Shown here in pieces: positions 1-64,000 of a stretch of 64,000 nt of DNA. Made by a program: the position numbers and the translations under genes. The stretch is from a virus, in IMG/VR virus record IMGVR_UViG_3300044701_003269, positions 62,001-126,000 of that record, one strand, 5' to 3'. Under the pieces are notes generated by a model, which ran no database searches, had not been told where the DNA came from, and was given only the letters and a program-made list of their open reading frames with translations. The number at the start of each line of letters is the position of its first letter. Positions within the stretch are counted from its first letter, which is position 1.

Positions 1-1173
1 AATGTTGGTTGTAGGACTGATGTATTTTGGAGAGTAACTGGGGTTGCGGGAACTGTTTATACGCTAGTTGCAACCAAATTGTCTCTTGCTGGTTATGCAG
101 GAACCCTTCCAACAGTAGAATACTTTGATGGAAGCACAATCACATCTTATGATAATTTTGATATTTTTGGATTTGATTCAGAACCGGCATATGGAATCAA
201 ATATTATGACGAACCACTGACAGAAGACCTTGAAGATACTTTTGTTACAAGTTTTACTGGTATTATTGAGTCGGGATCATCCGAATTAATTACACTATCT
301 CCTGTAGGGTCTTCCTCAACAATTGGTATTTCCACATCTTCGGGCCAATTAGTCATCTCTTCAAAACAAGATGTTTTACCATCTTCAAGTAATATTATAG
401 GTATTGGAACCACTACTCTATCGAGATCTATTCTAGGAATATCTACAGAAACTCCTGTCACAACTCTGACACTTGACTCCATTGCAATTGGTGATGCATC
501 CGCTCCAGAATCTGATGGATCTTATGTTACTTTTACCGTCCTTTCTTCAGTATCAGATCTTAATATTGAATATTATGATTTACTTTCAGAAAAGGACCCA
601 TCTATTCCACAAATTATTGGCATTATTACTTCTGGCAATCTAGGTATAGGTGTTTCAATTCAATATGATAATTCTGGATTTGAACCAAATGTTATTGCTT
701 GGAATCCTGATGCTTTTGATCCTGATGCATTTGATGAAGAAAACCCCACCGTCACTACTTCTGAACCTGAAGTTGGTGCTGGTAATTTTTATTTCCCAGT
801 AGGATTTTCTTCTTATCCAATTACTTTAAGTGGTGAAAGAGTTTCGGTTGGATTTGTGACAACTGTAAATATTAGTCAAATTGCAGGTATTCTTTCGTCA
901 ACATCGCCTTGTCCCACTCAAGAAACTAATTTAACTAATGCAATCAATACATTAAACATTGCGAAGTCTGATATTGCATCTGGTATCAGCACTCTCAATT
1001 ATAAAATTGATGTGTCAAATACTTTTAGAGAACAACGCAAGGAAATTCAATCCGAAATTTGGACTCTAAGACAGCAAATTGCAGAATTCCGTGCAGATAT
1101 TATTAAATTTGATAAGGCCCTTAACTTCCTTGGCGTGTCAACGGTGACTGATATAATCTTAGAAACCCCTTGA
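1..1173 (+). CDS. Virion structural protein, 3' part (5' end outside window)
   Basis: The reading frame is open from base 1, so this is the C-terminal 390 residues of a longer protein. It is rich in Ser, Thr, Ile and Gly with short beta-strand-like repeats (GIGTTT, GISTET types), as is usual for cyanophage virion proteins. The last 80 or so residues change character to a charged, helical, probably coiled-coil segment (around EQRKEIQSEIWTLRQQ), which may be a trimerisation stem. Its stop codon overlaps the -35 box of the next promoter. I do not recognise a specific T4 homologue. The late-gene style and its position before a run of structural genes suggest a baseplate or neck-associated protein; this is inference. 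Confidence 0.75.
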   Translation, partial: NVGCRTDVFWRVTGVAGTVYTLVATKLSLAGYAGTLPTVEYFDGSTITSYDNFDIFGFDSEPAYGIKYYDEPLTEDLEDTFVTSFTGIIESGSSELITLSPVGSSSTIGISTSSGQLVISSKQDVLPSSSNIIGIGTTTLSRSILGISTETPVTTLTLDSIAIGDASAPESDGSYVTFTVLSSVSDLNIEYYDLLSEKDPSIPQIIGIITSGNLGIGVSIQYDNSGFEPNVIAWNPDAFDPDAFDEENPTVTTSEPEVGAGNFYFPVGFSSYPITLSGERVSVGFVTTVNISQIAGILSSTSPCPTQETNLTNAINTLNIAKSDIASGISTLNYKIDVSNTFREQRKEIQSEIWTLRQQIAEFRADIIKFDKALNFLGVSTVTDIILETP

Positions 1174-1198
1174 CACCGACCCCTGACGGTGGTATGAT
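1170..1198 (+). promoter_or_regulatory. Sigma70-type (early) promoter
   Basis: TTGACA (1170-1175), a 17-bp spacer and TATGAT (1193-1198). The -35 matches the consensus exactly and the -10 matches 5 of 6. It lies about 25 bp before the 60-aa gene at 1224 and marks a switch from a late structural gene to a small early-type gene. Confidence 0.8.
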
Positions 1199-1223
1199 AC
1201 TTGGGTAATCAACGGATGACCTA

Positions 1224-1406
1224 ATGCAAGACGAGTATCTCTCACGCTGCGTGGTGGACCCTATCAAGCGTACAGTGTATTTGTATTCCAATGAAGGGTC
1301 AGAGAAAGAAGTGGTATGCGATACCGTGGATGAGTTTATGAACGTGTTAGAGTTTGTTCGTGCTACAGTGGATGCAGAGACTCTCTCATACGCAAATCCA
1401 CTTTAG
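1224..1406 (+). CDS. Small conserved phage protein, 60 aa
   Basis: Sixty residues, acidic overall, with two short beta-like stretches (RTVYLYSN, EKEVVCD) followed by a helix (VDEFMNVLEFVRATVD). No catalytic motif, signal peptide or membrane segment. It follows a near-consensus sigma70 promoter at 1170-1198, so it is probably transcribed early by unmodified host RNA polymerase. There is only a weak ribosome-binding sequence before the ATG. Function unknown; I recognise the type (small cyanophage hypotheticals) but no named family. Confidence 0.7.
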   Translation: MQDEYLSRCVVDPIKRTVYLYSNEGSEKEVVCDTVDEFMNVLEFVRATVDAETLSYANPL

Positions 1407-1443
1407 CTTCCATTTTTGGTCGGAAAAAATCTTCCGGCAAATC

Positions 1444-1461
1444 AATCTTATTAGATTTTTT
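1444..1461 (+). terminator. Weak hairpin plus T-run
   Basis: A short inverted repeat AATCT/AGATT with a 4-nt loop is followed by a T-run, 40 bp after the 60-aa gene. A second hairpin, CGGAA/TTCCG (1421-1436), precedes it. Only a weak terminator is supported. Confidence 0.35.
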
Positions 1462-1480
1462 AGGTGGAATATTTATCCCC

Positions 1481-1490
1481 CATAAATAAT
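1481..1490 (+). promoter_or_regulatory. Late-promoter box (CATAAATAAT)
   Basis: Matches the T4-type late box seen throughout the window. It ends only 7 bp before the ATG of the homing endonuclease gene at 1498, so a transcript starting here would have almost no leader, unless translation begins at the second ATG (1510). Confidence 0.5.
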
Positions 1491-1497
1491 AATAGAT

Positions 1498-1926
1498 ATG
1501 AATAAACTTATGGATGATTTTAGTTGGTTAGTGGGAATTTTTGAAGGAGAAGGATGGTTCGGACTTAAAAAAAGAACATCTAAAATTCAAAACAAAACTT
1601 ATATCTACTATTATCCTCATATGTCTATTACTATGACGGATGAAGACATCATTAAACGTTTGAGTTCTATTCTAAAACACGAACACTATAGAACTTTCAC
1701 TCCTTCCGGAAAAAACGTAAAGGGTGAAAACTATAAAACAGCACATCGTTTATCAATCTGTGGACCTAAAGCAATGTATATTGCTGAAAAAATGGAACCT
1801 TTCTTATCTGAAAGAAGAAAGGAACAAATTAAATATGCTCGTGAAAATCAATCACGAAAAACAACATATAAAGAAGGATATACTCCGGTAGTTAAAAAAC
1901 AAACAAATTATGGTTTAATGTTTTAA
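1498..1926 (+). CDS. LAGLIDADG-type homing endonuclease (single motif)
   Basis: This 142-aa protein carries a LAGLIDADG-like signature at residues 10-21 (WLVGIFEGEGWF), with the acidic residue of the active site at E16 or E18. It is followed by strands that would form the DNA-binding saddle (PHMSITMTDEDII) and a basic tail. One motif in about 140 aa fits a homodimeric enzyme. Such free-standing enzymes cut an intronless or HEG-less allele and spread by recombination. It lies 190 bp upstream of a tRNA-Leu interrupted by a group I intron, making that tRNA the natural suspect for its target. The start could be M1 or M5. The assignment to the family is good; the target is inference. Confidence 0.85.
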   Translation: MNKLMDDFSWLVGIFEGEGWFGLKKRTSKIQNKTYIYYYPHMSITMTDEDIIKRLSSILKHEHYRTFTPSGKNVKGENYKTAHRLSICGPKAMYIAEKMEPFLSERRKEQIKYARENQSRKTTYKEGYTPVVKKQTNYGLMF

Positions 1927-1928
1927 AA

Positions 1929-2108
1929 ATGAGACCAGAAACAAGAGAATCGATGGAAATGCTGTTCGCAGCAAAATGGAATGTACCAACGGCAGCAAAG
2001 AACTGTAATCTTACCAACAAAGAAATGAAGATTACATTCAATGAATACTGCCGTTTACATCCTCCAACTTATGTTGTAGAATCAGGTAGTCAACTCAGTT
2101 TCTTCTGA
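1929..2108 (+). CDS. Small conserved protein, 59 aa
   Basis: A 59-codon reading frame (MRPETRESMEML...) starts 2 bp after the endonuclease stop and ends 8 bp before the tRNA-Leu. It has an amphipathic N-terminal helix and the segment WNVPTAAKNCNLTNKEMK, which resembles a short helix-turn-helix (AAKNCNLTNKEM), and it ends in SGSQLSFF. A role as a small DNA-binding protein is possible but not shown. Its tight placement between the homing endonuclease and the tRNA suggests all three are co-transcribed. Its coding character, with no internal stops and helical periodicity, supports a real gene. Confidence 0.6.
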   Translation: MRPETRESMEMLFAAKWNVPTAAKNCNLTNKEMKITFNEYCRLHPPTYVVESGSQLSFF

Positions 2109-2116
2109 GTTTTTAT

Positions 2117-2398
2117 GCGAGTATGGTGGAATCGGTAGACACACCAGACTTATGAAAATTGAGCCTCATTTGAGAAATCTTATGAGTGTAATTCCTCAAA
2201 TTCGGTGAAACCTGTAAAATGGCAATACCGAGCCAAGCATCGTAAGATGAAGGTGTAGAGACTAGACGGGGAACACCTAAACCGAAAGGTATGGTGAAGG
2301 TATAGTCCAGACCACAAACCGAAAGGGTAGTGAAAACTATAGTGGTACGAAAATCTGTTGGGCGTATGCCCGTGGGAGTTCAAGTCTCCCTACTCGCA
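2117..2398 (+). tRNA. trnL-UAA: tRNA-Leu(UAA), split by a group I intron
   Basis: Exon 1 is 2117-2151 and exon 2 is 2350-2398. The 7-bp acceptor stem is perfect (GCGAGTA 2117-2123 with TACTCGC 2391-2397), with discriminator A at 2398 and no encoded CCA. The D-stem is GTG/CAC, the variable arm is long (GGGCGTATGCCC), as in class II tRNAs, and the T-arm carries TTCAAGT. Joining the exons gives the anticodon loop CTTAAAA with anticodon TAA (Leu). The anticodon stem has one C-U mismatch at pair 27-43. The interruption lies between U34 and A35, the same site as the intron of cyanobacterial and plastid tRNA-Leu(UAA). Confidence 0.93.
2152..2349 (+). other. Group I (IC3-like) self-splicing intron in tRNA-Leu anticodon
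   Basis: The 198-nt insert begins after U34 and ends in G2349, as group I introns do. Exon CUU can pair with GAG at 2161-2163, giving the U.G wobble at the 5' splice site. P2: CTCAT 2165-2169 with ATGAG 2182-2186. P4: TTCGGT 2201-2206 with ACCGAG 2227-2232. Q-like element: GGCAATACCGAGCCAAGC at 2221-2238. R-like core: AGAGACTAGACGGGG from 2257. P7: GACTA 2260-2264 with TAGTC 2303-2307. GNRA-capped hairpins occur at 2281-2290 and 2328-2339. The Q, R and S elements closely resemble the Anabaena tRNA-Leu intron as I remember it, but this copy is shorter. It has no internal ORF. Confidence 0.92.
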
Positions 2399-2410
2399 CT
2401 GAGGTTTATC

Positions 2411-2421
2411 CTCTAAATACT
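2411..2421 (+). promoter_or_regulatory. Late-promoter box (CTCTAAATACT)
   Basis: A CTAAATACT variant of the late box, 13 bp after the tRNA-Leu and 23 bp before the ATG at 2444. Like many copies in the window it is followed by an A-rich run (CAAAAG). Confidence 0.55.
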
Positions 2422-2443
2422 CAAAAGTAATAGGAATATTACT

Positions 2444-2713
2444 ATGAAGTACAGAATTGATGCCGCTTATGTCTGGTACAATCGCGGAAGACAAATCGTT
2501 TTAATGTACTTTATAAATTCTATTCCTTTTACTTTTGACGAACTCCCTGACGAATCTTTATTTGACTTGGAGTTAATTGAATTAGCAGACAAAGAAAGAC
2601 GTTTTGAACCTGAAGACTTATATCAATCTTCTTATTACTTAATTTTAGAAGAATGCCACCCTTTGCTTTATGAGTTGGATTTAGAAAATCCAGAGTGTAT
2701 GCCTGCTGATTAA
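2444..2713 (+). CDS. Acidic conserved hypothetical protein, 89 aa
   Basis: This 89-aa acidic protein has an N-terminal beta-rich half (YRIDAAYVWYNRGRQIVLMYF) and a C-terminal half with many Glu, Asp and Leu. It has no recognisable motif, signal peptide or membrane segment. A late-type box lies 23 bp upstream and the start is preceded by AGGAAT. It ends 2 bp before tRNA-Thr, so the tRNA is probably processed from the same transcript. Function unknown. Confidence 0.7.
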   Translation: MKYRIDAAYVWYNRGRQIVLMYFINSIPFTFDELPDESLFDLELIELADKERRFEPEDLYQSSYYLILEECHPLLYELDLENPECMPAD

Positions 2714-2715
2714 AT

Positions 2716-2787
2716 GCCCTTGTAGCTCAGTGGTAGAGCAACGGTTTTGTAAACCGTTGGCCGTCTGTTCGAATCAGATCGGGGGCT
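2716..2787 (+). tRNA. trnT-UGU: tRNA-Thr(UGU)
   Basis: A complete 72-nt cloverleaf. The acceptor stem GCCCTTG pairs with CGGGGGC, including two G.U pairs, and the discriminator is T, as in cyanobacterial tRNA-Thr. The D-arm contains AGCTCAGTGGTAGAGC. The anticodon stem ACGGT/ACCGT encloses loop TTTGTAA with anticodon TGT. The T-loop is TTCGAAT. No CCA is encoded. Confidence 0.95.
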
Positions 2788-2808
2788 TTGAGTTCTATAA
2801 AACTCCAA

Positions 2809-2967
2809 ATGTCACTTATTTCACAACAAGACCGCCAAATGGTCATTGAAGCACTTGAGTATTATGTTTACGATATGGAAAAAAATAACTGCAACGATGC
2901 GGCAATTTATTCCTACAACACACTCCTTAACTGGATACGACTCGAACACTTCAAACATGAAAATTAA
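2809..2967 (+). CDS. Small helical protein, 52 aa
   Basis: A 52-codon frame (MSLISQQDRQMVIEALEYYVYDMEK...) begins 21 bp after tRNA-Thr. The predicted product is almost wholly helical: two amphipathic helices separated by NNCNDAAIYS. It overlaps the next gene by 11 bp (ATG at 2957), which suggests translational coupling. No family recognised. Confidence 0.6.
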   Translation: MSLISQQDRQMVIEALEYYVYDMEKNNCNDAAIYSYNTLLNWIRLEHFKHEN

Positions 2968-3130
2968 TCTTTGGTATTGTGATGGGATGAAGCAATGGCG
3001 GTGGACACTGACTGATTCTTCACGCCCTATTAGCAGACAAGAATCTGGTCAAAGACCTTTTCTTCGTGATGCTATGAACGATGTAGCAAATACCGTAGAA
3101 TATATGTTAGAATGCAAACAAAGTGAGTAG
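2957..3130 (+). CDS. Small basic-aromatic protein, 57 aa
   Basis: The frame is open from further upstream, but the ATG at 2957 is preferred because it overlaps the previous stop region by 11 bp, like the coupled genes elsewhere, and gives a compact start (MKINLWYCDGMKQWRWTL). The product has 57 aa, an N-terminal beta-hairpin rich in Trp and a helical end (DAMNDVANTVEYMLE). No motif is recognised. It is followed within 10 bp by the Mom-like gene, probably in one operon. Confidence 0.6.
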   Translation: MKINLWYCDGMKQWRWTLTDSSRPISRQESGQRPFLRDAMNDVANTVEYMLECKQSE

Positions 3131-3140
3131 AAATACTTAG

Positions 3141-3761
3141 ATGAAATCAGATTTTTATATAGATAGGGTAGGTAAAGAAGAAATAAAAGAACTTCTTTAT
3201 ACCTATCATTATCTTAAAGACGAATCTAAAGATTTCAAATCGCATTTCAACTATGGGCTTTTCAGATCCTCAGTTTCTGATATTCTTAGGGTTGGTGGGT
3301 GCTTGGGCACTTGTATCTTTACTGGGTTACCAGTCCCCGAAATAGCAGTAGGTGCGTTTGGTTTAGAAAGAAACCAACAAGAAGGTATATACGAACTCTC
3401 AAGACTTTGTATACATCCCCTTATTCAAAAAGAAGAATATAACATCACATCTTGGTTCGTTAGTCGTTGCATAAGGAGATTTAAAAAAGATGCCCGCGTT
3501 CGTGCTATTCTTAGTTACGCTGACAATAATCAGCACTCTGGAATTATATACAGAGCTTGTAATTTTCAATACTATGGTTTGACTGATAAGAAATCGGACT
3601 TCTGGATAAAGCAATCTGATGGTTCCTTCATAAAACATTCAAGAGGTCCAATTAAAGGATTAGAAGGTGAATGGAGAGATCGTAGTCGTAAACATAGATA
3701 CCTGATGATATTTGATAAGGAACTGAAGAAAAGGTTGACGTGGGAAGAGAAATCGTGGTAA
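3141..3761 (+). CDS. Mom-like DNA modification acyltransferase (GNAT fold)
   Basis: This 206-aa protein resembles Mu Mom and related phage proteins, GNAT-like enzymes needed for N6-carbamoylmethyl-adenine modification of DNA, which protects against restriction. Visible hallmarks are ELSRLC at 85-90, the SWFVSRCIR helix at 104-112, SYAD at 125-128, HSG at 132-134 and YRACNF at 137-142, all in the expected order for the family. The C-terminus is basic (KHRYLMIFDKELKKR), consistent with nucleic-acid contact. The gene lies 10 bp after a small coupled gene and is closed by a strong terminator. The family call is by motif memory; the chemical modification made here is not shown. Confidence 0.75.
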   Translation: MKSDFYIDRVGKEEIKELLYTYHYLKDESKDFKSHFNYGLFRSSVSDILRVGGCLGTCIFTGLPVPEIAVGAFGLERNQQEGIYELSRLCIHPLIQKEEYNITSWFVSRCIRRFKKDARVRAILSYADNNQHSGIIYRACNFQYYGLTDKKSDFWIKQSDGSFIKHSRGPIKGLEGEWRDRSRKHRYLMIFDKELKKRLTWEEKSW

Positions 3762-3804
3762 AATAAAAAAGGTGATACTAAACCAAACCCCTTCCGTGTG
3801 ACTT

Positions 3805-3827
3805 GAAAACCTCCCCTGGAGGTTTTC
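3805..3827 (+). terminator. Rho-independent-type terminator
   Basis: A 10-bp perfect stem, GAAAACCTCC with GGAGGTTTTC, has a 3-nt loop (CCT) and a T-rich 3' arm. It lies 44 bp after the Mom-like gene. The late box for the next gene follows 3 bp later. Confidence 0.85.
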
Positions 3828-3830
3828 TTG

Positions 3831-3841
3831 TAATAAATACT
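3831..3841 (+). promoter_or_regulatory. Late-promoter box (TAATAAATACT)
   Basis: The box directly abuts the terminator at 3805-3827 and lies 18 bp before the ATG at 3860. It is followed by CAAAAC, like the other copies. Confidence 0.65.
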
Positions 3842-3859
3842 CAAAACTTATTATTAGGT

Positions 3860-4060
3860 ATGACTGAACAACAAAATCATCTTTTTCAAATTGTCGAGCA
3901 ACAAAAACAAATTATTAATGAGATTAATATTCTTAACGGTCAATTAAATTCAAAAAAAGAGCATCTATATAAACTCCAAGGTGCAATTGAATATCTTGAA
4001 GGAATTGGAGTTTCTCTTCCAGAATCAGATACTGAGATTGAAGAAAGTATTGAAGATTAA
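3860..4060 (+). CDS. Small coiled-coil protein, 66 aa
   Basis: The ATG at 3860 is chosen because an upstream in-frame TTG lies inside the preceding terminator hairpin. The 66-aa product begins MTEQQNHLFQIVEQQKQI and is a near-continuous heptad-patterned helix rich in Gln, Glu and Leu, ending in an acidic tail (ESDTEIEESIED). It sits alone between two strong terminators with its own late box, so it is a monocistronic late gene. A role as a chaperone or small structural coil for the giant protein that follows is plausible but unproven. A similar small coiled-coil gene occurs at 15956. Confidence 0.8.
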   Translation: MTEQQNHLFQIVEQQKQIINEINILNGQLNSKKEHLYKLQGAIEYLEGIGVSLPESDTEIEESIED

Positions 4061-4064
4061 AAAT

Positions 4065-4094
4065 AAAAACCTCCAGGTGCCTGGAGGTTTTTTT
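4065..4094 (+). terminator. Strong intrinsic terminator
   Basis: The stem AAAAACCTCCAG pairs with CTGGAGGTTTTT around a short loop and is followed by a T-run. It shares the ACCTCC/GGAGGT core with the terminator at 3805. Confidence 0.88.
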
Positions 4095-4097
4095 AAT

Positions 4098-4108
4098 GGA
4101 TAAATAAT
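4098..4108 (+). promoter_or_regulatory. Late-promoter box (GGATAAATAAT)
   Basis: This box lies just after the terminator at 4065-4094 and 27 bp before the start of the 1819-aa gene. Confidence 0.6.
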
Positions 4109-4135
4109 CTATAACAGAACTTATAAAAGAATAAG

Positions 4136-7100
4136 ATGGGATTAAGTCGTCTTGATAATTTCCTAAAGAATACACGAGGAGAGATTTTATATGTAGATCC
4201 TTCAAGTGCTGACTCTACTGATTCTATAGAAAATCGTGGAAATAGTTTAACCAGACCTTTTAAAACTATTCAACGTGCATTTATAGAAGCAGCTAGGTTT
4301 TCATATCAGCGTGGATTAGATAATGATAGGTTTGGCAAAACAACTATCATGCTCTACCCAGGAGAGCACATAATTGATAATAGACCAGGATGGATTCCAA
4401 TTTCTACTAACGGAGGAACCTTCCAAACAAGATCTGGCGATATTGAAACAGACTTCCAAGAATTTGATCGCGCAACAAATTTTGATATTAATTCCGAAAA
4501 TAACGTTCTTTATAAGTTCAATAGTATCCACGGTGGTGTAATTGTTCCTCGTGGAACATCTCTTGTTGGTATTGATTTAAGAAAAACAAAAATAAGACCA
4601 AAATATATTCCAGACCCAGTTAATTCAAATATTGAAAGATCTGCAATTTTTAGACTTACTGGTATCTGCTATATGTGGCAGTTCAGTATTCTTGACGCAG
4701 ACCCAAATGGTTCTTGCTTCAAAGATTATACAAGCAACTCTTTTGTTCCTAATTTTTCTCACCATAAGTTAACTGCATTTGAATATGCAGATGGTGTAAA
4801 CAACATTAATATTGATGACAATTTCTTAACCTATTCTGCAGAAAAAACAGACCTTGACATATACTATGAAAAAATTGGAATTGCATATGGTCCTTCAAGT
4901 GGCAGAGAAATTCTTCCAGAAACCATCAGTTCTCCTCTCGATATTCAACCAAAAATTGATGAGTTCCGTATTGTTGGTTCAAAAGGTGGTGATGTTGGAA
5001 TTACTAGTATTAAAGCTGGTAATGGAATAATTCCGACGACTACTGTTACAGTCACTCTAGAAGAAAATGATCTTGGTTTAGATGTTGATACTCCTATTCG
5101 TATTGAAGGAATTAATGCTTCTGGATATGACGGCCAATTTGTTGTCAGTGAAGTTGTAAGTTCTACAGAAATTAAATATCAAGTATCTAATCCGCCAGTA
5201 GAAGCACTTCCTGCAGTTACTGGATCAACCCTTAACATTTCAGTTGATACCGTTACTTCGGCATCTCCATATGTGTTTAATATTTCTATGCGTTCTGTTT
5301 ATGGAATGTGTGGTCTTCATGCAGATGGAAATAAGGCTAATGGATTTAAATCCATGGTCGTTGCACAATTTACTGGTATCGGACTTCAAAAAGATGATAA
5401 TGCATTTGTAAAGTATAATTCAACATCTGGTCTCTATGAAGATAGCACTGTAAGTGGCAATGAGAATATTCATACAGATTCTAGAGCAAGATTTAAACCA
5501 GATTATGAAAACTACCATATTAAGTGCTCCAATGAAGGATTTATTCAGGTAGTTTCTGTTTTTGCTATTGGTTATGCAAATCACTTCCTTGCAGAAACTG
5601 GTGGTGATTTATCAATTACTAACTCCAACTCCAACTTTGGTGCAAAAGCACTAGTATCTTCTGGATTTAGATTAAATGCATTTCCAAAAGACGATGTTGG
5701 CTATATAACTCATATTATTCCACCAAAAGAATATGAACCTACAGAAACAACATTAGAATTTTCTGCTATTGATATTGCAAAAACAGTTGGAATTGCGTCA
5801 ACAAATCGTTTATATCTCTATGAAGAAACTAATCGTTGGATTCCCCCAGATAATGTTCTCGAAGGTTATAGAATAGGTGCTAAACCAGGCGACACTTTAA
5901 ATGTATTGCTATCTCAATCTGGAATTACAACTCAGTTTTCGGCAAGAATTATTATGCCAGATACTGAATTTAGTGGAAATGAAATAACCGCAGAAAAATC
6001 ATATAGAGTTAGCACTTCTGGAGGTTCTAATAGTATTTCTAGTAATATTATTACACTAACAACTTCACATTCATTGAATGATGGCGAAACTGTAAGAGTA
6101 TTGAGCAATAATGGCCAACTTCCTGATGGAATAGTTCCAAATCACGTATACTATGCAATTACTACAGGATTATCTGCTAACCAGTTAAAGATAGCACAAA
6201 GTTTGAATGATGCTTTAGATGGTTCGGAAGTTAGTATTAATAATAAAGGCGGTGTTTTAACGGTTGTAAGTAGAGTATCTGACAAGCACACTGGTGATGT
6301 CGGACACCCTATTCAATGGGATAGTACTGAGGGTCAATGGTATATTAATGTTGCAACTGCTTCGAGTGAGAATTCAATATATTCAAATATAATTGGGTTT
6401 GGAACAACCGGTTTAGGTGATGCATCCTCAAGAACTTTTATTAATCGTCAGTATGATGCAAGAATACTGGATGATTCAATCTATAGGGTTCGTTATGTAA
6501 TTCCAAAAGATTCTCCAGAAACTGCAAGACCTCCTTCAGATGGATTCATTATACAGGAATCAAATTCTACGATTGGAAATACTAATACTGAAATTGCCTA
6601 TCAATTTAATCCATCATCAGTCACACTTTCAAATGTTACTGATCTAAGAAACCAAAAAATAATTGCAAATGCAACTTGGGATGGAACTCAAGCAAATATT
6701 ATTACAGAAATTCCTCACAAATTGCAAGTGGGTTCTGAAGTTAAAATTTTAAATGTTGCAAGCACAGGCAATTTAGCTGGAGCTGCGAATTCTGCATATA
6801 ATGGAACTTTTACCGTAGCGGGAATTAGTAGTTCAAAACACTTTAGTTATGCTCTTGCAAATGATCCTGGAACATTTACAAACGATGTCTCCAGTCGCAC
6901 TTCTTCACTTCCTTACTATCAAAGAAAGAGATATAATACGACTTATGTAATTTACAAGACTAAAGAAATTAAAAGATATATTAAGAACGAACAGGATGGT
7001 ATATATCATTTAACTCTTCTGAATGCATCAAATTCTCCAAATGTTGCTCCATTTGATAATGTCAGACTTATACAACCTATTGTTAATCTTTATCCCCAAT

Positions 7101-9595
7101 TAAATAGAGACAATTTAGTTTCTGATCCAGAAGCAACTGTAAGTTATGCTTTACCCGAACCTATCGGACAAGTAACGATAGATGAACCACAAAATAGTAT
7201 TACAAGAGAAACAATTGAAAAAGTAGTTTCTGATTTTGGATTTGGTGTCGGTGTAGGTATTACTAACATCGTATCAAATGCAACAGGAACAGCACACACG
7301 ATTTTCACCTCAGCAGATCATGGGCTAAACAGACTAACTGGATTCTCTATTGTTAGTGGAGGAACTGGATATGGTACAGGTGTAGGAACTGAAGTCTTCT
7401 ATAATGCTAAACTTATTGGCGGATCAGGCACTGGAGAAAACGCAACTGCAAGAATTACAGTTAATTCTGGATCTGTAACCAACATAAAGATTATGGATGG
7501 TGGTAGTGCTTTTGGTATTGGAAATACTTTCTCTGTTCTTGGAGTTGCAACCACTACTGGATTTTCTCCTGCTACTGTAACGGTAACATCAATTTATGAT
7601 AATACCGATGAAATTATTCAGATTACTGGAATTAGTTCCTTAGGATTTAGAAATTACAATAGTCTCTATAGAATTTCTGCAGTTGATCCTGGTTCTTCAA
7701 ATAAATTTGAAGTTATACCTATATCAGCAGTAACTCCAGTTTCTCAGTCTGGAATTGGTAGTCTTATCACTGTAAATGCTAGTGCTTCTCTGGTTGGCAA
7801 ATCTGTCGGAGTTTCTTCACTAAGATATAACTCAACAACAGGAATTGCAACTGTCACAACAACCAGTAGCCATGGTTTTAATGTTGATAATGTAATTTCC
7901 CTTGGCGGAGCAGACAATTCCCTATATAATGACTCATTTATAGTTAATAGAGTTAATAGTCTATCTTCATTTGAAATTGTAGTTGGAGTAGGAACAACTG
8001 CACCTGCAGGGTCTGGAACAATTTATGCATTTAGAAGAGGTATTGCTTCAAATGCAGGAAATGTAACTGTAACTGATGAAAACATTGATGGACGTTTATA
8101 TGCAAAATATGATAATGTATCCACTACTTTATCTGCTAATATTACAGGACCAACAGTAAATACTATTACTATTCCTGTTACTGGTCTAGACTTAAACGTT
8201 GGAGATTATCTTGAAATAGGTAACGAAATTGTTAGAATTAAATCAACGGTAACGAGTAATATAGTTTCTGTTTATAGAGGTGTTCTTGGAACATCAAGCG
8301 GCACTCATCCTTCTGGAACAATTGTCAGAAGAATTAAACCTTTCCCTGTAGAACTGAGAAGGCACTCTATTATTCGTGCATCAGGACACACATTTGAATA
8401 TGTTGGTTATGGTCCTGGTAATTACTCTACTGCATTCCCAGATCGTCAAGATCGCCAAATTTCACCACAAGAAGAAATAGTTTCTCAATCATTCAAAAAT
8501 GATGGAGGTATCAACTTCTTCAGTGGAATGAATGATAAGGGAACTTCTTATTCTGGCAATAAAAAATTAAGCACCATTTCGGGCCAAGAAGAAATATTTG
8601 ATACTCCTATTCGAACAATTACTGGTGAAGATATTTCTTTCCAACCTTCAATTAACATCACTAGCGCAGTTGAAGGAAACTTCAGCAATTCAATCAGTGT
8701 TGAAGGTGGCCCAGACAATAAAGTAACATCAAAATTTGACGGTCCTGTTGTTTTCTCCAACAAATTAACATCAATATCGGACAAAGGAATAGAAGCACAT
8801 TCATTATTCTTACAAGGTGATGCTACTATTTCTAGAAACTTTACTGTTGGTGTTTCCACCCCAACGAATGCAGGAAACCCTGGAGATGTTGTTTATAAGG
8901 CAACTCCAGAAAGTGGTGGTTATAGTGGTTGGGTTTATACTTCACATAATGACTGGAAGAGATTTGGACCTATTAGTACCTCATCAAGTTCTGTCAATAT
9001 AGTTGTCGATCAAATAGATGCTACATCATTCATTGGAACATTCATTGGGGATGGATCAAATCTGACTAATGTTTCTGATATTTGGGAAGTTGATGCTATT
9101 GGTATTCATACTAATACTCCTATTGGTATTGGAACTACTAGTGCAAGAGCAGGTTTCGGTCTGTATGTTGAAGGTAGTACATCAATTAATGGAACTCTAA
9201 GAGTTTTTGAAATTATTGAAACTGCAACTATTAGTTCTGGCATTTTGACTGCAACAACTCAAAATATTGACTTGGGTGATAATAATGTTTACTATTATAC
9301 TTCAGAGGCCGCGGACAACTGGACTATAAACTTTAGAAGTAATGCTTCTCAGACTTTGAATGACTTCTTGACAGTTGGAGAATCTACAACCGTTGCAATA
9401 TTGACAACTCAAGGATCCACTGCATATTATAACAGCACGGTTCAAATCGATGGTGTAAACCAATCCGTAAAATATTATGGAGGTGTTCCAATAACTTCAG
9501 GAAACCCCAATAGTATTGACGTATATACCTATGTAATTATTAAAACTGCAGCGAATACCTACACGGTTCTTTATTCTCAGTCTCAATATACTTAA
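4136..9595 (+). CDS. Giant virion structural protein, 1819 aa
   Basis: The N-terminus (ILYVDPSSADSTDS..., then RPFKTIQRAFIEAARF) has the look of a pectin-lyase-type right-handed beta-helix: a DxxxxDS start, a TIQRA helix and an LYPGEH turn. Residues about 380-520 (CGLHADGNKANGFKS; VSVFAIGYANHFLAETGG; LTITNSNSNFGAKAL type) recur in shorter form in the 620-aa protein at 16201, so the two share a domain. The middle holds repeated beta-sandwich segments (SHGFNVDNVISL and TSSHSLNDGETVRV types). The C-terminal 300 residues are fibre-like (VGVSTPTNAGNPGD; GIGTTSARAGFG) and end in a compact domain from about residue 1700. It is probably a major baseplate-wedge or fibre-associated protein. No membrane segment. 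Confidence 0.88.
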   Translation: MGLSRLDNFLKNTRGEILYVDPSSADSTDSIENRGNSLTRPFKTIQRAFIEAARFSYQRGLDNDRFGKTTIMLYPGEHIIDNRPGWIPISTNGGTFQTRSGDIETDFQEFDRATNFDINSENNVLYKFNSIHGGVIVPRGTSLVGIDLRKTKIRPKYIPDPVNSNIERSAIFRLTGICYMWQFSILDADPNGSCFKDYTSNSFVPNFSHHKLTAFEYADGVNNINIDDNFLTYSAEKTDLDIYYEKIGIAYGPSSGREILPETISSPLDIQPKIDEFRIVGSKGGDVGITSIKAGNGIIPTTTVTVTLEENDLGLDVDTPIRIEGINASGYDGQFVVSEVVSSTEIKYQVSNPPVEALPAVTGSTLNISVDTVTSASPYVFNISMRSVYGMCGLHADGNKANGFKSMVVAQFTGIGLQKDDNAFVKYNSTSGLYEDSTVSGNENIHTDSRARFKPDYENYHIKCSNEGFIQVVSVFAIGYANHFLAETGGDLSITNSNSNFGAKALVSSGFRLNAFPKDDVGYITHIIPPKEYEPTETTLEFSAIDIAKTVGIASTNRLYLYEETNRWIPPDNVLEGYRIGAKPGDTLNVLLSQSGITTQFSARIIMPDTEFSGNEITAEKSYRVSTSGGSNSISSNIITLTTSHSLNDGETVRVLSNNGQLPDGIVPNHVYYAITTGLSANQLKIAQSLNDALDGSEVSINNKGGVLTVVSRVSDKHTGDVGHPIQWDSTEGQWYINVATASSENSIYSNIIGFGTTGLGDASSRTFINRQYDARILDDSIYRVRYVIPKDSPETARPPSDGFIIQESNSTIGNTNTEIAYQFNPSSVTLSNVTDLRNQKIIANATWDGTQANIITEIPHKLQVGSEVKILNVASTGNLAGAANSAYNGTFTVAGISSSKHFSYALANDPGTFTNDVSSRTSSLPYYQRKRYNTTYVIYKTKEIKRYIKNEQDGIYHLTLLNASNSPNVAPFDNVRLIQPIVNLYPQLNRDNLVSDPEATVSYALPEPIGQVTIDEPQNSITRETIEKVVSDFGFGVGVGITNIVSNATGTAHTIFTSADHGLNRLTGFSIVSGGTGYGTGVGTEVFYNAKLIGGSGTGENATARITVNSGSVTNIKIMDGGSAFGIGNTFSVLGVATTTGFSPATVTVTSIYDNTDEIIQITGISSLGFRNYNSLYRISAVDPGSSNKFEVIPISAVTPVSQSGIGSLITVNASASLVGKSVGVSSLRYNSTTGIATVTTTSSHGFNVDNVISLGGADNSLYNDSFIVNRVNSLSSFEIVVGVGTTAPAGSGTIYAFRRGIASNAGNVTVTDENIDGRLYAKYDNVSTTLSANITGPTVNTITIPVTGLDLNVGDYLEIGNEIVRIKSTVTSNIVSVYRGVLGTSSGTHPSGTIVRRIKPFPVELRRHSIIRASGHTFEYVGYGPGNYSTAFPDRQDRQISPQEEIVSQSFKNDGGINFFSGMNDKGTSYSGNKKLSTISGQEEIFDTPIRTITGEDISFQPSINITSAVEGNFSNSISVEGGPDNKVTSKFDGPVVFSNKLTSISDKGIEAHSLFLQGDATISRNFTVGVSTPTNAGNPGDVVYKATPESGGYSGWVYTSHNDWKRFGPISTSSSSVNIVVDQIDATSFIGTFIGDGSNLTNVSDIWEVDAIGIHTNTPIGIGTTSARAGFGLYVEGSTSINGTLRVFEIIETATISSGILTATTQNIDLGDNNVYYYTSEAADNWTINFRSNASQTLNDFLTVGESTTVAILTTQGSTAYYNSTVQIDGVNQSVKYYGGVPITSGNPNSIDVYTYVIIKTAANTYTVLYSQSQYT

Positions 9596-9607
9596 GGAGA
9601 AAGATAA

Positions 9608-12600
9608 ATGAGTCCACTTCTAGGTGCCATAGGAGATGCCTCTGAATACGCATACAGAGGAACACTTGATGATGTCCCTGAGGATTTTAATTTTACTAGT
9701 ATAGTTGATGCGGAGCCAGGTGTAGCATACACAACTGGTCCAATTACAATTACTGGACTCAACAATAAAGTTCAAGTGGTTGTGAGTGCAGGAGCATCAA
9801 TTGCCGTAAACAGTGGTATCTTTACAAGTGGACCAACATTTATAAGAAGTAATGACACAATAGCAATTTATACTCCAACTACTCAAGGAACTGATGATGA
9901 TTTTTCTAAAACTTATACAATAACAGCAACGGTTGGCCAAACTTCAAAAGATTGGACTGTAACAACAAGAGATAAAGATTCATTACCAGATTCTTTTTCA
10001 TTTACAACCGCAACGAATCAGGAACTTGATACTACGGTAACAAGTAATACAATTATTTTATCTGGATTAGAACCAACAGTTTCTTCAGGAGCACTTATTA
10101 CATCTGGTATTGGATCTTTTAGCAAAAATGGAGGAGTTCCAGGAACTGCTTCTACTGTAGGAAATGGGGATTCATTAGCTGTTGTATTACAATCTCCAAT
10201 TGATTATTCAAAAACAAACACAACGACATTGCAAGTTGGTACTTTTAGTACTGATTTTTCTGTTGTAACCAGAGATGCTGATACTACAGTAGACCAATTT
10301 TTCTTTACCAATTTTACAAACGTAGCTATATCATCTTCTTTTGACAGCAACTCAATTACTCTAAGTGGCGCAGATACAAATACTGTAGATGCACCTGTTC
10401 CATTAACTGCAACAGTAACTGGTGGATTTTTGAAAGTAGATAGAGGTGCTATCCCCATTAGAGATTTTAGTGTAGATCCTATTACGGTTTTTAATGGAGA
10501 TACTCTCACCTTAAAAATTAATTCTTCTCCGAGTTATAGTGAAATCAGAAATGCAACATTATCTATCACTGGGGTCAATACTCCTGTTGGGGTTGCAAGC
10601 ACATTTAGCGTTACGACAAGGCCAAATATAAGTGATACTGTAGTAAATAACTTCCAATTCGTAGATAAATCAAATCAAGATAGAGGTGTACTCGTAATTA
10701 GTGATCCAATCACAATTTCTGGCATAACAACAGGTGCTGATGATTTTGCAAGTATTTTTCTAACAAATAATGCTGATGGTGGAGAGTTTAGAATAACAAG
10801 AAATGGAGTCGTTGTCAGAGATTTTGGTACTGCAAATAGTGGAGTTCGCCAAGGAGATCTTGTAGATCTTAGAATTAGAACATCACCAGCATCTGAAGGA
10901 ACTGTTCTTACTAATGTGAATATTGCAGGAACAGATAATAATGATATTAATAATGTTTTTAGTCAAACACGTACTGATACCTGGGTGGTTAAAAGTGCTA
11001 AGAGAAACTGTCCCCTATCTTTACCAACTTTTCAAACCGTTACTGGCGTAAATCCTGGTACAGTTCAATCAGTTACATTTATTCCAGCAGGTTATGATAC
11101 TGACTGTAATGTAAAAGTCAGTACATCAAATTCAAATTCTACTCTTTCTGTAGGAGGTACAACAGGAAATAATTTAGTAGTTGCTCCTGGAGTTGCTTGT
11201 ACGGTATTTTTGACTGCAGGATCATTTGGCCAAAGTAGGACCACAACGATAACGTTAACTGCAAATAATAATATTCCAACTCCAATTTCTACAACATCCA
11301 ATTTCACAGTAACTACAAGAGCATCATCAGATCCCACAATTACTAGGTTTACCGTAACTCCAAGCACAGTTCAATGCGGACAACAAGCAGTCATAGAGTG
11401 GGCTACACAAAATACAGTTTCTATTTCACCTAGTGGATTCTCTGGAGTAACTACATCAGGATTTGCTTTTGTCACACCAACATCAAATACAACTTATTCA
11501 TTAACTGCAACTGGACCTGATGCAACCACACAAACACTAAGTGTGCCGGTTATTGTTACGGGAGTAACTAACGCAACTCTACAAGCAGATTTTCAGTCAA
11601 TTCCTTTTAATGACACTGCAACTTTATTCTGGAGTACTCAAGGTGCAGCATTTATTTCCAATAATTTTGGTGCTCCCAGCAGTCAATTAAGTGGTTCAAA
11701 AGTTGTTGGCCCTTTAAAGCAAACAACAACATATACTCTAACTGCTTTTTCAGGATCTTCGTGTCCAAATTCTCCACAACGATCAGTAACCATCAATGTT
11801 GCTCCCTGTACCGAAGAAGTTACAACAGAAAGTATTGTGTCGGGAGTAGATCTAACATTCACTGTCGCCAATGCTGGTAATGGTTTTGCCGATTATCTTA
11901 CTAGTTTTGGTGGTTTTAATCTTTCTAGTCCAGCAAGAGCACCTATTAGCGGTGGAACCCAAACTTTTCAATCCGGACCTACCCTTGGGTCATATGGTGC
12001 AGGAACTTGCTCTAGTTTTCAATCAGATTCTTGTGTGGCATTCGCTCAATTCAATTCTCCTTCTCAAGCTTGGCAAGTTCCTGCTGGAGTTACTCAAATT
12101 CAAGTAACTGTTCTTGGTGCTGGTGGTGGAGGAGCAGGAGGAGGTTCCTCTGTGAGAGGTGGACGTGGTGGAGATGGAGCTCAAACTTCAATAACTGTAA
12201 ATGTTAGTCCCGGACAATTTGTTAGATATGATGTTGGTGCTGGAGGACAAGGAGGTCCACAATGTGAGTCGGGTAATATTGGTGGGGGTGGTATTGGTGG
12301 TGGACCAGGAGGAACAACATTTGCCAGATTTGATAACGGACAGTTTTGTTATGCAACAGGTGGTGGAGGCGGCCGCAGATCTAACTTCCAAACTCTTGAT
12401 GGATCTCCTGGATTTAGTGATCCTGGAGGAAGTCTTAATTTCAGTAGTGGAGGTCTTGGTGGTACTTCTGGAAACTTCCGTGGAATATGTATCGGCGGTA
12501 GAGGAGGCCAGGGTCAGGGAGGAAGACTTTTCATAACTTATACGCAAAATATAGAGGGCGCAAGTTGGAGTTCTCTTCTTAGCACAATTGTTAATCAGTT

Positions 12601-12766
12601 CCAATCATCTTTTAATAGAAAACCAACTGCGGATGAAGCTTTTGAATATATAAGTCAATACGTAAATTCTAGTATAGATCTTGGTACTTTAGCTTCACGA
12701 ATTTCTTCTTCTGGTGCATTTAGATCTTCTACTGGTCTCATATCTTTTTGTGGCGCTAGATTATAA
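9608..12766 (+). CDS. Multi-domain Ig-like and glycine-rich virion protein, 1052 aa
   Basis: It starts 12 bp after the giant gene with a good ribosome-binding site (AAGGAGAAAGATAA). Residues 15-420 contain about four related beta-sandwich repeats of about 100 aa, each starting DxFxFT/DQFFFT/NNFQFV and ending in VTTRD or VTTRP. Further Ig-like units follow (FTVTPSTVQCGQQAVIEWATQN, split by a few residues, is one). Residues about 830-960 form a glycine-rich adhesin-like domain introduced by QAWQVPAGVTQIQVTVLG. The C-terminal 70 residues are helical (IVNQFQSSFNRKPTADEAFEYIS), resembling a small DUF4214-like module. It is probably a surface-exposed tail or baseplate decoration that binds the host; the role is inference. 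Confidence 0.88.
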   Translation: MSPLLGAIGDASEYAYRGTLDDVPEDFNFTSIVDAEPGVAYTTGPITITGLNNKVQVVVSAGASIAVNSGIFTSGPTFIRSNDTIAIYTPTTQGTDDDFSKTYTITATVGQTSKDWTVTTRDKDSLPDSFSFTTATNQELDTTVTSNTIILSGLEPTVSSGALITSGIGSFSKNGGVPGTASTVGNGDSLAVVLQSPIDYSKTNTTTLQVGTFSTDFSVVTRDADTTVDQFFFTNFTNVAISSSFDSNSITLSGADTNTVDAPVPLTATVTGGFLKVDRGAIPIRDFSVDPITVFNGDTLTLKINSSPSYSEIRNATLSITGVNTPVGVASTFSVTTRPNISDTVVNNFQFVDKSNQDRGVLVISDPITISGITTGADDFASIFLTNNADGGEFRITRNGVVVRDFGTANSGVRQGDLVDLRIRTSPASEGTVLTNVNIAGTDNNDINNVFSQTRTDTWVVKSAKRNCPLSLPTFQTVTGVNPGTVQSVTFIPAGYDTDCNVKVSTSNSNSTLSVGGTTGNNLVVAPGVACTVFLTAGSFGQSRTTTITLTANNNIPTPISTTSNFTVTTRASSDPTITRFTVTPSTVQCGQQAVIEWATQNTVSISPSGFSGVTTSGFAFVTPTSNTTYSLTATGPDATTQTLSVPVIVTGVTNATLQADFQSIPFNDTATLFWSTQGAAFISNNFGAPSSQLSGSKVVGPLKQTTTYTLTAFSGSSCPNSPQRSVTINVAPCTEEVTTESIVSGVDLTFTVANAGNGFADYLTSFGGFNLSSPARAPISGGTQTFQSGPTLGSYGAGTCSSFQSDSCVAFAQFNSPSQAWQVPAGVTQIQVTVLGAGGGGAGGGSSVRGGRGGDGAQTSITVNVSPGQFVRYDVGAGGQGGPQCESGNIGGGGIGGGPGGTTFARFDNGQFCYATGGGGGRRSNFQTLDGSPGFSDPGGSLNFSSGGLGGTSGNFRGICIGGRGGQGQGGRLFITYTQNIEGASWSSLLSTIVNQFQSSFNRKPTADEAFEYISQYVNSSIDLGTLASRISSSGAFRSSTGLISFCGARL

Positions 12767-12798
12767 TAAAACTATAATTATTTAAATGTGTGTCATAT

Positions 12799-12809
12799 CA
12801 TAAATACTT
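12799..12809 (+). promoter_or_regulatory. Late-promoter box (CATAAATACTT)
   Basis: A strong copy of the box followed by AAAAG, 22 bp before the ATG at 12832. Confidence 0.7.
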
Positions 12810-12831
12810 AAAAGTTTCTATACCATAACCA

Positions 12832-13167
12832 ATGGCAGCAGTAAGCGAAGTACATTTAGTTATTCATAAAGGAACTTACTTTGAGGAAACCTTTTCATTA
12901 AGTGCGGAGGATGGTGGTGTTCTTAATTTGACAAACACTACTGCAGTTTCAAAACTCAAAAAGCATCCAACTGCTGGTATTGCTTACACTTTTTCTACCA
13001 CTATTACAGTTGGTGATAGTACTGTAAAGATTTCAATGCCAGGGGCTTTAACTCAAACTTTACCCAGCGGTAGATGTGTTTATGATTTGGTTTTAACATC
13101 TTCTAGTGGATTGCATTCCAAAGTCGTAACAGGAACCGCACTAGTTCAGGAGTCAGTAAGCGTATGA
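12832..13167 (+). CDS. Small beta-sandwich virion protein, 111 aa
   Basis: The 111-aa product is mostly beta strand: VHLVIHKGTYFEETFSL, TTITVGDSTVKISMPG, GRCVYDLVLTSSSG, VVTGTALVQESVSV. The pattern of an input value converted to a bounded range (KLKKHPTAGIAYTF; LPSGRCVYDLVLT) matches small phage baseplate or fibre-network proteins of the BppU-N type, a cautious comparison. It overlaps the next gene by 4 bp (ATGA), indicating a coupled pair. Confidence 0.8.
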   Translation: MAAVSEVHLVIHKGTYFEETFSLSAEDGGVLNLTNTTAVSKLKKHPTAGIAYTFSTTITVGDSTVKISMPGALTQTLPSGRCVYDLVLTSSSGLHSKVVTGTALVQESVSV

Positions 13168-13457
13168 CTTACCAAGTTAGAGTATCTTCAAAATCTAAAA
13201 TCAAAGCAACCGTAGCATCAGGAGTAATCATGGCTAGAACTCTGGATGAACTATTAGATGTAGATGTCTCTGGAGTAAATGATAAGTATGTGATTATGTA
13301 TGACGCAACAACGCAGAAATATACTGCGGTTAATCCAGATGAAGTTTTCTCTGCAGCAACGTCAGAACCAATTCAACCTGGATTACCTAATGATTTTATG
13401 GATATGTTGGATGACGATTTGGATAACCGTATTGATTTCGATGGCGGCAGTTTTTGA
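13164..13457 (+). CDS. Conserved cyanophage virion-associated protein, 97 aa
   Basis: This 97-aa acidic protein is coupled to the previous gene by an ATGA overlap. The N-terminal half is beta-like (TYQVRVSSKSKIKATV), the middle contains DVDVSGVNDKYVIMYDATTQKYTAVNPDEVF, a segment seen in many phage fibre proteins (split here by its variants), and the C-terminus is strongly acidic (DMLDDDLDNRIDFDGG). It probably connects fibres to the baseplate or scaffolds their assembly. No enzymatic motif. Confidence 0.8.
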   Translation: MTYQVRVSSKSKIKATVASGVIMARTLDELLDVDVSGVNDKYVIMYDATTQKYTAVNPDEVFSAATSEPIQPGLPNDFMDMLDDDLDNRIDFDGGSF

Positions 13458-13459
13458 AT

Positions 13460-13470
13460 ACTAAATAATA
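13460..13470 (+). promoter_or_regulatory. Late-promoter box (ACTAAATAATA)
   Basis: This box lies 2 bp after the previous stop codon and 22 bp before the ATG at 13493. An AAAAAAAGAAGAAG purine tract between them provides the ribosome-binding region. Confidence 0.5.
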
Positions 13471-13492
13471 ATATAATAAAAAAAAGAAGAAG

Positions 13493-15901
13493 ATGACTGC
13501 ACCTGTTATTCAGTTTAAGAGGGGTCTTCTTGCTAATCTTCCCGGTTTAAGGGCAGGTGAACCTGGTTTTACTACAGATAGTTACGATCTGTATGTTGGT
13601 CTTACCTCAGAAACATCAACTAATAAATTCTTTGGATCTCATAGATATTGGACTAAGGAAACAGAATCTACTGGAAGTGGATTAAACCTTGTAGAGGGAA
13701 CTTCCAATGGTTCTGATTATATTACTATCCAATCTCCCAATTCTCTTGCTGGAATTGTAACTTATATCCTTCCAGGAGTTCAAGGTGCCGTTCAAAGTGT
13801 ATTAACAAATGATGGAAGTGGAAATCTAACCTGGGCTAGTGGTTCGCTGAACGCAGTATTCAGTGGTATTACTACGATTGGTGGAGATTTTCTTGATGTA
13901 AATGTCAACAGTGATTTTGCTGGCATCACGACATTCAGCAATACCGAAGATAATACATTAGGCGATCCAAATACAGGTGCCGTTCAAATTGACGGTGGTT
14001 TAGGTGTTGATAAGAACGTAACGATTGGAGCAGGCCTCTCTGTTTCTGGAGAATCATACTTTATTGGCACTGCAACCTTCTATGGTGGTACTTTAAATCT
14101 TGGTGATAGTGATGGAGATAATATTAACGTAGCTGGTGAGTTTGTTTCCAATCTAACTCCAAATGCTGACGATACATATGATATTGGCGATAATTCTACA
14201 CCTAAGAGATGGAGACACTCAGCATTCTCTGGTGTAGGTACATTTGCAACTGGTGTTGTTGCCGACAATGTTCGCCTTGGAATTGGAGGTAATGGCGTAG
14301 TTGATACTACATCAGGTTCTCTTTATCTAGATTCGGCAAGTGGAACTACAATAGTTAATGACCGTTTAGATGTTCTTGGTGACTTAGATGTAGCCGGAAA
14401 CGTTTTCATTGGTGGAACAACAGTTACTCTTCGTGGTGAAGATGTCTTCATTGAAAACAAAGATATTGTTCTTGGATATACAACTTCAATAACTCCAAAT
14501 GATACAACTGCAAATCACGCAGGTGTTGCCATTGCATCAACAGAAGGCACTCCGTTAGTACCTTTTGCTGCATCTGGAATTAATACTCTTCCAGACACAT
14601 ATAAGCAATTGATGTGGTTCCGTAGCGGAACTCTTGGATTTGCAACTGATGCATTTGCCTTTAACTATGGTGTGGCAATTGGAACCACAACAATGGCAGA
14701 CGGAGTTCGTCTTGCTGTTGGTTCTAGCGTTACAATATCTGATGATACTATTACGGCACCAAATTTATCATTAACTTCCGCAACAGTAAGCAACTTAACA
14801 CAAGGCAGAGTTGTTCTTGCAGGAGCATCAGGAATTCTTGAAGATAGTGCAAATCTTACTTTTGGCGCGGGTGGTTTAATAGTTGGTGCTGGTGGAATTA
14901 ATGTTACTGGAGTTTCAACATTCTCGACAGATTTGGTTGTTGGTGGTGACGTAAGAATTAACGGCAACGATATTCAAGCATCTGATGGAAATGCTAATAT
15001 CACATTAACTTCCAACACACTAACAGCATTTGCGGGTGATATTAGAGTTAATGGAAATGATATTCAAGCATCCGATGGAAATGCTAATATCACGCTAACT
15101 TCAAATACCCTGACAACATTTGCTGGTGATATTAAGGTCTCCGGTAATGATATTCAAGCATCTGATGGAAATGCTAACATTACATTAACCTCTAATACAT
15201 TAACCACATTTGCTGGTGATATTAAGGTTACTGGTAATGACATTCAAGCATCTGATGGTAACACCAATATTACATTAACCTCTAATACATTAACAACATT
15301 TTCTGGTGACATTAAGGTTACTGGTAATGACATTCAAGCATCTGATGGAACTACTGCCATCACAATGTCCTCCGCAAATGTTACTGTTGCTGGAGACTTA
15401 ACTGTCGGTGGTAGTGATATTAAGGCAGCAGACGGAACTACTGCATTAACACTTGCCAATTCTACTGGTGCTGTTACCACATCAAATGACTTGACCGTTA
15501 GTGGAAATCTTTTTGTTTCTGGCAACACAACTCAAGTCAATACAGCAGCTCTAACTGTAGAAGATAGAACGATTGATTTGGGTATTGTGAATGGTGCTGC
15601 ACCAGCATCTTCAACTACTTGGGATTTGGGTGTCCTTTTTAATTATCATTCAGGTGGTTCTGCAAAGAAATCTGCGGTTATTTGGGAACACGGAGACACC
15701 AGATTTAAGTTTGCAAGTGTTCTCTCTGCAGATACTGATGGTTCTGATAATAGTACTCCACAACTTTCAGTTACAACCTTTGCTCCCATCGAAATTGGTG
15801 CATTATGGGTAAATGATTGTGCTGGTTCCTCTCAGGTTATTTCTTGCACTGGCACTGAAAGATTCCTTGAGAATATCACTATTGATGCTGGAACTTTCTG
15901 A
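13493..15901 (+). CDS. Tail-fibre-like protein with Mtd_N-like start and tandem repeats, 802 aa
   Basis: The first 40 residues (IQFKRGLLANLPGLRAGEPGF, then DSYDLYVG) match the capping motif found at the N-terminus of many phage fibres, known from the phage Mtd N-terminal domain. The body is a trimeric-fibre-like beta structure. Residues about 485-620 contain four to five copies of a 30-residue repeat whose core is GNDIQASDGNANITLTSN. Near 315-400 is a module (DIVLGYTT ... GVAIASTEGTPL ... YKQLMWFRSG) that recurs in three other fibre genes of this window. The C-terminal 110 residues form a distinct tip (EDRTIDLGIVNG to ERFLENITIDAG). It is probably a long tail fibre or whisker. Confidence 0.88.
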   Translation: MTAPVIQFKRGLLANLPGLRAGEPGFTTDSYDLYVGLTSETSTNKFFGSHRYWTKETESTGSGLNLVEGTSNGSDYITIQSPNSLAGIVTYILPGVQGAVQSVLTNDGSGNLTWASGSLNAVFSGITTIGGDFLDVNVNSDFAGITTFSNTEDNTLGDPNTGAVQIDGGLGVDKNVTIGAGLSVSGESYFIGTATFYGGTLNLGDSDGDNINVAGEFVSNLTPNADDTYDIGDNSTPKRWRHSAFSGVGTFATGVVADNVRLGIGGNGVVDTTSGSLYLDSASGTTIVNDRLDVLGDLDVAGNVFIGGTTVTLRGEDVFIENKDIVLGYTTSITPNDTTANHAGVAIASTEGTPLVPFAASGINTLPDTYKQLMWFRSGTLGFATDAFAFNYGVAIGTTTMADGVRLAVGSSVTISDDTITAPNLSLTSATVSNLTQGRVVLAGASGILEDSANLTFGAGGLIVGAGGINVTGVSTFSTDLVVGGDVRINGNDIQASDGNANITLTSNTLTAFAGDIRVNGNDIQASDGNANITLTSNTLTTFAGDIKVSGNDIQASDGNANITLTSNTLTTFAGDIKVTGNDIQASDGNTNITLTSNTLTTFSGDIKVTGNDIQASDGTTAITMSSANVTVAGDLTVGGSDIKAADGTTALTLANSTGAVTTSNDLTVSGNLFVSGNTTQVNTAALTVEDRTIDLGIVNGAAPASSTTWDLGVLFNYHSGGSAKKSAVIWEHGDTRFKFASVLSADTDGSDNSTPQLSVTTFAPIEIGALWVNDCAGSSQVISCTGTERFLENITIDAGTF
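14950..15345 (+). repeat. Tandem 90-bp coding repeat (4-5 copies)
   Basis: Consecutive 90-bp units encode GDIKVTGNDIQASDGNANI plus TLTSNTLTTFA with small differences. The third, fourth and fifth units are nearly identical at DNA level (GGTGATATTAAGGT...). Such in-frame repeats can change copy number by slippage or recombination, altering fibre length by 30 residues per unit. Confidence 0.85.
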
Positions 15902-15919
15902 TAATTTAAATTAGATAAT

Positions 15920-15930
15920 CTCTAAATACA
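15920..15930 (+). promoter_or_regulatory. Late-promoter box inside terminator arm (CTCTAAATACA)
   Basis: The CTAAATAC box overlaps the 5' arm of the terminator hairpin at 15925-15950. The next gene starts 26 bp downstream at 15956. Confidence 0.5.
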
Positions 15931-15950
15931 CCTAGTCAACTAGGTGTATT
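15925..15950 (+). terminator. Strong intrinsic terminator
   Basis: The 11-bp perfect stem AATACACCTAG/CTAGGTGTATT has a 4-nt loop (TCAA) and a following T-run. It terminates the 802-aa fibre gene. Confidence 0.88.
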
Positions 15951-15955
15951 TTTTT

Positions 15956-16144
15956 ATGTCTGAAGAAGATTTGAAGTTGGTTCTTTCAAAATATCAACAA
16001 AAAACATTTGAGTTATTCAACCAAAATATTGTATTGGAAACTCAAGTAGAAAAACTAAATTCAACAATACAAGTATTAAATTTAGAATTAGAAAAGTTAA
16101 AGAAGCCTAAAAGAGGAGCAAAAGCGGAGGATGAATTCTCATAA
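15956..16144 (+). CDS. Small coiled-coil protein, 62 aa
   Basis: The ATG at 15956 is chosen over an in-frame GTG lying inside the terminator hairpin. The product (MSEEDLKLVLSKYQQKTFEL...) is a continuous helix with heptad-spaced Leu, Ile and Val and a basic end (KLKKPKRGAKAEDEFS). It resembles the other small coiled-coil late gene at 3860 in size, composition and context: each lies after a terminator, has its own late box and precedes a beta-helix-type structural gene. It is possibly an assembly chaperone for that following protein; inference. Confidence 0.78.
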   Translation: MSEEDLKLVLSKYQQKTFELFNQNIVLETQVEKLNSTIQVLNLELEKLKKPKRGAKAEDEFS

Positions 16145-16150
16145 ATAATA
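16140..16150 (+). promoter_or_regulatory. Late-promoter box overlapping a stop codon (CATAAATAATA)
   Basis: The box contains the TAA stop of the coiled-coil gene and is followed by the 20-bp perfect palindrome AAACTCTTATATAAGAGTTT (16152-16171), which has no T-run. The next ATG is at 16201. Confidence 0.55.
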
Positions 16151-16200
16151 AAAACTCTTATATAAGAGTTTCTACGGTCTCTACCAAAATGAGAGGTTGA

Positions 16201-18063
16201 ATGGCAGATCCAAATATAAGAATTAAACGATCTTCGGTTCCCGGGAAAGTTCCATTACCAGGACAACTTCCTTTAGGAGAACTAGCTCTCAATACTTATG
16301 ATGCAGAATTATTTGCTCGTAGAGAACGTTCAGGCATTGGCACCGATATTGTAAGACTTGGTGCAGGCGCAACAGTTACTAATATTTTATATGTCACACA
16401 AGACGGAAGCGACTCCAACACAGGAAAAAAACTTGGAGACGCAAAAAGAACAATCGGAGCAGCACTCACAACAGCAACAACAGGAACAGTTATTAAAGTT
16501 AGTGCTGGATCTTATATAGAAAATAATCCTCTCACAATACCAGAACAAGTATCAATTGTTGGAGATAGTTTAAGAGAAGTATCAGTATCTCCACAGAATG
16601 CAGATCAAGACTTGTTCTATGTCTCAAATGGCAACTATATTGCAGAAATGTCTTATACAGGCACTCTCAATAATGGAAAGGCAATATTTGCATTCAATCC
16701 AGAAGAAATAGGATATTTCGATCAGTCTCCTTACGTCCAGAACTGCACTAATTTCATTCCAAATAGTATTGGAATGAGAATTGATGGACTAAAAGCCATT
16801 GGTCCAACAAAATCAATGGTTGTTGATAGTTATACTCAATACAATCAAGGTGGTATTGGTGTTTCTATTACTAATGAAGGTTACGCACAACTAGTTTCAA
16901 TCTTCACTATCTGCAACGATACAGCAATCTATTGTGGTAGTGGTGCTGCTTGCGACCTTACAAACTCTAACTCATCATTCGGAAACTTTGGTTTAGTTGC
17001 TGATGGTCTTGGACCACTAAAATATACTGGAATCATTACTGCAGCGGCCGCAGAAAATGCATTTGAGTTTGTATTGGACCTAAATGTTCCAACACTGAAC
17101 GTTACAAACGCACTTTATGATAATACTACGGGTCTTACAACAATTACTGTAGATTCCAACCATAATTTTAATGTTGGAATGGGAGTTTCGATTGTTGGAC
17201 TTGGATTTACTTGCCCTTCAGGTCCTGGAATTGTAACATATCCATCTGGCAATAAAGGATATGTTTTTGAAGTACAAGCAACTCCTTCATCAACTTCTTT
17301 TGAGGTTTATGTTGGTGTTTCTACACTACAACATACTTATGATTCTGGTGGAACTGTAAAGATTAATGCAGTTCGTCCTTTTGACGGTCAGGTGATTTAT
17401 TTTGATTCTTTATATTACACAATTGATGGAGTTACCGTAAGTTCTGGTGGAACTGGATATACAGATAATGTTGATATTACTTTTGATGATCCAAGTGAAC
17501 CTTGGGGTATTCCAGCAACTGCTATTGGAGAAGTTAAAGATGGTGTAGTGACTAATGTTGAAATGATTTCAAATGGAAGAGGATATACAACAGCACCAAC
17601 CGTGACATTTGCTTCTCCCGATGTAGGCATAAACACTGCAACCGGAGAGGCACATTTAGTTCCGACTTATTATGTTATTCAAAGTTCAACACCAATTTCT
17701 GCTGGAATTTGTACCATAACTATTACAGATAATGTTCCTTATGCGATTGGGGTTGGTACAACAGTTCCATTCTTTAAGCAAAGTCGTGTATTAGCTTCAG
17801 GCCACTCAGTTGAATATATTGGTTCTGGAACAAATATTGCTGCAGCTCTTCCTCAGAATGGAGGAATACCAATTCAAGATAATGAAACTGTTTCTCGTAA
17901 TGGTGGTCTGGTTGTTTATACTACAACCGATCAGTCTGGTAATTTTAGAATTGGCGATGGTGTTGTTATTAATCAACAAACTGGAACTATTACCGGAACA
18001 TTTTTCTCAAAGAGTTTATTTTCAACCGTGACGCCTTTCATACTCGCACTAGGAGGAGACTAA
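16201..18063 (+). CDS. Beta-helix virion protein, 620 aa
   Basis: The start (IRIKRSSVPGKVPLPGQLPLGELALN) is the fibre-type Mtd_N-like cap, broken here at VPGK. From residue about 60 a pectin-lyase-like beta-helix begins: ILYVTQDGSDSNTG, RTIGAALTTA, GTVIKVSAGSY, NPLTIPEQVSIVGD, a classic single-stranded beta-helix opening. Residues 220-280 (GVSITNEGYAQLVSIFTICND, CDLTNSNSSFG) repeat the domain found in the 1819-aa protein at 4136. The C-terminus (TTTDQSGNFRIGDGVVINQQ, FFSKSLFSTVTPF) is a conserved ending seen in cyanophage fibres. It is probably a tailspike-like or baseplate-attached protein. Confidence 0.87.
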   Translation: MADPNIRIKRSSVPGKVPLPGQLPLGELALNTYDAELFARRERSGIGTDIVRLGAGATVTNILYVTQDGSDSNTGKKLGDAKRTIGAALTTATTGTVIKVSAGSYIENNPLTIPEQVSIVGDSLREVSVSPQNADQDLFYVSNGNYIAEMSYTGTLNNGKAIFAFNPEEIGYFDQSPYVQNCTNFIPNSIGMRIDGLKAIGPTKSMVVDSYTQYNQGGIGVSITNEGYAQLVSIFTICNDTAIYCGSGAACDLTNSNSSFGNFGLVADGLGPLKYTGIITAAAAENAFEFVLDLNVPTLNVTNALYDNTTGLTTITVDSNHNFNVGMGVSIVGLGFTCPSGPGIVTYPSGNKGYVFEVQATPSSTSFEVYVGVSTLQHTYDSGGTVKINAVRPFDGQVIYFDSLYYTIDGVTVSSGGTGYTDNVDITFDDPSEPWGIPATAIGEVKDGVVTNVEMISNGRGYTTAPTVTFASPDVGINTATGEAHLVPTYYVIQSSTPISAGICTITITDNVPYAIGVGTTVPFFKQSRVLASGHSVEYIGSGTNIAAALPQNGGIPIQDNETVSRNGGLVVYTTTDQSGNFRIGDGVVINQQTGTITGTFFSKSLFSTVTPFILALGGD

Positions 18064-18067
18064 TACA

Positions 18068-18397
18068 ATGGCACTAGCACTTAATATATTTAAAACTGTT
18101 ACATCGATTGTTGATACAACTCCAGTTGTGGTTTATACGGCACCAGTTGGTTATACAGGTGTTGTTCTTTTAGCACAAGTAGCAAATACTGGTGTAACTT
18201 CTGAAGACACAACATTCGTCCATCGTAGAAATTCTACGGATACTGAAATATTAAAATCATTTCCAATTGCTTCGCACGATACTGCAAATCTTCTTGTAGG
18301 AAAATTAGTTCTTGAAAGTGGAGACAAATTAGTTTTATCTGGTAGCAATAATACCAATCTTAAGTTTATTGCAAGTATTTTAGAAACACTCAACTAA
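18068..18397 (+). CDS. Small virion protein, 109 aa
   Basis: It begins 4 bp after the 620-aa gene; GGAGGAG in the upstream coding end serves as its ribosome-binding site. The 109-aa beta-rich product (VDTTPVVVYTAPVGYTGVVLLAQVANT ... in parts) has the layout of small phage proteins in which a TAP-G-TGVV strand pair precedes a jelly-roll-like end (ESGDKLVLSGSNN). Proteins at 21824 and 32509 share this general layout. It is probably a decoration or fibre-cap protein; no enzymatic residues seen. Confidence 0.78.
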   Translation: MALALNIFKTVTSIVDTTPVVVYTAPVGYTGVVLLAQVANTGVTSEDTTFVHRRNSTDTEILKSFPIASHDTANLLVGKLVLESGDKLVLSGSNNTNLKFIASILETLN

Positions 18398-18408
18398 TAT
18401 AGAAATCA

Positions 18409-21400
18409 ATGTCTAAGTATACCAGTAATCGTCAAAGAAATTTAAAGATTGGTATTAGTTCTTATACCGATAGTAGTACAGTATTAGAAGTTACTGGTAG
18501 AGTTGGTATTGGTACATCTAATGCTTCTACTAACTTAGATATTAATGGAGACCTGAGAGTTCGTGGAGCACTTTATGATAAGGACAACGAATCGGGTACG
18601 ACAGGGCAAATATTAGTTTCTACTGCTTCTGGTATTGACTGGCAGAATATTGATAGTATTCAAACAATTGAAACTATCATAAACACTTCTCTTACTGGTA
18701 TTAACATAAAAGATGAAGGTGTTGGTATTGGAACAACCTTCACTGCAATTAATTTTATAGGACTCGGAGTAAGTGCATCTGCGAATGGAACAACCGCAGA
18801 TATAACTTTCGAGCAACAGGTAGGTCCTCAAGGTATTCAAGGTACTGAAGGAACTCAGGGCACTCAAGGTATTCAAGGTACTCAAGGTACTCAAGGAATT
18901 CAAGGCAATGAGGGAACTCAGGGCACTCAAGGTATTCAAGGAGTTCAAGGCACTCAAGGTATTCAAGGTACTGAAGGTACTCAGGGTATTGAAGGCCCAG
19001 TAGCAGGTTCTGCATATCAAGTTGTTTATAAAGATGGGTCCAATGTTGCAACAGGATCAACTAATCTGACCTTTAATGGAACTGAGTTAGTCACTTATGA
19101 TTTAACAGTTCTCAATAATACAGATATTAATGGCAATCTGAATGTTGATGGAACTATCACAATTGGTGGTACAACAGCACAATTAAACACTCAACAATTA
19201 ACAGTATCGGACCCAGATATTGTTCTTGGTTTAGGAACTGATTTTTCACCAACAGATATTACCGCAAGTCACGGTGGTATTGCGATTGCATCAACTGAAG
19301 GAACTCCTCTTGTAAGTCTTGCGATTGGTGGCGAAACCAACCCAGACACATATAAGAAAATTATGTGGTTCCGTGGTGGTGATATTGGTGCTGGATATAC
19401 TGATGCTTGGTTATTTAACTATGGAGTTGGTATTGGTTCCACACAAGTTCCAATTGGCGTAAGACTTGCTGCTGGCGGAATGCAAGTTACTGATAGCACC
19501 ATCAGTTCTCCACAACTCAATATCTCTGGCGTTTCTACTTTTGGTGGAGTAATTGAACTTGATGGTGGTTTAAAAGATTTCTATGGAAACACGGGAATAG
19601 GAGGTTCAATTCTTGTTTCTACTGGTACTGGTGTTTCTTGGACCACTCCATTTGCTGCCGGTATCCAGGGTATCCAGGGCACAACAGGTTCTCAAGGTAC
19701 TGAAGGATCTCAGGGTACTCAAGGTATCCAGGGTATTGAAGGATCACAGGGAACTCAAGGTATTCAGGGTATTAAAGGTGAAGATGGTATAATTGGTGTT
19801 AATGGAGCTCAGGGTACTCAAGGTATCCAGGGAATTCAAGGTATTCAGGGAATTCAAGGTTCAACTGGATTAAACGATTGGGAATTAAAAACAAGCACTT
19901 ATACTGCAGTAAGCGGTGACAGATTAATTGCCAATACATCTGGCGGCACTTTTACAATTAATCTTCCATCAAGTCCTTCATTAGGAGATAATGTTGCTAT
20001 TGCTGATGGATCAAACTGGGAAACTACAAATCTAACAGTTAGTAGGAATGGATCAACAATTGAAGGATTGAGTGAAGATTTTACTTTAGATATTACGGGT
20101 ACTGTCGTTCAATTTGTTTATGATGGATCAACTTGGCAGGTTTATGCAAATATTGGAACTCAAGGAACTACAGGAGCACAGGGGACTGCAGGAAGCCAAG
20201 GTATTCAAGGTTTTAGTTTTAATAAAACTATTGATACTTTTACCGCAACTGAGGGCCAAACAACATTTACAGTTAATTATGTTGTTGGATATGTTGATGT
20301 TTATTTGAATGGAGTTCATTTATCAGAATCTGAATTTACGGCAACAAATGGCACATCTATTATTCTTGCTGTAGGAGCTACAGCAGGAGATCTTATAGAT
20401 GTAATTAGTTTTACTGCCGCTGGTCCTCAAGGTACTCAAGGTACTCAAGGTACAACAGGTGCAGGTATTCAAGGTATTCAAGGTATTAAAGGTGAAGATG
20501 GTATAATTGGTGTTAACGGAGCTCAGGGTACTCAAGGTATCCAGGGAATTCAAGGATTTAGTTTTTCTAGACAAGAAACTAGTTTTACAGCAACTGAGGG
20601 GCAAACAACATTTGCAGTTAATTATGTTGTTGGATATGTTGATGTTTATTTGAATGGTATAAGATTAGGTGACGGCGAATACACTGCAACAAATGGAACT
20701 AGTATTGTTCTTACTGTTGGGGCTAGCGATGAGGATATAGTTGATGTAATTTCTTTTGAATCTGCTGGACCTCAAGGTACTCAGGGTACGATAGGTATTC
20801 AAGGTGCAATAGGAGCAGGGGCTCAAGGTATCCAGGGAATTCAAGGAATATCTGGTGCCAACTTTGACAAATCAACAGTAGTATATACAGCAACTGATGG
20901 CCAGACCACATTTGCCGCAACTTATACTGTTGGTTTTGTCGATGTTTATCTAAATGGTATTAGATTATCGCCTTCTCAGTATACCGCAACTAATGGGACT
21001 TCTGTTATTTTATCTGCAGGAGCAAGTTTAGGTGATATTATAGAGTTAGTTACTTACACTGGTGGAACTTTAGGAGCTCAAGGTGCTTCTGGCGTTAGCT
21101 ACGATAAAGCAGTAACTGTATATACTGCAACTGATAGTCAAACAACATTTGCTGTCACTTATACTGTTGGTTTTGTTGATGTCTATTTGAATGGTATAAG
21201 ATTATCACCATCTCAATATACCGCATCTAATGGAACATCAGTCATTTTATCTTCAGGAGCAAGTTTAGGTGATATTTTAGAATTAGTCGCTTACACCGGA
21301 GGAACTTTAGGAGCTCAAGGTATTCAAGGACCTCAAGGAACAACAGGTATCCAAGGTGCTGAAGGTACTCAAGGCACCACTGGAGCACAGGGTACTGAAG

Positions 21401-21792
21401 GTATTCAAGGCATTCAGGGTACTGAAGGTATTCAAGGTACTGAAGGAACTCAAGGAACTCAGGGTACTGAAGGTATTCAAGGCATTCAGGGTACTGAAGG
21501 TATTCAAGGTATTCAAGGCATAATTAGCCCAGTAGCAGGTTCTGCAAATCAAGTTGTTTATAAAGATGGTTCCAATAATTCAACAGGTTCTGATAATTTA
21601 ACTTTTACTGGCACAAATCTTGGAATAGGAACTAATAATCCAATATCAAAACTTACCGTTCAAGGTGACGCAACAATTAGTGGTATTGTTACTGCAAGTG
21701 CTTTTGTTGATGACGGAACAAACCTTCTTACGGAAATCAATACAAAACCATCTACAGGTAAAACTATTGCACTGTCTATTATTTTTGGATGA
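18409..21792 (+). CDS. Collagen-like tail fibre, 1127 aa
   Basis: Several collagen-like segments of Gly-X-Y triplets (mainly GTQ, GIQ, GTE, with very few prolines) lie near 18820-18990, 19660-19860, 20430-20560 and 21310-21520. Between them are four copies of a small domain whose core is VGYVDVYLNG followed by a YTATNGTS strand and a VGA or AGA turn (20215-20425, 20563-20770, 20860-21065, 21105-21305). The fibre recurrent module DIVLGLGTD ... IAIASTEGTPL ... KKIMWFRGGD lies at about residues 265-350. The C-terminus carries LGIGTNNPISKLTVQGD and ends IALSIIFG. It is probably a trimeric triple-helical fibre with interspersed globular knobs. Low proline means hydroxyproline stabilisation is unlikely. 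Confidence 0.9.
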   Translation: MSKYTSNRQRNLKIGISSYTDSSTVLEVTGRVGIGTSNASTNLDINGDLRVRGALYDKDNESGTTGQILVSTASGIDWQNIDSIQTIETIINTSLTGINIKDEGVGIGTTFTAINFIGLGVSASANGTTADITFEQQVGPQGIQGTEGTQGTQGIQGTQGTQGIQGNEGTQGTQGIQGVQGTQGIQGTEGTQGIEGPVAGSAYQVVYKDGSNVATGSTNLTFNGTELVTYDLTVLNNTDINGNLNVDGTITIGGTTAQLNTQQLTVSDPDIVLGLGTDFSPTDITASHGGIAIASTEGTPLVSLAIGGETNPDTYKKIMWFRGGDIGAGYTDAWLFNYGVGIGSTQVPIGVRLAAGGMQVTDSTISSPQLNISGVSTFGGVIELDGGLKDFYGNTGIGGSILVSTGTGVSWTTPFAAGIQGIQGTTGSQGTEGSQGTQGIQGIEGSQGTQGIQGIKGEDGIIGVNGAQGTQGIQGIQGIQGIQGSTGLNDWELKTSTYTAVSGDRLIANTSGGTFTINLPSSPSLGDNVAIADGSNWETTNLTVSRNGSTIEGLSEDFTLDITGTVVQFVYDGSTWQVYANIGTQGTTGAQGTAGSQGIQGFSFNKTIDTFTATEGQTTFTVNYVVGYVDVYLNGVHLSESEFTATNGTSIILAVGATAGDLIDVISFTAAGPQGTQGTQGTTGAGIQGIQGIKGEDGIIGVNGAQGTQGIQGIQGFSFSRQETSFTATEGQTTFAVNYVVGYVDVYLNGIRLGDGEYTATNGTSIVLTVGASDEDIVDVISFESAGPQGTQGTIGIQGAIGAGAQGIQGIQGISGANFDKSTVVYTATDGQTTFAATYTVGFVDVYLNGIRLSPSQYTATNGTSVILSAGASLGDIIELVTYTGGTLGAQGASGVSYDKAVTVYTATDSQTTFAVTYTVGFVDVYLNGIRLSPSQYTASNGTSVILSSGASLGDILELVAYTGGTLGAQGIQGPQGTTGIQGAEGTQGTTGAQGTEGIQGIQGTEGIQGTEGTQGTQGTEGIQGIQGTEGIQGIQGIISPVAGSANQVVYKDGSNNSTGSDNLTFTGTNLGIGTNNPISKLTVQGDATISGIVTASAFVDDGTNLLTEINTKPSTGKTIALSIIFG

Positions 21793-21793
21793 T

Positions 21794-21804
21794 GCTAAAT
21801 AACT
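21794..21804 (+). promoter_or_regulatory. Late-promoter box (GCTAAATAACT)
   Basis: The box lies just after the collagen-like fibre stop. AAGGAG (21808 onward) and the ATG at 21824 follow. Confidence 0.45.
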
Positions 21805-21823
21805 ATCAAGGAGATTTAAACAA

Positions 21824-22192
21824 ATGGCTGCACCCAATATAGTCAATGTAACAAGCGTCTATGGTAAAACTATGGGTGCTGCTTTAGGAGTAACTCTTAC
21901 TACAAATATTTTAACTTGTCCTGCAAATAAAGTTTTAAAGATTAACTCTATCATCGTTGCGAATGTTGATGGAACAAATAATGCTGATGCGAGTGTAACT
22001 TTTTATGATAGTAGTGCAGCAGCAGGATATAGACTTGCAAGTACCGTTACAGTTCCAGCAGATTCTACTTTAGTTGTACTTGGAAAAGATTCACCAATAT
22101 ACCTTGAAGAATCTGATGAAATTCGTGCAGGTGCAAGTGCATCGGGTGATTTAGAAATTATTATTTCTTATGAAGAACTTGATGATGCTTAA
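21824..22192 (+). CDS. Small virion protein, 122 aa
   Basis: A clear AAGGAG ribosome-binding site precedes the ATG. The 122-aa product is a predicted beta-sandwich: TTNILTCPANKVLKINSIIV, DASVTFYDSSAAAGYRLAST, VPADSTLVVLGKDSPIYLEE. The motif of a potential ladder (PADSTLVVL ... YLEESDEIRAGAS) is common in small phage proteins that cap or join fibres. It is related in layout to the proteins at 18068 and 32509. Probably a structural connector. Confidence 0.8.
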   Translation: MAAPNIVNVTSVYGKTMGAALGVTLTTNILTCPANKVLKINSIIVANVDGTNNADASVTFYDSSAAAGYRLASTVTVPADSTLVVLGKDSPIYLEESDEIRAGASASGDLEIIISYEELDDA

Positions 22193-22207
22193 TAGGAGGT
22201 AAGAACA

Positions 22208-23455
22208 ATGCCAAAATGGTTAGGTGGTATATTTGGGAATACGGTTTCTTCTACTGCTGATGGTACTGAAATAAAAGGAGTTTTTAGTTCTAGTGATCGA
22301 TATTATATGAAACGAGAGGGGGGTGCGGCATTTGCGACTTATTCTGTATCTCCTTCTACAACATCACTTAATGAAGGTTCATCGGTTACTTTTACTGTTA
22401 GTACCTTTAACGTTTCTGACGGTACTACTTTATATTGGACTTTAAATACAGTTTCTGGAACCATCAATGCATCTGATTTTACTGGTGGAGCAACTTCTGG
22501 TTCTTTCACTATTACAAGTAGTTCTGGTTCTGTTGTTCTTACGCTAGCAAATGATTCAACCACAGAAGGTTCAGAATCATTCCAATTACAAGTAAGAAAA
22601 GACAGTACTTTGGGAACTGTTGTTGCAACTAGTTCAACAATAACAATCGGAGATACTTCACTAACTACAGTTACAGCAACTGGTGGAACTGTTATTGATA
22701 GTGATGGATTTAGAATTCACGTCTTTACATCTCCAGGTTCCTTTGTAGTTTCTAATGCAGGTCCGGGAACTGTTGAGTATCTTGTGGTTGCTGGAGGTGG
22801 TGGTGGTGGAACTGGAGATGCTGGTGGAAGAAATGGTGGTGGAGGTGGTGCCGGTGGTTTTAGAACTGCTACTGGATTTTCCATAACTGCAACCACATAT
22901 CCTATTACTGTAGGTGGTGGAGGACCAACAGGAGGTTCTGGTGGTGCTGCTCCTAAGGGAAGTCCTTCAATATTTTCAACAATAACTTCTGCTGGAGGTG
23001 GTGGAGGTGCAGGTGGACTTGTAAGCACAAACGTAGCTGCATCTCCTGGTGGTTCTGGTGGTGGTGGTCAGAATGCATCTGGAGGTAATGGAAATGATCC
23101 ACCAGTTTCACCACCACAAGGAAATGCTGGAGGATCTACTGGAAATGCTTGTGGTGGCGGCGGTGCTGGAGGAGTAGGGTCATCTTCTCCTTCAGGTTCT
23201 GGTGGAGTAGGGTCTCCAATCACTTGGTTACCAGCATCTTATGGAACTCCAGGGCCTGCACCAGGTAGATACTTTGCTGGTGGAGGTGGTGGAGGAATTG
23301 CTGGTACTGGAGGTGCCGGTGGTGGAGGTAACAACATAACACCAGGTACAACAAACACTGGCGGTGGTGGCGGTGGTGGAAGAGGTCCTGGAGGAACTCC
23401 TGTCACTGGTGGTTCTGGTGGTTCCGGAATCGTTGTAATCAGATATCCCATATAA
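22208..23455 (+). CDS. Calx-beta-like plus glycine-rich adhesin, 415 aa
   Basis: It has a strong ribosome-binding site (TAGGAGGTAAGAACA). After a short N-terminal part, residues 45-150 form a Calx-beta-like domain: SVSPSTTSLNEGSSVTFTV, INASDFTGG, LTLANDSTTEGSESF, a typical order for that fold. From residue 155 a glycine-rich adhesin domain follows (TGGTVIDSDGFRIHVFTSPG, VEYLVVAGGGGG), ending GGSGGSGIVVIRYPI. The glycine-rich part resembles the polyglycine tip proteins (gp38 type) of T-even phages, in which glycine loops pack as a lattice and carry receptor specificity. It is probably a distal receptor-binding protein. Confidence 0.85.
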   Translation: MPKWLGGIFGNTVSSTADGTEIKGVFSSSDRYYMKREGGAAFATYSVSPSTTSLNEGSSVTFTVSTFNVSDGTTLYWTLNTVSGTINASDFTGGATSGSFTITSSSGSVVLTLANDSTTEGSESFQLQVRKDSTLGTVVATSSTITIGDTSLTTVTATGGTVIDSDGFRIHVFTSPGSFVVSNAGPGTVEYLVVAGGGGGGTGDAGGRNGGGGGAGGFRTATGFSITATTYPITVGGGGPTGGSGGAAPKGSPSIFSTITSAGGGGGAGGLVSTNVAASPGGSGGGGQNASGGNGNDPPVSPPQGNAGGSTGNACGGGGAGGVGSSSPSGSGGVGSPITWLPASYGTPGPAPGRYFAGGGGGGIAGTGGAGGGGNNITPGTTNTGGGGGGGRGPGGTPVTGGSGGSGIVVIRYPI

Positions 23456-23458
23456 AAT

Positions 23459-23470
23459 TTAATAAATACT
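23459..23470 (+). promoter_or_regulatory. Late-promoter box (TTAATAAATACT)
   Basis: A good copy followed by TAGAAAAAAG, 13 bp before the fibre gene at 23484. Confidence 0.65.
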
Positions 23471-23483
23471 TAGAAAAAAGTAA

Positions 23484-24983
23484 ATGGATAAGACCAGACA
23501 ATCTGCAAATCTGGTTTCGGAAAATAATATTTTTTCCGATATCACTAATAACAGAGTTGGTATAGCAACCACAAATCCAACATCAACACTTCAAGTCATC
23601 GGTGATGCAACAATTAGTGGTGTTGTTACTGCATCAAGTTTTGTTGGAAATCTAACTGGTACGGCATCCACAGCAACAGAAGCAGGAACTGCTTATGGAC
23701 TAACTGGAAGTCCTAATATTACTGTTGGAACCGTTACTGGTAACTTAACAGGAACTGCTTCTACAGCAACAGAAGCAGGAACTGCTTATGGACTAACCGG
23801 AAGTCCTAATATTACTGTTGGTATTGTTACTTTATCAAGTGCGGTTGTTAGTGGAAACGTAAGTATCGCAGGAACTCTTACATACGAAGATGTAACGAAT
23901 GTAGATTCGATTGGGATTGTAACAGCTCGTGCTGGTATTGTTCTTGGACCAACAGCAAATACAATTCAGTTAGGAACAGGAACCACGATTAGTTCTCCAA
24001 GTTCTGATACATTTACTGTAAGTACTAATGGTAGTGAGAGAGTTAGGGTTGATTCGAGTGGGAGACTGGGTATTGGCAATACGAGTCCTGATACAAAACT
24101 AGATTTAGATGGCGCGTTCTTCTTGCGGCCAACATCAGAGTCATTCCCGTCTGAAAATGGCGGGGGCCTAAGGATTAGATCGGACACGTCGACTCTTGAA
24201 CTACGGGGATTACAATGGACACCCAGTGTTGTTTATTACGATATAAATTATCAGGGACTGCAGCATTACTGGAGTGTTAACGGTAGTGAGAAAGCGCGCA
24301 TCGACAGTTCCGGAAGATTTGGCTTGGGTACGTCGAGTCCTGGAGCAACTCTTGATGTTTCGGAAACTTCATCGGGCGCAACAGTCACAAGTCTGTTCCT
24401 GCGCAACCCTGCTGCTTTAGCTGCTGGAACTGTTTCTCGTCTTGCAATGACTGCTGTCAATACAGGCAGTCGATTTGCATATATAGATGCTGGAGTCACT
24501 GGAGCATCCGATAACGGGCATTATTTAGCCTTTGGAACCAACCCTGCTGGGGGTGCCCCGACAGAAAAAGCCCGAATATCATCATCAGGTGGTTTCTCAG
24601 TAGGAACCACAGCAAACCCTGGAGCAGGAGCAATCTATGCAACAGGAGACATCACTGCATTCTATTCATCAGACATCAGATTAAAGAAAGATATTGAACC
24701 AATCTCAGAACCCATCAAAAAACTGATGGAGATTTCTGGTGTTACTTATAAGTGGAATGAAGAATATCTGAAAGATAAGGATGTTGATGGATACTTTGTA
24801 AGAGAAACTGAAGTTGGTGTGATTGCACAAGATGTTGAGAAAGTTCTCCCAGAAGTTGTTGCAACTCGTGAGAATGGATATAAGGCAGTTAGATATGAGA
24901 AACTGGTTGCTCTTCTGATTGAAGCAGTTAAAGATCAACAAAAACAAATCGACGAACTGAAAGCAAGATTAGAGGAGGTTTGA
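23484..24983 (+). CDS. Tail fibre with S74 self-cleaving chaperone, 499 aa
   Basis: The N-terminus (TRQSANLVSENNIFSDI) is shared with fibre genes at 30692 and 43088 and is probably the attachment segment. The shaft has GIATTNPTSTLQVIGD and two near-identical units around NLTGTASTATEAGTAYGL. The C-terminal 105 residues form an intramolecular chaperone of peptidase S74 type: Ser396 in SSDIRLKKDI is the expected cleavage serine with Lys401/402, followed by GVIAQDVEKVLPEVV and a terminal coiled coil (KDQQKQIDELKARLEE). Such domains drive trimer folding and then cut themselves off. Codon use in about 24100-24620 is visibly GC-richer than in neighbours, suggesting the distal shaft was acquired by recombination. 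Confidence 0.92.
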   Translation: MDKTRQSANLVSENNIFSDITNNRVGIATTNPTSTLQVIGDATISGVVTASSFVGNLTGTASTATEAGTAYGLTGSPNITVGTVTGNLTGTASTATEAGTAYGLTGSPNITVGIVTLSSAVVSGNVSIAGTLTYEDVTNVDSIGIVTARAGIVLGPTANTIQLGTGTTISSPSSDTFTVSTNGSERVRVDSSGRLGIGNTSPDTKLDLDGAFFLRPTSESFPSENGGGLRIRSDTSTLELRGLQWTPSVVYYDINYQGLQHYWSVNGSEKARIDSSGRFGLGTSSPGATLDVSETSSGATVTSLFLRNPAALAAGTVSRLAMTAVNTGSRFAYIDAGVTGASDNGHYLAFGTNPAGGAPTEKARISSSGGFSVGTTANPGAGAIYATGDITAFYSSDIRLKKDIEPISEPIKKLMEISGVTYKWNEEYLKDKDVDGYFVRETEVGVIAQDVEKVLPEVVATRENGYKAVRYEKLVALLIEAVKDQQKQIDELKARLEEV

Positions 24984-24986
24984 TAA

Positions 24987-25997
24987 ATGGCAACACCTTC
25001 AGGTCAGATTGCATTTTCTCAGGTAAATGCTGAGTTAGGAGTTTCTCCAACATCAACACAAGCAAATATGGGTTCTGCACCTTTTAGAGGTCTTGCAGGT
25101 GTTCCTTCTGGCCAGATTTCGATGAGCAATCTAAGAGGTAAGAGTAGTTTTAGTGCGACTGGTGGAACTGTTATTGATAGTGGAGGATTTCGAATTCACG
25201 TCTTTACATCTCCAGGATCTTTTGTAGTTTCTGGTTCAGGAACTGTAGACTATCTTGTAGTTGCTGGTGGAGGTAGTGGTGGATCTGATGGAGGGGCCGG
25301 TGGTGGTGCTGGAGGATTTAGAACTGCTACTGGATTTCCTGTAACTGCAACCACATATCCAATTACAATTGGTGGAGGTGGAACTGGAGGAACTGGAGGT
25401 ACAGGTAGTGATGGATCTGTCTCCACCTTTTCTACAGTAACTTCTACTGGTGGTGGAGGAGGTGGGTGGTATGCAATTGGAGCAGGAAATGCTGGCCGAG
25501 CAGGAGGTTCTGGTGGTGGAGGAGGTGGTGGAAGTGGCGGTGGTGGGTCCGCAGGAGCAGGAAATACTCCACCAGTATCTCCACCACAAGGAAATCCTGG
25601 AGGAGCCGGGTTTCCTGGAGGTTGTGCTGGTGGATGCCCTAATGCTGGCGGTGGTGGAGCAGGAGCAGCAGGAGCAGCAGGAGGAACTTCTCCCGGAATT
25701 CCTGGAGGAAATGGAGGTCGAGGTGGTACAGGTTTACCAATCACTTGGTTACCAGCATCTTATGGAACTCCAGGACCTGCACCCGGTAGATACTTTGCTG
25801 GTGGAGGAAGTGGAAATAGTAATAACGGAGCAAATACTCCAGGCGGTGTCGGTGGAGGGGGTAATGGTGGATTTAGAACTTCCGGTCTTGGAAGTCCAGG
25901 AACCACAAATACTGGAGGCGGCGGCGGTGGAAGTGATGTAGGAAACCCTAGTGGAAACGGTGGTTCCGGAATAGTCGCAATCAGATATCCAATCTAA
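24987..25997 (+). CDS. Glycine-rich distal adhesin, 336 aa
   Basis: It starts 3 bp after the S74 fibre, with GAGGAGG in the upstream coding end as ribosome-binding site. The N-terminal 50 residues (TPSGQIAFSQVNAELG, GQISMSNLRGKS) are a common phage fibre-tip leader. From residue 57 the glycine-rich adhesin domain follows (TGGTVIDSGGFRIHVFTSPG, VDYLVVAGGGSGG) with long GGGGG and GPAPG stretches, ending SGIVAIRYPI. The stretch LPITWLPASYGTPGPAPG is nearly identical, at DNA level too, to part of the protein at 22208. It is probably a gp38-like receptor-binding tip for the preceding fibre. Confidence 0.85.
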   Translation: MATPSGQIAFSQVNAELGVSPTSTQANMGSAPFRGLAGVPSGQISMSNLRGKSSFSATGGTVIDSGGFRIHVFTSPGSFVVSGSGTVDYLVVAGGGSGGSDGGAGGGAGGFRTATGFPVTATTYPITIGGGGTGGTGGTGSDGSVSTFSTVTSTGGGGGGWYAIGAGNAGRAGGSGGGGGGGSGGGGSAGAGNTPPVSPPQGNPGGAGFPGGCAGGCPNAGGGGAGAAGAAGGTSPGIPGGNGGRGGTGLPITWLPASYGTPGPAPGRYFAGGGSGNSNNGANTPGGVGGGGNGGFRTSGLGSPGTTNTGGGGGGSDVGNPSGNGGSGIVAIRYPI

Positions 25998-26004
25998 ATA
26001 AAAC
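25994..26004 (+). promoter_or_regulatory. Late-promoter-like box (TCTAAATAAAA)
   Basis: The box overlaps the stop of the glycine-rich gene and is only 9 bp from the ATG at 26014. The short spacing leaves doubt that it acts as a promoter for that gene. Confidence 0.35.
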
Positions 26005-26013
26005 AAAAACAAT

Positions 26014-26436
26014 ATGGCTCACTACGCAGAACTGAATGAAAACAATGAAGTAATCTACGTTGCCTATATGGATAACGAGACTATTACTGATGAAAATGAC
26101 AATGAAGTAGAAGAACTTGGTATTCAACATCTTCATACTCATCACGGTGCAGATCGTAGATGGGTAAGAACATCATACAGAGGTAACTTCCGCAATAAGT
26201 ATGCTGGTCTTGGAGATACTTATAGAGAAGATCTTGATATGTTTATTTCTCCCCAACCATTTGCATCTTGGATTTTGAATGAAACGACAGGTCAGTGGGA
26301 AGCACCTACACCTCAACCAGAACTTACTGAAGAACAACTAAATGATGAAACATACACCTATTACTATTTCTGGGATGAAGAAACTCAAAGTTGGTCCTTA
26401 AATCAAATTGAAAAACCAACAGAACAATCTGCATAA
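26014..26436 (+). CDS. MAHFAEL-family fibre-associated protein, 140 aa
   Basis: One of a family of small acidic proteins in this window (26014, 28547, 34811, and distantly 42800). Shared order: MAHYAELNENNEVIYV, a DENDNEVEELG turn, RRWVRTSYRGNFRNKYAG, GDTYREDLDMFISPQPF, SWILNETTGQWEAP, then an acidic PELTEEQ tail with WDEETQSW. Each member follows a glycine-rich adhesin gene, so it may act with that adhesin, either as an assembly chaperone or as part of the tip. The C-terminal WDEExxxW motif resembles tail-fibre assembly proteins; that comparison is tentative. Confidence 0.83.
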   Translation: MAHYAELNENNEVIYVAYMDNETITDENDNEVEELGIQHLHTHHGADRRWVRTSYRGNFRNKYAGLGDTYREDLDMFISPQPFASWILNETTGQWEAPTPQPELTEEQLNDETYTYYYFWDEETQSWSLNQIEKPTEQSA

Positions 26437-26453
26437 TTTTTGAGGGAGTTATT

Positions 26454-26798
26454 ATGTTTAACTTATTTCGTCAATTTTTCATCAAAAAACCATACACCTG
26501 TTGTATGGAACTTCATAACGCTCTTGGTTGTTATATTTCAATTCATCATCCCTCATCAGGTCCGATTGAAGGATACAACCAGTTTTTCTATGAAAATAAC
26601 TTTATAATTATAAGTAATCTAAGAGAAGAACAAAATGTTTCTGATGTTCTCTCTTCCGTTTATTCCTTTGATATGAAGAGTTCAAACATCAAAATCATTA
26701 AGGGTAAGAAAAAAGTTTATCTACCAAATAAAACATTTGTTTCTTTAGATGAGAACTCTGTGTTTGTTTATGATAAAAGTAAAATTAAAATTGTTTGA
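26454..26798 (+). CDS. Hypothetical protein, 114 aa
   Basis: It has a good ribosome-binding site (GAGGGAG). The 114-aa basic product begins with an aromatic, positively charged stretch (FNLFRQFFIKKPYTCCMEL), then alternates strands (GCYISIHHPSSG, NFIIISNLREEQ, NIKIIKGKKKVYLPN, ENSVFVYDKSKIKIV). No family recognised. AT content is higher than in the surrounding fibre genes, which suggests a separate origin. It closes the cassette before the next late promoter. Confidence 0.72.
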   Translation: MFNLFRQFFIKKPYTCCMELHNALGCYISIHHPSSGPIEGYNQFFYENNFIIISNLREEQNVSDVLSSVYSFDMKSSNIKIIKGKKKVYLPNKTFVSLDENSVFVYDKSKIKIV

Positions 26799-26806
26799 TA
26801 AATACT
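26796..26806 (+). promoter_or_regulatory. Late-promoter box (TGATAAATACT)
   Basis: A strong copy followed by TTAAAAGTAAAG. It overlaps the previous stop (TGA at 26796) and lies 32 bp before the collagen-like gene at 26839. Confidence 0.65.
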
Positions 26807-26838
26807 TTAAAAGTAAAGTAAAGTAGTTAATAACACCA

Positions 26839-27708
26839 ATGCCTTCCCTTTCTTCTTTTATAGGTTCATCATACATAGGAGCTCAAGGTGTTCAAGGCAT
26901 TCAGGGAACACAGGGAACACAGGGAATTCAAGGTCTTGATGGTGAATATGCCGCGCAAGGAATACCGGGAACTCAAGGCACTCAAGGTACTACAGGTACT
27001 ACGGGTGCTCAAGGCGATACTGGAACTCAAGGTACTGAAGGAACTCAAGGAACTCAAGGTACTGAAGGAACTCAAGGTTTAGAAGGTCCCCAAGGCATTC
27101 AAGGTACTGAAGGAACTCAAGGTACTGAAGGAACTCAAGGAACTCAAGGTTTAGAAGGTCCCCAAGGCACTGAAGGTATTCAAGGCGCTACTGGAACTCA
27201 AGGTTTAGAAGGTCTCCAAGGTACTCAAGGTATTCAAGGCCCTCAAGGAACTCAAGGTTTAGAAGGTCTCCAAGGTACTCAAGGTACTCAAGGTATTCAA
27301 GGCCCTCAAGGAACACAAGGAACACAAGGAACACAAGGAACACAAGGAACACAAGGAACACAAGGAACACAAGGAACACAAGGTATTCAAGGTACATTTG
27401 GACCATCAACAATACCTCAAAACTCACAAACATCGGCATATGCTCTTGCTATTGGTGATGTAGGAAAACATATTTCTATTACTACAGGCGGAGTTACAGT
27501 TAACTCTGGCATATTCAGTGCAGGTGATGCAGTATCCATATACAATAATTCTTCTGGCAATCAAACAATTACTCAAGGCGGATCAGTGACGATGTATCTT
27601 GTTGGAACAGCAACAACTGGTAATAGAACATTAGCACAAAGAGGTGTTGCTACTATTCTTTGTGTTGCTTCAAATACGTTTGTAATCTTCGGAGGAGGTT
27701 TAACCTGA
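26839..27708 (+). CDS. Collagen-like tail fibre, 289 aa
   Basis: After a 12-residue start (PSLSSFIGSSYIGAQG), residues 15-190 are almost unbroken Gly-X-Y triplets dominated by GTQ, GIQ, GTE and GLE. The last 100 residues form a compact beta-rich C-terminal domain (TSAYALAIGDVGKHISITTG ... NTFVIFGGGLT), the likely trimerisation or tip domain. A perfect 9-bp repeat (8 copies) lies within the triplet region. Proline is almost absent. The next gene overlaps its stop codon by one base. It is a short fibre paired with the glycine-rich protein that follows. Confidence 0.9.
   Translation: MPSLSSFIGSSYIGAQGVQGIQGTQGTQGIQGLDGEYAAQGIPGTQGTQGTTGTTGAQGDTGTQGTEGTQGTQGTEGTQGLEGPQGIQGTEGTQGTEGTQGTQGLEGPQGTEGIQGATGTQGLEGLQGTQGIQGPQGTQGLEGLQGTQGTQGIQGPQGTQGTQGTQGTQGTQGTQGTQGTQGIQGTFGPSTIPQNSQTSAYALAIGDVGKHISITTGGVTVNSGIFSAGDAVSIYNNSSGNQTITQGGSVTMYLVGTATTGNRTLAQRGVATILCVASNTFVIFGGGLT
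27310..27381 (+). repeat. Perfect 9-bp tandem repeat, 8 copies
   Basis: Eight identical GGAACACAA units encode eight Gly-Thr-Gln triplets in a row. Flanking triplets use other codons (GGTACTCAA, GGTATTCAA), so the exact identity is not required by the protein and points to recent slippage expansion. Confidence 0.95.
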
Positions 27709-28538
27709 TGTCAATACTACAAAACTTTTTTGCAAGTGCTGCAGCTGCATCTCCAGTTTCTATTGAAGTTCTTATGATGGCTGGCGGTGGTGCAGCAAAC
27801 AATACAAGTACAAGTATGGGTGATGACGGATTCCCATGGGGCGTTGGTGGCGGCGGTGGCGGGGGGGGTTTATATATCTATTCCACTACTTTAGCTCCTG
27901 GGACAAGTAGAACTGTTACTGTTGGTGGTGGTGGTGCCGTTCCAAGTCCAGCTGGATCTAACACCTCATTTACTGGTGCTTCAGATGCTATTGGTGGAGG
28001 TCGCGGTGCGGGTTCCGTCGGCACCGTCTCAACAGTAGGTTTTCCTGGTGGTTCTGGTGGCGGTAGTATAAATTCACCAGCTGGTGGAGCAGGAACTGCT
28101 GGACAAGGAAATTCTGGAGGTTCCGGAACTAGAGGACCTGCGTCTGGCACTGGCGGCGGCGGCGGCGGAAAGGGGGGAGCAGGATCCGCCGGCACCCCAA
28201 CCGTTGGCGGCACTGGTGGAGCTGGATATAATCTATCTACTTTTAGGGGAGGTAGTTCTCTAACGGTTGCTTTTGGTGGTGGCGGTTCTGCTGGGAATTA
28301 TTACGGATTGAATAGTTTTGGAATTAATGGCGATGGCACAACAAATATCAGCCAGGCAGCAAATACTGGTGGCGGTGGTCGTGGAACTGGTGCACCTGGA
28401 GCATCCGGAAGAGTTATTGTGAGATATGCCGGAACAGTTGCAAAGGCAACTGGTGGAACCATTACTACAGCAAATGTCTCTGGAACTGATTATGTAATTC
28501 ACGATTTCACTGCAACTGGAACTTTTACCGTAACTTAA
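27708..28538 (+). CDS. Glycine-rich adhesin, 276 aa
   Basis: The ATG at 27708 is chosen because it overlaps the collagen-like gene stop (TGATG) and has GGAGGAGG upstream. The N-terminus (SILQNFFASAAAASPVSIEVLMMAGGG) leads into a glycine-rich domain with several runs of five or more glycines. It ends in a second small unit (VAKATGGTITTANVSGTDYVI ... FTATGTFTVT), a truncated copy of the ATGG...HTFTSSGTF repeat seen in the 613-aa protein at 32936. It lacks the usual SGIVVIRYP end but has the related GRVIVRYAG. Probable receptor-binding tip. Confidence 0.83.
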   Translation: MSILQNFFASAAAASPVSIEVLMMAGGGAANNTSTSMGDDGFPWGVGGGGGGGGLYIYSTTLAPGTSRTVTVGGGGAVPSPAGSNTSFTGASDAIGGGRGAGSVGTVSTVGFPGGSGGGSINSPAGGAGTAGQGNSGGSGTRGPASGTGGGGGGKGGAGSAGTPTVGGTGGAGYNLSTFRGGSSLTVAFGGGGSAGNYYGLNSFGINGDGTTNISQAANTGGGGRGTGAPGASGRVIVRYAGTVAKATGGTITTANVSGTDYVIHDFTATGTFTVT

Positions 28539-28546
28539 TTAAACTT

Positions 28547-29026
28547 ATGGCACACTTCGCAGAATTAGATCCTGATAATGTAGTCACGAGAGTAATCGTT
28601 GTTTCGAATGATGACATTCTAGATGAAAATGGTAATGAGTCTGAACAAAAAGGAATTGAATTTCTGCACAATTTATTCGGACAAGATACTAAATGGATTC
28701 AAACTTCATTTAATGGAAATTTTAGATATAATTTTGCTGGAATAGGAGACACTTATGATCCAGAAAGTGATGTTTTTATTCCTGAAGGATATTCTTATAA
28801 TGAACAATATCAAAGATATTTGCCTCCTATTCCAGAACAACCACATCCTCTTTGGTGGTATGACCCAGATAGATTAAAGTGGAGGCCACCATTTCCAAAA
28901 CCATATGATACATATCAATATGAATGGGATGAATCTATTTCAAATTGGAGGCAAGTTGAAGGGTCCGAAGGTGAAAGAGCGTGGACTCTTGATATGGAGC
29001 AACCAGTATTCGAAAGAAAATATTAG
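28547..29026 (+). CDS. MAHFAEL-family fibre-associated protein, 159 aa
   Basis: A paralogue of the proteins at 26014 and 34811: MAHFAELDPDNVVTRVIVVSNDD, DENGNESEQKGIEFLHNLFG, KWIQTSFNGNFRYNFAGIGD, then a longer Pro/Trp-rich C-terminal half (HPLWWYDPDRLKWRPPFPKP, YEWDESISNWRQVE). It starts 8 bp after the glycine-rich adhesin, keeping the same gene order as in the other cassettes. The extra 20 residues lie in the C-terminal WxxW region, where specificity differences would be expected if it interacts with its own adhesin. Confidence 0.83.
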   Translation: MAHFAELDPDNVVTRVIVVSNDDILDENGNESEQKGIEFLHNLFGQDTKWIQTSFNGNFRYNFAGIGDTYDPESDVFIPEGYSYNEQYQRYLPPIPEQPHPLWWYDPDRLKWRPPFPKPYDTYQYEWDESISNWRQVEGSEGERAWTLDMEQPVFERKY

Positions 29027-29042
29027 AAAAATAATATAAAAG

Positions 29043-29071
29043 TTGACGTATTATGCTATGATAAGTTAAAT
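29043..29071 (+). promoter_or_regulatory. Possible sigma70-type promoter
   Basis: TTGACG (29043-29048), a 17-bp spacer and TTAAAT (29066-29071, 4 of 6 matches). It lies 13 bp before the oxygenase gene at 29084. GTTAAATATAC here could also be read as a poor late box. Confidence 0.4.
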
Positions 29072-29083
29072 ATACAATATATT

Positions 29084-29728
29084 ATGGAAAGAAAAATTAA
29101 TATTTTAAAAGATCCATTTCCACATTTGATTATAGAAAATTTCTATGATCAAGGGGAATTGGATCTTATTTGGGAAGAATTAAATTTTTTAAATAAACCG
29201 GGAAAACTTTATGATCCTGGCCATGATCATGGTGCGCAAAATCCAGAAACCAAAGAATTTTATACAAAATCAAAAGCAATTGAATTAGAGACCGCTTATA
29301 ACAATATTAATCTCTCAAATATTATTTCAGTTTCTCAGAAACTTTTTAATCATGGATTTTTAAATATTTTTTACGATAAATTTCCACAATATAAAAAAAT
29401 ATTATATCCAAATTATTGCAAAACTAAAGTTAGATATTATAAAAACAAAGATTATTATGCACCACATATTGACATTAGACACGATTTTTTAGCTTTTAGT
29501 TACTTTTATAAAGAACCTAAAAAGTTTTCTGGTGGGGAATTATTTTTCCCAGAATACGATGATTATGAAGTTGAATGCTCTAATAATAGTTTAATATTAC
29601 TTCCTTCATATCCAATTCATGGAGTTAAATTAGTTACTATAGATGATAATGATTATTCCTCTGGATATAGTCGATATTGTATCTCTCACTTTTTTGGCAT
29701 AGACCATAATACTTTTATTTTAAATTAA
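29084..29728 (+). CDS. 2OG-Fe(II) oxygenase, 214 aa
   Basis: A prolyl-hydroxylase-like double-stranded beta-helix enzyme. The metal triad is visible as H128-x-D130 (APHIDIRHD) and H179 (PIHGVKLV), with R197 in GYSRY placed to bind 2-oxoglutarate. The segment KKFSGGELFFPEY between them is typical of the family. The N-terminus (INILKDPFPHLIIENFYD) is the common entry strand of such phage and bacterial hydroxylases. The gene is much more AT-rich than the adhesin genes around it. It lies between two adhesin cassettes, followed by a sulfotransferase-like gene. The substrate is unknown; fibre or other proteins are candidates only. Confidence 0.85.
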   Translation: MERKINILKDPFPHLIIENFYDQGELDLIWEELNFLNKPGKLYDPGHDHGAQNPETKEFYTKSKAIELETAYNNINLSNIISVSQKLFNHGFLNIFYDKFPQYKKILYPNYCKTKVRYYKNKDYYAPHIDIRHDFLAFSYFYKEPKKFSGGELFFPEYDDYEVECSNNSLILLPSYPIHGVKLVTIDDNDYSSGYSRYCISHFFGIDHNTFILN

Positions 29729-29740
29729 TACATTTAAATC

Positions 29741-30508
29741 ATGCAAACAGCGTTAAATGCTGGTCAAATATATCATACAGCATACTGTGGTTCTACTTTA
29801 ATGGCATCATTATTGGCAGGATCTTCGACAGTTTATTGTGAACCTCCATGGACCAAGTTATTATTGCAAGACAATCAAGAAGAAATTTTGAATATTTTAG
29901 AAGAACAATTTAAAAAATATGAAGGAAAAATTGTTGTAAAATTTCAAAGTATTCTTTGCTTTGCGTCTAAAAATTTTACTGATAAAAAAATATTTTTACA
30001 TAGAAAGTTGATTCATCATCTATTTAAATATAAATCTTCATCACCCTTAAGGTACGATGATATTTTAATTTATAAGTATCAAATTCATAAAGATCATTGC
30101 CATCCAGCATTAAAACATCTTCACTTTGAAAGTGATTTAGAAAAGATACTGTTTATTTGGGCAAATAATGTTCATTGGATGTTGGAATCTAATAATGTTT
30201 TATGGATTGAATCAAATAATTTTTTTAGAAATAAACAAAAAGTTATGAGTGATGTTTGTAATCATTTAGAATTAGATATGGTTACCAACTTTGAATTATC
30301 TAACTTTTATGTGAAAAGTTTTAATCTAAATGGAAATGAACATAAAATTAACAATTTGGAAATTCCTAATTTAGGAACCTCCAAAACTTTATATCCCTCA
30401 TATGGAATCATTGAAGATGACATGTGTAAGCAATATGATGATATTAATGAATTAATAGAATGGTCACATAAAAATATGCCAACTATATCTAAAGAACTTT
30501 TACAATAA
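29741..30508 (+). CDS. Sulfotransferase-like P-loop protein, 255 aa
   Basis: Residues 10-37 (IYHTAYCGSTLMASLLAG, then CEPPW) resemble the PAPS-binding 5'-phosphosulphate loop of sulfotransferases, where a CGST-LL pattern is followed by a conserved EP. A second feature is KIVVKFQSI near residue 67. The C-terminal half is helical (KVMSDVCNHLELDM is the late helix seen before the 3'-phosphate region in such enzymes). It is very AT-rich and follows the 2OG oxygenase by 12 bp, so the two are probably co-transcribed. Alternative: another P-loop kinase-like fold. Catalysis and substrate are not shown. Confidence 0.6.
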   Translation: MQTALNAGQIYHTAYCGSTLMASLLAGSSTVYCEPPWTKLLLQDNQEEILNILEEQFKKYEGKIVVKFQSILCFASKNFTDKKIFLHRKLIHHLFKYKSSSPLRYDDILIYKYQIHKDHCHPALKHLHFESDLEKILFIWANNVHWMLESNNVLWIESNNFFRNKQKVMSDVCNHLELDMVTNFELSNFYVKSFNLNGNEHKINNLEIPNLGTSKTLYPSYGIIEDDMCKQYDDINELIEWSHKNMPTISKELLQ

Positions 30509-30523
30509 TTGCAAACTACAAAA

Positions 30524-30625
30524 GTGGCCAAAGAAATTCTTTATTATGAGTGGATTTATGATCCAGATACTGAGACTTTCACGGATCCACTAGAACCTGA
30601 ACCTGTAAGCGAAGAAACAACTTGA
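30524..30625 (+). pseudogene. Truncated remnant of a 42800-type gene
   Basis: A 33-codon frame from a GTG reads VAKEILYYEWIYDPDTETFT, then DPLEPEPVSEETT. Its end matches the C-terminus of the 72-aa protein at 42800 (WTYDPNTGTFTEP ... PVTEETT), and both are followed by the same terminator and late promoter. The N-terminal half of the homologue is missing. It is either a decayed copy left by cassette duplication or a mini-gene using GTG. Confidence 0.6.
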
Positions 30626-30631
30626 TTTTTA

Positions 30632-30655
30632 AGAGGGGTAACACCCTCTATTTTT
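30632..30655 (+). terminator. Intrinsic terminator
   Basis: Stem AGAGGG/CCCTCT with a short loop and a T-run. The same terminator recurs at 43025 with near-identical flanks. Confidence 0.8.
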
Positions 30656-30667
30656 ATATAAACTTAA

Positions 30668-30679
30668 TTGATAAATACT
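30668..30679 (+). promoter_or_regulatory. Late-promoter box (TTGATAAATACT)
   Basis: Follows the terminator at 30632 and precedes the fibre gene at 30692. Terminator and promoter together are duplicated at 43025-43072. Confidence 0.65.
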
Positions 30680-30691
30680 TATAAAAAGTAA

Positions 30692-31990
30692 ATGAATAAG
30701 ACCAGAAGATCTGCAAACCTGGTTTCTAAAAATAATATTTTTTCTAGTATTACCAACCATAGAGTTGGTATAGGAACCACAATACCACAATATCAACTTG
30801 ATGTTCTTGGTGATATTAATTTCAGCGGATCCTTAAATCAAGGTGGTAGTTCATTTGTTGCATCTAGATGGACTGCTGGAACTGGAGATGATATTTACAG
30901 ATTAAGTGGTGACGTTGGCATAGGAACCACAAATCCTCAATATAGCCTTGATGTTCTTGGAGATATTAACTTCACAGGGACCTTTAGACAAAACGGTAGT
31001 GCATTTGTTGCATCTAGATGGACTGCTGGAACTGGTGACGATATTTATAGACTTAATGGTGATGTTGGAATTGGAATATCAAATCCCCAATATAGCCTTG
31101 ATGTTCTTGGTGATATTAATTTTACAGGGACCTTTAGACAAAACGGTAGTGAATTTGTTGCATCTAGTGTTGCAACCAATTCTGTTGGTCTTGGAACTCA
31201 TACTTATGGTGACTATGTAAAAGATATTATAGGAACTGCAAATCAAATTACAGTTACTTCGGGAACTGGTGAGGGTTCTTCTCCAACACTAAGCATACCA
31301 AATCAATTTACAGCACCACAAGACGTTAGGATTACAAGAGATCTTCAAGTTGATCGTGATTTAAATGTAAATGGTAATATCACAATTGGTGGTACATCAG
31401 CTACATTATTCACCACAGAATTAAAAGTTTATGATGCTGATATTGTTCTTGGTATAAGAACTGATGAAAGTGGTAATGATATCTCAACAGATAATACAGC
31501 TAATCACGGTGGTATCGCTGTAGCATCAACAGAAGGAACACCACTTATCAGTCTTTATGATGTTGGAATAGGAGAAACAAATCCAGCCACATATAAGAAA
31601 ATTATGTGGTTTAAGTCCGGTACTTTTGCTGGACTTGGAACTGATGCTTGGTTGATTAACTACGGCGTCGGTATTGGAAGCACCCAAGTACCTGATGGAG
31701 TAAGACTTGCTGCCGGATCAGTTCAATTTACCGAGAGTGATTTATCGGTTGTCAGAAATATTAATGCAACTGGTATTGTTACTGCTACCAGTTTTAGTGG
31801 TGATGGAAGTTCTATTACTGGTATTGCTCGCGGCGGTGGTTCTGACGAAATCTTTTATGAAAACGGACAGACAGTAACCACAGACTATACAATCAGCACA
31901 TCCAAAAATGCGATGAGTGCAGGGCCCATTGGTATTGCAACAGGAATTACAGTCACTATTCCATCAGGTTCTACCTGGACCATCGTATAA
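30692..31990 (+). CDS. Modular tail fibre, 432 aa
   Basis: The N-terminus TRRSANLVSKNNIFSSI is the attachment segment shared with 23484 and 43088. Three tandem copies of a roughly 50-residue unit follow (YSLDVLGDINFTGTFRQNG, SAFVASRWTAGTGDDIYRL). Next come FTAPQDVRITRDLQVDRDLN and the recurrent module DIVLGIRTDESGND ... IAVASTEGTPL ... KKIMWFKSGT, closely matched in 43421. It ends with TSFSGDGSSITGIARGGG and a beta tip (YTISTSKNAMSAGPIGIATG). There is no S74 chaperone. It appears to be assembled by shuffling of shared blocks. Confidence 0.88.
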   Translation: MNKTRRSANLVSKNNIFSSITNHRVGIGTTIPQYQLDVLGDINFSGSLNQGGSSFVASRWTAGTGDDIYRLSGDVGIGTTNPQYSLDVLGDINFTGTFRQNGSAFVASRWTAGTGDDIYRLNGDVGIGISNPQYSLDVLGDINFTGTFRQNGSEFVASSVATNSVGLGTHTYGDYVKDIIGTANQITVTSGTGEGSSPTLSIPNQFTAPQDVRITRDLQVDRDLNVNGNITIGGTSATLFTTELKVYDADIVLGIRTDESGNDISTDNTANHGGIAVASTEGTPLISLYDVGIGETNPATYKKIMWFKSGTFAGLGTDAWLINYGVGIGSTQVPDGVRLAAGSVQFTESDLSVVRNINATGIVTATSFSGDGSSITGIARGGGSDEIFYENGQTVTTDYTISTSKNAMSAGPIGIATGITVTIPSGSTWTIV

Positions 31991-32004
31991 GGAGGTAAAA
32001 ACAA

Positions 32005-32487
32005 ATGCCCGTATCAATTAATGGAGATGGTATTGTCTCTGGAGTTACTACCTTTGTTAATACTACAACACCTTTCACTTTTGTAGGTGTTACTACTTTT
32101 GGTTCTATTGAGGCTAATGCTATTAATGCTGGTGTTGTTACTTCTACAAGTTTTGTTGGCAATGTTACTGGTAATGCCACTGGACTATCAGGAACACCAA
32201 ATCTAAATGTTGGTGTTGTTACTGCATCAAGTTTTGTTGGCAATGTTACCGGTAACGTAACAGGAAATGCAACAGGATTAAGTGGAACTCCAAATCTAAA
32301 TGTTGGTGTTGTTACTGCATCAAGTTTTGTTGGCAATGTTACTGGTAATGCCACTGGACTATCAGGAACTCCAAATCTAAATGTTGGTGTTGTTACTGCT
32401 ACTTCTTATTATGGCTCAGGGGCCAATCTTACTAATTTAAATATACCTGCAGGTTTCAATGAACTTGATGCTGCTTTGTTTAACTAA
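32005..32487 (+). CDS. Repetitive fibre-shaft protein, 160 aa
   Basis: A strong ribosome-binding site (AAGGAGGTAAAAACA) precedes the ATG. Three to four copies of GVVTASSFVGNVTGNATGLS plus GTPNLNV make up most of the protein, a pattern typical of trimeric shaft domains in cyanophage fibres. It is too short to be a complete fibre with a tip. It may be a separate distal segment joined to the preceding 432-aa fibre, or the remnant of a split fibre gene. Confidence 0.8.
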   Translation: MPVSINGDGIVSGVTTFVNTTTPFTFVGVTTFGSIEANAINAGVVTSTSFVGNVTGNATGLSGTPNLNVGVVTASSFVGNVTGNVTGNATGLSGTPNLNVGVVTASSFVGNVTGNATGLSGTPNLNVGVVTATSYYGSGANLTNLNIPAGFNELDAALFN

Positions 32488-32492
32488 ATAGA
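32482..32492 (+). promoter_or_regulatory. Late-promoter-like box (AACTAAATAGA)
   Basis: Overlaps the stop codon of the shaft gene and lies 16 bp before the ATG at 32509. A weaker match than most. Confidence 0.35.
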
Positions 32493-32508
32493 AATAAAAG
32501 ATGTAAAG

Positions 32509-32922
32509 ATGTCTCTTAGAAGAACTAAATTATTACACATTCAGTCAGTTACAGGTATTGCAACAGTTGGTATTTTTACTGTTGGAACTACCCAAACTGC
32601 TGGTGGTGTTGGTATTGCATCAACTACTTATCTGCGTGGTGTAGTGATGCATAATACAGGTCTTTCAACAGCAACTTCATCACTCTACATTTATCCAAAC
32701 AGCGTTTCATCTCCAGTAACTGGGGTTGGCCAAACAGCATACCGATTATCAAGAATTGATTTGAGATCTAATGAAACATTCTTCTTTGAGACAAATTATC
32801 CGATAGTTCTTGGGCACGGCGATAAGGTAGTTGTAGAAATTACACAACCAGCAGTTACAGTTGGTGGTGCTGGAATTGGTAGTGCTGTAAATTACCAAAT
32901 ACTTGGCGACACTGATATTTGA
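32509..32922 (+). CDS. Small virion protein, 137 aa
   Basis: This 137-aa beta-rich protein has an N-terminal HIQSVTGIATVGIFTVG, a central RGVVMHNTGLSTATSSLYIY and a C-terminal SNETFFFETNYPIVLGHGDK followed by a strand pair. The order (internal strand pair, YPIVLGHGDKVVVE edge) parallels the proteins at 18068 and 21824, which also sit between a fibre and an adhesin. Probably a capping or connecting subunit. No enzymatic motif seen. Confidence 0.78.
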   Translation: MSLRRTKLLHIQSVTGIATVGIFTVGTTQTAGGVGIASTTYLRGVVMHNTGLSTATSSLYIYPNSVSSPVTGVGQTAYRLSRIDLRSNETFFFETNYPIVLGHGDKVVVEITQPAVTVGGAGIGSAVNYQILGDTDI

Positions 32923-32935
32923 GGAGGATAGATAA

Positions 32936-34777
32936 ATGGGCGTAAGATCTACTGATTTAGCATCATCTTTCTTTGATCGTTTCTTGAGAACTCAGAATGG
33001 GGGAACTAATCCACCCAATACAGGATTAACAGCAACTGGTGGTGTTATTAGTGATTATACAACTCCTCCAGGAGCAGTTTATAGAGCACACATTTTTACT
33101 TCATCAGGCACTTTTATTGTAAGTTCTATTGGTGATTTTGATGCTACTGTAGAGTATCTCGTAGTTGCTGGTGGTGGGTCTGGCGGAGATACTGGTGGTG
33201 GTGGTGCTGGTGGATTTAGAACTAATGTATCCGGACATCCATTAGCAGGATCAGCATTTCCAGTTAGTATTTCTTCATACCCAGTAGTTGTTGGTGCAGG
33301 TGCTGCTCCCGGAGGGGGGGATACCTTACGGGGTGTTAATGGCAATCCTTCTACTTTTTCTACAATAACTTCTGCTGGTGGTGGAGGAGGAGGGGGAGAA
33401 AGTGCCCCGATTTCTCCTGGTTTGTCTGGTGGATCTGGTGGTGGGGGTGGATATAATTCGCCAGGATCTTTTGGATCTGGTAATACTCCACCAACATCAC
33501 CCCCACAAGGAAATCCTGGCGGAAACGGAGGAACATCTGCTTCCGGTGCTGGGGGAGGTGGTGCTGGCGGCGCTGGTGGTAATGCTTCTGGTGGAACTGC
33601 TGGCGCCGGTGGAATAGGATCTCAAATATCTATTACTGGAATCACTACTTATTATGCAGGAGGTGGCGGAGGAGCATCATCTCCAGGAGTTGCCGGTGCA
33701 GGAGGATTAGGTGGAGGTGGAAATGGTGAGCAGGAGAATGCTGGTGCCGGTGCTGGACAAGAAAACACTGGCGGTGGCGGTGGAGGATTTTGGGGGCAGA
33801 ATCTCCCACTGGGAAATACTGGCAACGGTGGTTCCGGAATCGTAGTAGTCCGTTACCAGATAGGACAATTGACAGCAACTGCAAAAGCAACTGGTGGTGC
33901 TATAAGTTACTTTGGTGGTAAGACAATTCATACCTTTACGAGTTCTGGTACTTTTACCGTTACTAGCCCAACATTAACTTCTGCGGAATACCTGATGGTT
34001 GGTGGCGGCGCTGGTGGAGGTGGAAGACACGGTGGTGGAGGTGGTGCTGGTGGAATGATTTTTGGAAGTCGTCCACTGTCAGTAACTTCATATCCTATTG
34101 TTATTGGATCTGGTGGAATAGGCGTAGAGGGATATTCAAATGGTGGCAATGGGGGTAATACAACTTTTGGCGGAGAAACTGCTAATGGAGGAGGTGGTGG
34201 TGGATATTACAGAGATTCACCTTATGCCGGAATAGCAGGAGCTGCTGGTGGTTCTGGTGGTGGCGGTGGATTTGGTCCCGGTGGTAGTGGTGGAGCATCT
34301 AATCAACCAGCAGGAACATTTGGAACTGCATATGGATTTGGTGGGGGAACTGCAAGTACGAACAATCCTCCTCTAATTTGTGGAGGTGGTGGAGGTGCTG
34401 GTGCAGCAGGAAATCCTTTTACTACTGCCAACGGAGCAGGAGGTGCTGGTAGATTATGGCCAGTTACTGGTTATTACTACGCTGGAGGTGGAGGAGCATC
34501 TTCGTGGGAAGCAAATGCAGGTAATGGTGGAGTAGGTGGTGGAGGTGGAGGTAATGTTGGAAACTTTGGTTCTGTAGGTGTTGGTGGAACAGGAGGATTA
34601 TTTGATGGTGAGAATGGATTACTTTCTGGAAATGATGGTGTATATCGTAGAGGTGGTAATGGAGCTCAATCTACCGGTGGTGGTGGAGGAGGAGGAGGAC
34701 AATCTGCATATCTTTCATATAGATCATCAGGTGGTAATGGTGGTTCCGGAATCGTCATCATCGCATATCCTTCATAA
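32936..34777 (+). CDS. Tandem glycine-rich adhesin, 613 aa
   Basis: It has an excellent ribosome-binding site (GAGGAGGATAGATAA). Two complete glycine-rich adhesin domains are fused. The first opens ATGGVISDYTTPPGAVY ... VEYLVVAGGG and ends GGSGIVVVRYQIG. The second opens ATGGAISYFGGKTIHTFTSSG ... AEYLMVGGGA and ends GGSGIVIIAYPS. The doubled architecture is unique in this window, other glycine-rich genes having one full domain. It retains the TPPTSPPQGNPGG linker found in 22208 and 24987. Probably a receptor-binding tip with two specificities or an elongated tip. Confidence 0.86.
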   Translation: MGVRSTDLASSFFDRFLRTQNGGTNPPNTGLTATGGVISDYTTPPGAVYRAHIFTSSGTFIVSSIGDFDATVEYLVVAGGGSGGDTGGGGAGGFRTNVSGHPLAGSAFPVSISSYPVVVGAGAAPGGGDTLRGVNGNPSTFSTITSAGGGGGGGESAPISPGLSGGSGGGGGYNSPGSFGSGNTPPTSPPQGNPGGNGGTSASGAGGGGAGGAGGNASGGTAGAGGIGSQISITGITTYYAGGGGGASSPGVAGAGGLGGGGNGEQENAGAGAGQENTGGGGGGFWGQNLPLGNTGNGGSGIVVVRYQIGQLTATAKATGGAISYFGGKTIHTFTSSGTFTVTSPTLTSAEYLMVGGGAGGGGRHGGGGGAGGMIFGSRPLSVTSYPIVIGSGGIGVEGYSNGGNGGNTTFGGETANGGGGGGYYRDSPYAGIAGAAGGSGGGGGFGPGGSGGASNQPAGTFGTAYGFGGGTASTNNPPLICGGGGGAGAAGNPFTTANGAGGAGRLWPVTGYYYAGGGGASSWEANAGNGGVGGGGGGNVGNFGSVGVGGTGGLFDGENGLLSGNDGVYRRGGNGAQSTGGGGGGGGQSAYLSYRSSGGNGGSGIVIIAYPS

Positions 34778-34783
34778 ATATTC
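34771..34783 (+). promoter_or_regulatory. Late-promoter box (TTCATAAATATTC)
   Basis: Contains the stop codon of the 613-aa adhesin, is followed by AAAAC, and lies 27 bp before the ATG at 34811. Confidence 0.55.
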
Positions 34784-34810
34784 AAAACGAACATTACAGA
34801 TAATTAACCA

Positions 34811-35209
34811 ATGGCACATTTCGCACAACTTGATGAAAACAATATAGTTACTCAAGTCATTGTTGTGAGTAACGAAGATACTTCCGACTCAAACGGAACA
34901 GAAATAGAAGAAATTGGAATTGGTTTCTGTAAAAAACTTCTTGGTGCTAATACAAAATGGAAGCAAACCTCATACAACAACAATATGAGAGTTCGTTATG
35001 CTGGTATTGGTTATTCTTATAATGAAGAACTTGATGCATTTATTCCGCCACAACCATTTGTCTCTTGGGTATTAAATACAGAAACAGCAGATTGGGAATC
35101 TCCAGTTGGCCCTGCTCCAGAACTTACTGAAGTAGAAAGAGAATCAGGTTCTTTCTATCAATGGGATGAAGAAAACACCCAGTGGAATCTTATAACCCCA
35201 GAACAGTAG
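34811..35209 (+). CDS. MAHFAEL-family fibre-associated protein, 132 aa
   Basis: A paralogue of 26014 and 28547: MAHFAQLDENNIVTQVIVVS, then IGFCKKLLGANTKWKQTSYN, MRVRYAGIGYSYNEELDAF, IPPQPFVSWVLNTETADWES and the tail PELTEVERESGSFYQWDEEN. It again directly follows a glycine-rich adhesin and closes a cassette before the next late promoter. It has its own late box, so it can be expressed separately from the adhesin. Confidence 0.84.
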   Translation: MAHFAQLDENNIVTQVIVVSNEDTSDSNGTEIEEIGIGFCKKLLGANTKWKQTSYNNNMRVRYAGIGYSYNEELDAFIPPQPFVSWVLNTETADWESPVGPAPELTEVERESGSFYQWDEENTQWNLITPEQ

Positions 35210-35216
35210 TAGAAGA

Positions 35217-35227
35217 TAATAAATACT
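35217..35227 (+). promoter_or_regulatory. Late-promoter box (TAATAAATACT)
   Basis: A strong copy followed by AAAAAG, 23 bp before the 877-aa fibre gene. Confidence 0.68.
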
Positions 35228-35250
35228 AAAAAGAGTACCATAAGAATATA

Positions 35251-37884
35251 ATGTCTTCACTCAAGTTATACGGATCTACCAGTGGGTATGTTGAGATTGT
35301 CCCAGAAGTAACAGCAGGTAATAATTCGGTTACTCTTCCCAATACTACTGGTTCTATTGCAGTAAAGGATGCGAGTGGTAATCTTGAAGTAGGAACTGGA
35401 GTTACTATTTCTTCTCCAAGTGCTGATACTTTCGCTGTAAGTACTAATGGTAGTGAGAGAGTTAGAGTTGATTCAAGTGGTAATGTTGGTATAGGAACCA
35501 CAATACCACAGTATAACCTTGATGTTCTTGGAGATATTAATTTCAGTGGATCTCTAAATCAAGGTGGTAGTGCATTCGTTGCCTCTAGATGGACTGCAGG
35601 AACTGGTAATGATATCTATAGATTAAGTGGTGATGTTGGAATAGGAACGACAAATCCCCAATATAGCCTTGATGTTCTTGGTGATATTAATTTTACCGGA
35701 ACCTTTAGACAAAACGGTAGTGCATTTGTTGCCTCTAGATGGACTGCTGGAATTGGTGATGATATCTATAGGTTAAGTGGTGATGTTGGAATAGGAACGA
35801 CAAATCCAACAGCAAAACTTGAAGTTGTAGGTAATGTTGTTGCAGATGGATCTGATATTAGAAGTTTATCGGGAACACATTTAGTCTCTTATTCTTCTGT
35901 TTCTGATATTGCTAATTCTGCAAAGAGTATTACTGGATTTAGCACATATCGTCAAGTTGGTGTCTTAACTGCTGGTAGCAATACAAACTCTGGTGATGAC
36001 TTTGGTTATTCAGTTGCAGTAACTGCTGATGGAAACACTATTTTTGTTGGTGCAAGAAAAGATGAAATTGGAGGAAGTAGTAATAGTAGTGGTGCTGTTT
36101 ATGTATTTGATCGTGTAGGCCTAGGTAGTTCTTTCTATCAAGTTGGTATCTTAACAGGATCACTTGCTTCAAATAGTTCCGATTATTTCGGACAAAGTGT
36201 TGCTTGCACTCCTGACGGAAAAACATTAATTGCTTCTGCTCCTTTTGATGAAAGCGGTGGTTTAATGTATGTTTTTGATCGAGTTGGAAATAATTTTAAT
36301 CAAGTTGGAATTTTATCTGCTTCAATTGTAAACACATCTGACGAAAATTTTGGTGTATCTATTGACATAAGTGCTGACGGTAAAACAATTGTTGGTGGTT
36401 ATGATTTCGTATCATTACCTGGATATACCGCAAATTCTGGTGCAGCATTTGTTTGGGAACGTGATGGGAACACATTTACAGAGGTTGGAATTTTAACAGC
36501 AGCAACACCTGAGACTTTTTCTCAATTTGGTGAGGCAGTAGCAATTAGTGGTGATGGTAAAACAATCGTTGTTGGATCTCTTGGGGAAAGTGGTGGCACT
36601 GGTTATGCTTATGGATCTATTAATATTTTTGACCGTGTTGGTGTTGGAACAACGTCAGTATTTAATAGGGTTGGTGTTATAACAGGCACTAAGGCAACTT
36701 CAATAGATGATGATAATTTTGGATGTTCTGTTGATATTAGTTATGATGGAAGTTCAATTATTGTTGGTGATTTTAATGGTGATGTAACTGGTGTTACAAC
36801 AACTGGTACTGCTTCTGTCTATGACAGAGTTGGAAATAATTTTAATCTTGTTGGTATTTTTACTGGATCACGTTCTACAAGGCTTGGATACTTTGGAAAT
36901 ACAGTTGTAATGAGTCCAGATGGTAAGAGAATGTTGGTGACTGCATTAAGTGAGGGAAGTGGGAATGAAGGACTTGTCTATATTTTTGAAAGACAGGGAA
37001 ATACTATTAGTCAAGTTGGCATAGTAACTGGATATAGTCCTGGAATTACATATGATATTGGAACTCCTTTTGATAAGCATCTGGGAATGAGTGCTGATGG
37101 AAAAACAATGGTTCTTGGAGCTCCTGGATCTACTGTTTCTGGAAATGCTAGCGCAGGTGCCGCTTTTGTTTTTGATGAGGTCGAGCAAACATACTTATAT
37201 TCATCTCCTACTGGAAATATCGGTATAGGGGTCACAAATCCAGGTCAGGCCTTAGATGTATCCGGTTCTATAAGATCATCATCACAAATTATATCAACTC
37301 AAGCAAACTCCACAACAACTGGTGGTGGCCAAATATACTTGAATGGTGCAACAGGTAACAGAATTGATTTTAACTCAAATGGTGTTGCTGCTCCTACAAC
37401 AACTACAAGAAGTGCAGGAACCAAGATAGTTTTATATCCAAATATTAGTCCTTCATCTGCAGACTATGGATTTGGTATTGAAGCTTCCACATTATGGTCT
37501 GGAGTTTCATCAAGTGCGGATCAATTCAAATGGTATGCAGGAACCACTAACGTTGCAACTTTGAGTGGCACGGGTACATTTACTACAACAACACTCGTAG
37601 AAACTTCAAGTATCACACTCAAAGAAAATATAAATCCTATTGAGAATGCACTAGATAAGATACTACAATTAAATCCAGTAACTTATGATCGTAAGAACAA
37701 CATAAGTAAGAATGAAGCAGGATTGATTGCAGAAGAAGTTAATGAGATTATTCCAAATATTGTTTCTAAAGACAGTGAAGGAAATCCAAATGGTATCAAT
37801 TACACAAAACTTTCTGTGTATTTGATTGATGCAATTAAGGAACTGAAGAAAGAGATTGAGGACTTAAGAAATGGCAACTCTTAA
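35251..37884 (+). CDS. Fibre with seven-bladed FG-GAP propeller and S74 chaperone, 877 aa
   Basis: Residues 1-240 are fibre shaft: VTLPNTTGSIAVKDASGNLE, VSTNGSERVRVDSSGN and two DVLGDINF units nearly identical to those in 30692. Residues about 245-650 hold seven consecutive repeats of the FG-GAP (integrin-alpha-like) type, each with FGxSVxxSxDGKTIxxG and a strand ending YVFDRVG or similar. Seven units would close one beta-propeller. Residues 650-780 are shaft again (TTTGGGQIYLNGATGNRIDF), shared with 43421. The end is an S74 chaperone: Ser787 in SSITLKENINP, K791, then AGLIAEEVNEIIPNIV and a coiled coil. The propeller is probably a receptor-binding insert. Confidence 0.9.
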   Translation: MSSLKLYGSTSGYVEIVPEVTAGNNSVTLPNTTGSIAVKDASGNLEVGTGVTISSPSADTFAVSTNGSERVRVDSSGNVGIGTTIPQYNLDVLGDINFSGSLNQGGSAFVASRWTAGTGNDIYRLSGDVGIGTTNPQYSLDVLGDINFTGTFRQNGSAFVASRWTAGIGDDIYRLSGDVGIGTTNPTAKLEVVGNVVADGSDIRSLSGTHLVSYSSVSDIANSAKSITGFSTYRQVGVLTAGSNTNSGDDFGYSVAVTADGNTIFVGARKDEIGGSSNSSGAVYVFDRVGLGSSFYQVGILTGSLASNSSDYFGQSVACTPDGKTLIASAPFDESGGLMYVFDRVGNNFNQVGILSASIVNTSDENFGVSIDISADGKTIVGGYDFVSLPGYTANSGAAFVWERDGNTFTEVGILTAATPETFSQFGEAVAISGDGKTIVVGSLGESGGTGYAYGSINIFDRVGVGTTSVFNRVGVITGTKATSIDDDNFGCSVDISYDGSSIIVGDFNGDVTGVTTTGTASVYDRVGNNFNLVGIFTGSRSTRLGYFGNTVVMSPDGKRMLVTALSEGSGNEGLVYIFERQGNTISQVGIVTGYSPGITYDIGTPFDKHLGMSADGKTMVLGAPGSTVSGNASAGAAFVFDEVEQTYLYSSPTGNIGIGVTNPGQALDVSGSIRSSSQIISTQANSTTTGGGQIYLNGATGNRIDFNSNGVAAPTTTTRSAGTKIVLYPNISPSSADYGFGIEASTLWSGVSSSADQFKWYAGTTNVATLSGTGTFTTTTLVETSSITLKENINPIENALDKILQLNPVTYDRKNNISKNEAGLIAEEVNEIIPNIVSKDSEGNPNGINYTKLSVYLIDAIKELKKEIEDLRNGNS

Positions 37885-38707
37885 GAACACAATAATTGAT
37901 ACTACTGGAGCTCTTCAACTACCAGTAGGAACCACAGCACAAAGACCGACTGCAGATGCTGGCCATATGAGGTATAACTCATCATTTAAAACAGTAGAGA
38001 CTTATACTGGAACCAGATGGGAGTATATGCCAGATATTGTAAGAACTGGTTTGGTTCTTAATTTAGATGCTGGAGAACCAAGTTCTTATTCTGGTAGTGG
38101 AACTACTTGGACTGATTTAAGTGGCAATAACTTTGTCGGAACTCTTACAAATGGACCAACTTATAGCAGTTCTAATGGTGGGTCTATTGTTTTTGATGGT
38201 TCCAATGATTATGTGAGAATACCTTATAATAGCAACCTCAATCCAACTACTATAACAGTTGGGGCCTGGATAAAAAGAAATCAAGTCGTAAATTACGCTC
38301 ATTTTATTGGACTTCCTATCAGCAATTCAACTTGGAATTCGCCTTATATGTCTTATGGTGTTGAATATATTGGAACCACAGATACAATTAGTTTTCCTCT
38401 AGGATTTACTGATAACACTTTTGCTTATACTGATGCGGCTACTTATGGAAACAATATATGGTTTTATTTTACAGGAACCTACGACAAAAGTAATGTAAAA
38501 GTTTATATTGACGGGGTACTTATTACTACCAGGGCAGAAACTAGAACATTATACAATTCAACTGCTGATTTTTATATTGGCGCTATTAACACTTCTTCTC
38601 AATATCCTTTGAATGGAAACATAGCACAAGTAACCATATACAACAGAGCCCTCTCAGCATCAGAAATCCAACAAAACTATCAGGCACTTAGAGGAAGGTT
38701 TATATAA
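37871..38707 (+). CDS. LamG/concanavalin-like lectin protein, 278 aa
   Basis: It overlaps the S74 fibre by 14 bp, so it is translationally coupled. Residues 1-60 are a leader shared with 38711 and 39766 (ATLKNTIIDTTGALQLPVGT, TAQRP, MRYNSSFK). Residues 60-275 form a LamG-like jelly-roll: LVLNLDAGEPSSYSGSGTTW, DLSGNNFVGTLTNGP, VFDGSNDYVRIPYNSNLNP, ITVGAWIKRN, FTGTYDKSNVKVYIDGVLI, IAQVTIYNRALSASEIQQNY, in the usual order of the fold. Such domains bind glycans. Probably a carbohydrate-binding tip. It ends 3 bp before the next paralogue. Confidence 0.9.
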   Translation: MATLKNTIIDTTGALQLPVGTTAQRPTADAGHMRYNSSFKTVETYTGTRWEYMPDIVRTGLVLNLDAGEPSSYSGSGTTWTDLSGNNFVGTLTNGPTYSSSNGGSIVFDGSNDYVRIPYNSNLNPTTITVGAWIKRNQVVNYAHFIGLPISNSTWNSPYMSYGVEYIGTTDTISFPLGFTDNTFAYTDAATYGNNIWFYFTGTYDKSNVKVYIDGVLITTRAETRTLYNSTADFYIGAINTSSQYPLNGNIAQVTIYNRALSASEIQQNYQALRGRFI

Positions 38708-38710
38708 GAA

Positions 38711-39490
38711 ATGGCAACTCTAAAAAATCTTACAATCAACGACACTGGATATTTGCAAATGCCTTCTGGGACAGTTGCACAAAGGCCTGCATCACCTTCT
38801 CAAGGAATGATAAGGTACAATACTGACTATAAAGTAAGTGAATATTATAATGGAACTGAATGGGTTTCCACATCACCAGTACCAATGGTAACTAATGGTT
38901 TAACTCTTTATTTGGATGCCACATCTTATCCTGGTTCTGGTACTACTTGGACTGATTTAAGTGGCAATGGATATAATATGACCCTAACTGGATCATTTAC
39001 ATTTACTGGTGCGGCTCTTCAGTTTAATGGTGGATATGGTTATCTAACATCATTAAACTATTCGACTACTAATTTTACAATAATGGCAGGATCAAGATAT
39101 TCTGGTGCGGCAAGACAAAGAGTTATTTCTTCAATGGGAAATAATTGGTTGTTCGGTCATTGGTCAAATTCAACACAAAAATACTATGCTGAAGGGTGGA
39201 TTACAAATTCAAGTCAAAATGAAAATAGTGACACAAATTGGAGAATATATACGGGATTGGAAAATTATACTTCAGACCAAAGAAGTTTTTATGTTAATAA
39301 CACTGCATTGGTAACTAATTCCACTGCAGGCGCTGCTGGTTTTAATGGATTAAGTGTCGGTATATGGGGATATAACAATACTGAAGGTTCAAATTGCGAA
39401 GTATCTTTTATACTAGTTTATAATAGGTTATTGTCATCAGAAGAGATGACACAAAACTTTAATGCTTTTCGTGGTCGTTTTGGTATCTAA
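38711..39490 (+). CDS. LamG-like lectin protein, 259 aa
   Basis: The second of three paralogues: leader ATLKNLTINDTGYLQMPSGT, AQRPASPSQGMIRYNTD; lectin part LTLYLDATSYPGSGTTWTDL, SGNGYNMTLTGSFTF, LQFNGGYGYLTSL and the end SFILVYNRLLSSEEMTQNF. The middle of the jelly-roll is shorter than in 37871 and lacks the canonical VYIDG strand, replaced by RSFYVNNTALVTN. The fold is kept but the ligand-binding face probably differs. It ends in a late-type box overlapping the stop codon. Confidence 0.88.
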   Translation: MATLKNLTINDTGYLQMPSGTVAQRPASPSQGMIRYNTDYKVSEYYNGTEWVSTSPVPMVTNGLTLYLDATSYPGSGTTWTDLSGNGYNMTLTGSFTFTGAALQFNGGYGYLTSLNYSTTNFTIMAGSRYSGAARQRVISSMGNNWLFGHWSNSTQKYYAEGWITNSSQNENSDTNWRIYTGLENYTSDQRSFYVNNTALVTNSTAGAAGFNGLSVGIWGYNNTEGSNCEVSFILVYNRLLSSEEMTQNFNAFRGRFGI

Positions 39491-39496
39491 ATACCT
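39486..39496 (+). promoter_or_regulatory. Late-promoter box (TCTAAATACCT)
   Basis: Contains the stop codon of the second lectin gene and is followed by AAAAAAC, 8 bp before the ATG at 39505. Confidence 0.45.
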
Positions 39497-39504
39497 AAAA
39501 AACA

Positions 39505-39762
39505 ATGTACGACGAAAGAAATTTTGCAATCTTTTCAACAACTGAACTCAACCAAATTAACTTTAGTGAAGTATTAGAAACTTCAGCAGAAACTTGTCGC
39601 ATCAGTACAAATGGTTCTCTCACATTCGTTAAGTGGGATGGAGAAACTGTACCACCATCAGTACAAGCACTTACAACCATTCAGGGTTATTATACTTATG
39701 AGGAAATGTTGAATATTCTTGCCTTACCCGAATGGACTTCACCAGACCTCATTGAACCATAA
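39505..39762 (+). CDS. Small acidic protein between lectin genes, 85 aa
   Basis: This 85-aa protein (DERNFAIFSTTELNQINFSE, ETCRISTNGSLTFVKWDGE, YTYEEMLNILALPEWTSPD) is acidic, with a strand pair and a C-terminal helix. It occupies the place that MAHFAEL-type proteins take in other cassettes and shares their size and charge but not their sequence. It could be a partner of the flanking lectin proteins. No family recognised. Confidence 0.72.
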   Translation: MYDERNFAIFSTTELNQINFSEVLETSAETCRISTNGSLTFVKWDGETVPPSVQALTTIQGYYTYEEMLNILALPEWTSPDLIEP

Positions 39763-39765
39763 GAA

Positions 39766-40623
39766 ATGGCAACTCTAAAAAGCTTAACAGTTAATGATAC
39801 TGGTTTCATAAAATTACCTTCAGGAACCATTGCACAAAGACCTTCATCACCATCTAATAATATGATGAGGTTTAATACTGATTTGGGTTGTAATGAAATG
39901 TACTCTAATGGAAATTGGATGGACCAATTAACAGGAGGCCCTGCAGTTATTAAGAATGGTTTAGTTCTTCATTTAGATGCAGGTGCTCCTAGGTCTTATC
40001 CAGGTTCAGGAACCTTATGGAGAGATTTAAGTGGTAGTGGACTAAATGCATCTGGAACTGCAGCAAACATCACTTCTTCTGGTGCTATTTCTGGAGCATC
40101 TTGGACAACTTCTTCAACCAGTATATTGAATACGGATACTCATTCAATATTTTTTATGTTAAAACTGAATTCTTCTGGAACTTATCCAGAAGGATATACT
40201 GGAAGTTGGGAAAAAATATTTACTTATGCTCCTGCCGGAACTGATAGAAGTCCGGGTGTTTGGAGATATCCAAGTGAAAGAAAAATACATTGGAGATATG
40301 ATCCGGGGAACAGTGATATTGATTTTTCATCAACGGCGAGAGGACTTTATCCTGCTCCGGGAACACCATTTGCATTAAATACTTGGTATTATATAGGAGT
40401 AACTAAAAATGGAGCAACTGCAACAGCATATGTAAATGGTCAAAGTCTTGGTTCTAGTACAGTATCAAACCCAAAAACATCTGGAAATGCAACAGTAATT
40501 ATAAATGAATCTTATACTAGTCAACTTAATAATATAAATTCTGTAGTTGTATATAACAGAGTACTCACAGCAACGGAAGTTTTACACAACTTTAATTCTA
40601 TAAAATCAAGATTTGGTTTATAA
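39766..40623 (+). CDS. LamG-like lectin protein, 285 aa
   Basis: The third paralogue: leader ATLKSLTVNDTGFIKLPSGT, IAQRPSSPSNNMMRFNTD; lectin part LVLHLDAGAPRSYPGSGTLW, DLSGSGLNASGTAANI, HSIFFMLKLNSSGTYPEG, NTWYYIGVTKNGATATAYVN, INSVVVYNRVLTATEVLHNF. The NGATATAYVNGQ strand matches the canonical lectin VYxDG position. It starts 3 bp after the 85-aa gene. The three lectin paralogues share leaders but diverge in the loops, as expected for diversified specificity. Confidence 0.9.
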   Translation: MATLKSLTVNDTGFIKLPSGTIAQRPSSPSNNMMRFNTDLGCNEMYSNGNWMDQLTGGPAVIKNGLVLHLDAGAPRSYPGSGTLWRDLSGSGLNASGTAANITSSGAISGASWTTSSTSILNTDTHSIFFMLKLNSSGTYPEGYTGSWEKIFTYAPAGTDRSPGVWRYPSERKIHWRYDPGNSDIDFSSTARGLYPAPGTPFALNTWYYIGVTKNGATATAYVNGQSLGSSTVSNPKTSGNATVIINESYTSQLNNINSVVVYNRVLTATEVLHNFNSIKSRFGL

Positions 40624-40673
40624 AATAGCCACTCAGATTAAGATATTATAAATCTATTACATCAAACGCAGAT

Positions 40674-40685
40674 CCATAAATATTA
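40674..40685 (+). promoter_or_regulatory. Late-promoter box (CCATAAATATTA)
   Basis: Followed by AAAAAAG, 20 bp before the fibre gene at 40706. Confidence 0.62.
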
Positions 40686-40705
40686 AAAAAGTCAATAAGT
40701 AAATA

Positions 40706-41857
40706 ATGTCTACGTTAAGAGCAACGAACATTAAAAATCCAGACAGTAGCAGCAATAATATTGTGCTGGATGGCAGTGGTGGTGTTGTAATCAGTGGAGT
40801 GGCAACTATAACAGCATTAAATGCATTAGAGATTACTGGTGGAATGTTTTTAAGTGGAGTAACTACAGTATCTGCAGGTAGTACCAGTGCTCCATCAATA
40901 ACACCATCGGGGGACAATAATACTGGAGTATTCTTTCCAAGTGCCGATACTTTTGCTGTAAGTACTAATGGTAGTGAGAGAATTAGAATTAATTCGAGTG
41001 GTAATGTTGGTATAGGAACCACAAACCCAACATCATCTAAACTTTTTGTAGATGGTGATACAAAAATTACTGGTATTTTAACGGTTGGTACATCAAGTAT
41101 TATTATCGATGGAACAGGTAATGTAATTAATGTAGGTTCAGGTGTCACTATTCATTATCTTGATGGTGTCCAAGTAGGGCAGAATGTTATACATTCTAGT
41201 GGAATTACTCTCAATAACATCAATTCTTCTGGTGTTTCCACACTTACCAATGGGCCAATATTAGTTGGATCAGCAACCTCAACGGGAACTTCATCACAAA
41301 GACTTCAAGTAACTGGTGGTGCTTATGTAAGCGGTAATATTGGTGTTGGTGTTACTAATCCTCAATATAGCCTTGATGTTCTTGGAGATATTAACTTCAC
41401 AGGGACCTTTAGACAAAACGGTAGTGCATTCGTCGCCTCTAGATGGACTGCTGGAACTGGTGATGATATCTATAGATTAAATGGTAATGTTGGAATAGGA
41501 ACCATAAATCCAACAGAAAAACTTCACGTTGTTGGAGTAGTTTCTGCAACTTCTTATCGTGGTGATGGTTCTCAACTGACGGGCGTTGGTGGAGCATCTG
41601 CTGTTACAGTTCTTACATCAGATACGACTTTATCAAAAGGAACTGCATATATGCTGAATGCATCGGGTCTTATATTAACACTTCCTGCTTCTCCTTCAAC
41701 CGGAGATGCTATAGATATTCTAAATAACGTTAGTGGTATTCATACACTTGCTCGTAATGGTTCTACAATTCAAGGATTAACTGAAGACATGACGTTTGGA
41801 GAGCAAGGGATAAAGTTTAAAGTTTGGTATACTGGTTCAACCTGGAGTCTGTTCTAA
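40706..41857 (+). CDS. Modular tail fibre, 383 aa
   Basis: The N-terminus (STLRATNIKNPDSSSNNIVL) is a different attachment type from the NLVS leader. The shaft includes GDNNTGVFFPSADTFAVSTN, GSERIRINSSGNVGIGTTNP and one DVLGDINFTGTFRQNGS unit nearly identical to those in 30692 and 35251. The C-terminal 95 residues form a tip: ASAVTVLTSDTTLSKGTAYM, LTLPASPSTGDAIDILNNVS, ARNGSTIQGLTEDMTFGEQG, a beta-sandwich related to the NGSTIEGLSEDFTLD domain in the collagen-like fibre at 18409. No S74 domain. The next gene overlaps the stop by one base. Confidence 0.87.
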   Translation: MSTLRATNIKNPDSSSNNIVLDGSGGVVISGVATITALNALEITGGMFLSGVTTVSAGSTSAPSITPSGDNNTGVFFPSADTFAVSTNGSERIRINSSGNVGIGTTNPTSSKLFVDGDTKITGILTVGTSSIIIDGTGNVINVGSGVTIHYLDGVQVGQNVIHSSGITLNNINSSGVSTLTNGPILVGSATSTGTSSQRLQVTGGAYVSGNIGVGVTNPQYSLDVLGDINFTGTFRQNGSAFVASRWTAGTGDDIYRLNGNVGIGTINPTEKLHVVGVVSATSYRGDGSQLTGVGGASAVTVLTSDTTLSKGTAYMLNASGLILTLPASPSTGDAIDILNNVSGIHTLARNGSTIQGLTEDMTFGEQGIKFKVWYTGSTWSLF

Positions 41858-42783
41858 TGTCTAACATCTCACAATTTTTTGCAGGAAGAAGAAAGCAAAA
41901 CCGCAGAATTATCCATGGTAGTGTTGGAGTAACCACTGTTACTTGGCGAGTTCCTCCCGGTGTAACTGAAGTTGAGGTTCACTGTTGGGGTGGTGGAGGG
42001 GGAACCTTTGGCTATCCGATCGTTGGTGGCGGGGGTGGTGGAGGTTACGTAACCCATGTGTTCCCCGTTACACCTTCAGATAGTTTATTAATCACTGCTG
42101 GAGCAGTAAATGGTGGAACTTCAAGTGTATCAGTTCCAACACAATCCCCGATTTCTCCCATAAGTGCTACTGGTGGAAGCGGCGCATCTTTGCCAAACCC
42201 GGGGTTCTCCGCAGGTGGTGCCGGTGGAGTCGGAGCATACACTATTGCTCCTGGTATTTCAACAGCAAGAACTTTTAGTGCTTCTGGTGGATCTGGGGCC
42301 CCAGCTGAGGGGGGCAATTCCTTTGCCGGAGGCGGCGCAGCTGGAAGTCCTTTTGGTAAAGGTGGAAATGGGTCTTTTGCCCTTAGTCCTAATGGCATAC
42401 CTGGAGGTGGAGGAGGAGGAATAGGTGGACCAGGTAATAGTGGTACATCTGGCGCTGGAGGAGGTTCTTTAGGTGAAGCAAGTGGAGCTATTGGAGGACT
42501 AGGTAAAAATGGATATAAAGTATTCAGTTCCGTAGCTGCTCCTGCAAATGCTGGATTTGTTGAAAATACTTCTGGGGATAGTGATTGGTTCTATGTAGAT
42601 GAAATTTTAGGTGCTGGAGGAAGTGTAAACTCAATTCATGGTGGAGCAGGTGGAGGCGGATGTTTTCCTGGCGGCCGAGGTGGTATTTTAGGTGGTGGTG
42701 CTGGATCAGGGCCTGGAGGCCTCGGAGGAGGAGGTGGTGGCGGTGCCGTCGGAGGTGCCGGTCTCGTAATACTTTACTGGTAA
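41857..42783 (+). CDS. Glycine-rich adhesin, 308 aa
   Basis: The ATG at 41857 is chosen because it overlaps the previous stop (TAATG) and gives the short leader SNISQFFAGRRKQNRRIIHG. The glycine-rich domain opens with VTWRVPPGVTEVEVHCWGGG, the same entry (WxVPxGVTxxxVxxxGxGGG) as in the 1052-aa protein at 9608 rather than the VEYLVVAGGG type. It ends GGAGLVILYW. Probably a receptor-binding tip for the preceding fibre, followed by a small acidic partner gene. Confidence 0.84.
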   Translation: MSNISQFFAGRRKQNRRIIHGSVGVTTVTWRVPPGVTEVEVHCWGGGGGTFGYPIVGGGGGGGYVTHVFPVTPSDSLLITAGAVNGGTSSVSVPTQSPISPISATGGSGASLPNPGFSAGGAGGVGAYTIAPGISTARTFSASGGSGAPAEGGNSFAGGGAAGSPFGKGGNGSFALSPNGIPGGGGGGIGGPGNSGTSGAGGGSLGEASGAIGGLGKNGYKVFSSVAAPANAGFVENTSGDSDWFYVDEILGAGGSVNSIHGGAGGGGCFPGGRGGILGGGAGSGPGGLGGGGGGGAVGGAGLVILYW

Positions 42784-42799
42784 TAAGGAGGTAACTAAA

Positions 42800-43018
42800 A
42801 TGTCTAAATGGGTAAGAGTAGATTCAAACAACATTGTTCAAGAGGTAATCTCATACAATCCTTTTGAGGTTGTAAACGAAGCTTTTCATTCTTTCTTCCA
42901 TGAGGTATCTGGTGAAGAATCTTATGGGTGGACTTATGATCCTAATACTGGAACCTTTACGGAACCACCACCACTTCCAGAACCACCTGAGGAACCTGTA
43001 ACCGAAGAAACAACTTGA
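42800..43018 (+). CDS. Small acidic fibre-associated protein, 72 aa
   Basis: It has a perfect ribosome-binding site (TAAGGAGGTAACTAAA). The 72-aa product SKWVRVDSNNIVQEVISYNP, WTYDPNTGTFTEPPPLPEPP is a short relative of the MAHFAEL family: same opening (xxxxxVDxNNIVxEVI) and same acidic Pro/Glu tail. It follows a glycine-rich adhesin, as its relatives do. A truncated copy of its C-terminus lies at 30524-30625. Confidence 0.8.
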   Translation: MSKWVRVDSNNIVQEVISYNPFEVVNEAFHSFFHEVSGEESYGWTYDPNTGTFTEPPPLPEPPEEPVTEETT

Positions 43019-43024
43019 TTTTTA

Positions 43025-43048
43025 AGAGGGATAACACCCTCTATTTTT
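43025..43048 (+). terminator. Intrinsic terminator
   Basis: Stem AGAGGG/CCCTCT with a short loop and a T-run. It forms a duplicate of the 30632 terminator with matching flanks on both sides. Confidence 0.8.
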
Positions 43049-43060
43049 ATATAAACTTAA

Positions 43061-43072
43061 TTGATAAATACC
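43061..43072 (+). promoter_or_regulatory. Late-promoter box (TTGATAAATACC)
   Basis: Duplicate of the box at 30668, 15 bp before the ATG at 43088. Confidence 0.62.
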
Positions 43073-43087
43073 TAAAAAGCCTCTAAG

Positions 43088-43390
43088 ATGGGAAAGTCCA
43101 GAGATACTGCAAATTTAGTTAGTCAAAATAGTATTTTTGCTGATATTGATGGTGATATTGGAATAGGAACCACAAATCCAACATCAAAACTTCAAGTTGT
43201 TGGTGATGCAACAATTAGTGGTATTGTTACTGCTACAAGTTTCTCAGGTGATGGTTCTCAATTAACAGGACTATCAAGAATATTGACAATTGGTGTGAGA
43301 ACTGGAACAGCAGTAACATTTAGTGTTACCGAATCTTCATTTAATATTTCTGGAAGAGATGGAGATATTCCAATTAATGTCAATGTATAA
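43088..43390 (+). CDS. Short fibre protein with NLVS leader, 100 aa
   Basis: The leader GKSRDTANLVSQNSIFADI matches those of 23484 and 30692, followed by one shaft unit (GIGTTNPTSKLQVVGDATIS, GIVTATSFSGDGSQLTGL) and a 30-residue C-terminus (ILTIGVRTGTAVTFSVTESS). It is a complete small gene, but its leader plus single unit look like the N-terminus of a longer fibre that has been replaced. It could be an adaptor on which the following 524-aa fibre assembles. Confidence 0.8.
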   Translation: MGKSRDTANLVSQNSIFADIDGDIGIGTTNPTSKLQVVGDATISGIVTATSFSGDGSQLTGLSRILTIGVRTGTAVTFSVTESSFNISGRDGDIPINVNV

Positions 43391-43402
43391 TCAATAAATA
43401 CT
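43391..43402 (+). promoter_or_regulatory. Late-promoter box (TCAATAAATACT)
   Basis: Follows the 100-aa gene directly; TTAAAG comes next and the ATG is at 43421. Confidence 0.62.
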
Positions 43403-43420
43403 TTAAAGTAAAGCATTAAG

Positions 43421-44995
43421 ATGGCTAATAGATTTCCATTAATTGCAAATTCTAGTTCAAATCAAATACAAGAACTTGCTTCTGGCGATAACCTTGATTT
43501 GACTAATTCGGGAATCAATAATGTTGGTAATATTTACTCAGTTGGTGTTGTTACTGCCACAAGTTTTTATGGGGATTTGGATGGAAATGCAACTTATGCA
43601 ACAACTGCTGGTTTAAGTACAGACGCAACAAAGCTTCAAACACCAAGAACGTTTGAAATTACAGGTGATGTAGTTGCCTCTGCAATTTCCTTTGATGGTT
43701 CAGGTAACGTATCATTAGCCGCAACCATTCAACCAAATTCGGTTGGTCTTGGAACTGATACTGAGGGTGAGTATGTAACAAATATCACGGGTACAGCAAA
43801 TCAAATTGAAGTTACTGGTGGAACTGGCGAAGGTTCAACACCAACATTAAGTGTTCCAAGTCAATTCACAGCACCACAAGATGTTACGGTCACTAGAGAT
43901 TTACAAGTCAATCGTGATCTTAATGTAAATGGAAACATTACGATTGGTGGAACTGGTGCAACTCTCTTTACAACTGAGTTTAAAGTTTTTGATCCAGATA
44001 TTGTTCTGGGTTTTAGAACTGATGGTAGTGGTAATGATATCTCAACAGATAATACAGCTAATCACGGTGGTATTGCAATTGCATCCACTGAGGGAACTCC
44101 TCTGATTTCTCTTTATGATGTAGGTGTTGGTGAAACAAATCCTGCCACATATAAGAAAATTATGTGGTTTAAGTCTGGAACATTCTCTGGATTAGGTACT
44201 GATGCTTGGATAAGTAATTATGCAATTGGCATTGGAAGTACTCAAGTACCTAATGGAGTTAGACTTGCTGCTGGTTCAGTTAAATTTACTGAAAATGACT
44301 TATCCGTTGTAAGAAATATTAATGCAACTGGCGTTGTTACTGCAACATCATTTAGTGGTTCTGGATCATCATTAACTGATGTCCCGATTTCTACAGGTAT
44401 TTCTGGACTTGGTGCAAATGTAGCAACATTCTTAGCAACACCTTCATCATCAAACTTAGCATCAGCAGTTACCGGTGAGACTGGTTCTGGAGCATTAGTA
44501 TTTGCCAATACCCCAACATTAGTTACTCCCGATATCGGTGCTGCTACAGGAACTTCTTTGAGTGTTTCGGGACAACTTGTTTCAACTCAAGCAAACTCCA
44601 CAACAACTGGTGGAGGACAGATATACTTGAATGGCGCAACAGGTAACAGAATTGACTTCAATATAAATGGTGTTGCTGCTCCTGCATTTGGAACAAGAAG
44701 TGCGGGAACAAAGATAGCTTTATATCCAGGCCTTGGTGCTTCGAGTGCAGACTATGCACTAGGTATTGAAAGTAGTACATTATGGTCTTCTGTTCCCACT
44801 ACTTCACAACAATTTAAATGGTATGCAGGAACCACCAACGTTGCAACTTTAACGGGATCTGGAAACTTATCATTAACAGGAAACTTAACTTCTAGTTCCG
44901 GAACTCTAGGATCAAATGGCACTGGAAATAGAACAGTTCAAGCCGGAGGATCTCCTAGTGGAGGTTCAGATGGTGACATCTATTATATTTACTAA
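43421..44995 (+). CDS. Modular tail fibre, 524 aa
   Basis: The N-terminus ANRFPLIANSSSNQIQELAS, GDNLDLTNSGINNVGN is a distinct attachment type. The centre (SVGLGTDTEGEYVTNITGTA, PQDVTVTRDLQVNRDLNVNG, DIVLGFRTDGSGND, YKKIMWFKSGTFSGLGTDAW) is nearly collinear with the second half of 30692. The part STQANSTTTGGGQIYLNGAT, FKWYAGTTNVATLTGSG matches 35251 just before its S74 domain, but here the fibre ends with GNRTVQAGGSPSGGSDGDIYY, a common alternative C-terminus in cyanophage fibres. It is therefore a mosaic of blocks found in two neighbours. Confidence 0.88.
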   Translation: MANRFPLIANSSSNQIQELASGDNLDLTNSGINNVGNIYSVGVVTATSFYGDLDGNATYATTAGLSTDATKLQTPRTFEITGDVVASAISFDGSGNVSLAATIQPNSVGLGTDTEGEYVTNITGTANQIEVTGGTGEGSTPTLSVPSQFTAPQDVTVTRDLQVNRDLNVNGNITIGGTGATLFTTEFKVFDPDIVLGFRTDGSGNDISTDNTANHGGIAIASTEGTPLISLYDVGVGETNPATYKKIMWFKSGTFSGLGTDAWISNYAIGIGSTQVPNGVRLAAGSVKFTENDLSVVRNINATGVVTATSFSGSGSSLTDVPISTGISGLGANVATFLATPSSSNLASAVTGETGSGALVFANTPTLVTPDIGAATGTSLSVSGQLVSTQANSTTTGGGQIYLNGATGNRIDFNINGVAAPAFGTRSAGTKIALYPGLGASSADYALGIESSTLWSSVPTTSQQFKWYAGTTNVATLTGSGNLSLTGNLTSSSGTLGSNGTGNRTVQAGGSPSGGSDGDIYYIY

Positions 44996-45006
44996 GGAGA
45001 TAAAAA

Positions 45007-45675
45007 ATGTCTTGGATTCCCACTAATTTACCCGAACCAACAAAGGAATATAATAATTTACAATCAAGTAAAAGATATTTGGTTGATGAAGAAATTGAAA
45101 AAAAACATCCAGGTTGGAAATATGACAATGGAGCTCTAGTTTGTGATGAATATCTTTTCAAAAATAATGGATGGCAACTAATAGTTGATAACTATCCAAC
45201 AGATTCTTCTGGAAAAATAGTTGTAAGAAATCCATCAAATCTTTGGATTAATAGTTCTGAAAATAATACTGTAGAAGTAACTTATAAAATTTATACTATA
45301 CTTGATGATGAATCTGTTGATTCGGATAATTTAAAAACCAAAACTTTAAAAAATCAATTAGATTGGTCATATAATGAAGAAGATTTGACGGTAACAAAAA
45401 CTTATGAAATTACTTATTATACTGATGAAGAACTTAATCAAAAAAAACTTTTTGATCTAAGAACAGCCAGAAATATTATTTTGGGCAGAACTGATTATAT
45501 GATTACACTTGGATATGAAAAAAATAAGACAATATCCCAAAAAATGAAAGATTACAGACAAGGACTGAGAGATATTACTGAAACAATAGATTTGAGTAAG
45601 GTTACTTTTTCTGATATTAGATCAGAAAAATGTTTCCCAGCACATCCACCATTGGAGGAAATATATGACGCTTAA
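45007..45675 (+). CDS. Tail-fibre assembly-like protein, 222 aa
   Basis: A good ribosome-binding site (AAGGAGATAAAAA) precedes the ATG. The C-terminal 80 residues carry the hallmark order of phage fibre-assembly chaperones: FDLRTARNIILGRTDYMITL, then ISQKMKDYRQGLRDITETID and a Pro-rich end (CFPAHPPLEEIYD). The N-terminal part has WxxD/Pro patterns (EKKHPGWKYDNGALVCDEYL). It overlaps the next glycine-rich gene by 11 bp. It takes the position that MAHFAEL-type genes hold in other cassettes, supporting an assembly role for the whole group. Confidence 0.75.
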   Translation: MSWIPTNLPEPTKEYNNLQSSKRYLVDEEIEKKHPGWKYDNGALVCDEYLFKNNGWQLIVDNYPTDSSGKIVVRNPSNLWINSSENNTVEVTYKIYTILDDESVDSDNLKTKTLKNQLDWSYNEEDLTVTKTYEITYYTDEELNQKKLFDLRTARNIILGRTDYMITLGYEKNKTISQKMKDYRQGLRDITETIDLSKVTFSDIRSEKCFPAHPPLEEIYDA

Positions 45676-46723
45676 TGTTAGGAGTTCTTCGGTTTGGAGA
45701 GGAATTGCAGATGTATATGTAAAAGTTTCTGGAGTTTGGAGGACTATTCAGCAAGGATGGATTAAACAATCTGGAGTATGGAGAAATTTTTATGTTGCAG
45801 CTGAACCTGCAGAATATGTAATTTTTGGTGGAGATAGTGCTCCCACTACTGGAACTCTCACAGATCTTTCCGGATACACAACTATAAAAATTGGAGGGGT
45901 TGCTGCAGGAGGAAATGGAACTCCAAATCATCCGGGAGGATGTTGCCCCGGAACAGGAGCTGGGGGTGGAGGGGCCGCGAATATTAGAGGTAATAGTTTT
46001 CCTGTTCCAGGAAACTCTATTTCTAGTATCTATTATGAAGTAGGTGGTACAGGAACATCCGGAGATACTTATGTTAAAATAAACGGACCAAGTGGAACTG
46101 ATTTAATTAGATTTGTGGCAGGATCTCCTAATCCCAACCAAACTGCAGGTGCTGGAGGACCAAGTGCTGGAGGTGGTCCAAATTGCATAGCAGGTTCACC
46201 AGGAGCTCCTGGAGCAGATAGATATGGTAACGGTCCGGCAGCAGGCCCTAGTTCTGATGGAGGAACTGCAGGTGGAGGAGGTTCTGGTGGAGCAGTTGAT
46301 AATTTTAGACCAGGAACTACTGGAGGTTCAGGAGGATCAAGTAGTTTTTCATTTTCAGCACCTACATTAATGACCACAATCGGAACTGGTCCTGCGCCAA
46401 CAACTTGGTCAATAGGACCAGGTGGGCCACATGCTGGTGGTGGAGGTGGTTATGGTTCTACATCAAACACCACTAACGGAACAAATGCTGGTAGCGTTTT
46501 ATGGGCTGAAGGTGGTGGTGGATCTGGTGTGTATGCACCACCAGGTAGCGGTAATCCTGGATCAGGAGGTGCAGGTGCGGGTATTAGGTGGAATGATCCT
46601 TCAAACCCCACAAACAATGGAAAGTTTTTTGGTGGAGGAGGAGGTGGATTGGGTTCTTCAGTTAACCCACAAAATGGAAAAGGAGGAAAAGGATTCTTAA
46701 TTATTCAATTACTAACTTCATAA
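45665..46723 (+). CDS. Glycine-rich adhesin, 352 aa
   Basis: The N-terminus has three short WxxIxxxYVKVSGVWR units (VWRGIADVYVKVSGVWRTIQ, GWIKQSGVWRNFYV), a known phage leader motif repeated around Trp-Arg. The glycine-rich domain begins near residue 75 (IKIGGVAAGGNGTPNHPGG) and ends GGKGFLIIQLLTS. It includes two cysteine-containing turns (GGCCPG). It overlaps the assembly-like gene by 11 bp. Its position last in the adhesin series, before the oxygenase cluster, suggests it forms the tip of the 524-aa fibre. Confidence 0.84.
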   Translation: MTLNVRSSSVWRGIADVYVKVSGVWRTIQQGWIKQSGVWRNFYVAAEPAEYVIFGGDSAPTTGTLTDLSGYTTIKIGGVAAGGNGTPNHPGGCCPGTGAGGGGAANIRGNSFPVPGNSISSIYYEVGGTGTSGDTYVKINGPSGTDLIRFVAGSPNPNQTAGAGGPSAGGGPNCIAGSPGAPGADRYGNGPAAGPSSDGGTAGGGGSGGAVDNFRPGTTGGSGGSSSFSFSAPTLMTTIGTGPAPTTWSIGPGGPHAGGGGGYGSTSNTTNGTNAGSVLWAEGGGGSGVYAPPGSGNPGSGGAGAGIRWNDPSNPTNNGKFFGGGGGGLGSSVNPQNGKGGKGFLIIQLLTS

Positions 46724-46733
46724 TAATATTAAT

Positions 46734-47255
46734 ATGATAACTGAAATTTATACTGGTTCTGAGGCTATTTCTATAGCAGATAGAAATACTCTTGAAGATA
46801 TTTTTACATCTGATCTATTTCCTTGGTATTATAACCCAACCACCATAGGGGATAATAAAATTAATAGATCTCAATTTACTCATAGAATATATCTAGATGA
46901 TACTGTTTGTTCTGATCATTATTCTCTAATACATGATATTTTTTCTCGAAAAATACCCGAGTTTGAGACACATAAATTGACTAGAATTAAAGCAAATTTA
47001 AATATAGCTCATTCAAATAGAAGGACACTTCCTCCCCATAGAGATTTGGATGGGAAAGAAGGCGTAATTTACATTTATTATGTAAATGATTCTGATGGAT
47101 CAACTATTTTGTATGATGAGAGAAAAAAAATTAAAGTATATCCAAAAAAAGGCAAACTTATTAGATTTCCTGCTACTACATGGCATACAGGAAATGTTCC
47201 AAGAAAAAATGATAGAAGAATAGTTATTAATTTTGTATTTGAACCTTTAACATAG
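46734..47255 (+). CDS. 2OG-Fe(II) oxygenase, 173 aa
   Basis: A compact hydroxylase-like beta-helix. Metal triad: H102-x-D104 (PPHRDLDG) and H151 (TTWHTGNV). The 2-oxoglutarate-binding Arg is R161 or R162 in KNDRRIVINF. The strands between read STILYDERKKIKVYPKKGKL, IRFPATTW, which is the usual family pattern. It lies 10 bp after the last glycine-rich gene and overlaps the convergent oxygenase gene tail-to-tail by 29 bp. It is AT-rich relative to the adhesins. Substrate unknown. Confidence 0.85.
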   Translation: MITEIYTGSEAISIADRNTLEDIFTSDLFPWYYNPTTIGDNKINRSQFTHRIYLDDTVCSDHYSLIHDIFSRKIPEFETHKLTRIKANLNIAHSNRRTLPPHRDLDGKEGVIYIYYVNDSDGSTILYDERKKIKVYPKKGKLIRFPATTWHTGNVPRKNDRRIVINFVFEPLT

Positions 47256-47847
47256 AATCTCCAACTCCAAATTCTCCTACAGGGAATAAGTTAAAAGCAA
47301 TAGATATTCTTTCTGGATCTTTATAGTTAGTGCATATTCTATGTTGCAGATAACTTGGAAAAATTATCAGATGATTTTTTCTTGGATAAATTGGCCATAT
47401 TCTAGAATTATGAATATTCCATTCAACTGGATCTTCCAACATAAATCTTTGAGCATTTGGTCCATAACCAAATTGTAGAGGGGTATTCATATTGTCAAAG
47501 TAAAAAACCCCACTATACATTGAATTGCAGTGATTATGATATTGTCCAAAAGATCCTCTTAATGATTTCGTAGCCCATGAGGTTGTAATTTCAAAAGTAG
47601 AGTGATATTGTTTTAGAATGTTGTCTTTGTAATGGGTATTGAAATAATCTAGAAATATTTTTTTCTCTTTGGTAAATTTTTTAAAAATATATCTATTTAA
47701 TGAAATTTGTTGATTATATGCTAACTCAGAGGTTATTGGCTTGAACTCTAGATTTTTAACTTGTTCTTTAAACTCTGTAAAATCTTCTTCTACTTCTATA
47801 TCGAGAACTGTTGATGGGAAAAGAGGATAAATTTCATGAGATGTCAT
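47227..47847 (-). CDS. 2OG-Fe(II) oxygenase, PF13759-like, minus strand
   Basis: The only supported minus-strand gene in the window. The 206-aa product follows the PF13759-type layout: N-terminal IYPLFPSTVLDIEVEED, then H104/H106 in GQYHNHCNSMYSGVFYFDN (metal and shape residues), IIFPSYLQHRICTN with H169, and ERISIAFNLFPV with R180 as the 2-oxoglutarate residue. The usual H-x-D is replaced by H-N-H in this family. It has its own promoter (47870-47899, minus strand) that interleaves with the divergent promoter of 47936. Substrate unknown. Confidence 0.85.
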   Translation of the reverse strand: MTSHEIYPLFPSTVLDIEVEEDFTEFKEQVKNLEFKPITSELAYNQQISLNRYIFKKFTKEKKIFLDYFNTHYKDNILKQYHSTFEITTSWATKSLRGSFGQYHNHCNSMYSGVFYFDNMNTPLQFGYGPNAQRFMLEDPVEWNIHNSRIWPIYPRKNHLIIFPSYLQHRICTNYKDPERISIAFNLFPVGEFGVGDSMLKVQIQN

Positions 47848-47869
47848 ATTATTAGATCAATTTAATCCA

Positions 47870-47899
47870 ATTATAACATAAATTGACATTACTTATCAA
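47870..47899 (-). promoter_or_regulatory. Sigma70-type promoter for the minus-strand oxygenase
   Basis: On the minus strand: TTGATA (47894-47899), an 18-bp spacer and TATAAT (47870-47875). It lies 22 bp before the minus-strand ATG. Its -35 box lies inside the spacer of the opposing promoter. Confidence 0.65.
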
Positions 47900-47912
47900 C
47901 ATCATATATAAT
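47883..47912 (+). promoter_or_regulatory. Sigma70-type promoter, divergent
   Basis: TTGACA (47883-47888), an 18-bp spacer and TATAAT (47907-47912), both exact consensus. The ATG of the next oxygenase is at 47936. Confidence 0.75.
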
Positions 47913-47935
47913 AACACTGAATACATTATTCAAAT

Positions 47936-48571
47936 ATGGCATTTCAATCAATTTGGTACTTTACAAACCTACCAGACAAGATCGTAGATATTATTGAAGA
48001 AGATCTTGCAGAAAACTTTGACCCACAACTCCAAGATTCCAGAGTTGGTGCTGGTGATTATGGAACTGTAGATAAAGATAAAAGAAACGCAAAAAACGCC
48101 TGGGTTCCCACAAATCACTGGGTTGCAGGCTTTGTGTGGCATTATGTTCAACGAGCAAACCGTGAGAACTTTTTATATGACCTGACAAATATTGATGGTG
48201 AATCACTTCAATATACTGTGTATGGGGAAGGTGAGTATTATGGTTGGCATAATGATGCTGGACTTGCTTCTCACTACAAACCAGTTTCTGCAGGTAATCG
48301 TGGAACTGGTGAAGAAATTGCTTCAGATTTCATTAATGAAAACTGTGAGAAAGTAAGAAAGTTGTCTTTCAGTTTGCTTCTTTCTGACCCAGAAACTTAT
48401 GAAGGTGGAAACTTACAACTTCTTTCGGAGAATGGGAAATCTTATATTGCCCCAAGGCAAAGAGGAACGATTATTCTCTTTGATTCTCGTACACAACACC
48501 GAGTTCAGAAAGTAACTAAAGGTGTTCGTAAGAGTTTGGTTGGTTGGACTGTTGGACCTCGTTGGAAGTGA
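47936..48571 (+). CDS. 2OG-Fe(II) oxygenase, PKHD-type, 211 aa
   Basis: Close in layout to bacterial PKHD-type hydroxylases (PiuC-like). Metal triad: H105-x-D107 (YYGWHNDAG) and H188 (SRTQHRV); the 2-oxoglutarate Arg is R198 (KGVRKSLVGW). The segment LSFSLLLSDPETYEGGNLQL lies between them, with a characteristic GGxL, and the end VGWTVGPRW is typical. A near-consensus promoter lies 24 bp upstream, so this gene can be expressed early. It ends 3 bp before the next oxygenase gene. Substrate unknown. Confidence 0.88.
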   Translation: MAFQSIWYFTNLPDKIVDIIEEDLAENFDPQLQDSRVGAGDYGTVDKDKRNAKNAWVPTNHWVAGFVWHYVQRANRENFLYDLTNIDGESLQYTVYGEGEYYGWHNDAGLASHYKPVSAGNRGTGEEIASDFINENCEKVRKLSFSLLLSDPETYEGGNLQLLSENGKSYIAPRQRGTIILFDSRTQHRVQKVTKGVRKSLVGWTVGPRWK

Positions 48572-48574
48572 GTT

Positions 48575-49294
48575 ATGGCAGAAGAAATGACACAAGAACA
48601 GATTGACTGGCAAGAAAAAGTCAATTCTGGTACATCACCAACAAATAACGAAGAGTTTGATAAGAACGGATATCTGGTTCTAAGAAATCTTTGGGATCCG
48701 AAAGATCTTTATTCAGACCCACCAGTAATCAAAGGACAATACAATTACTTTGGAAAGGTTGATAAGTTCAATCACATCCCAGTAGAAAATCAAGTAGAAG
48801 GTTCAACTTCAAGGTATTATTGGCCTCCTTATAAGTTTGCTCATTCTCAAATTCGTCTCAAACTTGAGGAAGCAATTGGTAAGAAACTTTATAATACTTA
48901 CTATTACGATAGGTTTTATAATCCAGGACAAGCACTGACAAATCACGCAGACAGACCAGCTTGTGAGATTTCAGTAACAGTTCATATTGGTTCTAATATC
49001 AGTACTCCTTGGCCTATTTGGATTAAGACACCAGATACTTATGATGATGCCAAAAAGAGAACTTTGGTTATAAAAAAAGGTGAAAATCGTTCAGTGATCT
49101 TAAATCCTGGTGATGGTATGATTTACAAAGGGTGTGAGAGACCACACTGGAGAGATCCAATGCCAACTGAGTATCGTAGAACTTGGTATGGTAAGAAGGT
49201 GGAAAAAGAAGGTTTATATTATCATCAAGTCTTTTTCCATTATGTTCTTGCTGATGGTACAAGAGCCCATTGTGCTAATGATATGGCATCATAA
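48575..49294 (+). CDS. 2OG-Fe(II) oxygenase-like protein, 239 aa
   Basis: It lies 3 bp after the previous oxygenase. The N-terminus is helical and charged (EEMTQEQIDWQEKVNSG); NGYLVLRNLWDP is an entry strand common in phytanoyl-type oxygenases. Metal ligands appear as H124-x-D126 (TNHADRPACEISVTVHIG) and H191 (ERPHWRDP) with R193. NPGDGMIYKGCERPHWR is a recognisable signature of a cyanophage oxygenase family. The C-terminus FFHYVLADGTRAHCAND closes the beta-helix. Substrate unknown. Confidence 0.85.
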   Translation: MAEEMTQEQIDWQEKVNSGTSPTNNEEFDKNGYLVLRNLWDPKDLYSDPPVIKGQYNYFGKVDKFNHIPVENQVEGSTSRYYWPPYKFAHSQIRLKLEEAIGKKLYNTYYYDRFYNPGQALTNHADRPACEISVTVHIGSNISTPWPIWIKTPDTYDDAKKRTLVIKKGENRSVILNPGDGMIYKGCERPHWRDPMPTEYRRTWYGKKVEKEGLYYHQVFFHYVLADGTRAHCANDMAS

Positions 49295-49309
49295 AGTGAC
49301 TAAAGTTTT

Positions 49310-49447
49310 GTGAATGAAAACATTACTGATATTTTGATTGAAGCAATTGAGGATCAGCAAGAGCAAATAAATAGTCTCAAGGAAGAAAATCAATCTTTAA
49401 AAAATAAACTTTATTATGAATTTTGTAAAACTTGCATTGGAAAGTAA
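49310..49447 (+). CDS. Possible 45-aa coiled-coil peptide (S74 tail remnant)
   Basis: A GTG-started 45-codon frame (NENITDILIEAIEDQQEQIN, then SLKEENQSLKNKL) resembles the terminal coiled coil of S74 chaperones (LLIEAVKDQQKQIDELK at the end of 23484). It overlaps the next gene by 32 bp. It is either a detached chaperone tail left by recombination or an untranslated remnant. Confidence 0.35.
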   Translation: MNENITDILIEAIEDQQEQINSLKEENQSLKNKLYYEFCKTCIGK

Positions 49448-50390
49448 AGGCAGCATAAAGCCTTTACTTATTAACCCAGAAGATCTTACAGGACCATCAA
49501 TTACAAATCCTTCTGTCTTTGTTTATCAAAATAAGATATTAGTCAATCTTCGCAATGTAAATTACACTTTATATCACTCAGAACTCAATAGATTTGAGCA
49601 TATGTGGGGTCCGTTGTCCTACATTCACCCTGAGAATGATATGCACCTGCGAACGACTAACTACATCGCAGAACTTGATGACAACTTGGATATAGTTCAT
49701 TATTCAAAGATAGATACATCTAAGTTTGATACTTACAAACCACAATGGGACTTTGTGGGACTGGAAGATGTTCGTTTAGTAGAATGGAACGATAAGTTAT
49801 ATGGTATTGGTGTTCGCAGAGATTTAGACACCAAAGGAACTGGAAGAATGGAAATCAGTGAACTTGAGATTTCTGGTTCTGAAGTTAAGGAAGTGTTCCG
49901 ATATAGAATTCCAGGACCACCACCTGATAACGAGTACTGTATGAAGAACTGTACTCCAATCTTAGATAAACCATTTCATCTTTTAAAGTGGACCAATCCA
50001 ACTTGTTTGATGAAGTTTGATATTACTGGAAAAGAAACAGGGGTATTTGAAACAAATTCATATGCACCTACAAATAATGATTTGAGAGGTGGTTCTCAGG
50101 TCATTCCTTATAAAGGTGGTTACTTGTCAATTTTACACGAAACAGACCTTTATAAGAGTGAACAAGGAAGAAAAAACGCAACTTATAGACACCGTTTTGT
50201 GATTTGGAATAAAGATTTTCAAATTATTAAAGTATCCAAACTCTTCTCATTTATGAATATGAAGATTGAGTTTTGTTGTGGTATGGCAGAGTATAAGAAT
50301 GATTATCTCATTACCTTTGGAGCTCAAGATAATGCTGGGTATATTCTAAAAGTTTCTAAGAGTGTAGTGGAGGACTTTATCAATGAGTGA
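49416..50390 (+). CDS. GH130-like beta-propeller protein, 324 aa
   Basis: A predicted five-bladed propeller resembling glycoside phosphorylase/hydrolase (GH130-like) proteins. Hallmarks are GLEDVRLVEWNDKLYGIGVR at 115-134 (the GxEDxR motif), NPTCLMKFDITGKETG, RGGSQVIPYKGGYLSILHET (split by one blade), and YRHRFVIWNKDFQIIKVSK. The catalytic residues of true enzymes are not certain here, so it could be a glycan-binding or phosphorylase-like protein. It overlaps the following TPR-methyltransferase gene by 8 bp, so the two are coupled. The annotation is moderate in confidence. Confidence 0.6.
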   Translation: MNFVKLALESKGSIKPLLINPEDLTGPSITNPSVFVYQNKILVNLRNVNYTLYHSELNRFEHMWGPLSYIHPENDMHLRTTNYIAELDDNLDIVHYSKIDTSKFDTYKPQWDFVGLEDVRLVEWNDKLYGIGVRRDLDTKGTGRMEISELEISGSEVKEVFRYRIPGPPPDNEYCMKNCTPILDKPFHLLKWTNPTCLMKFDITGKETGVFETNSYAPTNNDLRGGSQVIPYKGGYLSILHETDLYKSEQGRKNATYRHRFVIWNKDFQIIKVSKLFSFMNMKIEFCCGMAEYKNDYLITFGAQDNAGYILKVSKSVVEDFINE

Positions 50391-51621
50391 ACTAATTCAA
50401 TTTTCTTTAGATACAGAAAATGCAGAGAAGAATTATAATCTTGCCAAATGGTATGAAAATCAGGGACATACTGCACCTGCACTTACATACTATTTGAGAG
50501 CATCTGAAAGGACAGAAGATAAAACATTTGCATATAAGTGTCTAATAAAAGGATATTATTGTTATAATTCTCAAAAATCAAGGGATAATTCTGAAAAAAT
50601 ATTCCTTCAAAATGCAATTTCCCTTCTACCAAAAAGACCTGAGGCATATTTTCTAATTTCTCAATTTTATGAGAGACAAAAGAATTGGCAAGAATCTTAC
50701 ATCTATGCATCATTAGGATTAGAATGTTGTGATTTAGATTTAGAACCATTGGAAGAGAGTAATTATCCAGGAAAGTATGGCCTAATCTTTCAAAAAGCAG
50801 TGTGTGGATATTGGTGGGGTAAGGGACAAGAGGCAAGAATTCTTTTCCAAGATTTGATTGATAATTATCAAATGGAAAAACAGTATTATGACCTTGTAGT
50901 ATCTAATATCACTAAACTTGGTTCAGGTCCGAAAGAAATTGTATTCCGACAATATACTAAAGAAAATTTAGATAAACTCAGATTTAAATTTGATGGTTGC
51001 GAAAACATAAAAGAAAATTATTCACAAGTGTACCAAGATATGTTTACTCTTTTTATGCACGATGGAAAGAGAAATGGAACATACCTTGAAGTAGGAAGTG
51101 GAGACCCATTCTGGCTAAACAATACTTACTTACTTGAGTCACAATTTAACTGGAAAGGAGTTGGTATTGAGTATAACCAATCTCTATGTGAAAAATATAC
51201 CAAAAATCGTAAAAATCCAGTTATTTGTAAAGATGCTCACCAAGTTAATTTTAGAGAACTTCTGAACTCTTCTTTTGGCACTAAAGAAATTGATTACCTA
51301 CAACTTGATTGCGAACCATCAGAATCAACTTATAGAATACTGACATCATTACCCTTAGATGAATATAAGTTTGCTGTGATTACATACGAACACGATTATT
51401 ATGTTGATGTCTCAAGGACATATAGAGATAAATCAAGGGAGTATTTGAAGTCCAAAGGATATAAACTTGTGGTTTCAAATGTTTCACCAACAACTTGGAG
51501 TTCTTTTGAAGACTGGTGGGTTCATCCGGATTTAATTTCCAAGAAAAGAATTAAACAAATTAAAAACAAAGACAAATCTGTTAAAAAAATAGACGATTAT
51601 ATGCTTAGTGGACAGTCATAA
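50383..51621 (+). CDS. TPR-FkbM methyltransferase fusion, 412 aa
   Basis: Residues 10-175 contain TPR-like helical pairs (NYNLAKWYENQGHTAPALTY, AYFLISQFYERQKNWQESYI). Residues 212-385 match FkbM-type S-adenosylmethionine-dependent methyltransferases: YSQVYQDMFTLFM, then motif I as YLEVGSGDPFWLNNTYLLES, KGVGIEYNQSLCEKY and EIDYLQLDCEPSES. The end is lysine-rich. FkbM enzymes often O-methylate sugars. It overlaps the GH130-like gene upstream and is closed by a terminator, so the pair forms a two-gene unit possibly acting on glycans. Confidence 0.82.
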   Translation: MSELIQFSLDTENAEKNYNLAKWYENQGHTAPALTYYLRASERTEDKTFAYKCLIKGYYCYNSQKSRDNSEKIFLQNAISLLPKRPEAYFLISQFYERQKNWQESYIYASLGLECCDLDLEPLEESNYPGKYGLIFQKAVCGYWWGKGQEARILFQDLIDNYQMEKQYYDLVVSNITKLGSGPKEIVFRQYTKENLDKLRFKFDGCENIKENYSQVYQDMFTLFMHDGKRNGTYLEVGSGDPFWLNNTYLLESQFNWKGVGIEYNQSLCEKYTKNRKNPVICKDAHQVNFRELLNSSFGTKEIDYLQLDCEPSESTYRILTSLPLDEYKFAVITYEHDYYVDVSRTYRDKSREYLKSKGYKLVVSNVSPTTWSSFEDWWVHPDLISKKRIKQIKNKDKSVKKIDDYMLSGQS

Positions 51622-51635
51622 AACTGTCACACCCT

Positions 51636-51661
51636 ACCCCTGAAAGACCTTCAGGGGTTTT
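51636..51661 (+). terminator. Intrinsic terminator with overlapping -10-like box
   Basis: Stem ACCCCTGAA/TTCAGGGGT and a TTTTA end. It is preceded by ACTGTCACA and followed by TATAGTA (51661-51667), an arrangement repeated at 54158-54201 and 55035-55080. Confidence 0.8.
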
Positions 51662-51666
51662 ATAGT

Positions 51667-51792
51667 AGCCACAGTTCACCAGATACCAATGAGGTATTCC
51701 AACCTAGACCGACTGATTTTTGTTGGTAGTTTTATTTGGGTCGCACACTGGGCGACAAAAGTATCTGAAGTCGTCCTTAAGTCTTTGTTCTG
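51667..51792 (+). other. Non-coding leader with hairpins
   Basis: No open frame of any credible length. Inverted repeats GATACC/GGTATT (near 51682) and GTCGC/GCGAC (near 51741) could fold in the 5' leader of the SprT-like gene. No known riboswitch recognised. Confidence 0.35.
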
Positions 51793-52221
51793 ATGTATTC
51801 CCTTGATATTACGGGATATAATGCCCGTAAGAGACGTGTAGAAGACACTGTGGCTTGGTTTCTTGGGAAATACTTACCACGTCATCACATTCACGTTGAA
51901 GTGCTACATAGAGGTCTTCGTAGGGAAGAATCTTATGGGTATTGTTCTGTCTCTGGAGACATTTACAGACCCCGTGAGTTTCTGATTGAAATTGACCCTA
52001 AACTTGACCTTGAGCTTTATACAAAGACAATCATACACGAGTTAATTCATCTTCGTCAATGGGTTCAAGGAACTCTGAAAGAACGTAGAGGAAAGATGTA
52101 TTACAAGGACATTAATTGTGATGACTTAGATTACTGGGAACAACCACACGAAGTAGAAGCTCACTCACTCGAACAGATGTATTACGAAGACTACTTGACG
52201 GATACCCATAAGAGTGTGTAG
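51793..52221 (+). CDS. SprT-like zinc metallopeptidase, 142 aa
   Basis: Residues 82-86 are HELIH, the HExxH zinc motif, inside KTIIHELIHLRQWVQG. The third ligand is probably H119, E122 or H124 in EQPHEVEAHSLEQ. The N-terminal part (EDTVAWFLGKYLPRHHIHVE) resembles the SprT-like entry helix. At 142 aa it is a minimal catalytic domain without the zinc ribbon of SprT/Spartan. It is read from a leader with a TATAGT box at its 5' end. It could process host or DNA-bound proteins early in infection; that is inference. Confidence 0.8.
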   Translation: MYSLDITGYNARKRRVEDTVAWFLGKYLPRHHIHVEVLHRGLRREESYGYCSVSGDIYRPREFLIEIDPKLDLELYTKTIIHELIHLRQWVQGTLKERRGKMYYKDINCDDLDYWEQPHEVEAHSLEQMYYEDYLTDTHKSV

Positions 52222-52265
52222 AATACCTTTGTCGAGGTTGATAAAAATATAGGCTCATAAAGCTC

Positions 52266-52760
52266 ATGAAAACAGTAGAAAGACACAAATACGATAAGAA
52301 TACCATCGTAAAGACAAGAAGATTAATTTTTAATCCTTATGAATATACTGAAAAGAATATGTGTCTTGTTGTGGGGTTGGTTCGTAGGAACTTAACCCCA
52401 GATTTGTTGAAAGGTAGAAAGAAACTGATGTATCCTGATGATGTAAAGACTAATCCCTGTTACGGTCATTGCTATCATTCCAGTCAAGCATTATTTTATC
52501 TTATGAATACAGACCAGTTAGTTCCAATGAGTGCAGAAGACTACAGAGGAGAAAAGCACTGGTGGTTACAGAATGGTGAAAAGATTTATGATGTAACTGC
52601 AGAGCAATATTATACTGTAGGGAAACTACCTCCTTATGCTTCTGGTAAGAAAACGGCATGGTATGGATGGAAAGGAAGACCACAACAGATTTCATTAGAT
52701 TTGATGGTTAGAGTACTTGGTGAGCGATTAGTGAGTGATGAGACATTCAAGGTCAATTAA
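52266..52760 (+). CDS. Possible cysteine-centre (YunG-like) protein, 164 aa
   Basis: Around residues 65-72 is CYGHCYHSSQALFYLM and around 96-111 is GEKHWWLQNGEKIYDVTAEQ. Cys69, His98 and Asp109 lie in the order of a transglutaminase/NlpC-like triad, and the GHC ... HxW ... DxT spacing resembles YunG-like proteins of phages and bacilli. No signal peptide. It starts 44 bp after the SprT-like gene, and both probably share one early transcript. Function unknown; the triad reading is tentative. Confidence 0.6.
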   Translation: MKTVERHKYDKNTIVKTRRLIFNPYEYTEKNMCLVVGLVRRNLTPDLLKGRKKLMYPDDVKTNPCYGHCYHSSQALFYLMNTDQLVPMSAEDYRGEKHWWLQNGEKIYDVTAEQYYTVGKLPPYASGKKTAWYGWKGRPQQISLDLMVRVLGERLVSDETFKVN

Positions 52761-52832
52761 AGTTACTTAGCTCTAAAGTGGATCTATAGTGTGAGGGACA
52801 AACGGTTCATACCACTTCCTTCACTGCCACAC

Positions 52833-52861
52833 TTGACAATGCTCTTCTGCTTTGTTATAGT
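52833..52861 (+). promoter_or_regulatory. Sigma70-type promoter
   Basis: TTGACA (52833-52838), a 17-bp spacer and TATAGT (52856-52861). It drives the gene at 52934. A perfect 16-bp palindrome follows 7 bp downstream. Confidence 0.8.
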
Positions 52862-52867
52862 AATCAC

Positions 52868-52883
52868 GTTGGAAATTTCCAAC
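52868..52883 (+). promoter_or_regulatory. Palindrome downstream of promoter (possible operator)
   Basis: GTTGGAAATTTCCAAC is a perfect 16-bp palindrome at about +1 to +16 of the predicted transcript. It could bind a dimeric repressor. It has no hairpin-friendly loop, so an RNA role is less likely. Confidence 0.5.
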
Positions 52884-52933
52884 ACAATGGTTCCGCTGCC
52901 TTAAAGCGTGTTCTTTACTTACAATTGTCAATC

Positions 52934-54145
52934 ATGACCACCGTTTCATATTCCGACAACCAGGTCGGTTCTTTTGCGCAAAAAATCCTTGGAATTAAAC
53001 TTCTAGAGGATTCTAAATTTGCGAAACTTCGTAATATGGTTGAGGATAATCTTGACCAAGTTGAGGTCATTTATCCTGAAGGAGAATGTTCTCTCGATGT
53101 TGAAAATTTTGTTGAAAAACAAAAAAATCAAACTAATGAAAAACAAACCTATTCTGTTTCAGTTCCTGTAAATCTTATTGAATATGCTCAAGGACAAATT
53201 CGTTTAATTCAACCTAGTTTTTGTGAAGAAAATTTCACAAACTATAAATTTAAAGTAAATTTCCAGGAGTCAGAAACTCCGGTGTTTATCTTTAATGAAA
53301 AAACTGGAAGGTTTCAAGTTACTAAAAAACAACATACTACAATGCAAGCTTTGGCAATTGCATCTGCAGTAAATCCTAACATGACGATTAGGGGTCGTGT
53401 TGTTGCTTTTAACTCAGATGTTAATCAAGAAGTCCGCGATCTTGAAGCATCTAATATTTTTTACCGAGAGGTAAAATCTATCAATACCACAAAAGATTGG
53501 GAAAAACTTGAGCACCGCTGTCAACTTCATGAAGAAAGTGCTCTTCGTACTCGCTCCTTTTATCTGAGTATTCCTGGACTTACTTGGCAACCAGTTTCTC
53601 ACGCTTATCCATTGGTGCAAAATTCTAAATGCACCATCACAAAAGTTCGTGAAATGGAACGCCTTGTTGGATGGGCTATTAACGATGACCGTCTAGATGT
53701 TCTGAAGGAGATTGTTGAATCTCTTTCCACAGAAATCAATTGGGACAAAGAATCAGAATCTAAAGAAATTTCTTCATATCTTGTCAAAGCACTTTATAAT
53801 TTTGATAAGATTATGGTTCCAATCTATGAAGAAAAAACTGGTGAAACTTTCGATACAATTGAATTTATTCGCTGGTACTTTAAGAACAAAGTCCGTAAAC
53901 AATCCATGGTGATTGGTAGCACTAAAGATACTAAAGGTGCCTGGCTTCAAGTTCTTCAAGTGTGCAATCGTGTTAACAACTACATGACGAGTGAAGGTTT
54001 CGTTGAAGAAGCTTTCTTCACTTCAAAGAACAAATCTTTTGTTCAGTCTGTAATTAACCTCTGCAATGCAAATCGTAAAAAGGGAAACTTGACTCCAGAA
54101 AAAGAAATCAAAGGTCAAATTACCGCTCGCTGCGATAGTTTCTAA
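52934..54145 (+). CDS. Conserved hypothetical protein, 403 aa
   Basis: The ATG at 52934 is chosen over an in-frame TTG 9 bp upstream. The product (TTVSYSDNQVGSFAQKILGI...) has a helical start, a beta-rich middle (TYSVSVPVNLIEYAQGQIRL, TPVFIFNEKTGRFQVTKKQH) and a helical C-terminal half (EEAFFTSKNKSFVQSVINLC). No membrane segment or catalytic motif is recognised. It is the largest gene of the early region, transcribed alone from a consensus promoter with a palindrome at its start and closed by a strong terminator, which implies special regulation. Function unknown. Confidence 0.8.
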   Translation: MTTVSYSDNQVGSFAQKILGIKLLEDSKFAKLRNMVEDNLDQVEVIYPEGECSLDVENFVEKQKNQTNEKQTYSVSVPVNLIEYAQGQIRLIQPSFCEENFTNYKFKVNFQESETPVFIFNEKTGRFQVTKKQHTTMQALAIASAVNPNMTIRGRVVAFNSDVNQEVRDLEASNIFYREVKSINTTKDWEKLEHRCQLHEESALRTRSFYLSIPGLTWQPVSHAYPLVQNSKCTITKVREMERLVGWAINDDRLDVLKEIVESLSTEINWDKESESKEISSYLVKALYNFDKIMVPIYEEKTGETFDTIEFIRWYFKNKVRKQSMVIGSTKDTKGAWLQVLQVCNRVNNYMTSEGFVEEAFFTSKNKSFVQSVINLCNANRKKGNLTPEKEIKGQITARCDSF

Positions 54146-54165
54146 TCCAGTAACCACACTGTCAC

Positions 54166-54191
54166 AAGGGGTCGCTACTGACCCCTTTTTT
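54166..54191 (+). terminator. Intrinsic terminator
   Basis: Stem AAGGGGTC/GACCCCTT with a 6-nt loop and a T-run. It is preceded by ACTGTCACA; TATAAT (54196-54201) follows 5 bp later and could be a -10 box for the next gene, but no good -35 is visible. Confidence 0.85.
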
Positions 54192-54222
54192 GTTCTATAA
54201 TACCTTCAGTTCTTAAAACACC

Positions 54223-54429
54223 ATGCCTACTAAGGTCAAAAAACAACTCATCAATGTTGCACCCAAGAGTTCGAAAGCGAAGAACCGCTTTTCAAATCTG
54301 ATGGATAGACTTCACGCAATGGAAGTAGAGCAAGAGAATGAAACACAATTGTTTGTAGTTTCTATTAACCACCAATACTGCTTTTGGTTGAATAAGGAAA
54401 ATGACCCACATTGGAACATTATTAAATAG
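54223..54429 (+). CDS. Small basic protein, 68 aa
   Basis: The N-terminal half is basic (PTKVKKQLINVAPKSSKAKN, RFSNLMDRLHAM), followed by an acidic hinge and a beta C-terminus (ETQLFVVSINHQYCFWLNKE). No ribosome-binding site is visible; the ATG lies 21 bp after TATAAT. No family recognised; nucleic-acid binding is possible from the charge pattern only. Confidence 0.68.
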   Translation: MPTKVKKQLINVAPKSSKAKNRFSNLMDRLHAMEVEQENETQLFVVSINHQYCFWLNKENDPHWNIIK

Positions 54430-54446
54430 CTGTTAGTTGGAAAGTT

Positions 54447-54632
54447 ATGGTTGCCTTACTTGCTACAACTGTAATCAGCTGCTCTGATGCTTTTAGGATT
54501 ATTAATCGCATTGGAAATGTAATCGGACTTTCATATCAACAAAAGATAGAAGTCGTTAAAGTAGTCAGCCAGCACGTTCCTTCCTGTCCTCTGAAAATTA
54601 TTTCTGATGAAAGACCAAAATCCAGTGATTGA
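54447..54632 (+). CDS. Small protein with hydrophobic N-terminus, 61 aa
   Basis: VALLATTVISCSDAFRIINR contains a short hydrophobic stretch with a lipobox-like ISC; ribosome-binding sequence TTGGAAAG precedes it. It overlaps the next gene by 26 bp. The rest is helical with several Val and Lys (KIEVVKVVSQHVPSCPLK). Membrane association or a lipoprotein is possible but the signal is short. Confidence 0.55.
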   Translation: MVALLATTVISCSDAFRIINRIGNVIGLSYQQKIEVVKVVSQHVPSCPLKIISDERPKSSD

Positions 54633-54801
54633 TGAAGAATCCAAAGACATAAAGTGGAATCGTGGGTTAGATTTGTTTATTGAATCAGTGCATAAACCTG
54701 ATAGTGAGTTGCGACAGTGTGCTCACAATCAAAAATGCTACAATGAGTTAATGGAAGTGCGTGCTACTGTGCTAGAATATCTAAAAACAATAAGAAGATG
54801 A
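54607..54801 (+). CDS. Small helical protein, 64 aa
   Basis: Overlaps the previous gene by 26 bp and the next by 4 bp. An acidic N-terminus (KDQNPVIDEESKDIKWNRGL) is followed by a helical part with two cysteines (RQCAHNQKCYNELMEVRATV). No motif recognised. Confidence 0.6.
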   Translation: MKDQNPVIDEESKDIKWNRGLDLFIESVHKPDSELRQCAHNQKCYNELMEVRATVLEYLKTIRR

Positions 54802-55034
54802 CAGCACAATACATCTATCTCATCATCTTCTTTTGTGTTGGATATTTAATCGTTACAGATCAAAGTGTTGCAAGAGCAGTTGTATTTGTAACTCAAATCC
54901 TTAAGAATAAGTTTCTGGTGTTTAAGTGGTGGTTCATTCATAATCCCCGTCTTCCTTGGGCAAAGTATTCAATGTATAGAAACTCTATGAAGATGGCAGA
55001 GGATCTAATGAAAGAACTTGAGGGCAGACAATAA
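54798..55034 (+). CDS. Small membrane protein, 78 aa
   Basis: Residues 4-20 (QYIYLIIFFCVGYLIVTD) form a clear membrane segment; the rest is a basic helical part (NKFLVFKWWFIHNPRLPWAK). The ATGA overlap couples it to the gene upstream. A single-pass membrane protein with its charged tail on the cytoplasmic side is most likely. It ends the short operon before the terminator at 55045. Confidence 0.7.
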   Translation: MTAQYIYLIIFFCVGYLIVTDQSVARAVVFVTQILKNKFLVFKWWFIHNPRLPWAKYSMYRNSMKMAEDLMKELEGRQ

Positions 55035-55044
55035 ACTGTCACAC

Positions 55045-55072
55045 GACCCATTGATTTTTCTGTCAATGGGTC
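55045..55072 (+). terminator. Terminator hairpin containing a promoter -35 box
   Basis: Stem GACCCATTGA/TCAATGGGTC (10 bp) with a TTTTTCTG-type loop. The 3' side has only a short T-rich run. It is preceded by ACTGTCACA, as at 51622 and 54158. Confidence 0.65.
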
Positions 55073-55079
55073 TTATAGT
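55051..55079 (+). promoter_or_regulatory. Sigma70-type promoter within terminator
   Basis: TTGATT (55051-55056), a 17-bp spacer and TATAGT (55074-55079). The -35 lies in the hairpin's 5' arm and loop. It would drive the small-gene array from 55104. Confidence 0.68.
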
Positions 55080-55103
55080 ATAAACATTGAAACACCTTTG
55101 AAA

Positions 55104-55529
55104 ATGTCTTATTCTGCCGAGGTCAAATTTTCTTTTGACGCCACATTCACGCCCTCTTATAGTTCTTCATTCTCTGATGATGACTTTATCCCAGAAGAAC
55201 ACTATTTGATTACTGCTCCTGCTGCAGATTTGAATGCAAAGCAGTATTTCAAACTGTTTGAGAAGTTTCTGCTGTGTGTTGGTATGAACCCTGCAAGTAT
55301 TCGTAGTGGTGCTATGTCTCTGGTGTTTAATGAATGGGTTATTGAAGAAGAACAGCGTAAGGTCTGTGAGGAATATGAACTGACAATGAATGAAGACCTC
55401 CACAATAGGTTCATTGAGTGGAAGAAGAATGAAGAAGAACTTGCAGAAAAGATTGCAAACTCTGTGATTGGTGCAATGGGAACTGTACTGTCTGAAGAAG
55501 AACTAACCAACTTGGAGGAAGGTAAGTGA
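55104..55529 (+). CDS. Early protein, 141 aa
   Basis: The ATG at 55104 is preferred over an in-frame TTG at 55098. The N-terminal 40 residues are Ser/Asp/Phe-rich (SYSAEVKFSFDATFTPSYSS), the rest helical (LNAKQYFKLFEKFLLCVGMN, EEEQRKVCEEYELTMNED). It is the first gene of a 14-gene array in which nearly every gene overlaps its neighbour. No family recognised. Overlaps the next gene by 4 bp (GTGA). Confidence 0.72.
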   Translation: MSYSAEVKFSFDATFTPSYSSSFSDDDFIPEEHYLITAPAADLNAKQYFKLFEKFLLCVGMNPASIRSGAMSLVFNEWVIEEEQRKVCEEYELTMNEDLHNRFIEWKKNEEELAEKIANSVIGAMGTVLSEEELTNLEEGK

Positions 55530-55723
55530 GTGATAGGTCGCAAGAGTTTATGAGTTTCGTATGGGACCAACGAAACAATCAAGGTGCTGATACTGAAGAA
55601 AAACTGGTCGCAGCTATTCTTTCCATTGCTGCCGAATATGTAGTCTCATACAACGCACAGGATGGAAGAGTTGTATTGGATAAAAATGACTTATTGCAAC
55701 TTGCTGAGGAACTAAAGCAATGA
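55526..55723 (+). CDS. Small early protein, 65 aa
   Basis: GTG start in a GTGA overlap. The product (SDRSQEFMSFVWDQRNNQGA, EEKLVAAILSIAAEYVVSYN) is acidic and mostly helical. It ends in an ATGA overlap with the next gene. Function unknown. Confidence 0.65.
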   Translation: MSDRSQEFMSFVWDQRNNQGADTEEKLVAAILSIAAEYVVSYNAQDGRVVLDKNDLLQLAEELKQ

Positions 55724-55992
55724 AACTGATTTCTTTTAAACACCGTGAAGATTACGGGCACGAATGGTACGTTCAAGTTCTTCATAACAAATACTGGGCG
55801 CTTCTTCAAGCATCCGTTTCTTATAATGATTTTCCGTCGTGGCCCTATATCCAAATAAAATCGGGGATGGGGTCGTTATTAAGTCTTATGGTCTGTGTTT
55901 ATAAACTGGGATTTGATATTGGTATCTGTGAGCACACTTGGAACTTTGAATACCTTAATGAACTTGATGGTGAGGAAGATGAAAAAACTTGA
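55720..55992 (+). CDS. Early protein, 90 aa
   Basis: A beta-strand-rich start (LISFKHREDYGHEWYVQVLH), a hydrophobic middle (SGMGSLLSLMVCVYKLGFDI) that could be a short membrane helix, and an acidic end. Overlaps the next gene by 14 bp. The RHxD/HEWY cluster is unfamiliar; no function assigned. Confidence 0.66.
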   Translation: MKLISFKHREDYGHEWYVQVLHNKYWALLQASVSYNDFPSWPYIQIKSGMGSLLSLMVCVYKLGFDIGICEHTWNFEYLNELDGEEDEKT

Positions 55993-56227
55993 ATTTCGTC
56001 CAGTCACAATCACTTATGTGAGGACTATGATGTTCACACCAACAGCAGAAACATTTGAAGACTGGGATGTAGAACCAACACAAGAGAGTGTTTATGACTG
56101 GGCAGTAGAAGAGTTTCTCACTACAATAGAAGAAGAAGCAAAGGATGGTGAGTGGAGAAACTTTACCATTATTACAGAAGACCAACCACCAGTAGAAGTT
56201 GAATGGGGTGAAGAAGATTATGACTGA
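55979..56227 (+). CDS. Acidic early protein, 82 aa
   Basis: The ATG at 55979 has GAGGAAG upstream and overlaps the previous gene by 14 bp. The product (KKLEFRPVTITYVRTMMFTP, EDWDVEPTQESVYDWAVEEF) is strongly acidic toward the end (EVEWGEEDYD). Acidic DNA-mimic or adaptor roles are possible but unsupported. Confidence 0.65.
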   Translation: MKKLEFRPVTITYVRTMMFTPTAETFEDWDVEPTQESVYDWAVEEFLTTIEEEAKDGEWRNFTIITEDQPPVEVEWGEEDYD

Positions 56228-56438
56228 ACGAGCACAAAAAATCTGGGATACTTACATCAACGGATATTCTGAAGCACTAATGACCCCTGTGGAGAATTTT
56301 TCTACTTATTTGGATAATGATAGTAGAAAGATTATTGCTTCTGTTCTCCGTGAAGTCATCAACCAACTCCAACAAAGCCCTGGTGTGATTATGTGTGCTG
56401 ATGTGTTAGAATTGTGTGAGGAGATTGAAAACTTATGA
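56220..56438 (+). CDS. Small helical early protein, 72 aa
   Basis: The ATG at 56220 overlaps the previous gene by 8 bp. TERAQKIWDTYINGYSEALM then DNDSRKIIASVLREVINQLQ form an amphipathic helix set. The next gene overlaps by 4 bp. No family recognised. Confidence 0.65.
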   Translation: MTERAQKIWDTYINGYSEALMTPVENFSTYLDNDSRKIIASVLREVINQLQQSPGVIMCADVLELCEEIENL

Positions 56439-56725
56439 ACTCCAACATCAAAGACAATCTATTCCAAATTCAAGAGGTTGCTAACAAAGCCCTGGAACTT
56501 CATAAGAACTCCACAGAACGATTTGGTGGTGTAAATTATGCTAACCTACGAGTGGTGGATGTATGGGTGAAGTATAGTATTCACGAAGAGGATTTGGAGT
56601 ATGGTGTGCTGATTGAAGAGTGCTCACCAACTGCTTATGATTTACAGGATTATATGTTAGAATACTTGAAAGATAATCTACCTAATAATTTGGGGTGGAG
56701 CATTTATGTGGAGTTGGATTGGTAA
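56435..56725 (+). CDS. Small early protein, 96 aa
   Basis: Starts in an ATGA overlap. The helical N-terminus (NSNIKDNLFQIQEVANKALE) is followed by a beta-rich part (LRVVDVWVKYSIHEEDLEYG, VLIEECSPTAYDLQDY). Ends in a TAATG junction with the next gene. No family recognised. Confidence 0.66.
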   Translation: MNSNIKDNLFQIQEVANKALELHKNSTERFGGVNYANLRVVDVWVKYSIHEEDLEYGVLIEECSPTAYDLQDYMLEYLKDNLPNNLGWSIYVELDW

Positions 56726-56889
56726 TGACTAAAACACAATCAGCATTAGAACGAGTTATTATTGAACTTGATAGTTGGTGTGATAATTGGACTCCCACAT
56801 CTTATAATGACCCTCGCATTAGTTTGAGACAGATTGCTGACCGTGCCCGTAATGTTTTAGAACAGGAGAAAACGAATGAAAGCTGCTAA
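56725..56889 (+). CDS. Small early protein, 54 aa
   Basis: The ATG at 56725 shares one base with the previous stop. TKTQSALERVIIELDSWCDN and RISLRQIADRARNVLEQEKT are both helical, suggesting a two-helix peptide. Overlaps the next gene by 14 bp. Confidence 0.6.
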   Translation: MTKTQSALERVIIELDSWCDNWTPTSYNDPRISLRQIADRARNVLEQEKTNESC

Positions 56890-57043
56890 TGTTATCTTTT
56901 ACACTTTGGTGGGTGTTTGTGTAATGGGAATGATTTATAGTAATTCAAAACCAGACAAAACACCACAACATACTTCCACAGTTTCTGGTTCCTCTGGAGA
57001 ACTTAACTGTGGTACATCTTGCACCACTAAAAATGACCCTTGA
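56876..57043 (+). CDS. Small secreted or membrane protein, 55 aa
   Basis: Residues 4-20 (ANVIFYTLVGVCVMGMIYS) form a hydrophobic segment, followed by a polar Ser/Thr-rich tail (PQHTSTVSGSSGELNCGTSC) with a CGTSC pair. Probably a membrane-anchored or exported peptide. It overlaps its neighbours by 14 and 11 bp. Confidence 0.6.
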   Translation: MKAANVIFYTLVGVCVMGMIYSNSKPDKTPQHTSTVSGSSGELNCGTSCTTKNDP

Positions 57044-57299
57044 AGAAATCCTAGAAGAATACGGACAGGAAGTATTAGATACTTACTACGAACTCTTCCC
57101 AGATAAAAACCTATCAAAGTTCCCTGACCGTTTCTGTGGCCCTGTTGGTGATTATGCTGACTTTGTGTTAGACTGTTATCATTCAACTGGTAGTGATGAG
57201 TTAGAAAGTATTGAAGACTTTGAGAACGGAGTCTTTCAAGAGTATTACTATTACTGCCACAATACCAACACTGGATTTGTATTTTATAATGAACGATGA
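57033..57299 (+). CDS. Acidic early protein, 88 aa
   Basis: The ATG at 57033 overlaps the previous gene by 11 bp. The product (TLEEILEEYGQEVLDTYYEL) is strongly acidic, with a conserved-looking FPDRFCGPVGDYADFVLDCY and SIEDFENGVFQEYYYYCHNT. The FCGPVGDYADFVLD segment resembles a common phage hypothetical of antirestriction-like size, not enough to name. Function unknown. Confidence 0.67.
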   Translation: MTLEEILEEYGQEVLDTYYELFPDKNLSKFPDRFCGPVGDYADFVLDCYHSTGSDELESIEDFENGVFQEYYYYCHNTNTGFVFYNER

Positions 57300-57481
57300 C
57301 TGAACGCAACTTTACCAAAGAACTCTTATACACATATTATAATGATATGGAAGGTGGAGATGATGTTGAGAGTATTGACTATCGTTCTCTAATTCACATT
57401 ATCACTGAACTTTGTGATAGAATAGAGCAGTTGGAGAAGGACAATGAACTACGGAAATCTTATGATTGGAGAGGGGTATGA
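57296..57481 (+). CDS. Small early protein, 61 aa
   Basis: Starts in an ATGA overlap. It has an acidic, helical C-terminus (RSLIHIITELCDRIEQLEKD). It ends in an ATGA overlap with the next gene. No family recognised. Confidence 0.62.
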   Translation: MTERNFTKELLYTYYNDMEGGDDVESIDYRSLIHIITELCDRIEQLEKDNELRKSYDWRGV

Positions 57482-57717
57482 CTGAAGAAGATAAGTATGC
57501 TCTCAAAGAGTTATTCCGTGGTTTTGGTGTATTTGCTGGTGCCTCTGCTGTCTTTATCGTTATTATTCTTGTGCTTTCTTACTTTGCCTCAGGTGGTGAG
57601 CCATTGAAACCATCTTTTGAAGTAGTTGATGAATACAAAGGATGTGATGTAGTAAGATATGCTCCACATCAGGCAGCAGAGTACAAGTATTTCCTCTATT
57701 GTGAGAAGAATAAATGA
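57478..57717 (+). CDS. Small membrane protein, 79 aa
   Basis: The ATG at 57478 overlaps the previous stop. A membrane segment is clear at residues 18-37 (FAGASAVFIVIILVLSYFAS), followed by a short soluble domain (EVVDEYKGCDVVRYAPHQAA, KYFLYCEK) with two cysteines. The VVDEYKGCDVVRY ... FLYCEK pattern is a frequent cyanophage membrane protein. Probably single-pass with the soluble part outside. Confidence 0.72.
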   Translation: MTEEDKYALKELFRGFGVFAGASAVFIVIILVLSYFASGGEPLKPSFEVVDEYKGCDVVRYAPHQAAEYKYFLYCEKNK

Positions 57718-58358
57718 ATGAAGATATGCCTTGGGTCAATCTCACTCAAGAAGAAATAAAAGAACTTCGTAACAAAAAACACGAACTCACTGAATACGGC
57801 AAACAGAGATTGAAAGATCTTATGAATAATGACTTAACCTTTAAAACTAATGGGAAAGAAACATTCAGTATTCCTTCTCAAACTCTTGGAAATCTTACTC
57901 TTGGAACCAAAACACCTGAAACTAAACTTGAAGTAAAGGAAATGAGCCACGAAGAGATGTTAGAAGAGGCAGCACGAAGAGAAGCAGAAAATAAGGCACT
58001 TGCTGCTCTCGATGAACTCTATGAGAAGCACGGTGATGCTATGCTGAAACTTGCTGAGATTGAGAAGGAAGAATGGGAACGCAAAGAACGCAGTGACACT
58101 GTGCTGCGACGGTATAATCACTTCTACAATGAAGAATGTTCTGGTCTTCCTCACGGCACACCAATAACCCCAGAACATATGCAAGCAATGGCACTTGAAT
58201 GTATGATTGATGCTCTCCTTTGTGAGAATATGAATGTAGAGTATAATGCTATTGCTATTGATGATATTAAGGATTTGATTGCACGATTATATCAACAGAG
58301 TAATGAGTTTCTAAAGAGAGTACAAGAATTCAAAGATAGTGCTGATGGAGTAGCATAA
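57714..58358 (+). CDS. Early protein with coiled coil, 214 aa
   Basis: A 214-residue product with long charged helices (EEIKELRNKKHELTEYGKQR; MLEEAARREAENKALAALDE; LKLAEIEKEEWERKERSDTV). The middle has TFSIPSQTLGNLTLGTKTPE, a beta-turn-like insertion. The C-terminal part is helical (IDDIKDLIARLYQQSNEFLK). Coiled-coil content suggests an oligomeric adaptor. It overlaps its neighbours by 4 and 1 bp. Function unknown. Confidence 0.68.
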   Translation: MNEDMPWVNLTQEEIKELRNKKHELTEYGKQRLKDLMNNDLTFKTNGKETFSIPSQTLGNLTLGTKTPETKLEVKEMSHEEMLEEAARREAENKALAALDELYEKHGDAMLKLAEIEKEEWERKERSDTVLRRYNHFYNEECSGLPHGTPITPEHMQAMALECMIDALLCENMNVEYNAIAIDDIKDLIARLYQQSNEFLKRVQEFKDSADGVA

Positions 58359-58513
58359 TGGACCTCACATTTAGACAACACATTTTGTTATTATCTGCAA
58401 TCACGGTATTTTATGATGAGGTTGCAAAGACTGATAATTCTGAAATGAAACACGAAATTATGGAACTTGCTGATATTATCCAAGAGTCCGCAGAGAAGAT
58501 GAAAAATGCCTGA
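58358..58513 (+). CDS. Small helical early protein, 51 aa
   Basis: The ATG shares one base with the previous stop. LTFRQHILLLSAITVFYDEV then KHEIMELADIIQESAEKMKN form two helices. It overlaps the next gene by 8 bp. Confidence 0.6.
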   Translation: MDLTFRQHILLLSAITVFYDEVAKTDNSEMKHEIMELADIIQESAEKMKNA

Positions 58514-58778
58514 AATAGACATATCAAAAGTTCTTATAGAAGGTGATACTGCAACCATTATGGGTGTAGAATATAAAAGAATGGAGAACAAAATGAGTCG
58601 CTTCACTGAAAATCCTGATGAGATTGTGTTGAAGAATATTGATCTATTTCACCTGGAAAGTATGAATGAAAGAACACTATGGATTGGTGTATATGGTAAG
58701 GATGGTAAAATCTATCACTTAAACATTTCTGCAGATGGTGATAAACTAAAATACTATTGGAGTCAAGAGGCACCATAA
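58506..58778 (+). CDS. Small early protein, 90 aa
   Basis: The last gene of the first array. A short beta start (EIDISKVLIEGDTATIMGVE) is followed by NIDLFHLESMNERTLWIGVY and GKDGKIYHLNISADGDKLKY, together a beta-rich compact domain. It ends 11 bp before an inverted repeat that encloses a terminator. No family recognised. Confidence 0.65.
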   Translation: MPEIDISKVLIEGDTATIMGVEYKRMENKMSRFTENPDEIVLKNIDLFHLESMNERTLWIGVYGKDGKIYHLNISADGDKLKYYWSQEAP

Positions 58779-58809
58779 ATAACAATACCTGTAAGTCGCA
58801 TTATAGGTG

Positions 58810-58835
58810 GAAAAGGTGCTTTCGGGCACCTTTTC
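58810..58835 (+). terminator. Intrinsic terminator
   Basis: Stem GAAAAGGTGC/GCACCTTTTC with a 6-nt loop. It ends the first small-gene array. The terminator after the homing endonuclease gene (59511) has a related GGCAC/GTGCC core. Confidence 0.85.
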
Positions 58836-58838
58836 TTA

Positions 58839-58846
58839 TATAAATA
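58839..58846 (+). promoter_or_regulatory. Late-promoter box (exact TATAAATA)
   Basis: An exact T4-type late box, 25 bp before the homing endonuclease ATG. It is the only clear late box among the early arrays. Confidence 0.68.
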
Positions 58847-58871
58847 GTATTGCGACTTACAGAGTAGAACT

Positions 58872-59489
58872 ATGACTTCACAAAGTCCAAGAATATACAC
58901 ATATAAGATTACCTTTGAAGAAGTTCCTTACTATTACTATGGAGTTCATAAGGAAAAAAAGTTTGATGAGGAGTATTGGGGAACACCAGTAACAAATAAA
59001 TGGTGTTGGGAACTTTATACACCAAAGAAACAAATATTGGAAGTGTTTGATTATACTGATAATGGATGGGTGGAAGCAAATAGAATTGAAAAAATAATAA
59101 TCAAACAATTTTATAATACAGATAGATGGTGTTTGAATGAAAGTTGTGGTGGGGATATTTCGTTAGATATAAGAAGAAAAACTGGTAAAATAATCGGTAA
59201 AATGGTAGGCAAGAAAAATGCTAAAAGAAACAAAGAACTTGGTGTTGCTATTTTTTCACTCACACCAGAACAATTGAGTGAAAATGGTAAAAAAGGAGCA
59301 GCAAAAGTAAAAGAACTTGGTCTTGGGATATTTGGAATGACTATGGAGCAAAAATTAAATGCCGCAAAAACTACAAACTCTCAAAGGTGGATGTGTGTTG
59401 AAACTGGTTTTATTACATCTTCTGGACCACTTACCAGATATCAACAAAAAAGAAATATAGACACTTCTAAACGAGTTAGAATATCATAA
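58872..59489 (+). CDS. GIY-YIG-type homing endonuclease with NUMOD-like tail, 205 aa
   Basis: The N-terminus has the cyanophage form of the GIY-YIG core: YKITFEEVPYYYYGVHKEKK (strand pair YYYY-G at 20-24), EEYWGTPVTNKWCW, then WVEANRIEKIII with acidic residues at E69 and E73, and WCLNESCGGDISLD. The tail has repeated basic helix-turn units (GKKNAKRNKELGV; GKKGAAKVKELGLG) of the NUMOD3 type and ends QRWMCVETGFITSSGPLTRY, a DNA-contact module. It is free-standing, not in an intron, with its own late box and terminator, inserted between two early arrays. Residue identity supports the family; activity is not shown. Confidence 0.82.
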   Translation: MTSQSPRIYTYKITFEEVPYYYYGVHKEKKFDEEYWGTPVTNKWCWELYTPKKQILEVFDYTDNGWVEANRIEKIIIKQFYNTDRWCLNESCGGDISLDIRRKTGKIIGKMVGKKNAKRNKELGVAIFSLTPEQLSENGKKGAAKVKELGLGIFGMTMEQKLNAAKTTNSQRWMCVETGFITSSGPLTRYQQKRNIDTSKRVRIS

Positions 59490-59510
59490 GGACACTTGAA
59501 GAACTGGCAT

Positions 59511-59536
59511 AAAGGCACTTTACAGGTGCCCTTTTT
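59511..59536 (+). terminator. Intrinsic terminator with overlapping -35 box
   Basis: Stem GGCAC/GTGCC extended by A-T pairs, with a 7-nt loop and a T-run. The loop carries TTTACA, which is the -35 of the promoter for the next array. Confidence 0.78.
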
Positions 59537-59547
59537 GATGATATTAT
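59519..59547 (+). promoter_or_regulatory. Sigma70-type promoter within terminator
   Basis: TTTACA (59519-59524), a 17-bp spacer and TATTAT (59542-59547), each 5 of 6 matches. It drives the second small-gene array from 59570. Confidence 0.65.
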
Positions 59548-59569
59548 ACTTTTATAAGCAACCAAACTG

Positions 59570-59743
59570 ATGAACTACCTTTGTCTTGTTGATGGTCTTG
59601 TTGAGTATAGTAGCACCAGTTTGACTGATTTTGCTCATTACCAACTGATGTATGCCGAAGAACATCGTGATGCTAATGTAGAGTATCTTACTCTGACCGA
59701 TGAAGAGTTTGATGCTTTGTTCCCTGTGGAGGATGAAGAGTGA
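59570..59743 (+). CDS. Small acidic early protein, 57 aa
   Basis: NYLCLVDGLVEYSSTSLTDF then EHRDANVEYLTLTDEEFDAL, a mixed beta/helix acidic product. First gene of the second early array, 22 bp after the -10 box. It ends in a GTGA overlap with the next gene. Confidence 0.62.
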   Translation: MNYLCLVDGLVEYSSTSLTDFAHYQLMYAEEHRDANVEYLTLTDEEFDALFPVEDEE

Positions 59744-60078
59744 GACTTGAAGAACCAACAAAATGGGAATATTTCCTTGATGGTTTCCGCAACATTCTGT
59801 GTATTATTGATTGTTATAATGACGGTGATGAATGGGGTTATGATGAGTTCTGGGAAAGTTTAAGTATTGGTTGGTATAGAGAATATATCTTTCCTTATGA
59901 TGACCCATACAATCTAACTATCAGCCCAGAACGTAAGTTGAGATTAGCACAAGAACTACCAACATTTTATGTTTCAGAAGAAGCATATGATGAACTGATA
60001 GAAGCAATTAATAGTCCTCCAAAACCATCACAGGGACTGATTAACCTTATGAACCGTAAAGTACCTTGGGAAGAATGA
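59740..60078 (+). CDS. Early protein with DUF1778-like C-terminal motif, 112 aa
   Basis: GTG start in a GTGA overlap. The N-terminal 70 residues are aromatic and acidic (NILCIIDCYNDGDEWGYDEF). The last 40 (FYVSEEAYDELIEAINSPPK, PSQGLINLMNRKVPWEE) resemble the C-terminus of DUF1778-type antitoxins, where a disordered PPKP ... L ... PWE segment wraps the GNAT toxin. Here there is no N-terminal ribbon-helix-helix, so it may mimic only the toxin-binding tail. This is a resemblance by eye, not proof of an antitoxin. Confidence 0.6.
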   Translation: MRLEEPTKWEYFLDGFRNILCIIDCYNDGDEWGYDEFWESLSIGWYREYIFPYDDPYNLTISPERKLRLAQELPTFYVSEEAYDELIEAINSPPKPSQGLINLMNRKVPWEE

Positions 60079-60248
60079 CTGATAAATCTAAAATGTTCTA
60101 CAACATTTGGTGTTGTGCTTATAACCGACGAACACTATATAAAGGAACTGCAAGAGAACACAGAGAACACGAAACCGTGAGAATGTGTTTAGATATGAAA
60201 GACGTGAAGTTCTATCAGTTTGATACAGAAAGACCGCACTACATCTAA
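60075..60248 (+). CDS. Small early protein, 57 aa
   Basis: The ATG at 60075 overlaps the previous gene by 4 bp. A basic, Cys-containing product (FYNIWCCAYNRRTLYKGTAR, then EHREHETVRMCLDMKD). It resembles the 55-aa protein at 62144 in layout (W xx xxR xxY ... REH), so the two may be distant paralogues. Ends in a TAATG junction. Confidence 0.62.
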   Translation: MTDKSKMFYNIWCCAYNRRTLYKGTAREHREHETVRMCLDMKDVKFYQFDTERPHYI

Positions 60249-60547
60249 TGACCTGGCCTCAATACATCTTCCAACACCTTATACCAACTTGGTTCTTTTC
60301 CTTTAAGCATAACTTTAGGATTTGGAGTGACTTGATGACTTCAAATTATGAGAGTTATGCACTAATGCGAGAAGATGACCCAGAGGAAGAATGTAAAGAA
60401 TGGTTCTGGACTTCTCTGAATGAAGACGACACATATTCAAAAGATTTTCTTGAGTATCTACAGCAAATGGTAGATGATATTGAAAGTGGAAAGGTTAAGA
60501 CTTATACTTTAGATGAGATAAGTGACCTTTTTAAGGAGGAAGACTGA
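60248..60547 (+). CDS. Early protein, 99 aa
   Basis: An aromatic N-terminus (TWPQYIFQHLIPTWFFSFKH) is followed by an acidic helical part (DDPEEECKEWFWTSLNEDDT, DDIESGKVKTYTLDEISDLF). The first 22 residues may associate with membrane. One-base overlaps with both neighbours. No family recognised. Confidence 0.64.
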   Translation: MTWPQYIFQHLIPTWFFSFKHNFRIWSDLMTSNYESYALMREDDPEEECKEWFWTSLNEDDTYSKDFLEYLQQMVDDIESGKVKTYTLDEISDLFKEED

Positions 60548-60942
60548 TGGGAATGTATGATACTATCCGTTCTTCATATGACTTGGGAGAACAATTTACA
60601 AATGTAGAGTTACAAACAAAGGATATTGAAGAATGTTATGGTGGCACAATGACTGACTACTGGATAGACCCAGCAGGTTATTTGTGGTGCGGTGATTATA
60701 CTAACACTGCTGCTATGGAAATCTATGAGGAAGGACACCCAAAGTATAATGCTGATAAGTCGTGGTTGAACTTTGAGTGGATACCTACAGGAATTCACGG
60801 TAAGTATAGAGTTCATCCAATTACAAAATACGTAGAGATTTACGCTGCTAAATGGGACGGTGAATGGGCTGACTGGCCCCGTTGCAGAATCCACTTCAAG
60901 TATGGTAGAGTGGTTGAGCACGAACATCTCCCCAGAAATTGA
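60547..60942 (+). CDS. Conserved phage protein, 131 aa
   Basis: Begins GMYDTIRSSYDLGEQFTNVE, a well-known opening of a phage hypothetical family in which a metal-like CYGGTMTDYWIDPAGYLW and RVHPITKYVEIYAAKWDGEW follow, and it ends RCRIHFKYGRVVEHEHLP. Broad distribution suggests a real family but the function is unknown. An AAGGAGG ribosome-binding site precedes it. Confidence 0.76.
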   Translation: MGMYDTIRSSYDLGEQFTNVELQTKDIEECYGGTMTDYWIDPAGYLWCGDYTNTAAMEIYEEGHPKYNADKSWLNFEWIPTGIHGKYRVHPITKYVEIYAAKWDGEWADWPRCRIHFKYGRVVEHEHLPRN

Positions 60943-61256
60943 TTTCTACAGAACTATTCCCCTACGAAAATCACCCATACAGATTAGAGTTTGGTGAAAA
61001 GAAAAACCCTACAGTCTGTTTCTTTTCGTGTGAAGAACACTTGCAAAAATACCTCACACGGTATAAACTGGATGAGAGAACTATTAAACTTGATTACCGT
61101 GATGGAGAACCCGTTGAGTCTGGTAAAAAACAGCAGAACAGTATACAGAAAAGACCTAGAAAGACCAGTGACCGAAGTTCTGGTACAAGTAAAGGACGAA
61201 CCACCCTCGTGGATTCCCCTAGAAACACTACTAGCCCTACAAAGCGTAAGAAATGA
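60939..61256 (+). CDS. Early protein, 105 aa, TTG start
   Basis: No ATG precedes the conserved-looking part (LFPYENHPYRLEFGEKKNPT, VCFFSCEEHLQKYLTRYKLD), so the TTG at 60939, overlapping the previous stop by 4 bp, is the probable start. The C-terminal 40 residues are very basic and Ser/Thr-rich (RKTSDRSSGTSKGRTT), likely disordered and nucleic-acid binding. Overlaps the next gene by 4 bp. Confidence 0.6.
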   Translation: MISTELFPYENHPYRLEFGEKKNPTVCFFSCEEHLQKYLTRYKLDERTIKLDYRDGEPVESGKKQQNSIQKRPRKTSDRSSGTSKGRTTLVDSPRNTTSPTKRKK

Positions 61257-61420
61257 CATCCAAAACTAATCTTATTCTTGCTCTGCAGCAAGTAGAAAAC
61301 ATTGGTAATCTTGTGCGAGAGAATAACTATGAAGCATTTTTTACTTCACATCTTTTGCCTATTAAATTTGAACTTGAACGACAACTAACACTACAAAAGA
61401 ATGGAAAAGAAACTATATGA
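61253..61420 (+). CDS. Small helical early protein, 55 aa
   Basis: ATGA overlap start. TSKTNLILALQQVENIGNLV then FTSHLLPIKFELERQLTLQK, a helical peptide. Overlaps the next gene by 20 bp. Confidence 0.6.
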   Translation: MTSKTNLILALQQVENIGNLVRENNYEAFFTSHLLPIKFELERQLTLQKNGKETI

Positions 61421-61607
61421 TGATGCCTTCTATGTGGAGGAAAAGAAGTATGGGCTTTGGACCTCATCAGATAAAGAAGGTAATGGTATTATCACATCAC
61501 TAACTGAGGAGCAGTGTGTTAGGTCTACACGATGGTATTTGAAAGCAAAGCAGGAGGGATTTGAGGAAACGCAAACATACGATGGCGAAGTAGGAGGCAA
61601 ACTCTAA
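61401..61607 (+). CDS. Small conserved early protein, 68 aa
   Basis: EKKLYDDAFYVEEKKYGLWT, then SLTEEQCVRSTRWYLKAKQE and EGFEETQTYDGEVGGKL. This style, with a YGLWTS strand, RxYLKxKQEGFE helix and GxVGGKL end, recurs in cyanophage genomes. Function unknown. It overlaps the gene before by 20 bp. Confidence 0.68.
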   Translation: MEKKLYDDAFYVEEKKYGLWTSSDKEGNGIITSLTEEQCVRSTRWYLKAKQEGFEETQTYDGEVGGKL

Positions 61608-61617
61608 ATATCAGAAG

Positions 61618-61842
61618 ATGCCTATTCTTCGGATGGAAGAACTGCATAAAGGAGATACCGTTAAGTTTGTTGGTTGCTCCAAAGAACAGATAAACTGGGG
61701 CAACAATGATGACCCAAATAAACTACTTTTCGTTGGTGATAAGTATATCATTGAAAAAGTAGAAGTCCATTCATACCACACAAAATTGACACTTCGCGGT
61801 GTTTATGGTAGATTTAACTCAACTTGTTTTAAAAAAGTATGA
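61618..61842 (+). CDS. Small SH3-like early protein, 74 aa
   Basis: An SH3-like barrel is suggested by PILRMEELHKGDTVKFVGCS, LLFVGDKYIIEKVEVHSYHT and KLTLRGVYGRFNSTCFKKV, a typical five-strand order with a KGDxVKF start. Possible nucleic-acid or protein binder. Overlaps the next gene by 4 bp. Confidence 0.65.
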   Translation: MPILRMEELHKGDTVKFVGCSKEQINWGNNDDPNKLLFVGDKYIIEKVEVHSYHTKLTLRGVYGRFNSTCFKKV

Positions 61843-61973
61843 CTACAAGAACTTTTATTGACAAAAATGGAAACAGTTGGGAGTGGGAAGAAACTCCCGA
61901 AACTGTTGAAGCACTCAAACAATTACATAATACTGTGAAGCAAGTAAATGAACAGCAAACCACTAACGCCTGA
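61839..61973 (+). CDS. Small early protein, 44 aa
   Basis: ATGA overlap start. TTRTFIDKNGNSWEWEETPE is a beta-hairpin, followed by a helix (ALKQLHNTVKQVNEQQ). The pattern FIDxxGNxWxWxETPE recurs in small phage proteins. Overlaps the next gene by 26 bp. Confidence 0.6.
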   Translation: MTTRTFIDKNGNSWEWEETPETVEALKQLHNTVKQVNEQQTTNA

Positions 61974-62178
61974 AGAAGTCCAGGTAGCAGCAGAGCAATT
62001 CTTTCCACTATTTGATATTGTTCGCAATCGTATGCCCGAAAGTGCTACTATAGAAGACACACTGAAAGTAATGGAAACTGTCTGTGGTCTCGCACACAAA
62101 CTTCGAGCAGAGGAAGAGAAAATCAAGTTCGGATTTAATAAGAATGAAACTAACACCGAACCAGCAACTGTGGGCTGA
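61948..62178 (+). CDS. Helical early protein, 76 aa
   Basis: SKPLTPEEVQVAAEQFFPLF then SATIEDTLKVMETVCGLAHK, a helical product with a charged end. Overlaps the previous gene by 26 bp and the next by 35 bp. No family recognised. Confidence 0.62.
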   Translation: MNSKPLTPEEVQVAAEQFFPLFDIVRNRMPESATIEDTLKVMETVCGLAHKLRAEEEKIKFGFNKNETNTEPATVG

Positions 62179-62311
62179 TGTGTTTAGATGTGCTGTCTAT
62201 CGGTCTAATCTTTACTTTGAAGAGAAAGACCTTGATAGGCACGCAAGAGAGCACACAACAGCAATTTTAGCACTTCAAAAGGGTGAAAAATTTTGGATGA
62301 AATTTCTGTAG
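62144..62311 (+). CDS. Small basic early protein, 55 aa
   Basis: The ATG at 62144 is chosen because the upstream in-frame part overlaps the neighbour heavily. KLTPNQQLWADVFRCAVYRS, then DRHAREHTTAILALQKGEKF. The layout resembles the protein at 60075 (REH and Cys-Tyr-Arg positions). Function unknown. Confidence 0.58.
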   Translation: MKLTPNQQLWADVFRCAVYRSNLYFEEKDLDRHAREHTTAILALQKGEKFWMKFL

Positions 62312-62463
62312 AGTATCAATACCACGTTTTTGATGAAACAACTCCTTGGTATGAATGGTTAATGTATTGTGAAATCTGCCATCAATTAGACGTTCCAGGT
62401 CAACCTTCCCTGGGACGTTTTATGGCATATCGTAGATATTTAAAATCTGTTGGATTATTATAA
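62293..62463 (+). CDS. Small early protein, 56 aa, TTG start
   Basis: No ATG precedes DEISVEYQYHVFDETTPWYE, so the TTG at 62293 is proposed; it overlaps the previous gene by 19 bp. The end is GQPSLGRFMAYRRYLKSVGL, a helical, winged-helix-like tail. It ends in a TAATG junction. Low support. Confidence 0.5.
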   Translation: MDEISVEYQYHVFDETTPWYEWLMYCEICHQLDVPGQPSLGRFMAYRRYLKSVGLL

Positions 62464-62687
62464 TGATTCGTAAATTTATCAAATGGTTTATCACACCTTC
62501 ACCTAAGCCTATTGTTGAAGATGTTGACTTGTATGCTAAAATTGTAGAACTTGAGAATCGGATTGCAGACCTAGAATGTGAAAATGTGGAGACATCAAAT
62601 TGTCTTTATGAACTATCAAATCATATTGAGGCAGTTGATGCTCGTATAGATATTTTGTCCGTTGAAGCATTTACAAAAAATGTATGA
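62463..62687 (+). CDS. Small coiled-coil early protein, 74 aa
   Basis: A basic N-terminus (IRKFIKWFITPSPKPIVEDV) followed by heptad-like DLYAKIVELENRIADLECEN. Probably an amphipathic or membrane-touching start joined to a dimeric coil. Overlaps the next gene by 8 bp. Confidence 0.62.
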   Translation: MIRKFIKWFITPSPKPIVEDVDLYAKIVELENRIADLECENVETSNCLYELSNHIEAVDARIDILSVEAFTKNV

Positions 62688-62853
62688 ACTCGACGATTTT
62701 GAAAAAGCACTGTCACATTTTGGAAAAAGAGTTGAAATCATTATTGCACTTGAAATGGGTGGAAAGTTAAATGCTGAAGCTGCTTACAAGAATATTAAAT
62801 ATGAACTCAGAGAACTCAAAAAACTTAGAAAGAAGCACAACAAGGAGATGTAG
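62680..62853 (+). CDS. Small helical early protein, 57 aa
   Basis: YELDDFEKALSHFGKRVEII then ELRELKKLRKKHNKEM, a basic helical end. Overlaps neighbours by 8 and 53 bp. No family recognised. Confidence 0.58.
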   Translation: MYELDDFEKALSHFGKRVEIIIALEMGGKLNAEAAYKNIKYELRELKKLRKKHNKEM

Positions 62854-62971
62854 TAATTGTGGTGAAGTAAAACCACTTGATGAAAATCACTACCAACCTC
62901 TAAAACATTTCAAAGAACACTTTTCGTTCTATTGCAACGAGTGTAACAAACCCAAACCCAAAGAAGATTGA
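62801..62971 (+). CDS. Small zinc-ribbon protein, 56 aa
   Basis: The ATG at 62801 starts NSENSKNLERSTTRRCSNCG, then YCNECNKPKPKED. Two Cys pairs (CSNC at the start, CNEC at the end) spaced about 25 residues form a zinc-ribbon pattern. It overlaps the previous gene by 53 bp. It could bind DNA, RNA or a polymerase. Confidence 0.66.
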   Translation: MNSENSKNLERSTTRRCSNCGEVKPLDENHYQPLKHFKEHFSFYCNECNKPKPKED

Positions 62972-62973
62972 TT

Positions 62974-63765
62974 ATGACTGACTTTGATTATAAAAAGTAT
63001 TCACTTGAAAAACTTGAAACTTGGGTGAGAGATGCTGTGTCTTCTGCAGAAGCATCTCCGCACGAAATTTATGAAACCATCACAAAAGTTGTGAAGGACG
63101 AATACTATTACTTCAAAAACCAAACAAGTCGTCTTTATGAACTTCTTAGTTTATTGAATGGTTTTGGTAAGAGTCAATATGAATCTATTTCTGACCCTGA
63201 CTTGTGGGATACTATTAAAGATAGAGAATATTATGAAGGATGGGATTATAAATTAACTTGTGATAAAGATGATAAGTCTCCCGAGTGTCAAAAAGCCTGG
63301 AATGATTTCTGGGAAGAGAACTATTATCCTGAAGAACATTCGCAATACTCTAAAGAAACAGTAGATGATGGTATGCGTCCTTGGGGTCATAGTGATTTGG
63401 AATATCTTGCCAACTCTGTTCTAACTGAAGACCGCATTAGTAATTTTCCTGGAGAACAATACTCTGAAGAAGAACTAAACGCGATGTGTGATAGAGCAGC
63501 ATCGCAACAAGAGAAAGAAAAGTGCCGTGAATATAACCTACGGGAAGCAGAGTATTATGATAAGAGAGCAAAGCTTGACGCAGAGCAAGATAAAGTGGTA
63601 AAATGGCAACTACCTGTTGAAGTTGACGGATTAACTGGTGATTGTTTTATTCAATTCCCAGATGATTTGTTGGAAGCAGCGAATCTAAAAGAAGGCGACC
63701 AAGTAGAATGGGTTGACCTTAAAAATGGTAATTATGAATTGAGGAAAGTAAATGGCACTAAGTGA
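62974..63765 (+). CDS. Early protein with AbrB-like C-terminal domain, 263 aa
   Basis: The ATG at 62974 is preferred over a TTG 6 bp upstream. The N-terminal 70 residues are helical (KYSLEKLETWVRDAVSSAEA). The middle contains an acidic aromatic segment with Cys pairs (KLTCDKDDKSPECQKAWNDF; NAMCDRAASQQEKEKCREYN). The last 50 residues (WQLPVEVDGLTGDCFIQFPD, DLLEAANLKEGDQVEWVDLK) match the swapped-hairpin AbrB/SpoVT domain: a PxxLxxxANLKEGDxVE pattern. This usually binds DNA as a dimer and suggests a regulator of transcription. Confidence 0.75.
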   Translation: MTDFDYKKYSLEKLETWVRDAVSSAEASPHEIYETITKVVKDEYYYFKNQTSRLYELLSLLNGFGKSQYESISDPDLWDTIKDREYYEGWDYKLTCDKDDKSPECQKAWNDFWEENYYPEEHSQYSKETVDDGMRPWGHSDLEYLANSVLTEDRISNFPGEQYSEEELNAMCDRAASQQEKEKCREYNLREAEYYDKRAKLDAEQDKVVKWQLPVEVDGLTGDCFIQFPDDLLEAANLKEGDQVEWVDLKNGNYELRKVNGTK

Positions 63766-63982
63766 ATCCGTAGAACAAAGCTTAAAAGAAGCAGAATCAA
63801 ATTTGAGAAATGCTCTTGCATATTCTGCAAGACAAGAAAAACCTTTTGTAAGTCGTGAGATTTCGGAGATGATTTGTCGAATTGATAGTCTAATCAAAAC
63901 CGACCAACTCCTAGATACACTTGAAAATAGAATGAAAGGATTGGGTGATGATAAAGGTTCTTTTGGAACTTTCTTTAGTTAA
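63752..63982 (+). CDS. Small conserved early protein, 76 aa
   Basis: ALSESVEQSLKEAESNLRNA, LAYSARQEKPFVSREISEMI, LDTLENRMKGLGDDKGSFG, then TFFS. Helical with a glycine-rich end, overlapping the AbrB-like gene by 14 bp. A recurring cyanophage hypothetical by memory. It is the last gene in the window and its stop is inside, so it is complete. Confidence 0.7.
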   Translation: MALSESVEQSLKEAESNLRNALAYSARQEKPFVSREISEMICRIDSLIKTDQLLDTLENRMKGLGDDKGSFGTFFS

Positions 63983-64000
63983 GAACTGTTAATACACTCT

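Follow-up and report, generated by a model that had tools for sequence, protein, structure and literature searches.

A group I intron in a phage tRNA-Leu(UAA) gene, drawn from a large phage population of a well-known intron

With high confidence, a compact group I intron, inferred to be self-splicing, splits the tRNA-Leu(UAA) gene of a probable cyanophage between U34 and A35; it belongs to the bacterial tRNA-Leu family and spreads from phage to phage. The group I intron in this phage tRNA gene is real, and it is one of a large and seemingly undescribed population that a well-known intron has in phages. The kind of intron is already known, and it is its place and its scale that are new. The gene lies in a stretch of 64,000 nucleotides (the window), which corresponds to bases 62001-126000 of a virus record of 174,186 bases (IMG/VR record IMGVR_UViG_3300044701_003269). 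The locus is organized as follows:

1224-1406, + strand: DUF7294 protein, 60 aa (PF23966, 3.7e-21), a recurrent upstream neighbour by synteny
1498-1926, + strand: LAGLIDADG-like ORF, 142 aa, single-motif and free-standing (PF00961, E 4.7e-4, below the cut-off)
1929-2108, + strand: phrog_1308 protein, 59 aa (1.5e-30), a recurrent upstream neighbour by synteny
2117-2398, + strand: split tRNA-Leu(UAA) gene
2117-2151, + strand: 5' exon of the tRNA-Leu(UAA), G1 to U34 (acceptor stem; ARAGORN on the joined exons)
2152-2349, + strand: group I intron, 198 nt (RF00028 match; uninterrupted alleles in other phages)
2350-2398, + strand: 3' exon of the tRNA-Leu(UAA), A35 to the discriminator A, with the CCA not encoded
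2444-2713, + strand: phrog_4134 protein, 89 aa (5.4e-32), a recurrent downstream neighbour by synteny
2716-2787, + strand: tRNA-Thr(UGU), uninterrupted

When 2152-2349 is taken out, ARAGORN accepts the joined exons as tRNA-Leu(taa) with the anticodon loop CTTAAAA. This agrees with a preliminary description of this DNA, which had placed the gene at 2117-2398 and the insert at 2152-2349, exact to the base, and had read the acceptor stem as perfect. This stem, GCGAGTA/TACTCGC, is paired at 7/7 positions, and the T-stem at 5/5. Four pairs form in the anticodon stem, whose far end (27-43) is a C.U mismatch; the letters there are identical to those of the uninterrupted tRNA-Leu of Synechococcus phage S-SCSM1. 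The split gene is not detected by ARAGORN under default settings, and the intron option of this program misnames it as tRNA-Tyr(ata), which may be the reason why such genes stay unannotated. The tRNA arms are also kept in related genes: the acceptor stem is paired at 7/7 positions in 55 of the 56 genes with introns of 197-201 nt, in 11 versions, all 56 having passed ARAGORN before this count.

The insert had been proposed to be a group I intron, and its core is indeed scored by the Rfam covariance model: cmscan reports RF00028 at 2142-2331 with 62.4 bits (gathering score 50) and an E-value of 2e-13. Its helices are listed below under the usual group I helix names; mismatch counts refer to 38 phage introns picked at less than 93% mutual identity.

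2149-2163, + strand: P1, with C2149-G2163, U2150-A2162, U2151.G2161 and A2152-U2160
2167-2173/2178-2184, + strand: P2, compensatory types at all seven pairs
2192-2197/2268-2273, + strand: P3, 0/38 mismatched at all six pairs, several pair types
2201-2207/2226-2232, + strand: P4-P5, enclosed by P3
2238-2241/2246-2249, + strand: P6, enclosed by P3
2260-2264/2303-2307, + strand: P7, GACUA/UAGUC, pseudoknotted with P3
2274-2277/2293-2296, + strand: P8, 0/38 mismatched, compensatory types
2311-2315/2342-2346 and 2327-2331/2336-2340, + strand: P9 region, 0 to 2 of 38 mismatched per pair

The tests by which relatives were admitted required the tRNA exon letters, the terminal G and at least 4/5 anticodon-stem pairs, which are therefore not independent counts. 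In P1, the C-G, U-A and U.G pairs are kept in 38/38 introns, with the exon letters CTT fixed by the search pattern and the intron letters GAG free; that is, the U of the U.G pair and the terminal G were required by the search, while the pairing G was free and is kept in 38/38. P7 is paired in 38/38 at all five pairs, with a change from A-U to U-A at one pair in 2/38. P2 shows from 0 to 12 mismatches of 38 per pair, the worst being located mid-helix, and compensatory changes are found in the P9 region. The anticodon stem covaries too, but the filter required at least 4/5 pairs there. Two helices of a nested prediction (2253-2254/2266-2267 and 2256-2258/2262-2264) were set aside because they clash with P7. 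The intron holds no homing-endonuclease ORF, and the reverse-strand ORFs inside it were read as chance open frames.

The U.G pair at the 5' splice site (U2151.G2161), the P7 segments GACTA/TAGTC and the final G (G2349) had all been noticed in the preliminary description. These features stand, and they are accompanied by the covariance-model match and by a covarying P3-P7 pseudoknot, as found in group I introns. Conserved and covarying intron helices are the signature of a maintained ribozyme, and this intron appears to be under such maintenance.

The site between U34 and A35 and the homology to bacterial introns at this same site place the intron in the bacterial tRNA-Leu(UAA) family. With its bacterial relatives, it shares the U.G pair of P1 and the core segment GAGCCAAG, which was part of both the phage and the bacterial search patterns, whereas the kind found in the window differs in that it resides in phage genomes, is shorter, and is patchy at one locus. 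The subgroup, as in the bacterial relatives, is presumably IC3. The Azoarcus pre-tRNA-Ile intron, of about 205 nt, is similar in being a very compact anticodon-loop intron, although it is bacterial and interrupts another tRNA.

From the behavior of this family, we infer that intron 2152-2349 is self-splicing. An exogenous guanosine would attack 3' of U34 at the U.G pair of P1, and the freed U34 would then attack after the terminal G, joining the exons. The spliced tRNA would become active and read the UUA codons of this AT-rich phage. As had been anticipated, splicing should be a prerequisite for an active tRNA, because the group I intron interrupts the U34/A35 site of the tRNA-Leu(UAA).

No tRNA-Leu(UAA) other than the split gene was found in the record, in which the codon that it would read, UUA, is the commonest one for leucine. 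In a similarity search, the split gene matches only once in the record. ARAGORN reports ten tRNAs outside the window, none of them Leu(UAA), and the tRNA-Thr inside it. When the 83 ORFs of at least 200 aa are taken together, 30.6% of their 2,620 leucine codons are TTA, and the overall GC content is 36.9%. The record is taken to be a cyanophage due to the presence of two genes of the PF00124 (psbA/psbD) family. It also contains a PhotoRC-II RNA motif (78 bits; L464 13331-13425) and a wcaG RNA motif (106.1 bits; L463 16135-16232), and no further group I intron reaches the Rfam gathering score in it. A glutamine riboswitch aptamer (RF01739) was observed in the cyanophage record as well (L465 769-867, G000 about 40569-40667), with 37.2 bits against a gathering score of 35. 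On the 3' side of the split tRNA, at 3141-3761 on the + strand, there is a gene for a Mom-like DNA modification protein (PF25680, 2.8e-21; phrog_1384), which is retained in several related phages.

Introns of this kind are common in phages. At least 120 IMG/VR contigs match a pattern made of the 5' exon and GAGCCAAG at 60-90 nt, and in 112 of the 120 matches listed, excision of the insert leaves a full tRNA-Leu(taa); these inserts come in 83 distinct versions, and 30 of the 112 are exactly 198 nt long. The other eight contigs were not confirmed, and at least two of them (L143 and L176) are located where the examined stretch ends. A control pattern with the gap set to 120-150, where about 80 would have been right, gave 92 contigs, of which only 5 pass the tRNA test. 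Three of these five (L032, L038 and L075) have Rfam support; the remaining two (L013 and L049), with neither an Rfam group I match nor an insert ORF longer than 55 aa, were not relied on. L032, L038 and L075 represent a second kind of viral tRNA-Leu intron, of 256 nt and 80.8 bits to RF00028; in a first tree, a branch of 2.16 places L032 at a great distance from the intron of the window. At least four of the 112 (L130, L131, L160 and L218) group with introns of Achromobacter, and these may be tRNA genes of the host located at the ends of proviruses.

The same test applied to bacteria is passed by 110 of 118 stretches among the matches listed, and bacterial introns at this site occur in alpha-, beta- and gammaproteobacteria, Bacteroidota and cyanobacteria. 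One proteobacterial contig (L227, JAFEFH010000001.1) presents two matches to the tRNA-Leu-intron pattern in opposite orientation, about 0.5 kb apart. The claim that 198 nt is unusually small holds with respect to the bacterial introns (median 226; 3 of 110 at most 204 nt) but not within the phages (median 198; 88 of 112 at most 204 nt), in both cases among the matches listed and with slightly different gap limits in the two scans, which may bias this comparison slightly.

Same-site introns are also found in the Agrobacterium phage Atu_ph07 (278 nt), the single cultured phage identified with such an intron, whose laboratory host is strain C58, and in the huge-phage records LR756501 (205 nt, with the same match in LR756503) and LR756511 (700 nt, with an HNH gene inside, 4.7e-6). 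Two further introns encode a nuclease, LAGLIDADG_2 in L170 (E 2.5e-26) and, weakly, HNH in L181 (0.0036). The introns of Atu_ph07, LR756501, LR756511, L170 and L181 fall below the Rfam gathering score, so their assignment rests on similarity, site and tRNA structure. Of the 117 IMG/VR records with introns, 50 were searched for PF00124, which was found in 10, all of them with introns of 198-201 nt. In the records of L166 (G023, 47278-49930) and L195 (G033, 28000-30006), the PF00124 matches come in pieces over 2-2.7 kb, as if the gene were interrupted by introns.

According to the portions of Hausner 2014 at hand (PMC3984707), phage introns known to that date all resided in protein-coding genes, despite the many phage tRNA genes. 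A tRNA review of the same year, in the sections available (PMC4033280), lists group I tRNA introns in cyanobacteria, alpha- and betaproteobacteria and plastids, without mention of phages. A count of the word 'intron' in the main text of the huge-phage paper (PMC7162821) gives 0, and the accessible parts of PMC7824862, PMC11878797, PMC3037559 and PMC13096335 do not mention a phage tRNA intron. The preliminary description knew of no described phage copy, which is in line with the open-access literature, as far as its texts were available and with subscription papers mostly outside it, in which no description of group I introns in phage tRNA genes was found. A partial likeness exists in the capsid region of the Pelagibacter phage HTVC120P, with 74.7% identity over 49% of a 321-base query; this match sits between two ORFs annotated as capsid protein, whereas the intron of the window is in a tRNA gene. 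In L006 and L008, capsid-gene regions (near locus position 1500) show 74.7% and 90.5% identity to part of the intron core, stretches that may reflect the movement of introns between tRNA and protein genes.

Uninterrupted alleles of the gene exist in other phages. By similarity, one was found in S-SCSM1, whose tRNA-Leu(taa) has the junction letters of the window; by a joined-exon pattern, others were found in L432, L402, L425 and L405. At least 120 IMG/VR contigs match joined exons of the window type in the pattern scan, which demanded the junction letters and not the neighbour genes, and among the matches listed 90 of 120 carry at least one neighbour gene of the window within 3 kb. L432 shows the gene order of the window (60aa, 59aa, tRNA-Leu, 89aa, 59b, Mom) without the intron. 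Over 300 nt around the site, the window minus its intron is 83.6% identical to L432, 70.7% to L402, 68.1% to L425 and 57.3% to L405. Among phage records, a set that may omit some very near to this genome, 261 match the window gene, 234 of them cyanophages by name (Synechococcus 198, Cyanophage 32, Prochlorococcus 4). None of those matching records spans 80% of the query at a single place, and in the best 60 of the 261 the cyanophage rows cover 21-28% of it, that is, the exons only, so no named cyanophage in that collection shows the intron at that sensitivity.

Where the intron came from can be judged from its relatives. Over aligned columns, with gaps not counted, it is up to 100% identical to introns of other phages and 81.2% to that of Atu_ph07; among the matches listed, the best and median values are 80.6 and 73.7 for alphaproteobacteria (n=48), 80.6 and 75.0 for Saprospiria (n=4), and 75.0 and 70.6 for Cyanophyceae (n=18). 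The best bacterial matches in blastn are introns of Rhizobium (82% over 157 nt, E 1e-38) and Rhodobacterales. In the phylum of a Planktothrix genome, 39 of 386 genomes match, with a best score of 106 bits, and in the class of a Rhodobacterales genome 37 of 385 do, with 146 bits, although such genome counts are not intron counts, as Richelia (L274), with a confirmed tRNA-Leu intron, gave no match. A tree was built with 186 introns and 205 columns, after removal of L032, L146, L165, L190, L227 and L230 (from 192 rows) and with introns longer than 320 nt left out; the first tree, with all rows, had been dominated by long branches. In this tree, which is unrooted and whose bootstrap had not settled, the intron of the window groups among window-like viral introns, and many of the viral introns are placed away from those of bacteria.

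The preliminary description suggested a movement from host to phage, which in its recent form would mean that the phage captured the tRNA-Leu gene of a cyanobacterial host together with its intron. The shared site is consistent with this idea, as is a 99/99 branch that separates the window-like viral introns, together with the cyanobacterial ones, from the rest. However, the cyanobacterial introns form, with one Tatlockia MAG, a 100/100 clade of their own on a branch of 1.36 changes per site, and the closest relatives of the intron are not in cyanobacteria, as both the identities and the bit scores given above indicate. Besides, the exons of the window tRNA match the uninterrupted tRNA-Leu of other cyanophages, which makes it more likely that the intron was inserted into a gene already present in the phages. 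A recent cyanobacterial origin does not fit these comparisons, and we regard such a capture as very improbable; an ancient connection to the intron of cyanobacteria is possible, because the tree is unrooted. A different account, vertical descent from a phage ancestor that already had the intron, with clean loss on repeated occasions and mobility now gone, is conceivable though unlikely. Neighbour genes are common to many intron-bearing loci, and the identity of the introns correlates with that of their flanks (Spearman 0.34, from 528 non-independent pairs). Nevertheless, in 34 of the 528 intron-plus pairs, introns at least 97% identical sit between flanking proteins at most 60% identical (in L199/L179, 98.0% and 41%, respectively), and repeated exact loss out of a tRNA gene would need its own mechanism. 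When a tree is built from two proteins that flank the site in 33 intron-plus and 29 intron-minus loci (149 columns, bootstrap unsettled), the intron state requires at least 10 gains or losses, 6 of them forced by well-supported branches (9-11 across the bootstrap). Shuffled states need a mean of 20, so that the intron state is also clearly clustered. We read this pattern as repeated gain and loss together with horizontal spread, probably through homing or recombination at the tRNA locus.

How an intron without an endonuclease would move between phages may involve a nuclease acting in trans, recombination at the locus, or reverse splicing. A candidate for the first route is the LAGLIDADG-like ORF, located 228 bp upstream of the intron on the same strand, which resembles I-AniI (E 8.5e-4) and phrog_5046, annotated as an HNH endonuclease (E 2.9e-23). 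In collaborative homing, its product would cut uninterrupted tRNA-Leu genes and thereby carry the intron. Cyanophages offer a precedent in F-CphI, a free-standing nuclease gene close to the psbA intron of S-PM2, reported in the parts available of PMC6083498 to cut the intron-less psbA allele; there the host gene is protein-coding, whereas here it is a tRNA gene, and the intron is not consistently accompanied by the nuclease gene. Among the 118 intron-bearing loci, the ORF appears in the window and in L152 only, and the intron and neighbours of L152 are identical to those of the window. It was not found elsewhere in the 339 sequences compared, nor in any of the 120 empty-site contigs among the matches listed, and its rarity speaks against it as a conserved partner of the intron. 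One more relative of the ORF (L462, 73% identical) occurs without a tRNA-Leu in the stretch examined. Some of these absences carry little weight, because 37 of the 118 loci have less than 1.5 kb of upstream DNA, where the ORF could escape notice. A nuclease gene kept with the intron across phages was not found, and we consider homing by this ORF rather improbable. That the insert is degenerate and has killed the tRNA gene is the least credible proposal, being extremely unlikely: the intron core and the tRNA arms are conserved and covarying, and a dead gene would leave the phage without any tRNA-Leu(UAA) found for its commonest leucine codon. With comparable doubt to that expressed for homing, it can be speculated that the intron is kept since it breaks an anticodon-loop nuclease target and delays the only UUA tRNA, making the phage tRNA-Leu a battleground of introns. 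The nucleases in question would be carried by competing phages or would cut the uninterrupted tRNA-Leu gene of the host, and the maturation of the tRNA would be held until cell conditions allow it.

A compact group I intron of the bacterial tRNA-Leu family, spread among phages, has several implications. It constitutes, in about a hundred viral contigs, a counter-example to the notion of phage introns in protein genes only, as worded in the available part of Hausner 2014 (PMC3984707), and it suggests that an old bacterial intron has a large reservoir in phages. Genes of this type, which are easily missed by ARAGORN, may be lacking from published tallies of the tRNAs that phages encode. Many natural pairs of intron-plus and intron-minus loci are available for mobility tests. 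Finally, if splicing were regulated, a ribozyme would gate a phage tRNA.

Follow-up and report, generated by a model that had tools for sequence, protein, structure and literature searches.

The DNA considered here is a window of 64 kb contained in a virus record of 174 kb (IMG/VR record IMGVR_UViG_3300044701_003269). The first 8 kb of the window resemble phages of Synechococcus and Prochlorococcus, with best identities of about 65-71%, and the virus is therefore probably a T4-like cyanophage with marine cyanobacteria as its hosts. A fibre gene on the plus strand encodes 877 amino acids (aa), and its features, together with the evidence from which each was assigned, are as follows.

35219..35225, + strand: ATAAATA, resembling a T4-type late promoter, about 25 bases ahead of the start codon
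35251..37884, + strand: fibre gene, 877 aa (open reading frame and translation)
35251..35484, + strand: N-terminal region, aa 1-78 (shared with the S74 fibre gene at 23484-24983, 45% over aa 1-94)
35485..35853, + strand: N-side shaft blocks with GDVGIGTTNP repeats, aa 79-201 (comparison with open reading frames of the window)
35860..35940, + strand: entry linker, aa 204-230, RSLSGTHLVSYSSVSDIANSAKSITGF (locus comparison)
35941..37206, + strand: seven-bladed FG-GAP_2 beta-propeller, aa 231-652 (Pfam, blade profile, AlphaFold2, Foldseek)
35953..36138, + strand: blade unit 1, aa 235-296 (blade profile, as for all units)
36139..36300, + strand: blade unit 2, aa 297-350
36301..36480, + strand: blade unit 3, aa 351-410
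36481..36666, + strand: blade unit 4, aa 411-472
36667..36846, + strand: blade unit 5, aa 473-532
36847..37011, + strand: blade unit 6, aa 533-587
37012..37194, + strand: blade unit 7, aa 588-648
37207..37266, + strand: exit shaft motif GNIGIGVTNP..., aa 653-672 (motif of the same type as the N-side shaft)
37267..37596, + strand: C-side shaft block, aa 673-782 (shared with the open reading frame at 43421-44995)
37597..37881, + strand: Peptidase_S74 intramolecular chaperone, aa 783-877, with the dyad S786 and K791 (Pfam, residue check)

An earlier sequence-only reading of the locus had described the protein as an S74-type fibre, and this is borne out by a Pfam match to Peptidase_S74 at the C-terminus (aa 786-838, 53 bits against a cut-off of 22, E 3.1e-14). 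The Ser/Lys dyad consists of S786 and K791, five residues apart, and the same spacing is known from MYRF (S578/K583) and from phage endosialidases (PMC3742443).

Fibre-like neighbour genes include those with LamG_3 (37871, 39766), glycine-rich genes (22208, 32936, 41824) and a gene with S74 (23484). The ATAAATA motif is also found within about 40 bases before the fibre-like genes at 23484, 30692, 34811, 40706, 43088 and 43421, and over the whole window it is no more frequent than chance would give. From 30671 to 43400, it precedes many plus-strand fibre-like genes, in keeping with T4-type late promoters. Hypervariable islands of marine phages often hold genes for tail fibres and lectin-type proteins (PMC3909814).

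Seven FG-GAP_2 blades and their predicted fold

The repeats of the fibre match the Pfam family FG-GAP_2 (PF14312) with 96 bits against a cut-off of 23 (E 1.2e-27). FG-GAP_2 matches were obtained in 11 of 11 aligned propellers, and the fibre is the sole FG-GAP_2 protein found in the virus record. Blades were delimited with a profile built from two relatives only, from which the window protein's own blades were excluded, and this profile found exactly seven consecutive units of 30-68 bits each (aa 235-290, 297-350, 351-409, 411-464, 474-532, 534-585 and 588-648). The best score among 500 shuffles was 9.1 bits, with never more than one unit above 8 bits, and chance repeats are thereby ruled out. 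The seven consecutive units claimed from the letters alone are thus upheld by an independent profile, while the unit itself, described as FG-x-SV...DGKTI, holds in part: the DG turn is present in all seven blades, FG is present in six of them, blade 7 reading FD, and the blades have diverged.

Mean identity between blades is 37% within the fibre versus 51-78% within its relatives, and the blades of certain relatives look recently amplified or homogenised. When the fibre's blades are compared with those of relatives, identity at the same position (47%) is barely higher than that at different positions (45%). Blades 6 and 7 retain position-specific endings (NRQGN and FDExxxTY, respectively), which suggest that the propeller domain moves as a whole. 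Column entropies place the variable columns in two loop regions and the conserved columns in the strands and the DG turn.

The sequence-only reading had proposed a seven-bladed propeller and structure prediction as the means of checking it. An AlphaFold2 model of aa 204-663, made from 11 sequences (ten of them relatives), has a pLDDT of 78.8 and a pTM of 0.83 and is a propeller of seven four-stranded blades, in which a single strand leads into seven groups of four (1 + 28 strands). Confidence is low in the entry helix and around aa 596-603. A model of the single 877-aa sequence without an alignment has a pLDDT of 36 and is unusable for the fold or for placing the propeller relative to the shaft. 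In the usual propeller scheme, the ring is closed by a leading strand that completes the last blade. Judged from strand order and fold matches rather than from the coordinates, the leading strand of the fibre would likewise complete blade 7, and the propeller including this closing strand extends over about aa 231-652.

In a Foldseek comparison with the PDB, integrin alpha propellers took ranks 1-17 (best E 4.9e-14, TM about 0.6), with WD40 proteins behind them and 6-phosphogluconolactonase-type enzymes lower. The integrin alpha propeller (FG-GAP, PF01839) is therefore the closest solved fold, with seven blades and FG-GAP-type repeats, but it belongs to a cellular receptor, and the likeness does not extend to the family. 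Pfam gave no match to PF01839 in the fibre at E<=1, and no Ca-binding DxDxDG motif occurs in the fibre or in seven relatives; on these two grounds, membership of the integrin family is rejected. A sequence-profile search of the PDB reached integrin alpha-L only at E 0.063, which is not significant, and a sequence search of the PDB returned only S74 and bd2133-type shaft matches and no propeller. The term 'integrin-like', used in the sequence-only reading, is true for the fold alone, and the family is FG-GAP_2.

Occurrence of the propeller and of the shaft blocks

A search for the propeller in other fibres had also been suggested, and scans of IMG/VR, which gave 36 loci with related FG-GAP repeats, found the module in unlike fibres. 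Complete propellers of the IMG/VR fibre relatives have seven blades in nearly all cases, including the close relatives with 44-50% propeller identity (L005, L006, L010, L011-L014, L015 and L016). The near-identical loci L019-L032 have fourteen blades, arranged as two sevens with a linker between them, in a 2180-aa protein ending in S74 (ORF 1822-8361, nearly identical in more than 10 contigs). L018, with six strong blades, seems to be the L011 type in a shortened allele or assembly, and in L033 the propeller runs off the contig end. A more distant protein, L042, has FG-GAP_2 and S74 joined as well. Four ORFs on the 32-kb contig of L005 (IMGVR_UViG_3300030085_005130) together give 28 FG-GAP_2 matches, the number that four seven-bladed propellers would have. 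Of the L005 propellers (L005:2-3490 and 6679-8206), one lies in a fibre with an upstream BNR/sortilin-type propeller and the three others lie in separate proteins of about 400 aa. At L006:4646-7747, a propeller lies beside collagen-like GLQGTQ repeats and the reading frame switches on both sides; the fusion, which could reflect either genuine frameshifting or a fault in assembly, carries no weight here.

Relatives of the propeller occur in only 9 of 50,697 phage records, and no record gave a match over most of the fibre. Those of S-TIM5, nt-1 and UFOVP1367 are stand-alone proteins of the same Pfam family but, unlike the fibre, they are about 400-470 aa long, outside any shaft and without S74; the S-TIM5 protein is annotated as a virion structural protein. 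A 1480-aa Kyanoviridae protein of phage C48C1 (L049, 2216-6658) has FG-GAP repeats in two separate groups, both surrounded by other repeat segments. A scan of genome contigs gave only three weak bacterial matches.

The N-side shaft blocks of the fibre are 85% identical to part of the ORF at 30692-31990 and are also present in that at 40706-41857, and the C-side block (aa 673-793) is 69% identical to part of the ORF at 43421-44995. All three of these ORFs are without a propeller. The C-side block was found in 23 further viral loci, and FG-GAP blades in none of the 23. The shaft parts are therefore independent of the propeller, and to this extent the sequence-only reading, that a propeller had been inserted between shaft blocks found elsewhere without it, was right; but the N-side and C-side blocks lie in different genes. 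A fibre in which the two shaft blocks adjoin without a propeller was sought via the C block and via shaft plus linker and not found, and FG-GAP blades were present in 0 of the 103 loci fetched in these two ways. As the two blocks were never found joined in one gene, insertion into one ancestral fibre is not established, and modular assembly fits.

The entry linker, LVSYxSxSDxxNSAxSIxG, occurs only directly before FG-GAP propellers in the loci examined, which were mostly fetched through propellers. On the other side, the exit leads into a generic shaft motif, G-N/D-V/I-G-I-G-T-T-N-P, which recurs about ten times in the fibre genes of the window with similar DNA, and this repeated DNA (GxVGIGTTNP) may offer sites for homologous recombination that exchange the module. 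The propeller and its entry linker are best read as an exchangeable module, which phages would place into different shafts. That a single insertion instead placed the propeller in an older fibre whose two shaft blocks were already joined is possible, although we lean against it. Both blocks do exist without a propeller in the same window, and the 23 viral loci with a bladeless C block point the same way; the joined form, however, was found nowhere, and a linker confined to propellers with a generic repeat at the exit is fitted equally well by mosaic assembly. We read a single insertion as one special case of module shuffling among fibres, and it does not conflict with the function preferred here, receptor binding. 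The ORFs at 30692-31990 and 43421-44995 also have in common a long block (TRDLQV.RDLNVNGNITIGGT... to ...VRLAAGSV) that is absent from the propeller fibre, another sign of such shuffling.

Role of the propeller in the fibre

The protein is likely to be a late virion fibre of a T4-like cyanophage, a trimer matured by S74, in which FG-GAP_2 propellers are looped from the shaft and probably bind the host. Host attachment is likely because of the neighbouring fibre genes, the S74 dyad, precedents of the phi11 type and the fibre islands of marine phages. On the model of S74 fibres and tailspikes, the shaft would consist of three chains, and the C-terminal S74 domain would drive trimerisation and then cut itself at S786. 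In each chain, aa 231-652 would project from the shaft as a looped-out propeller, and the three propellers would make a platform or collar on the fibre, comparable to that of the phi11 receptor-binding protein. The variable loops between strands would probably bind a glycan or protein of the host surface; the face of the propeller that would do so is not readable from sequence. We infer the trimer, the self-cleavage and the location in the virion, as well as the binding of a receptor.

The receptor-binding protein of the S. aureus phage phi11 is a homotrimer with one propeller per chain between the stem and a C-terminal part. Its mid-chain propellers have a cavity that could hold GlcNAc, and the three touch little and form a platform (PMC4901313). 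It differs from the fibre in having five blades and a coiled-coil stem, and FG-GAP repeats and S74 are not reported for phi11. On the analogy with such systems, receptor binding by the propeller of the fibre is likely. PRD1 P2, PhiKZ gp131 and the endosialidases of K1F and phi92 are listed as other virion propellers (PMC4901313). Propeller-bearing phage fibres are already a known idea, and the FG-GAP_2 fibre is a variant of it; a literature search, with most subscription journals outside its reach, gave no paper on FG-GAP within phage fibres.

Rather than setting specificity, the propeller might serve as a rigid spacer or as a decoration that adheres weakly, or it might act as an enzyme. The main rival to host attachment is the first of these, a structural role as spacer, branch point or docking platform with the host bound by another fibre in the cluster, and we consider it unlikely. 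The propeller does lie mid-chain, and not at the tip that remains after removal of S74, but the propellers of the phi11 protein are mid-chain too. The cluster holds other plausible binders, namely the LamG_3 genes at 37871 and 39766, and a virion propeller with unproven function is known in PhiKZ gp131 (PMC4901313). Variable loops on conserved strand cores suit binding better than a structural role; yet unconstrained loops vary too. The C-terminal domain of PhiKZ gp131 (4GBF, cited in PMC4901313) is a seven-bladed propeller of a virion protein at the baseplate periphery, but is C-terminal rather than within a shaft.

A glycan-degrading enzyme resembling the K1F endosialidase is very improbable. 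Endosialidases are among the phage tailspikes that combine a propeller with an S74 tail (PMC4901313, PMC3742443), but Pfam matched the fibre to FG-GAP_2 and to none of the sialidase or glycosidase domains at E<=1, enzymes rank below integrins and WD40 proteins among its nearest solved folds, and no obvious catalytic set is common to the blades; a sialidase-type enzyme was rejected on the domain search and the fold ranking. The K1F and phi92 tailspikes resemble the proposed fibre in having trimeric propellers on a stem and, in K1F, a self-cleaving C-terminal S74, but their propeller is of the sialidase-type enzyme and not FG-GAP. That propeller has six blades.

Little is known of the fibre domains by which cyanophages recognise their hosts. 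With host attachment as the preferred reading, the propeller offers a candidate binding module that is compact and clearly delimited, has a confidently predicted fold and several natural variants, and lends itself to expression and testing.

FG-GAP proteins of giant and algal viruses

Among the predicted viral structures of BFVD, the folds nearest to the propeller are mostly from giant and algal viruses. They include a collagen-repeat protein of Mimivirus LCMiAC01 (E 7.9e-33, TM 0.77, the upper end of the range), mimivirus-like proteins, LamG proteins of Pyramimonas orientalis virus and an S74-named protein of a Bathycoccus virus. These viruses differ in infecting eukaryotes, some of the proteins carry collagen or LamG, and identity is about 27-29% in the best fold alignments. 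The predicted folds of giant viruses suggest that FG-GAP repeats are widespread. Whether FG-GAP_2 propellers are a shared attachment module, passed between cyanophages and the giant viruses of algae and protists with collagen-like, LamG or S74 partners, is doubtful; if they were, unrelated aquatic DNA viruses would touch their hosts with the same fold family. Phages and giant viruses may instead each have acquired the module from cells. In virions of PkV RF02, an FG-GAP protein was detected by mass spectrometry and classed under virus entry (PMC11953307). According to a 2024 paper, the prasinovirus MntV1 is possibly the first virus in which FG-GAP repeats have been confirmed (PMC11467894), and the FG-GAP proteins of phages, both alone and within fibres, argue against this suggestion.
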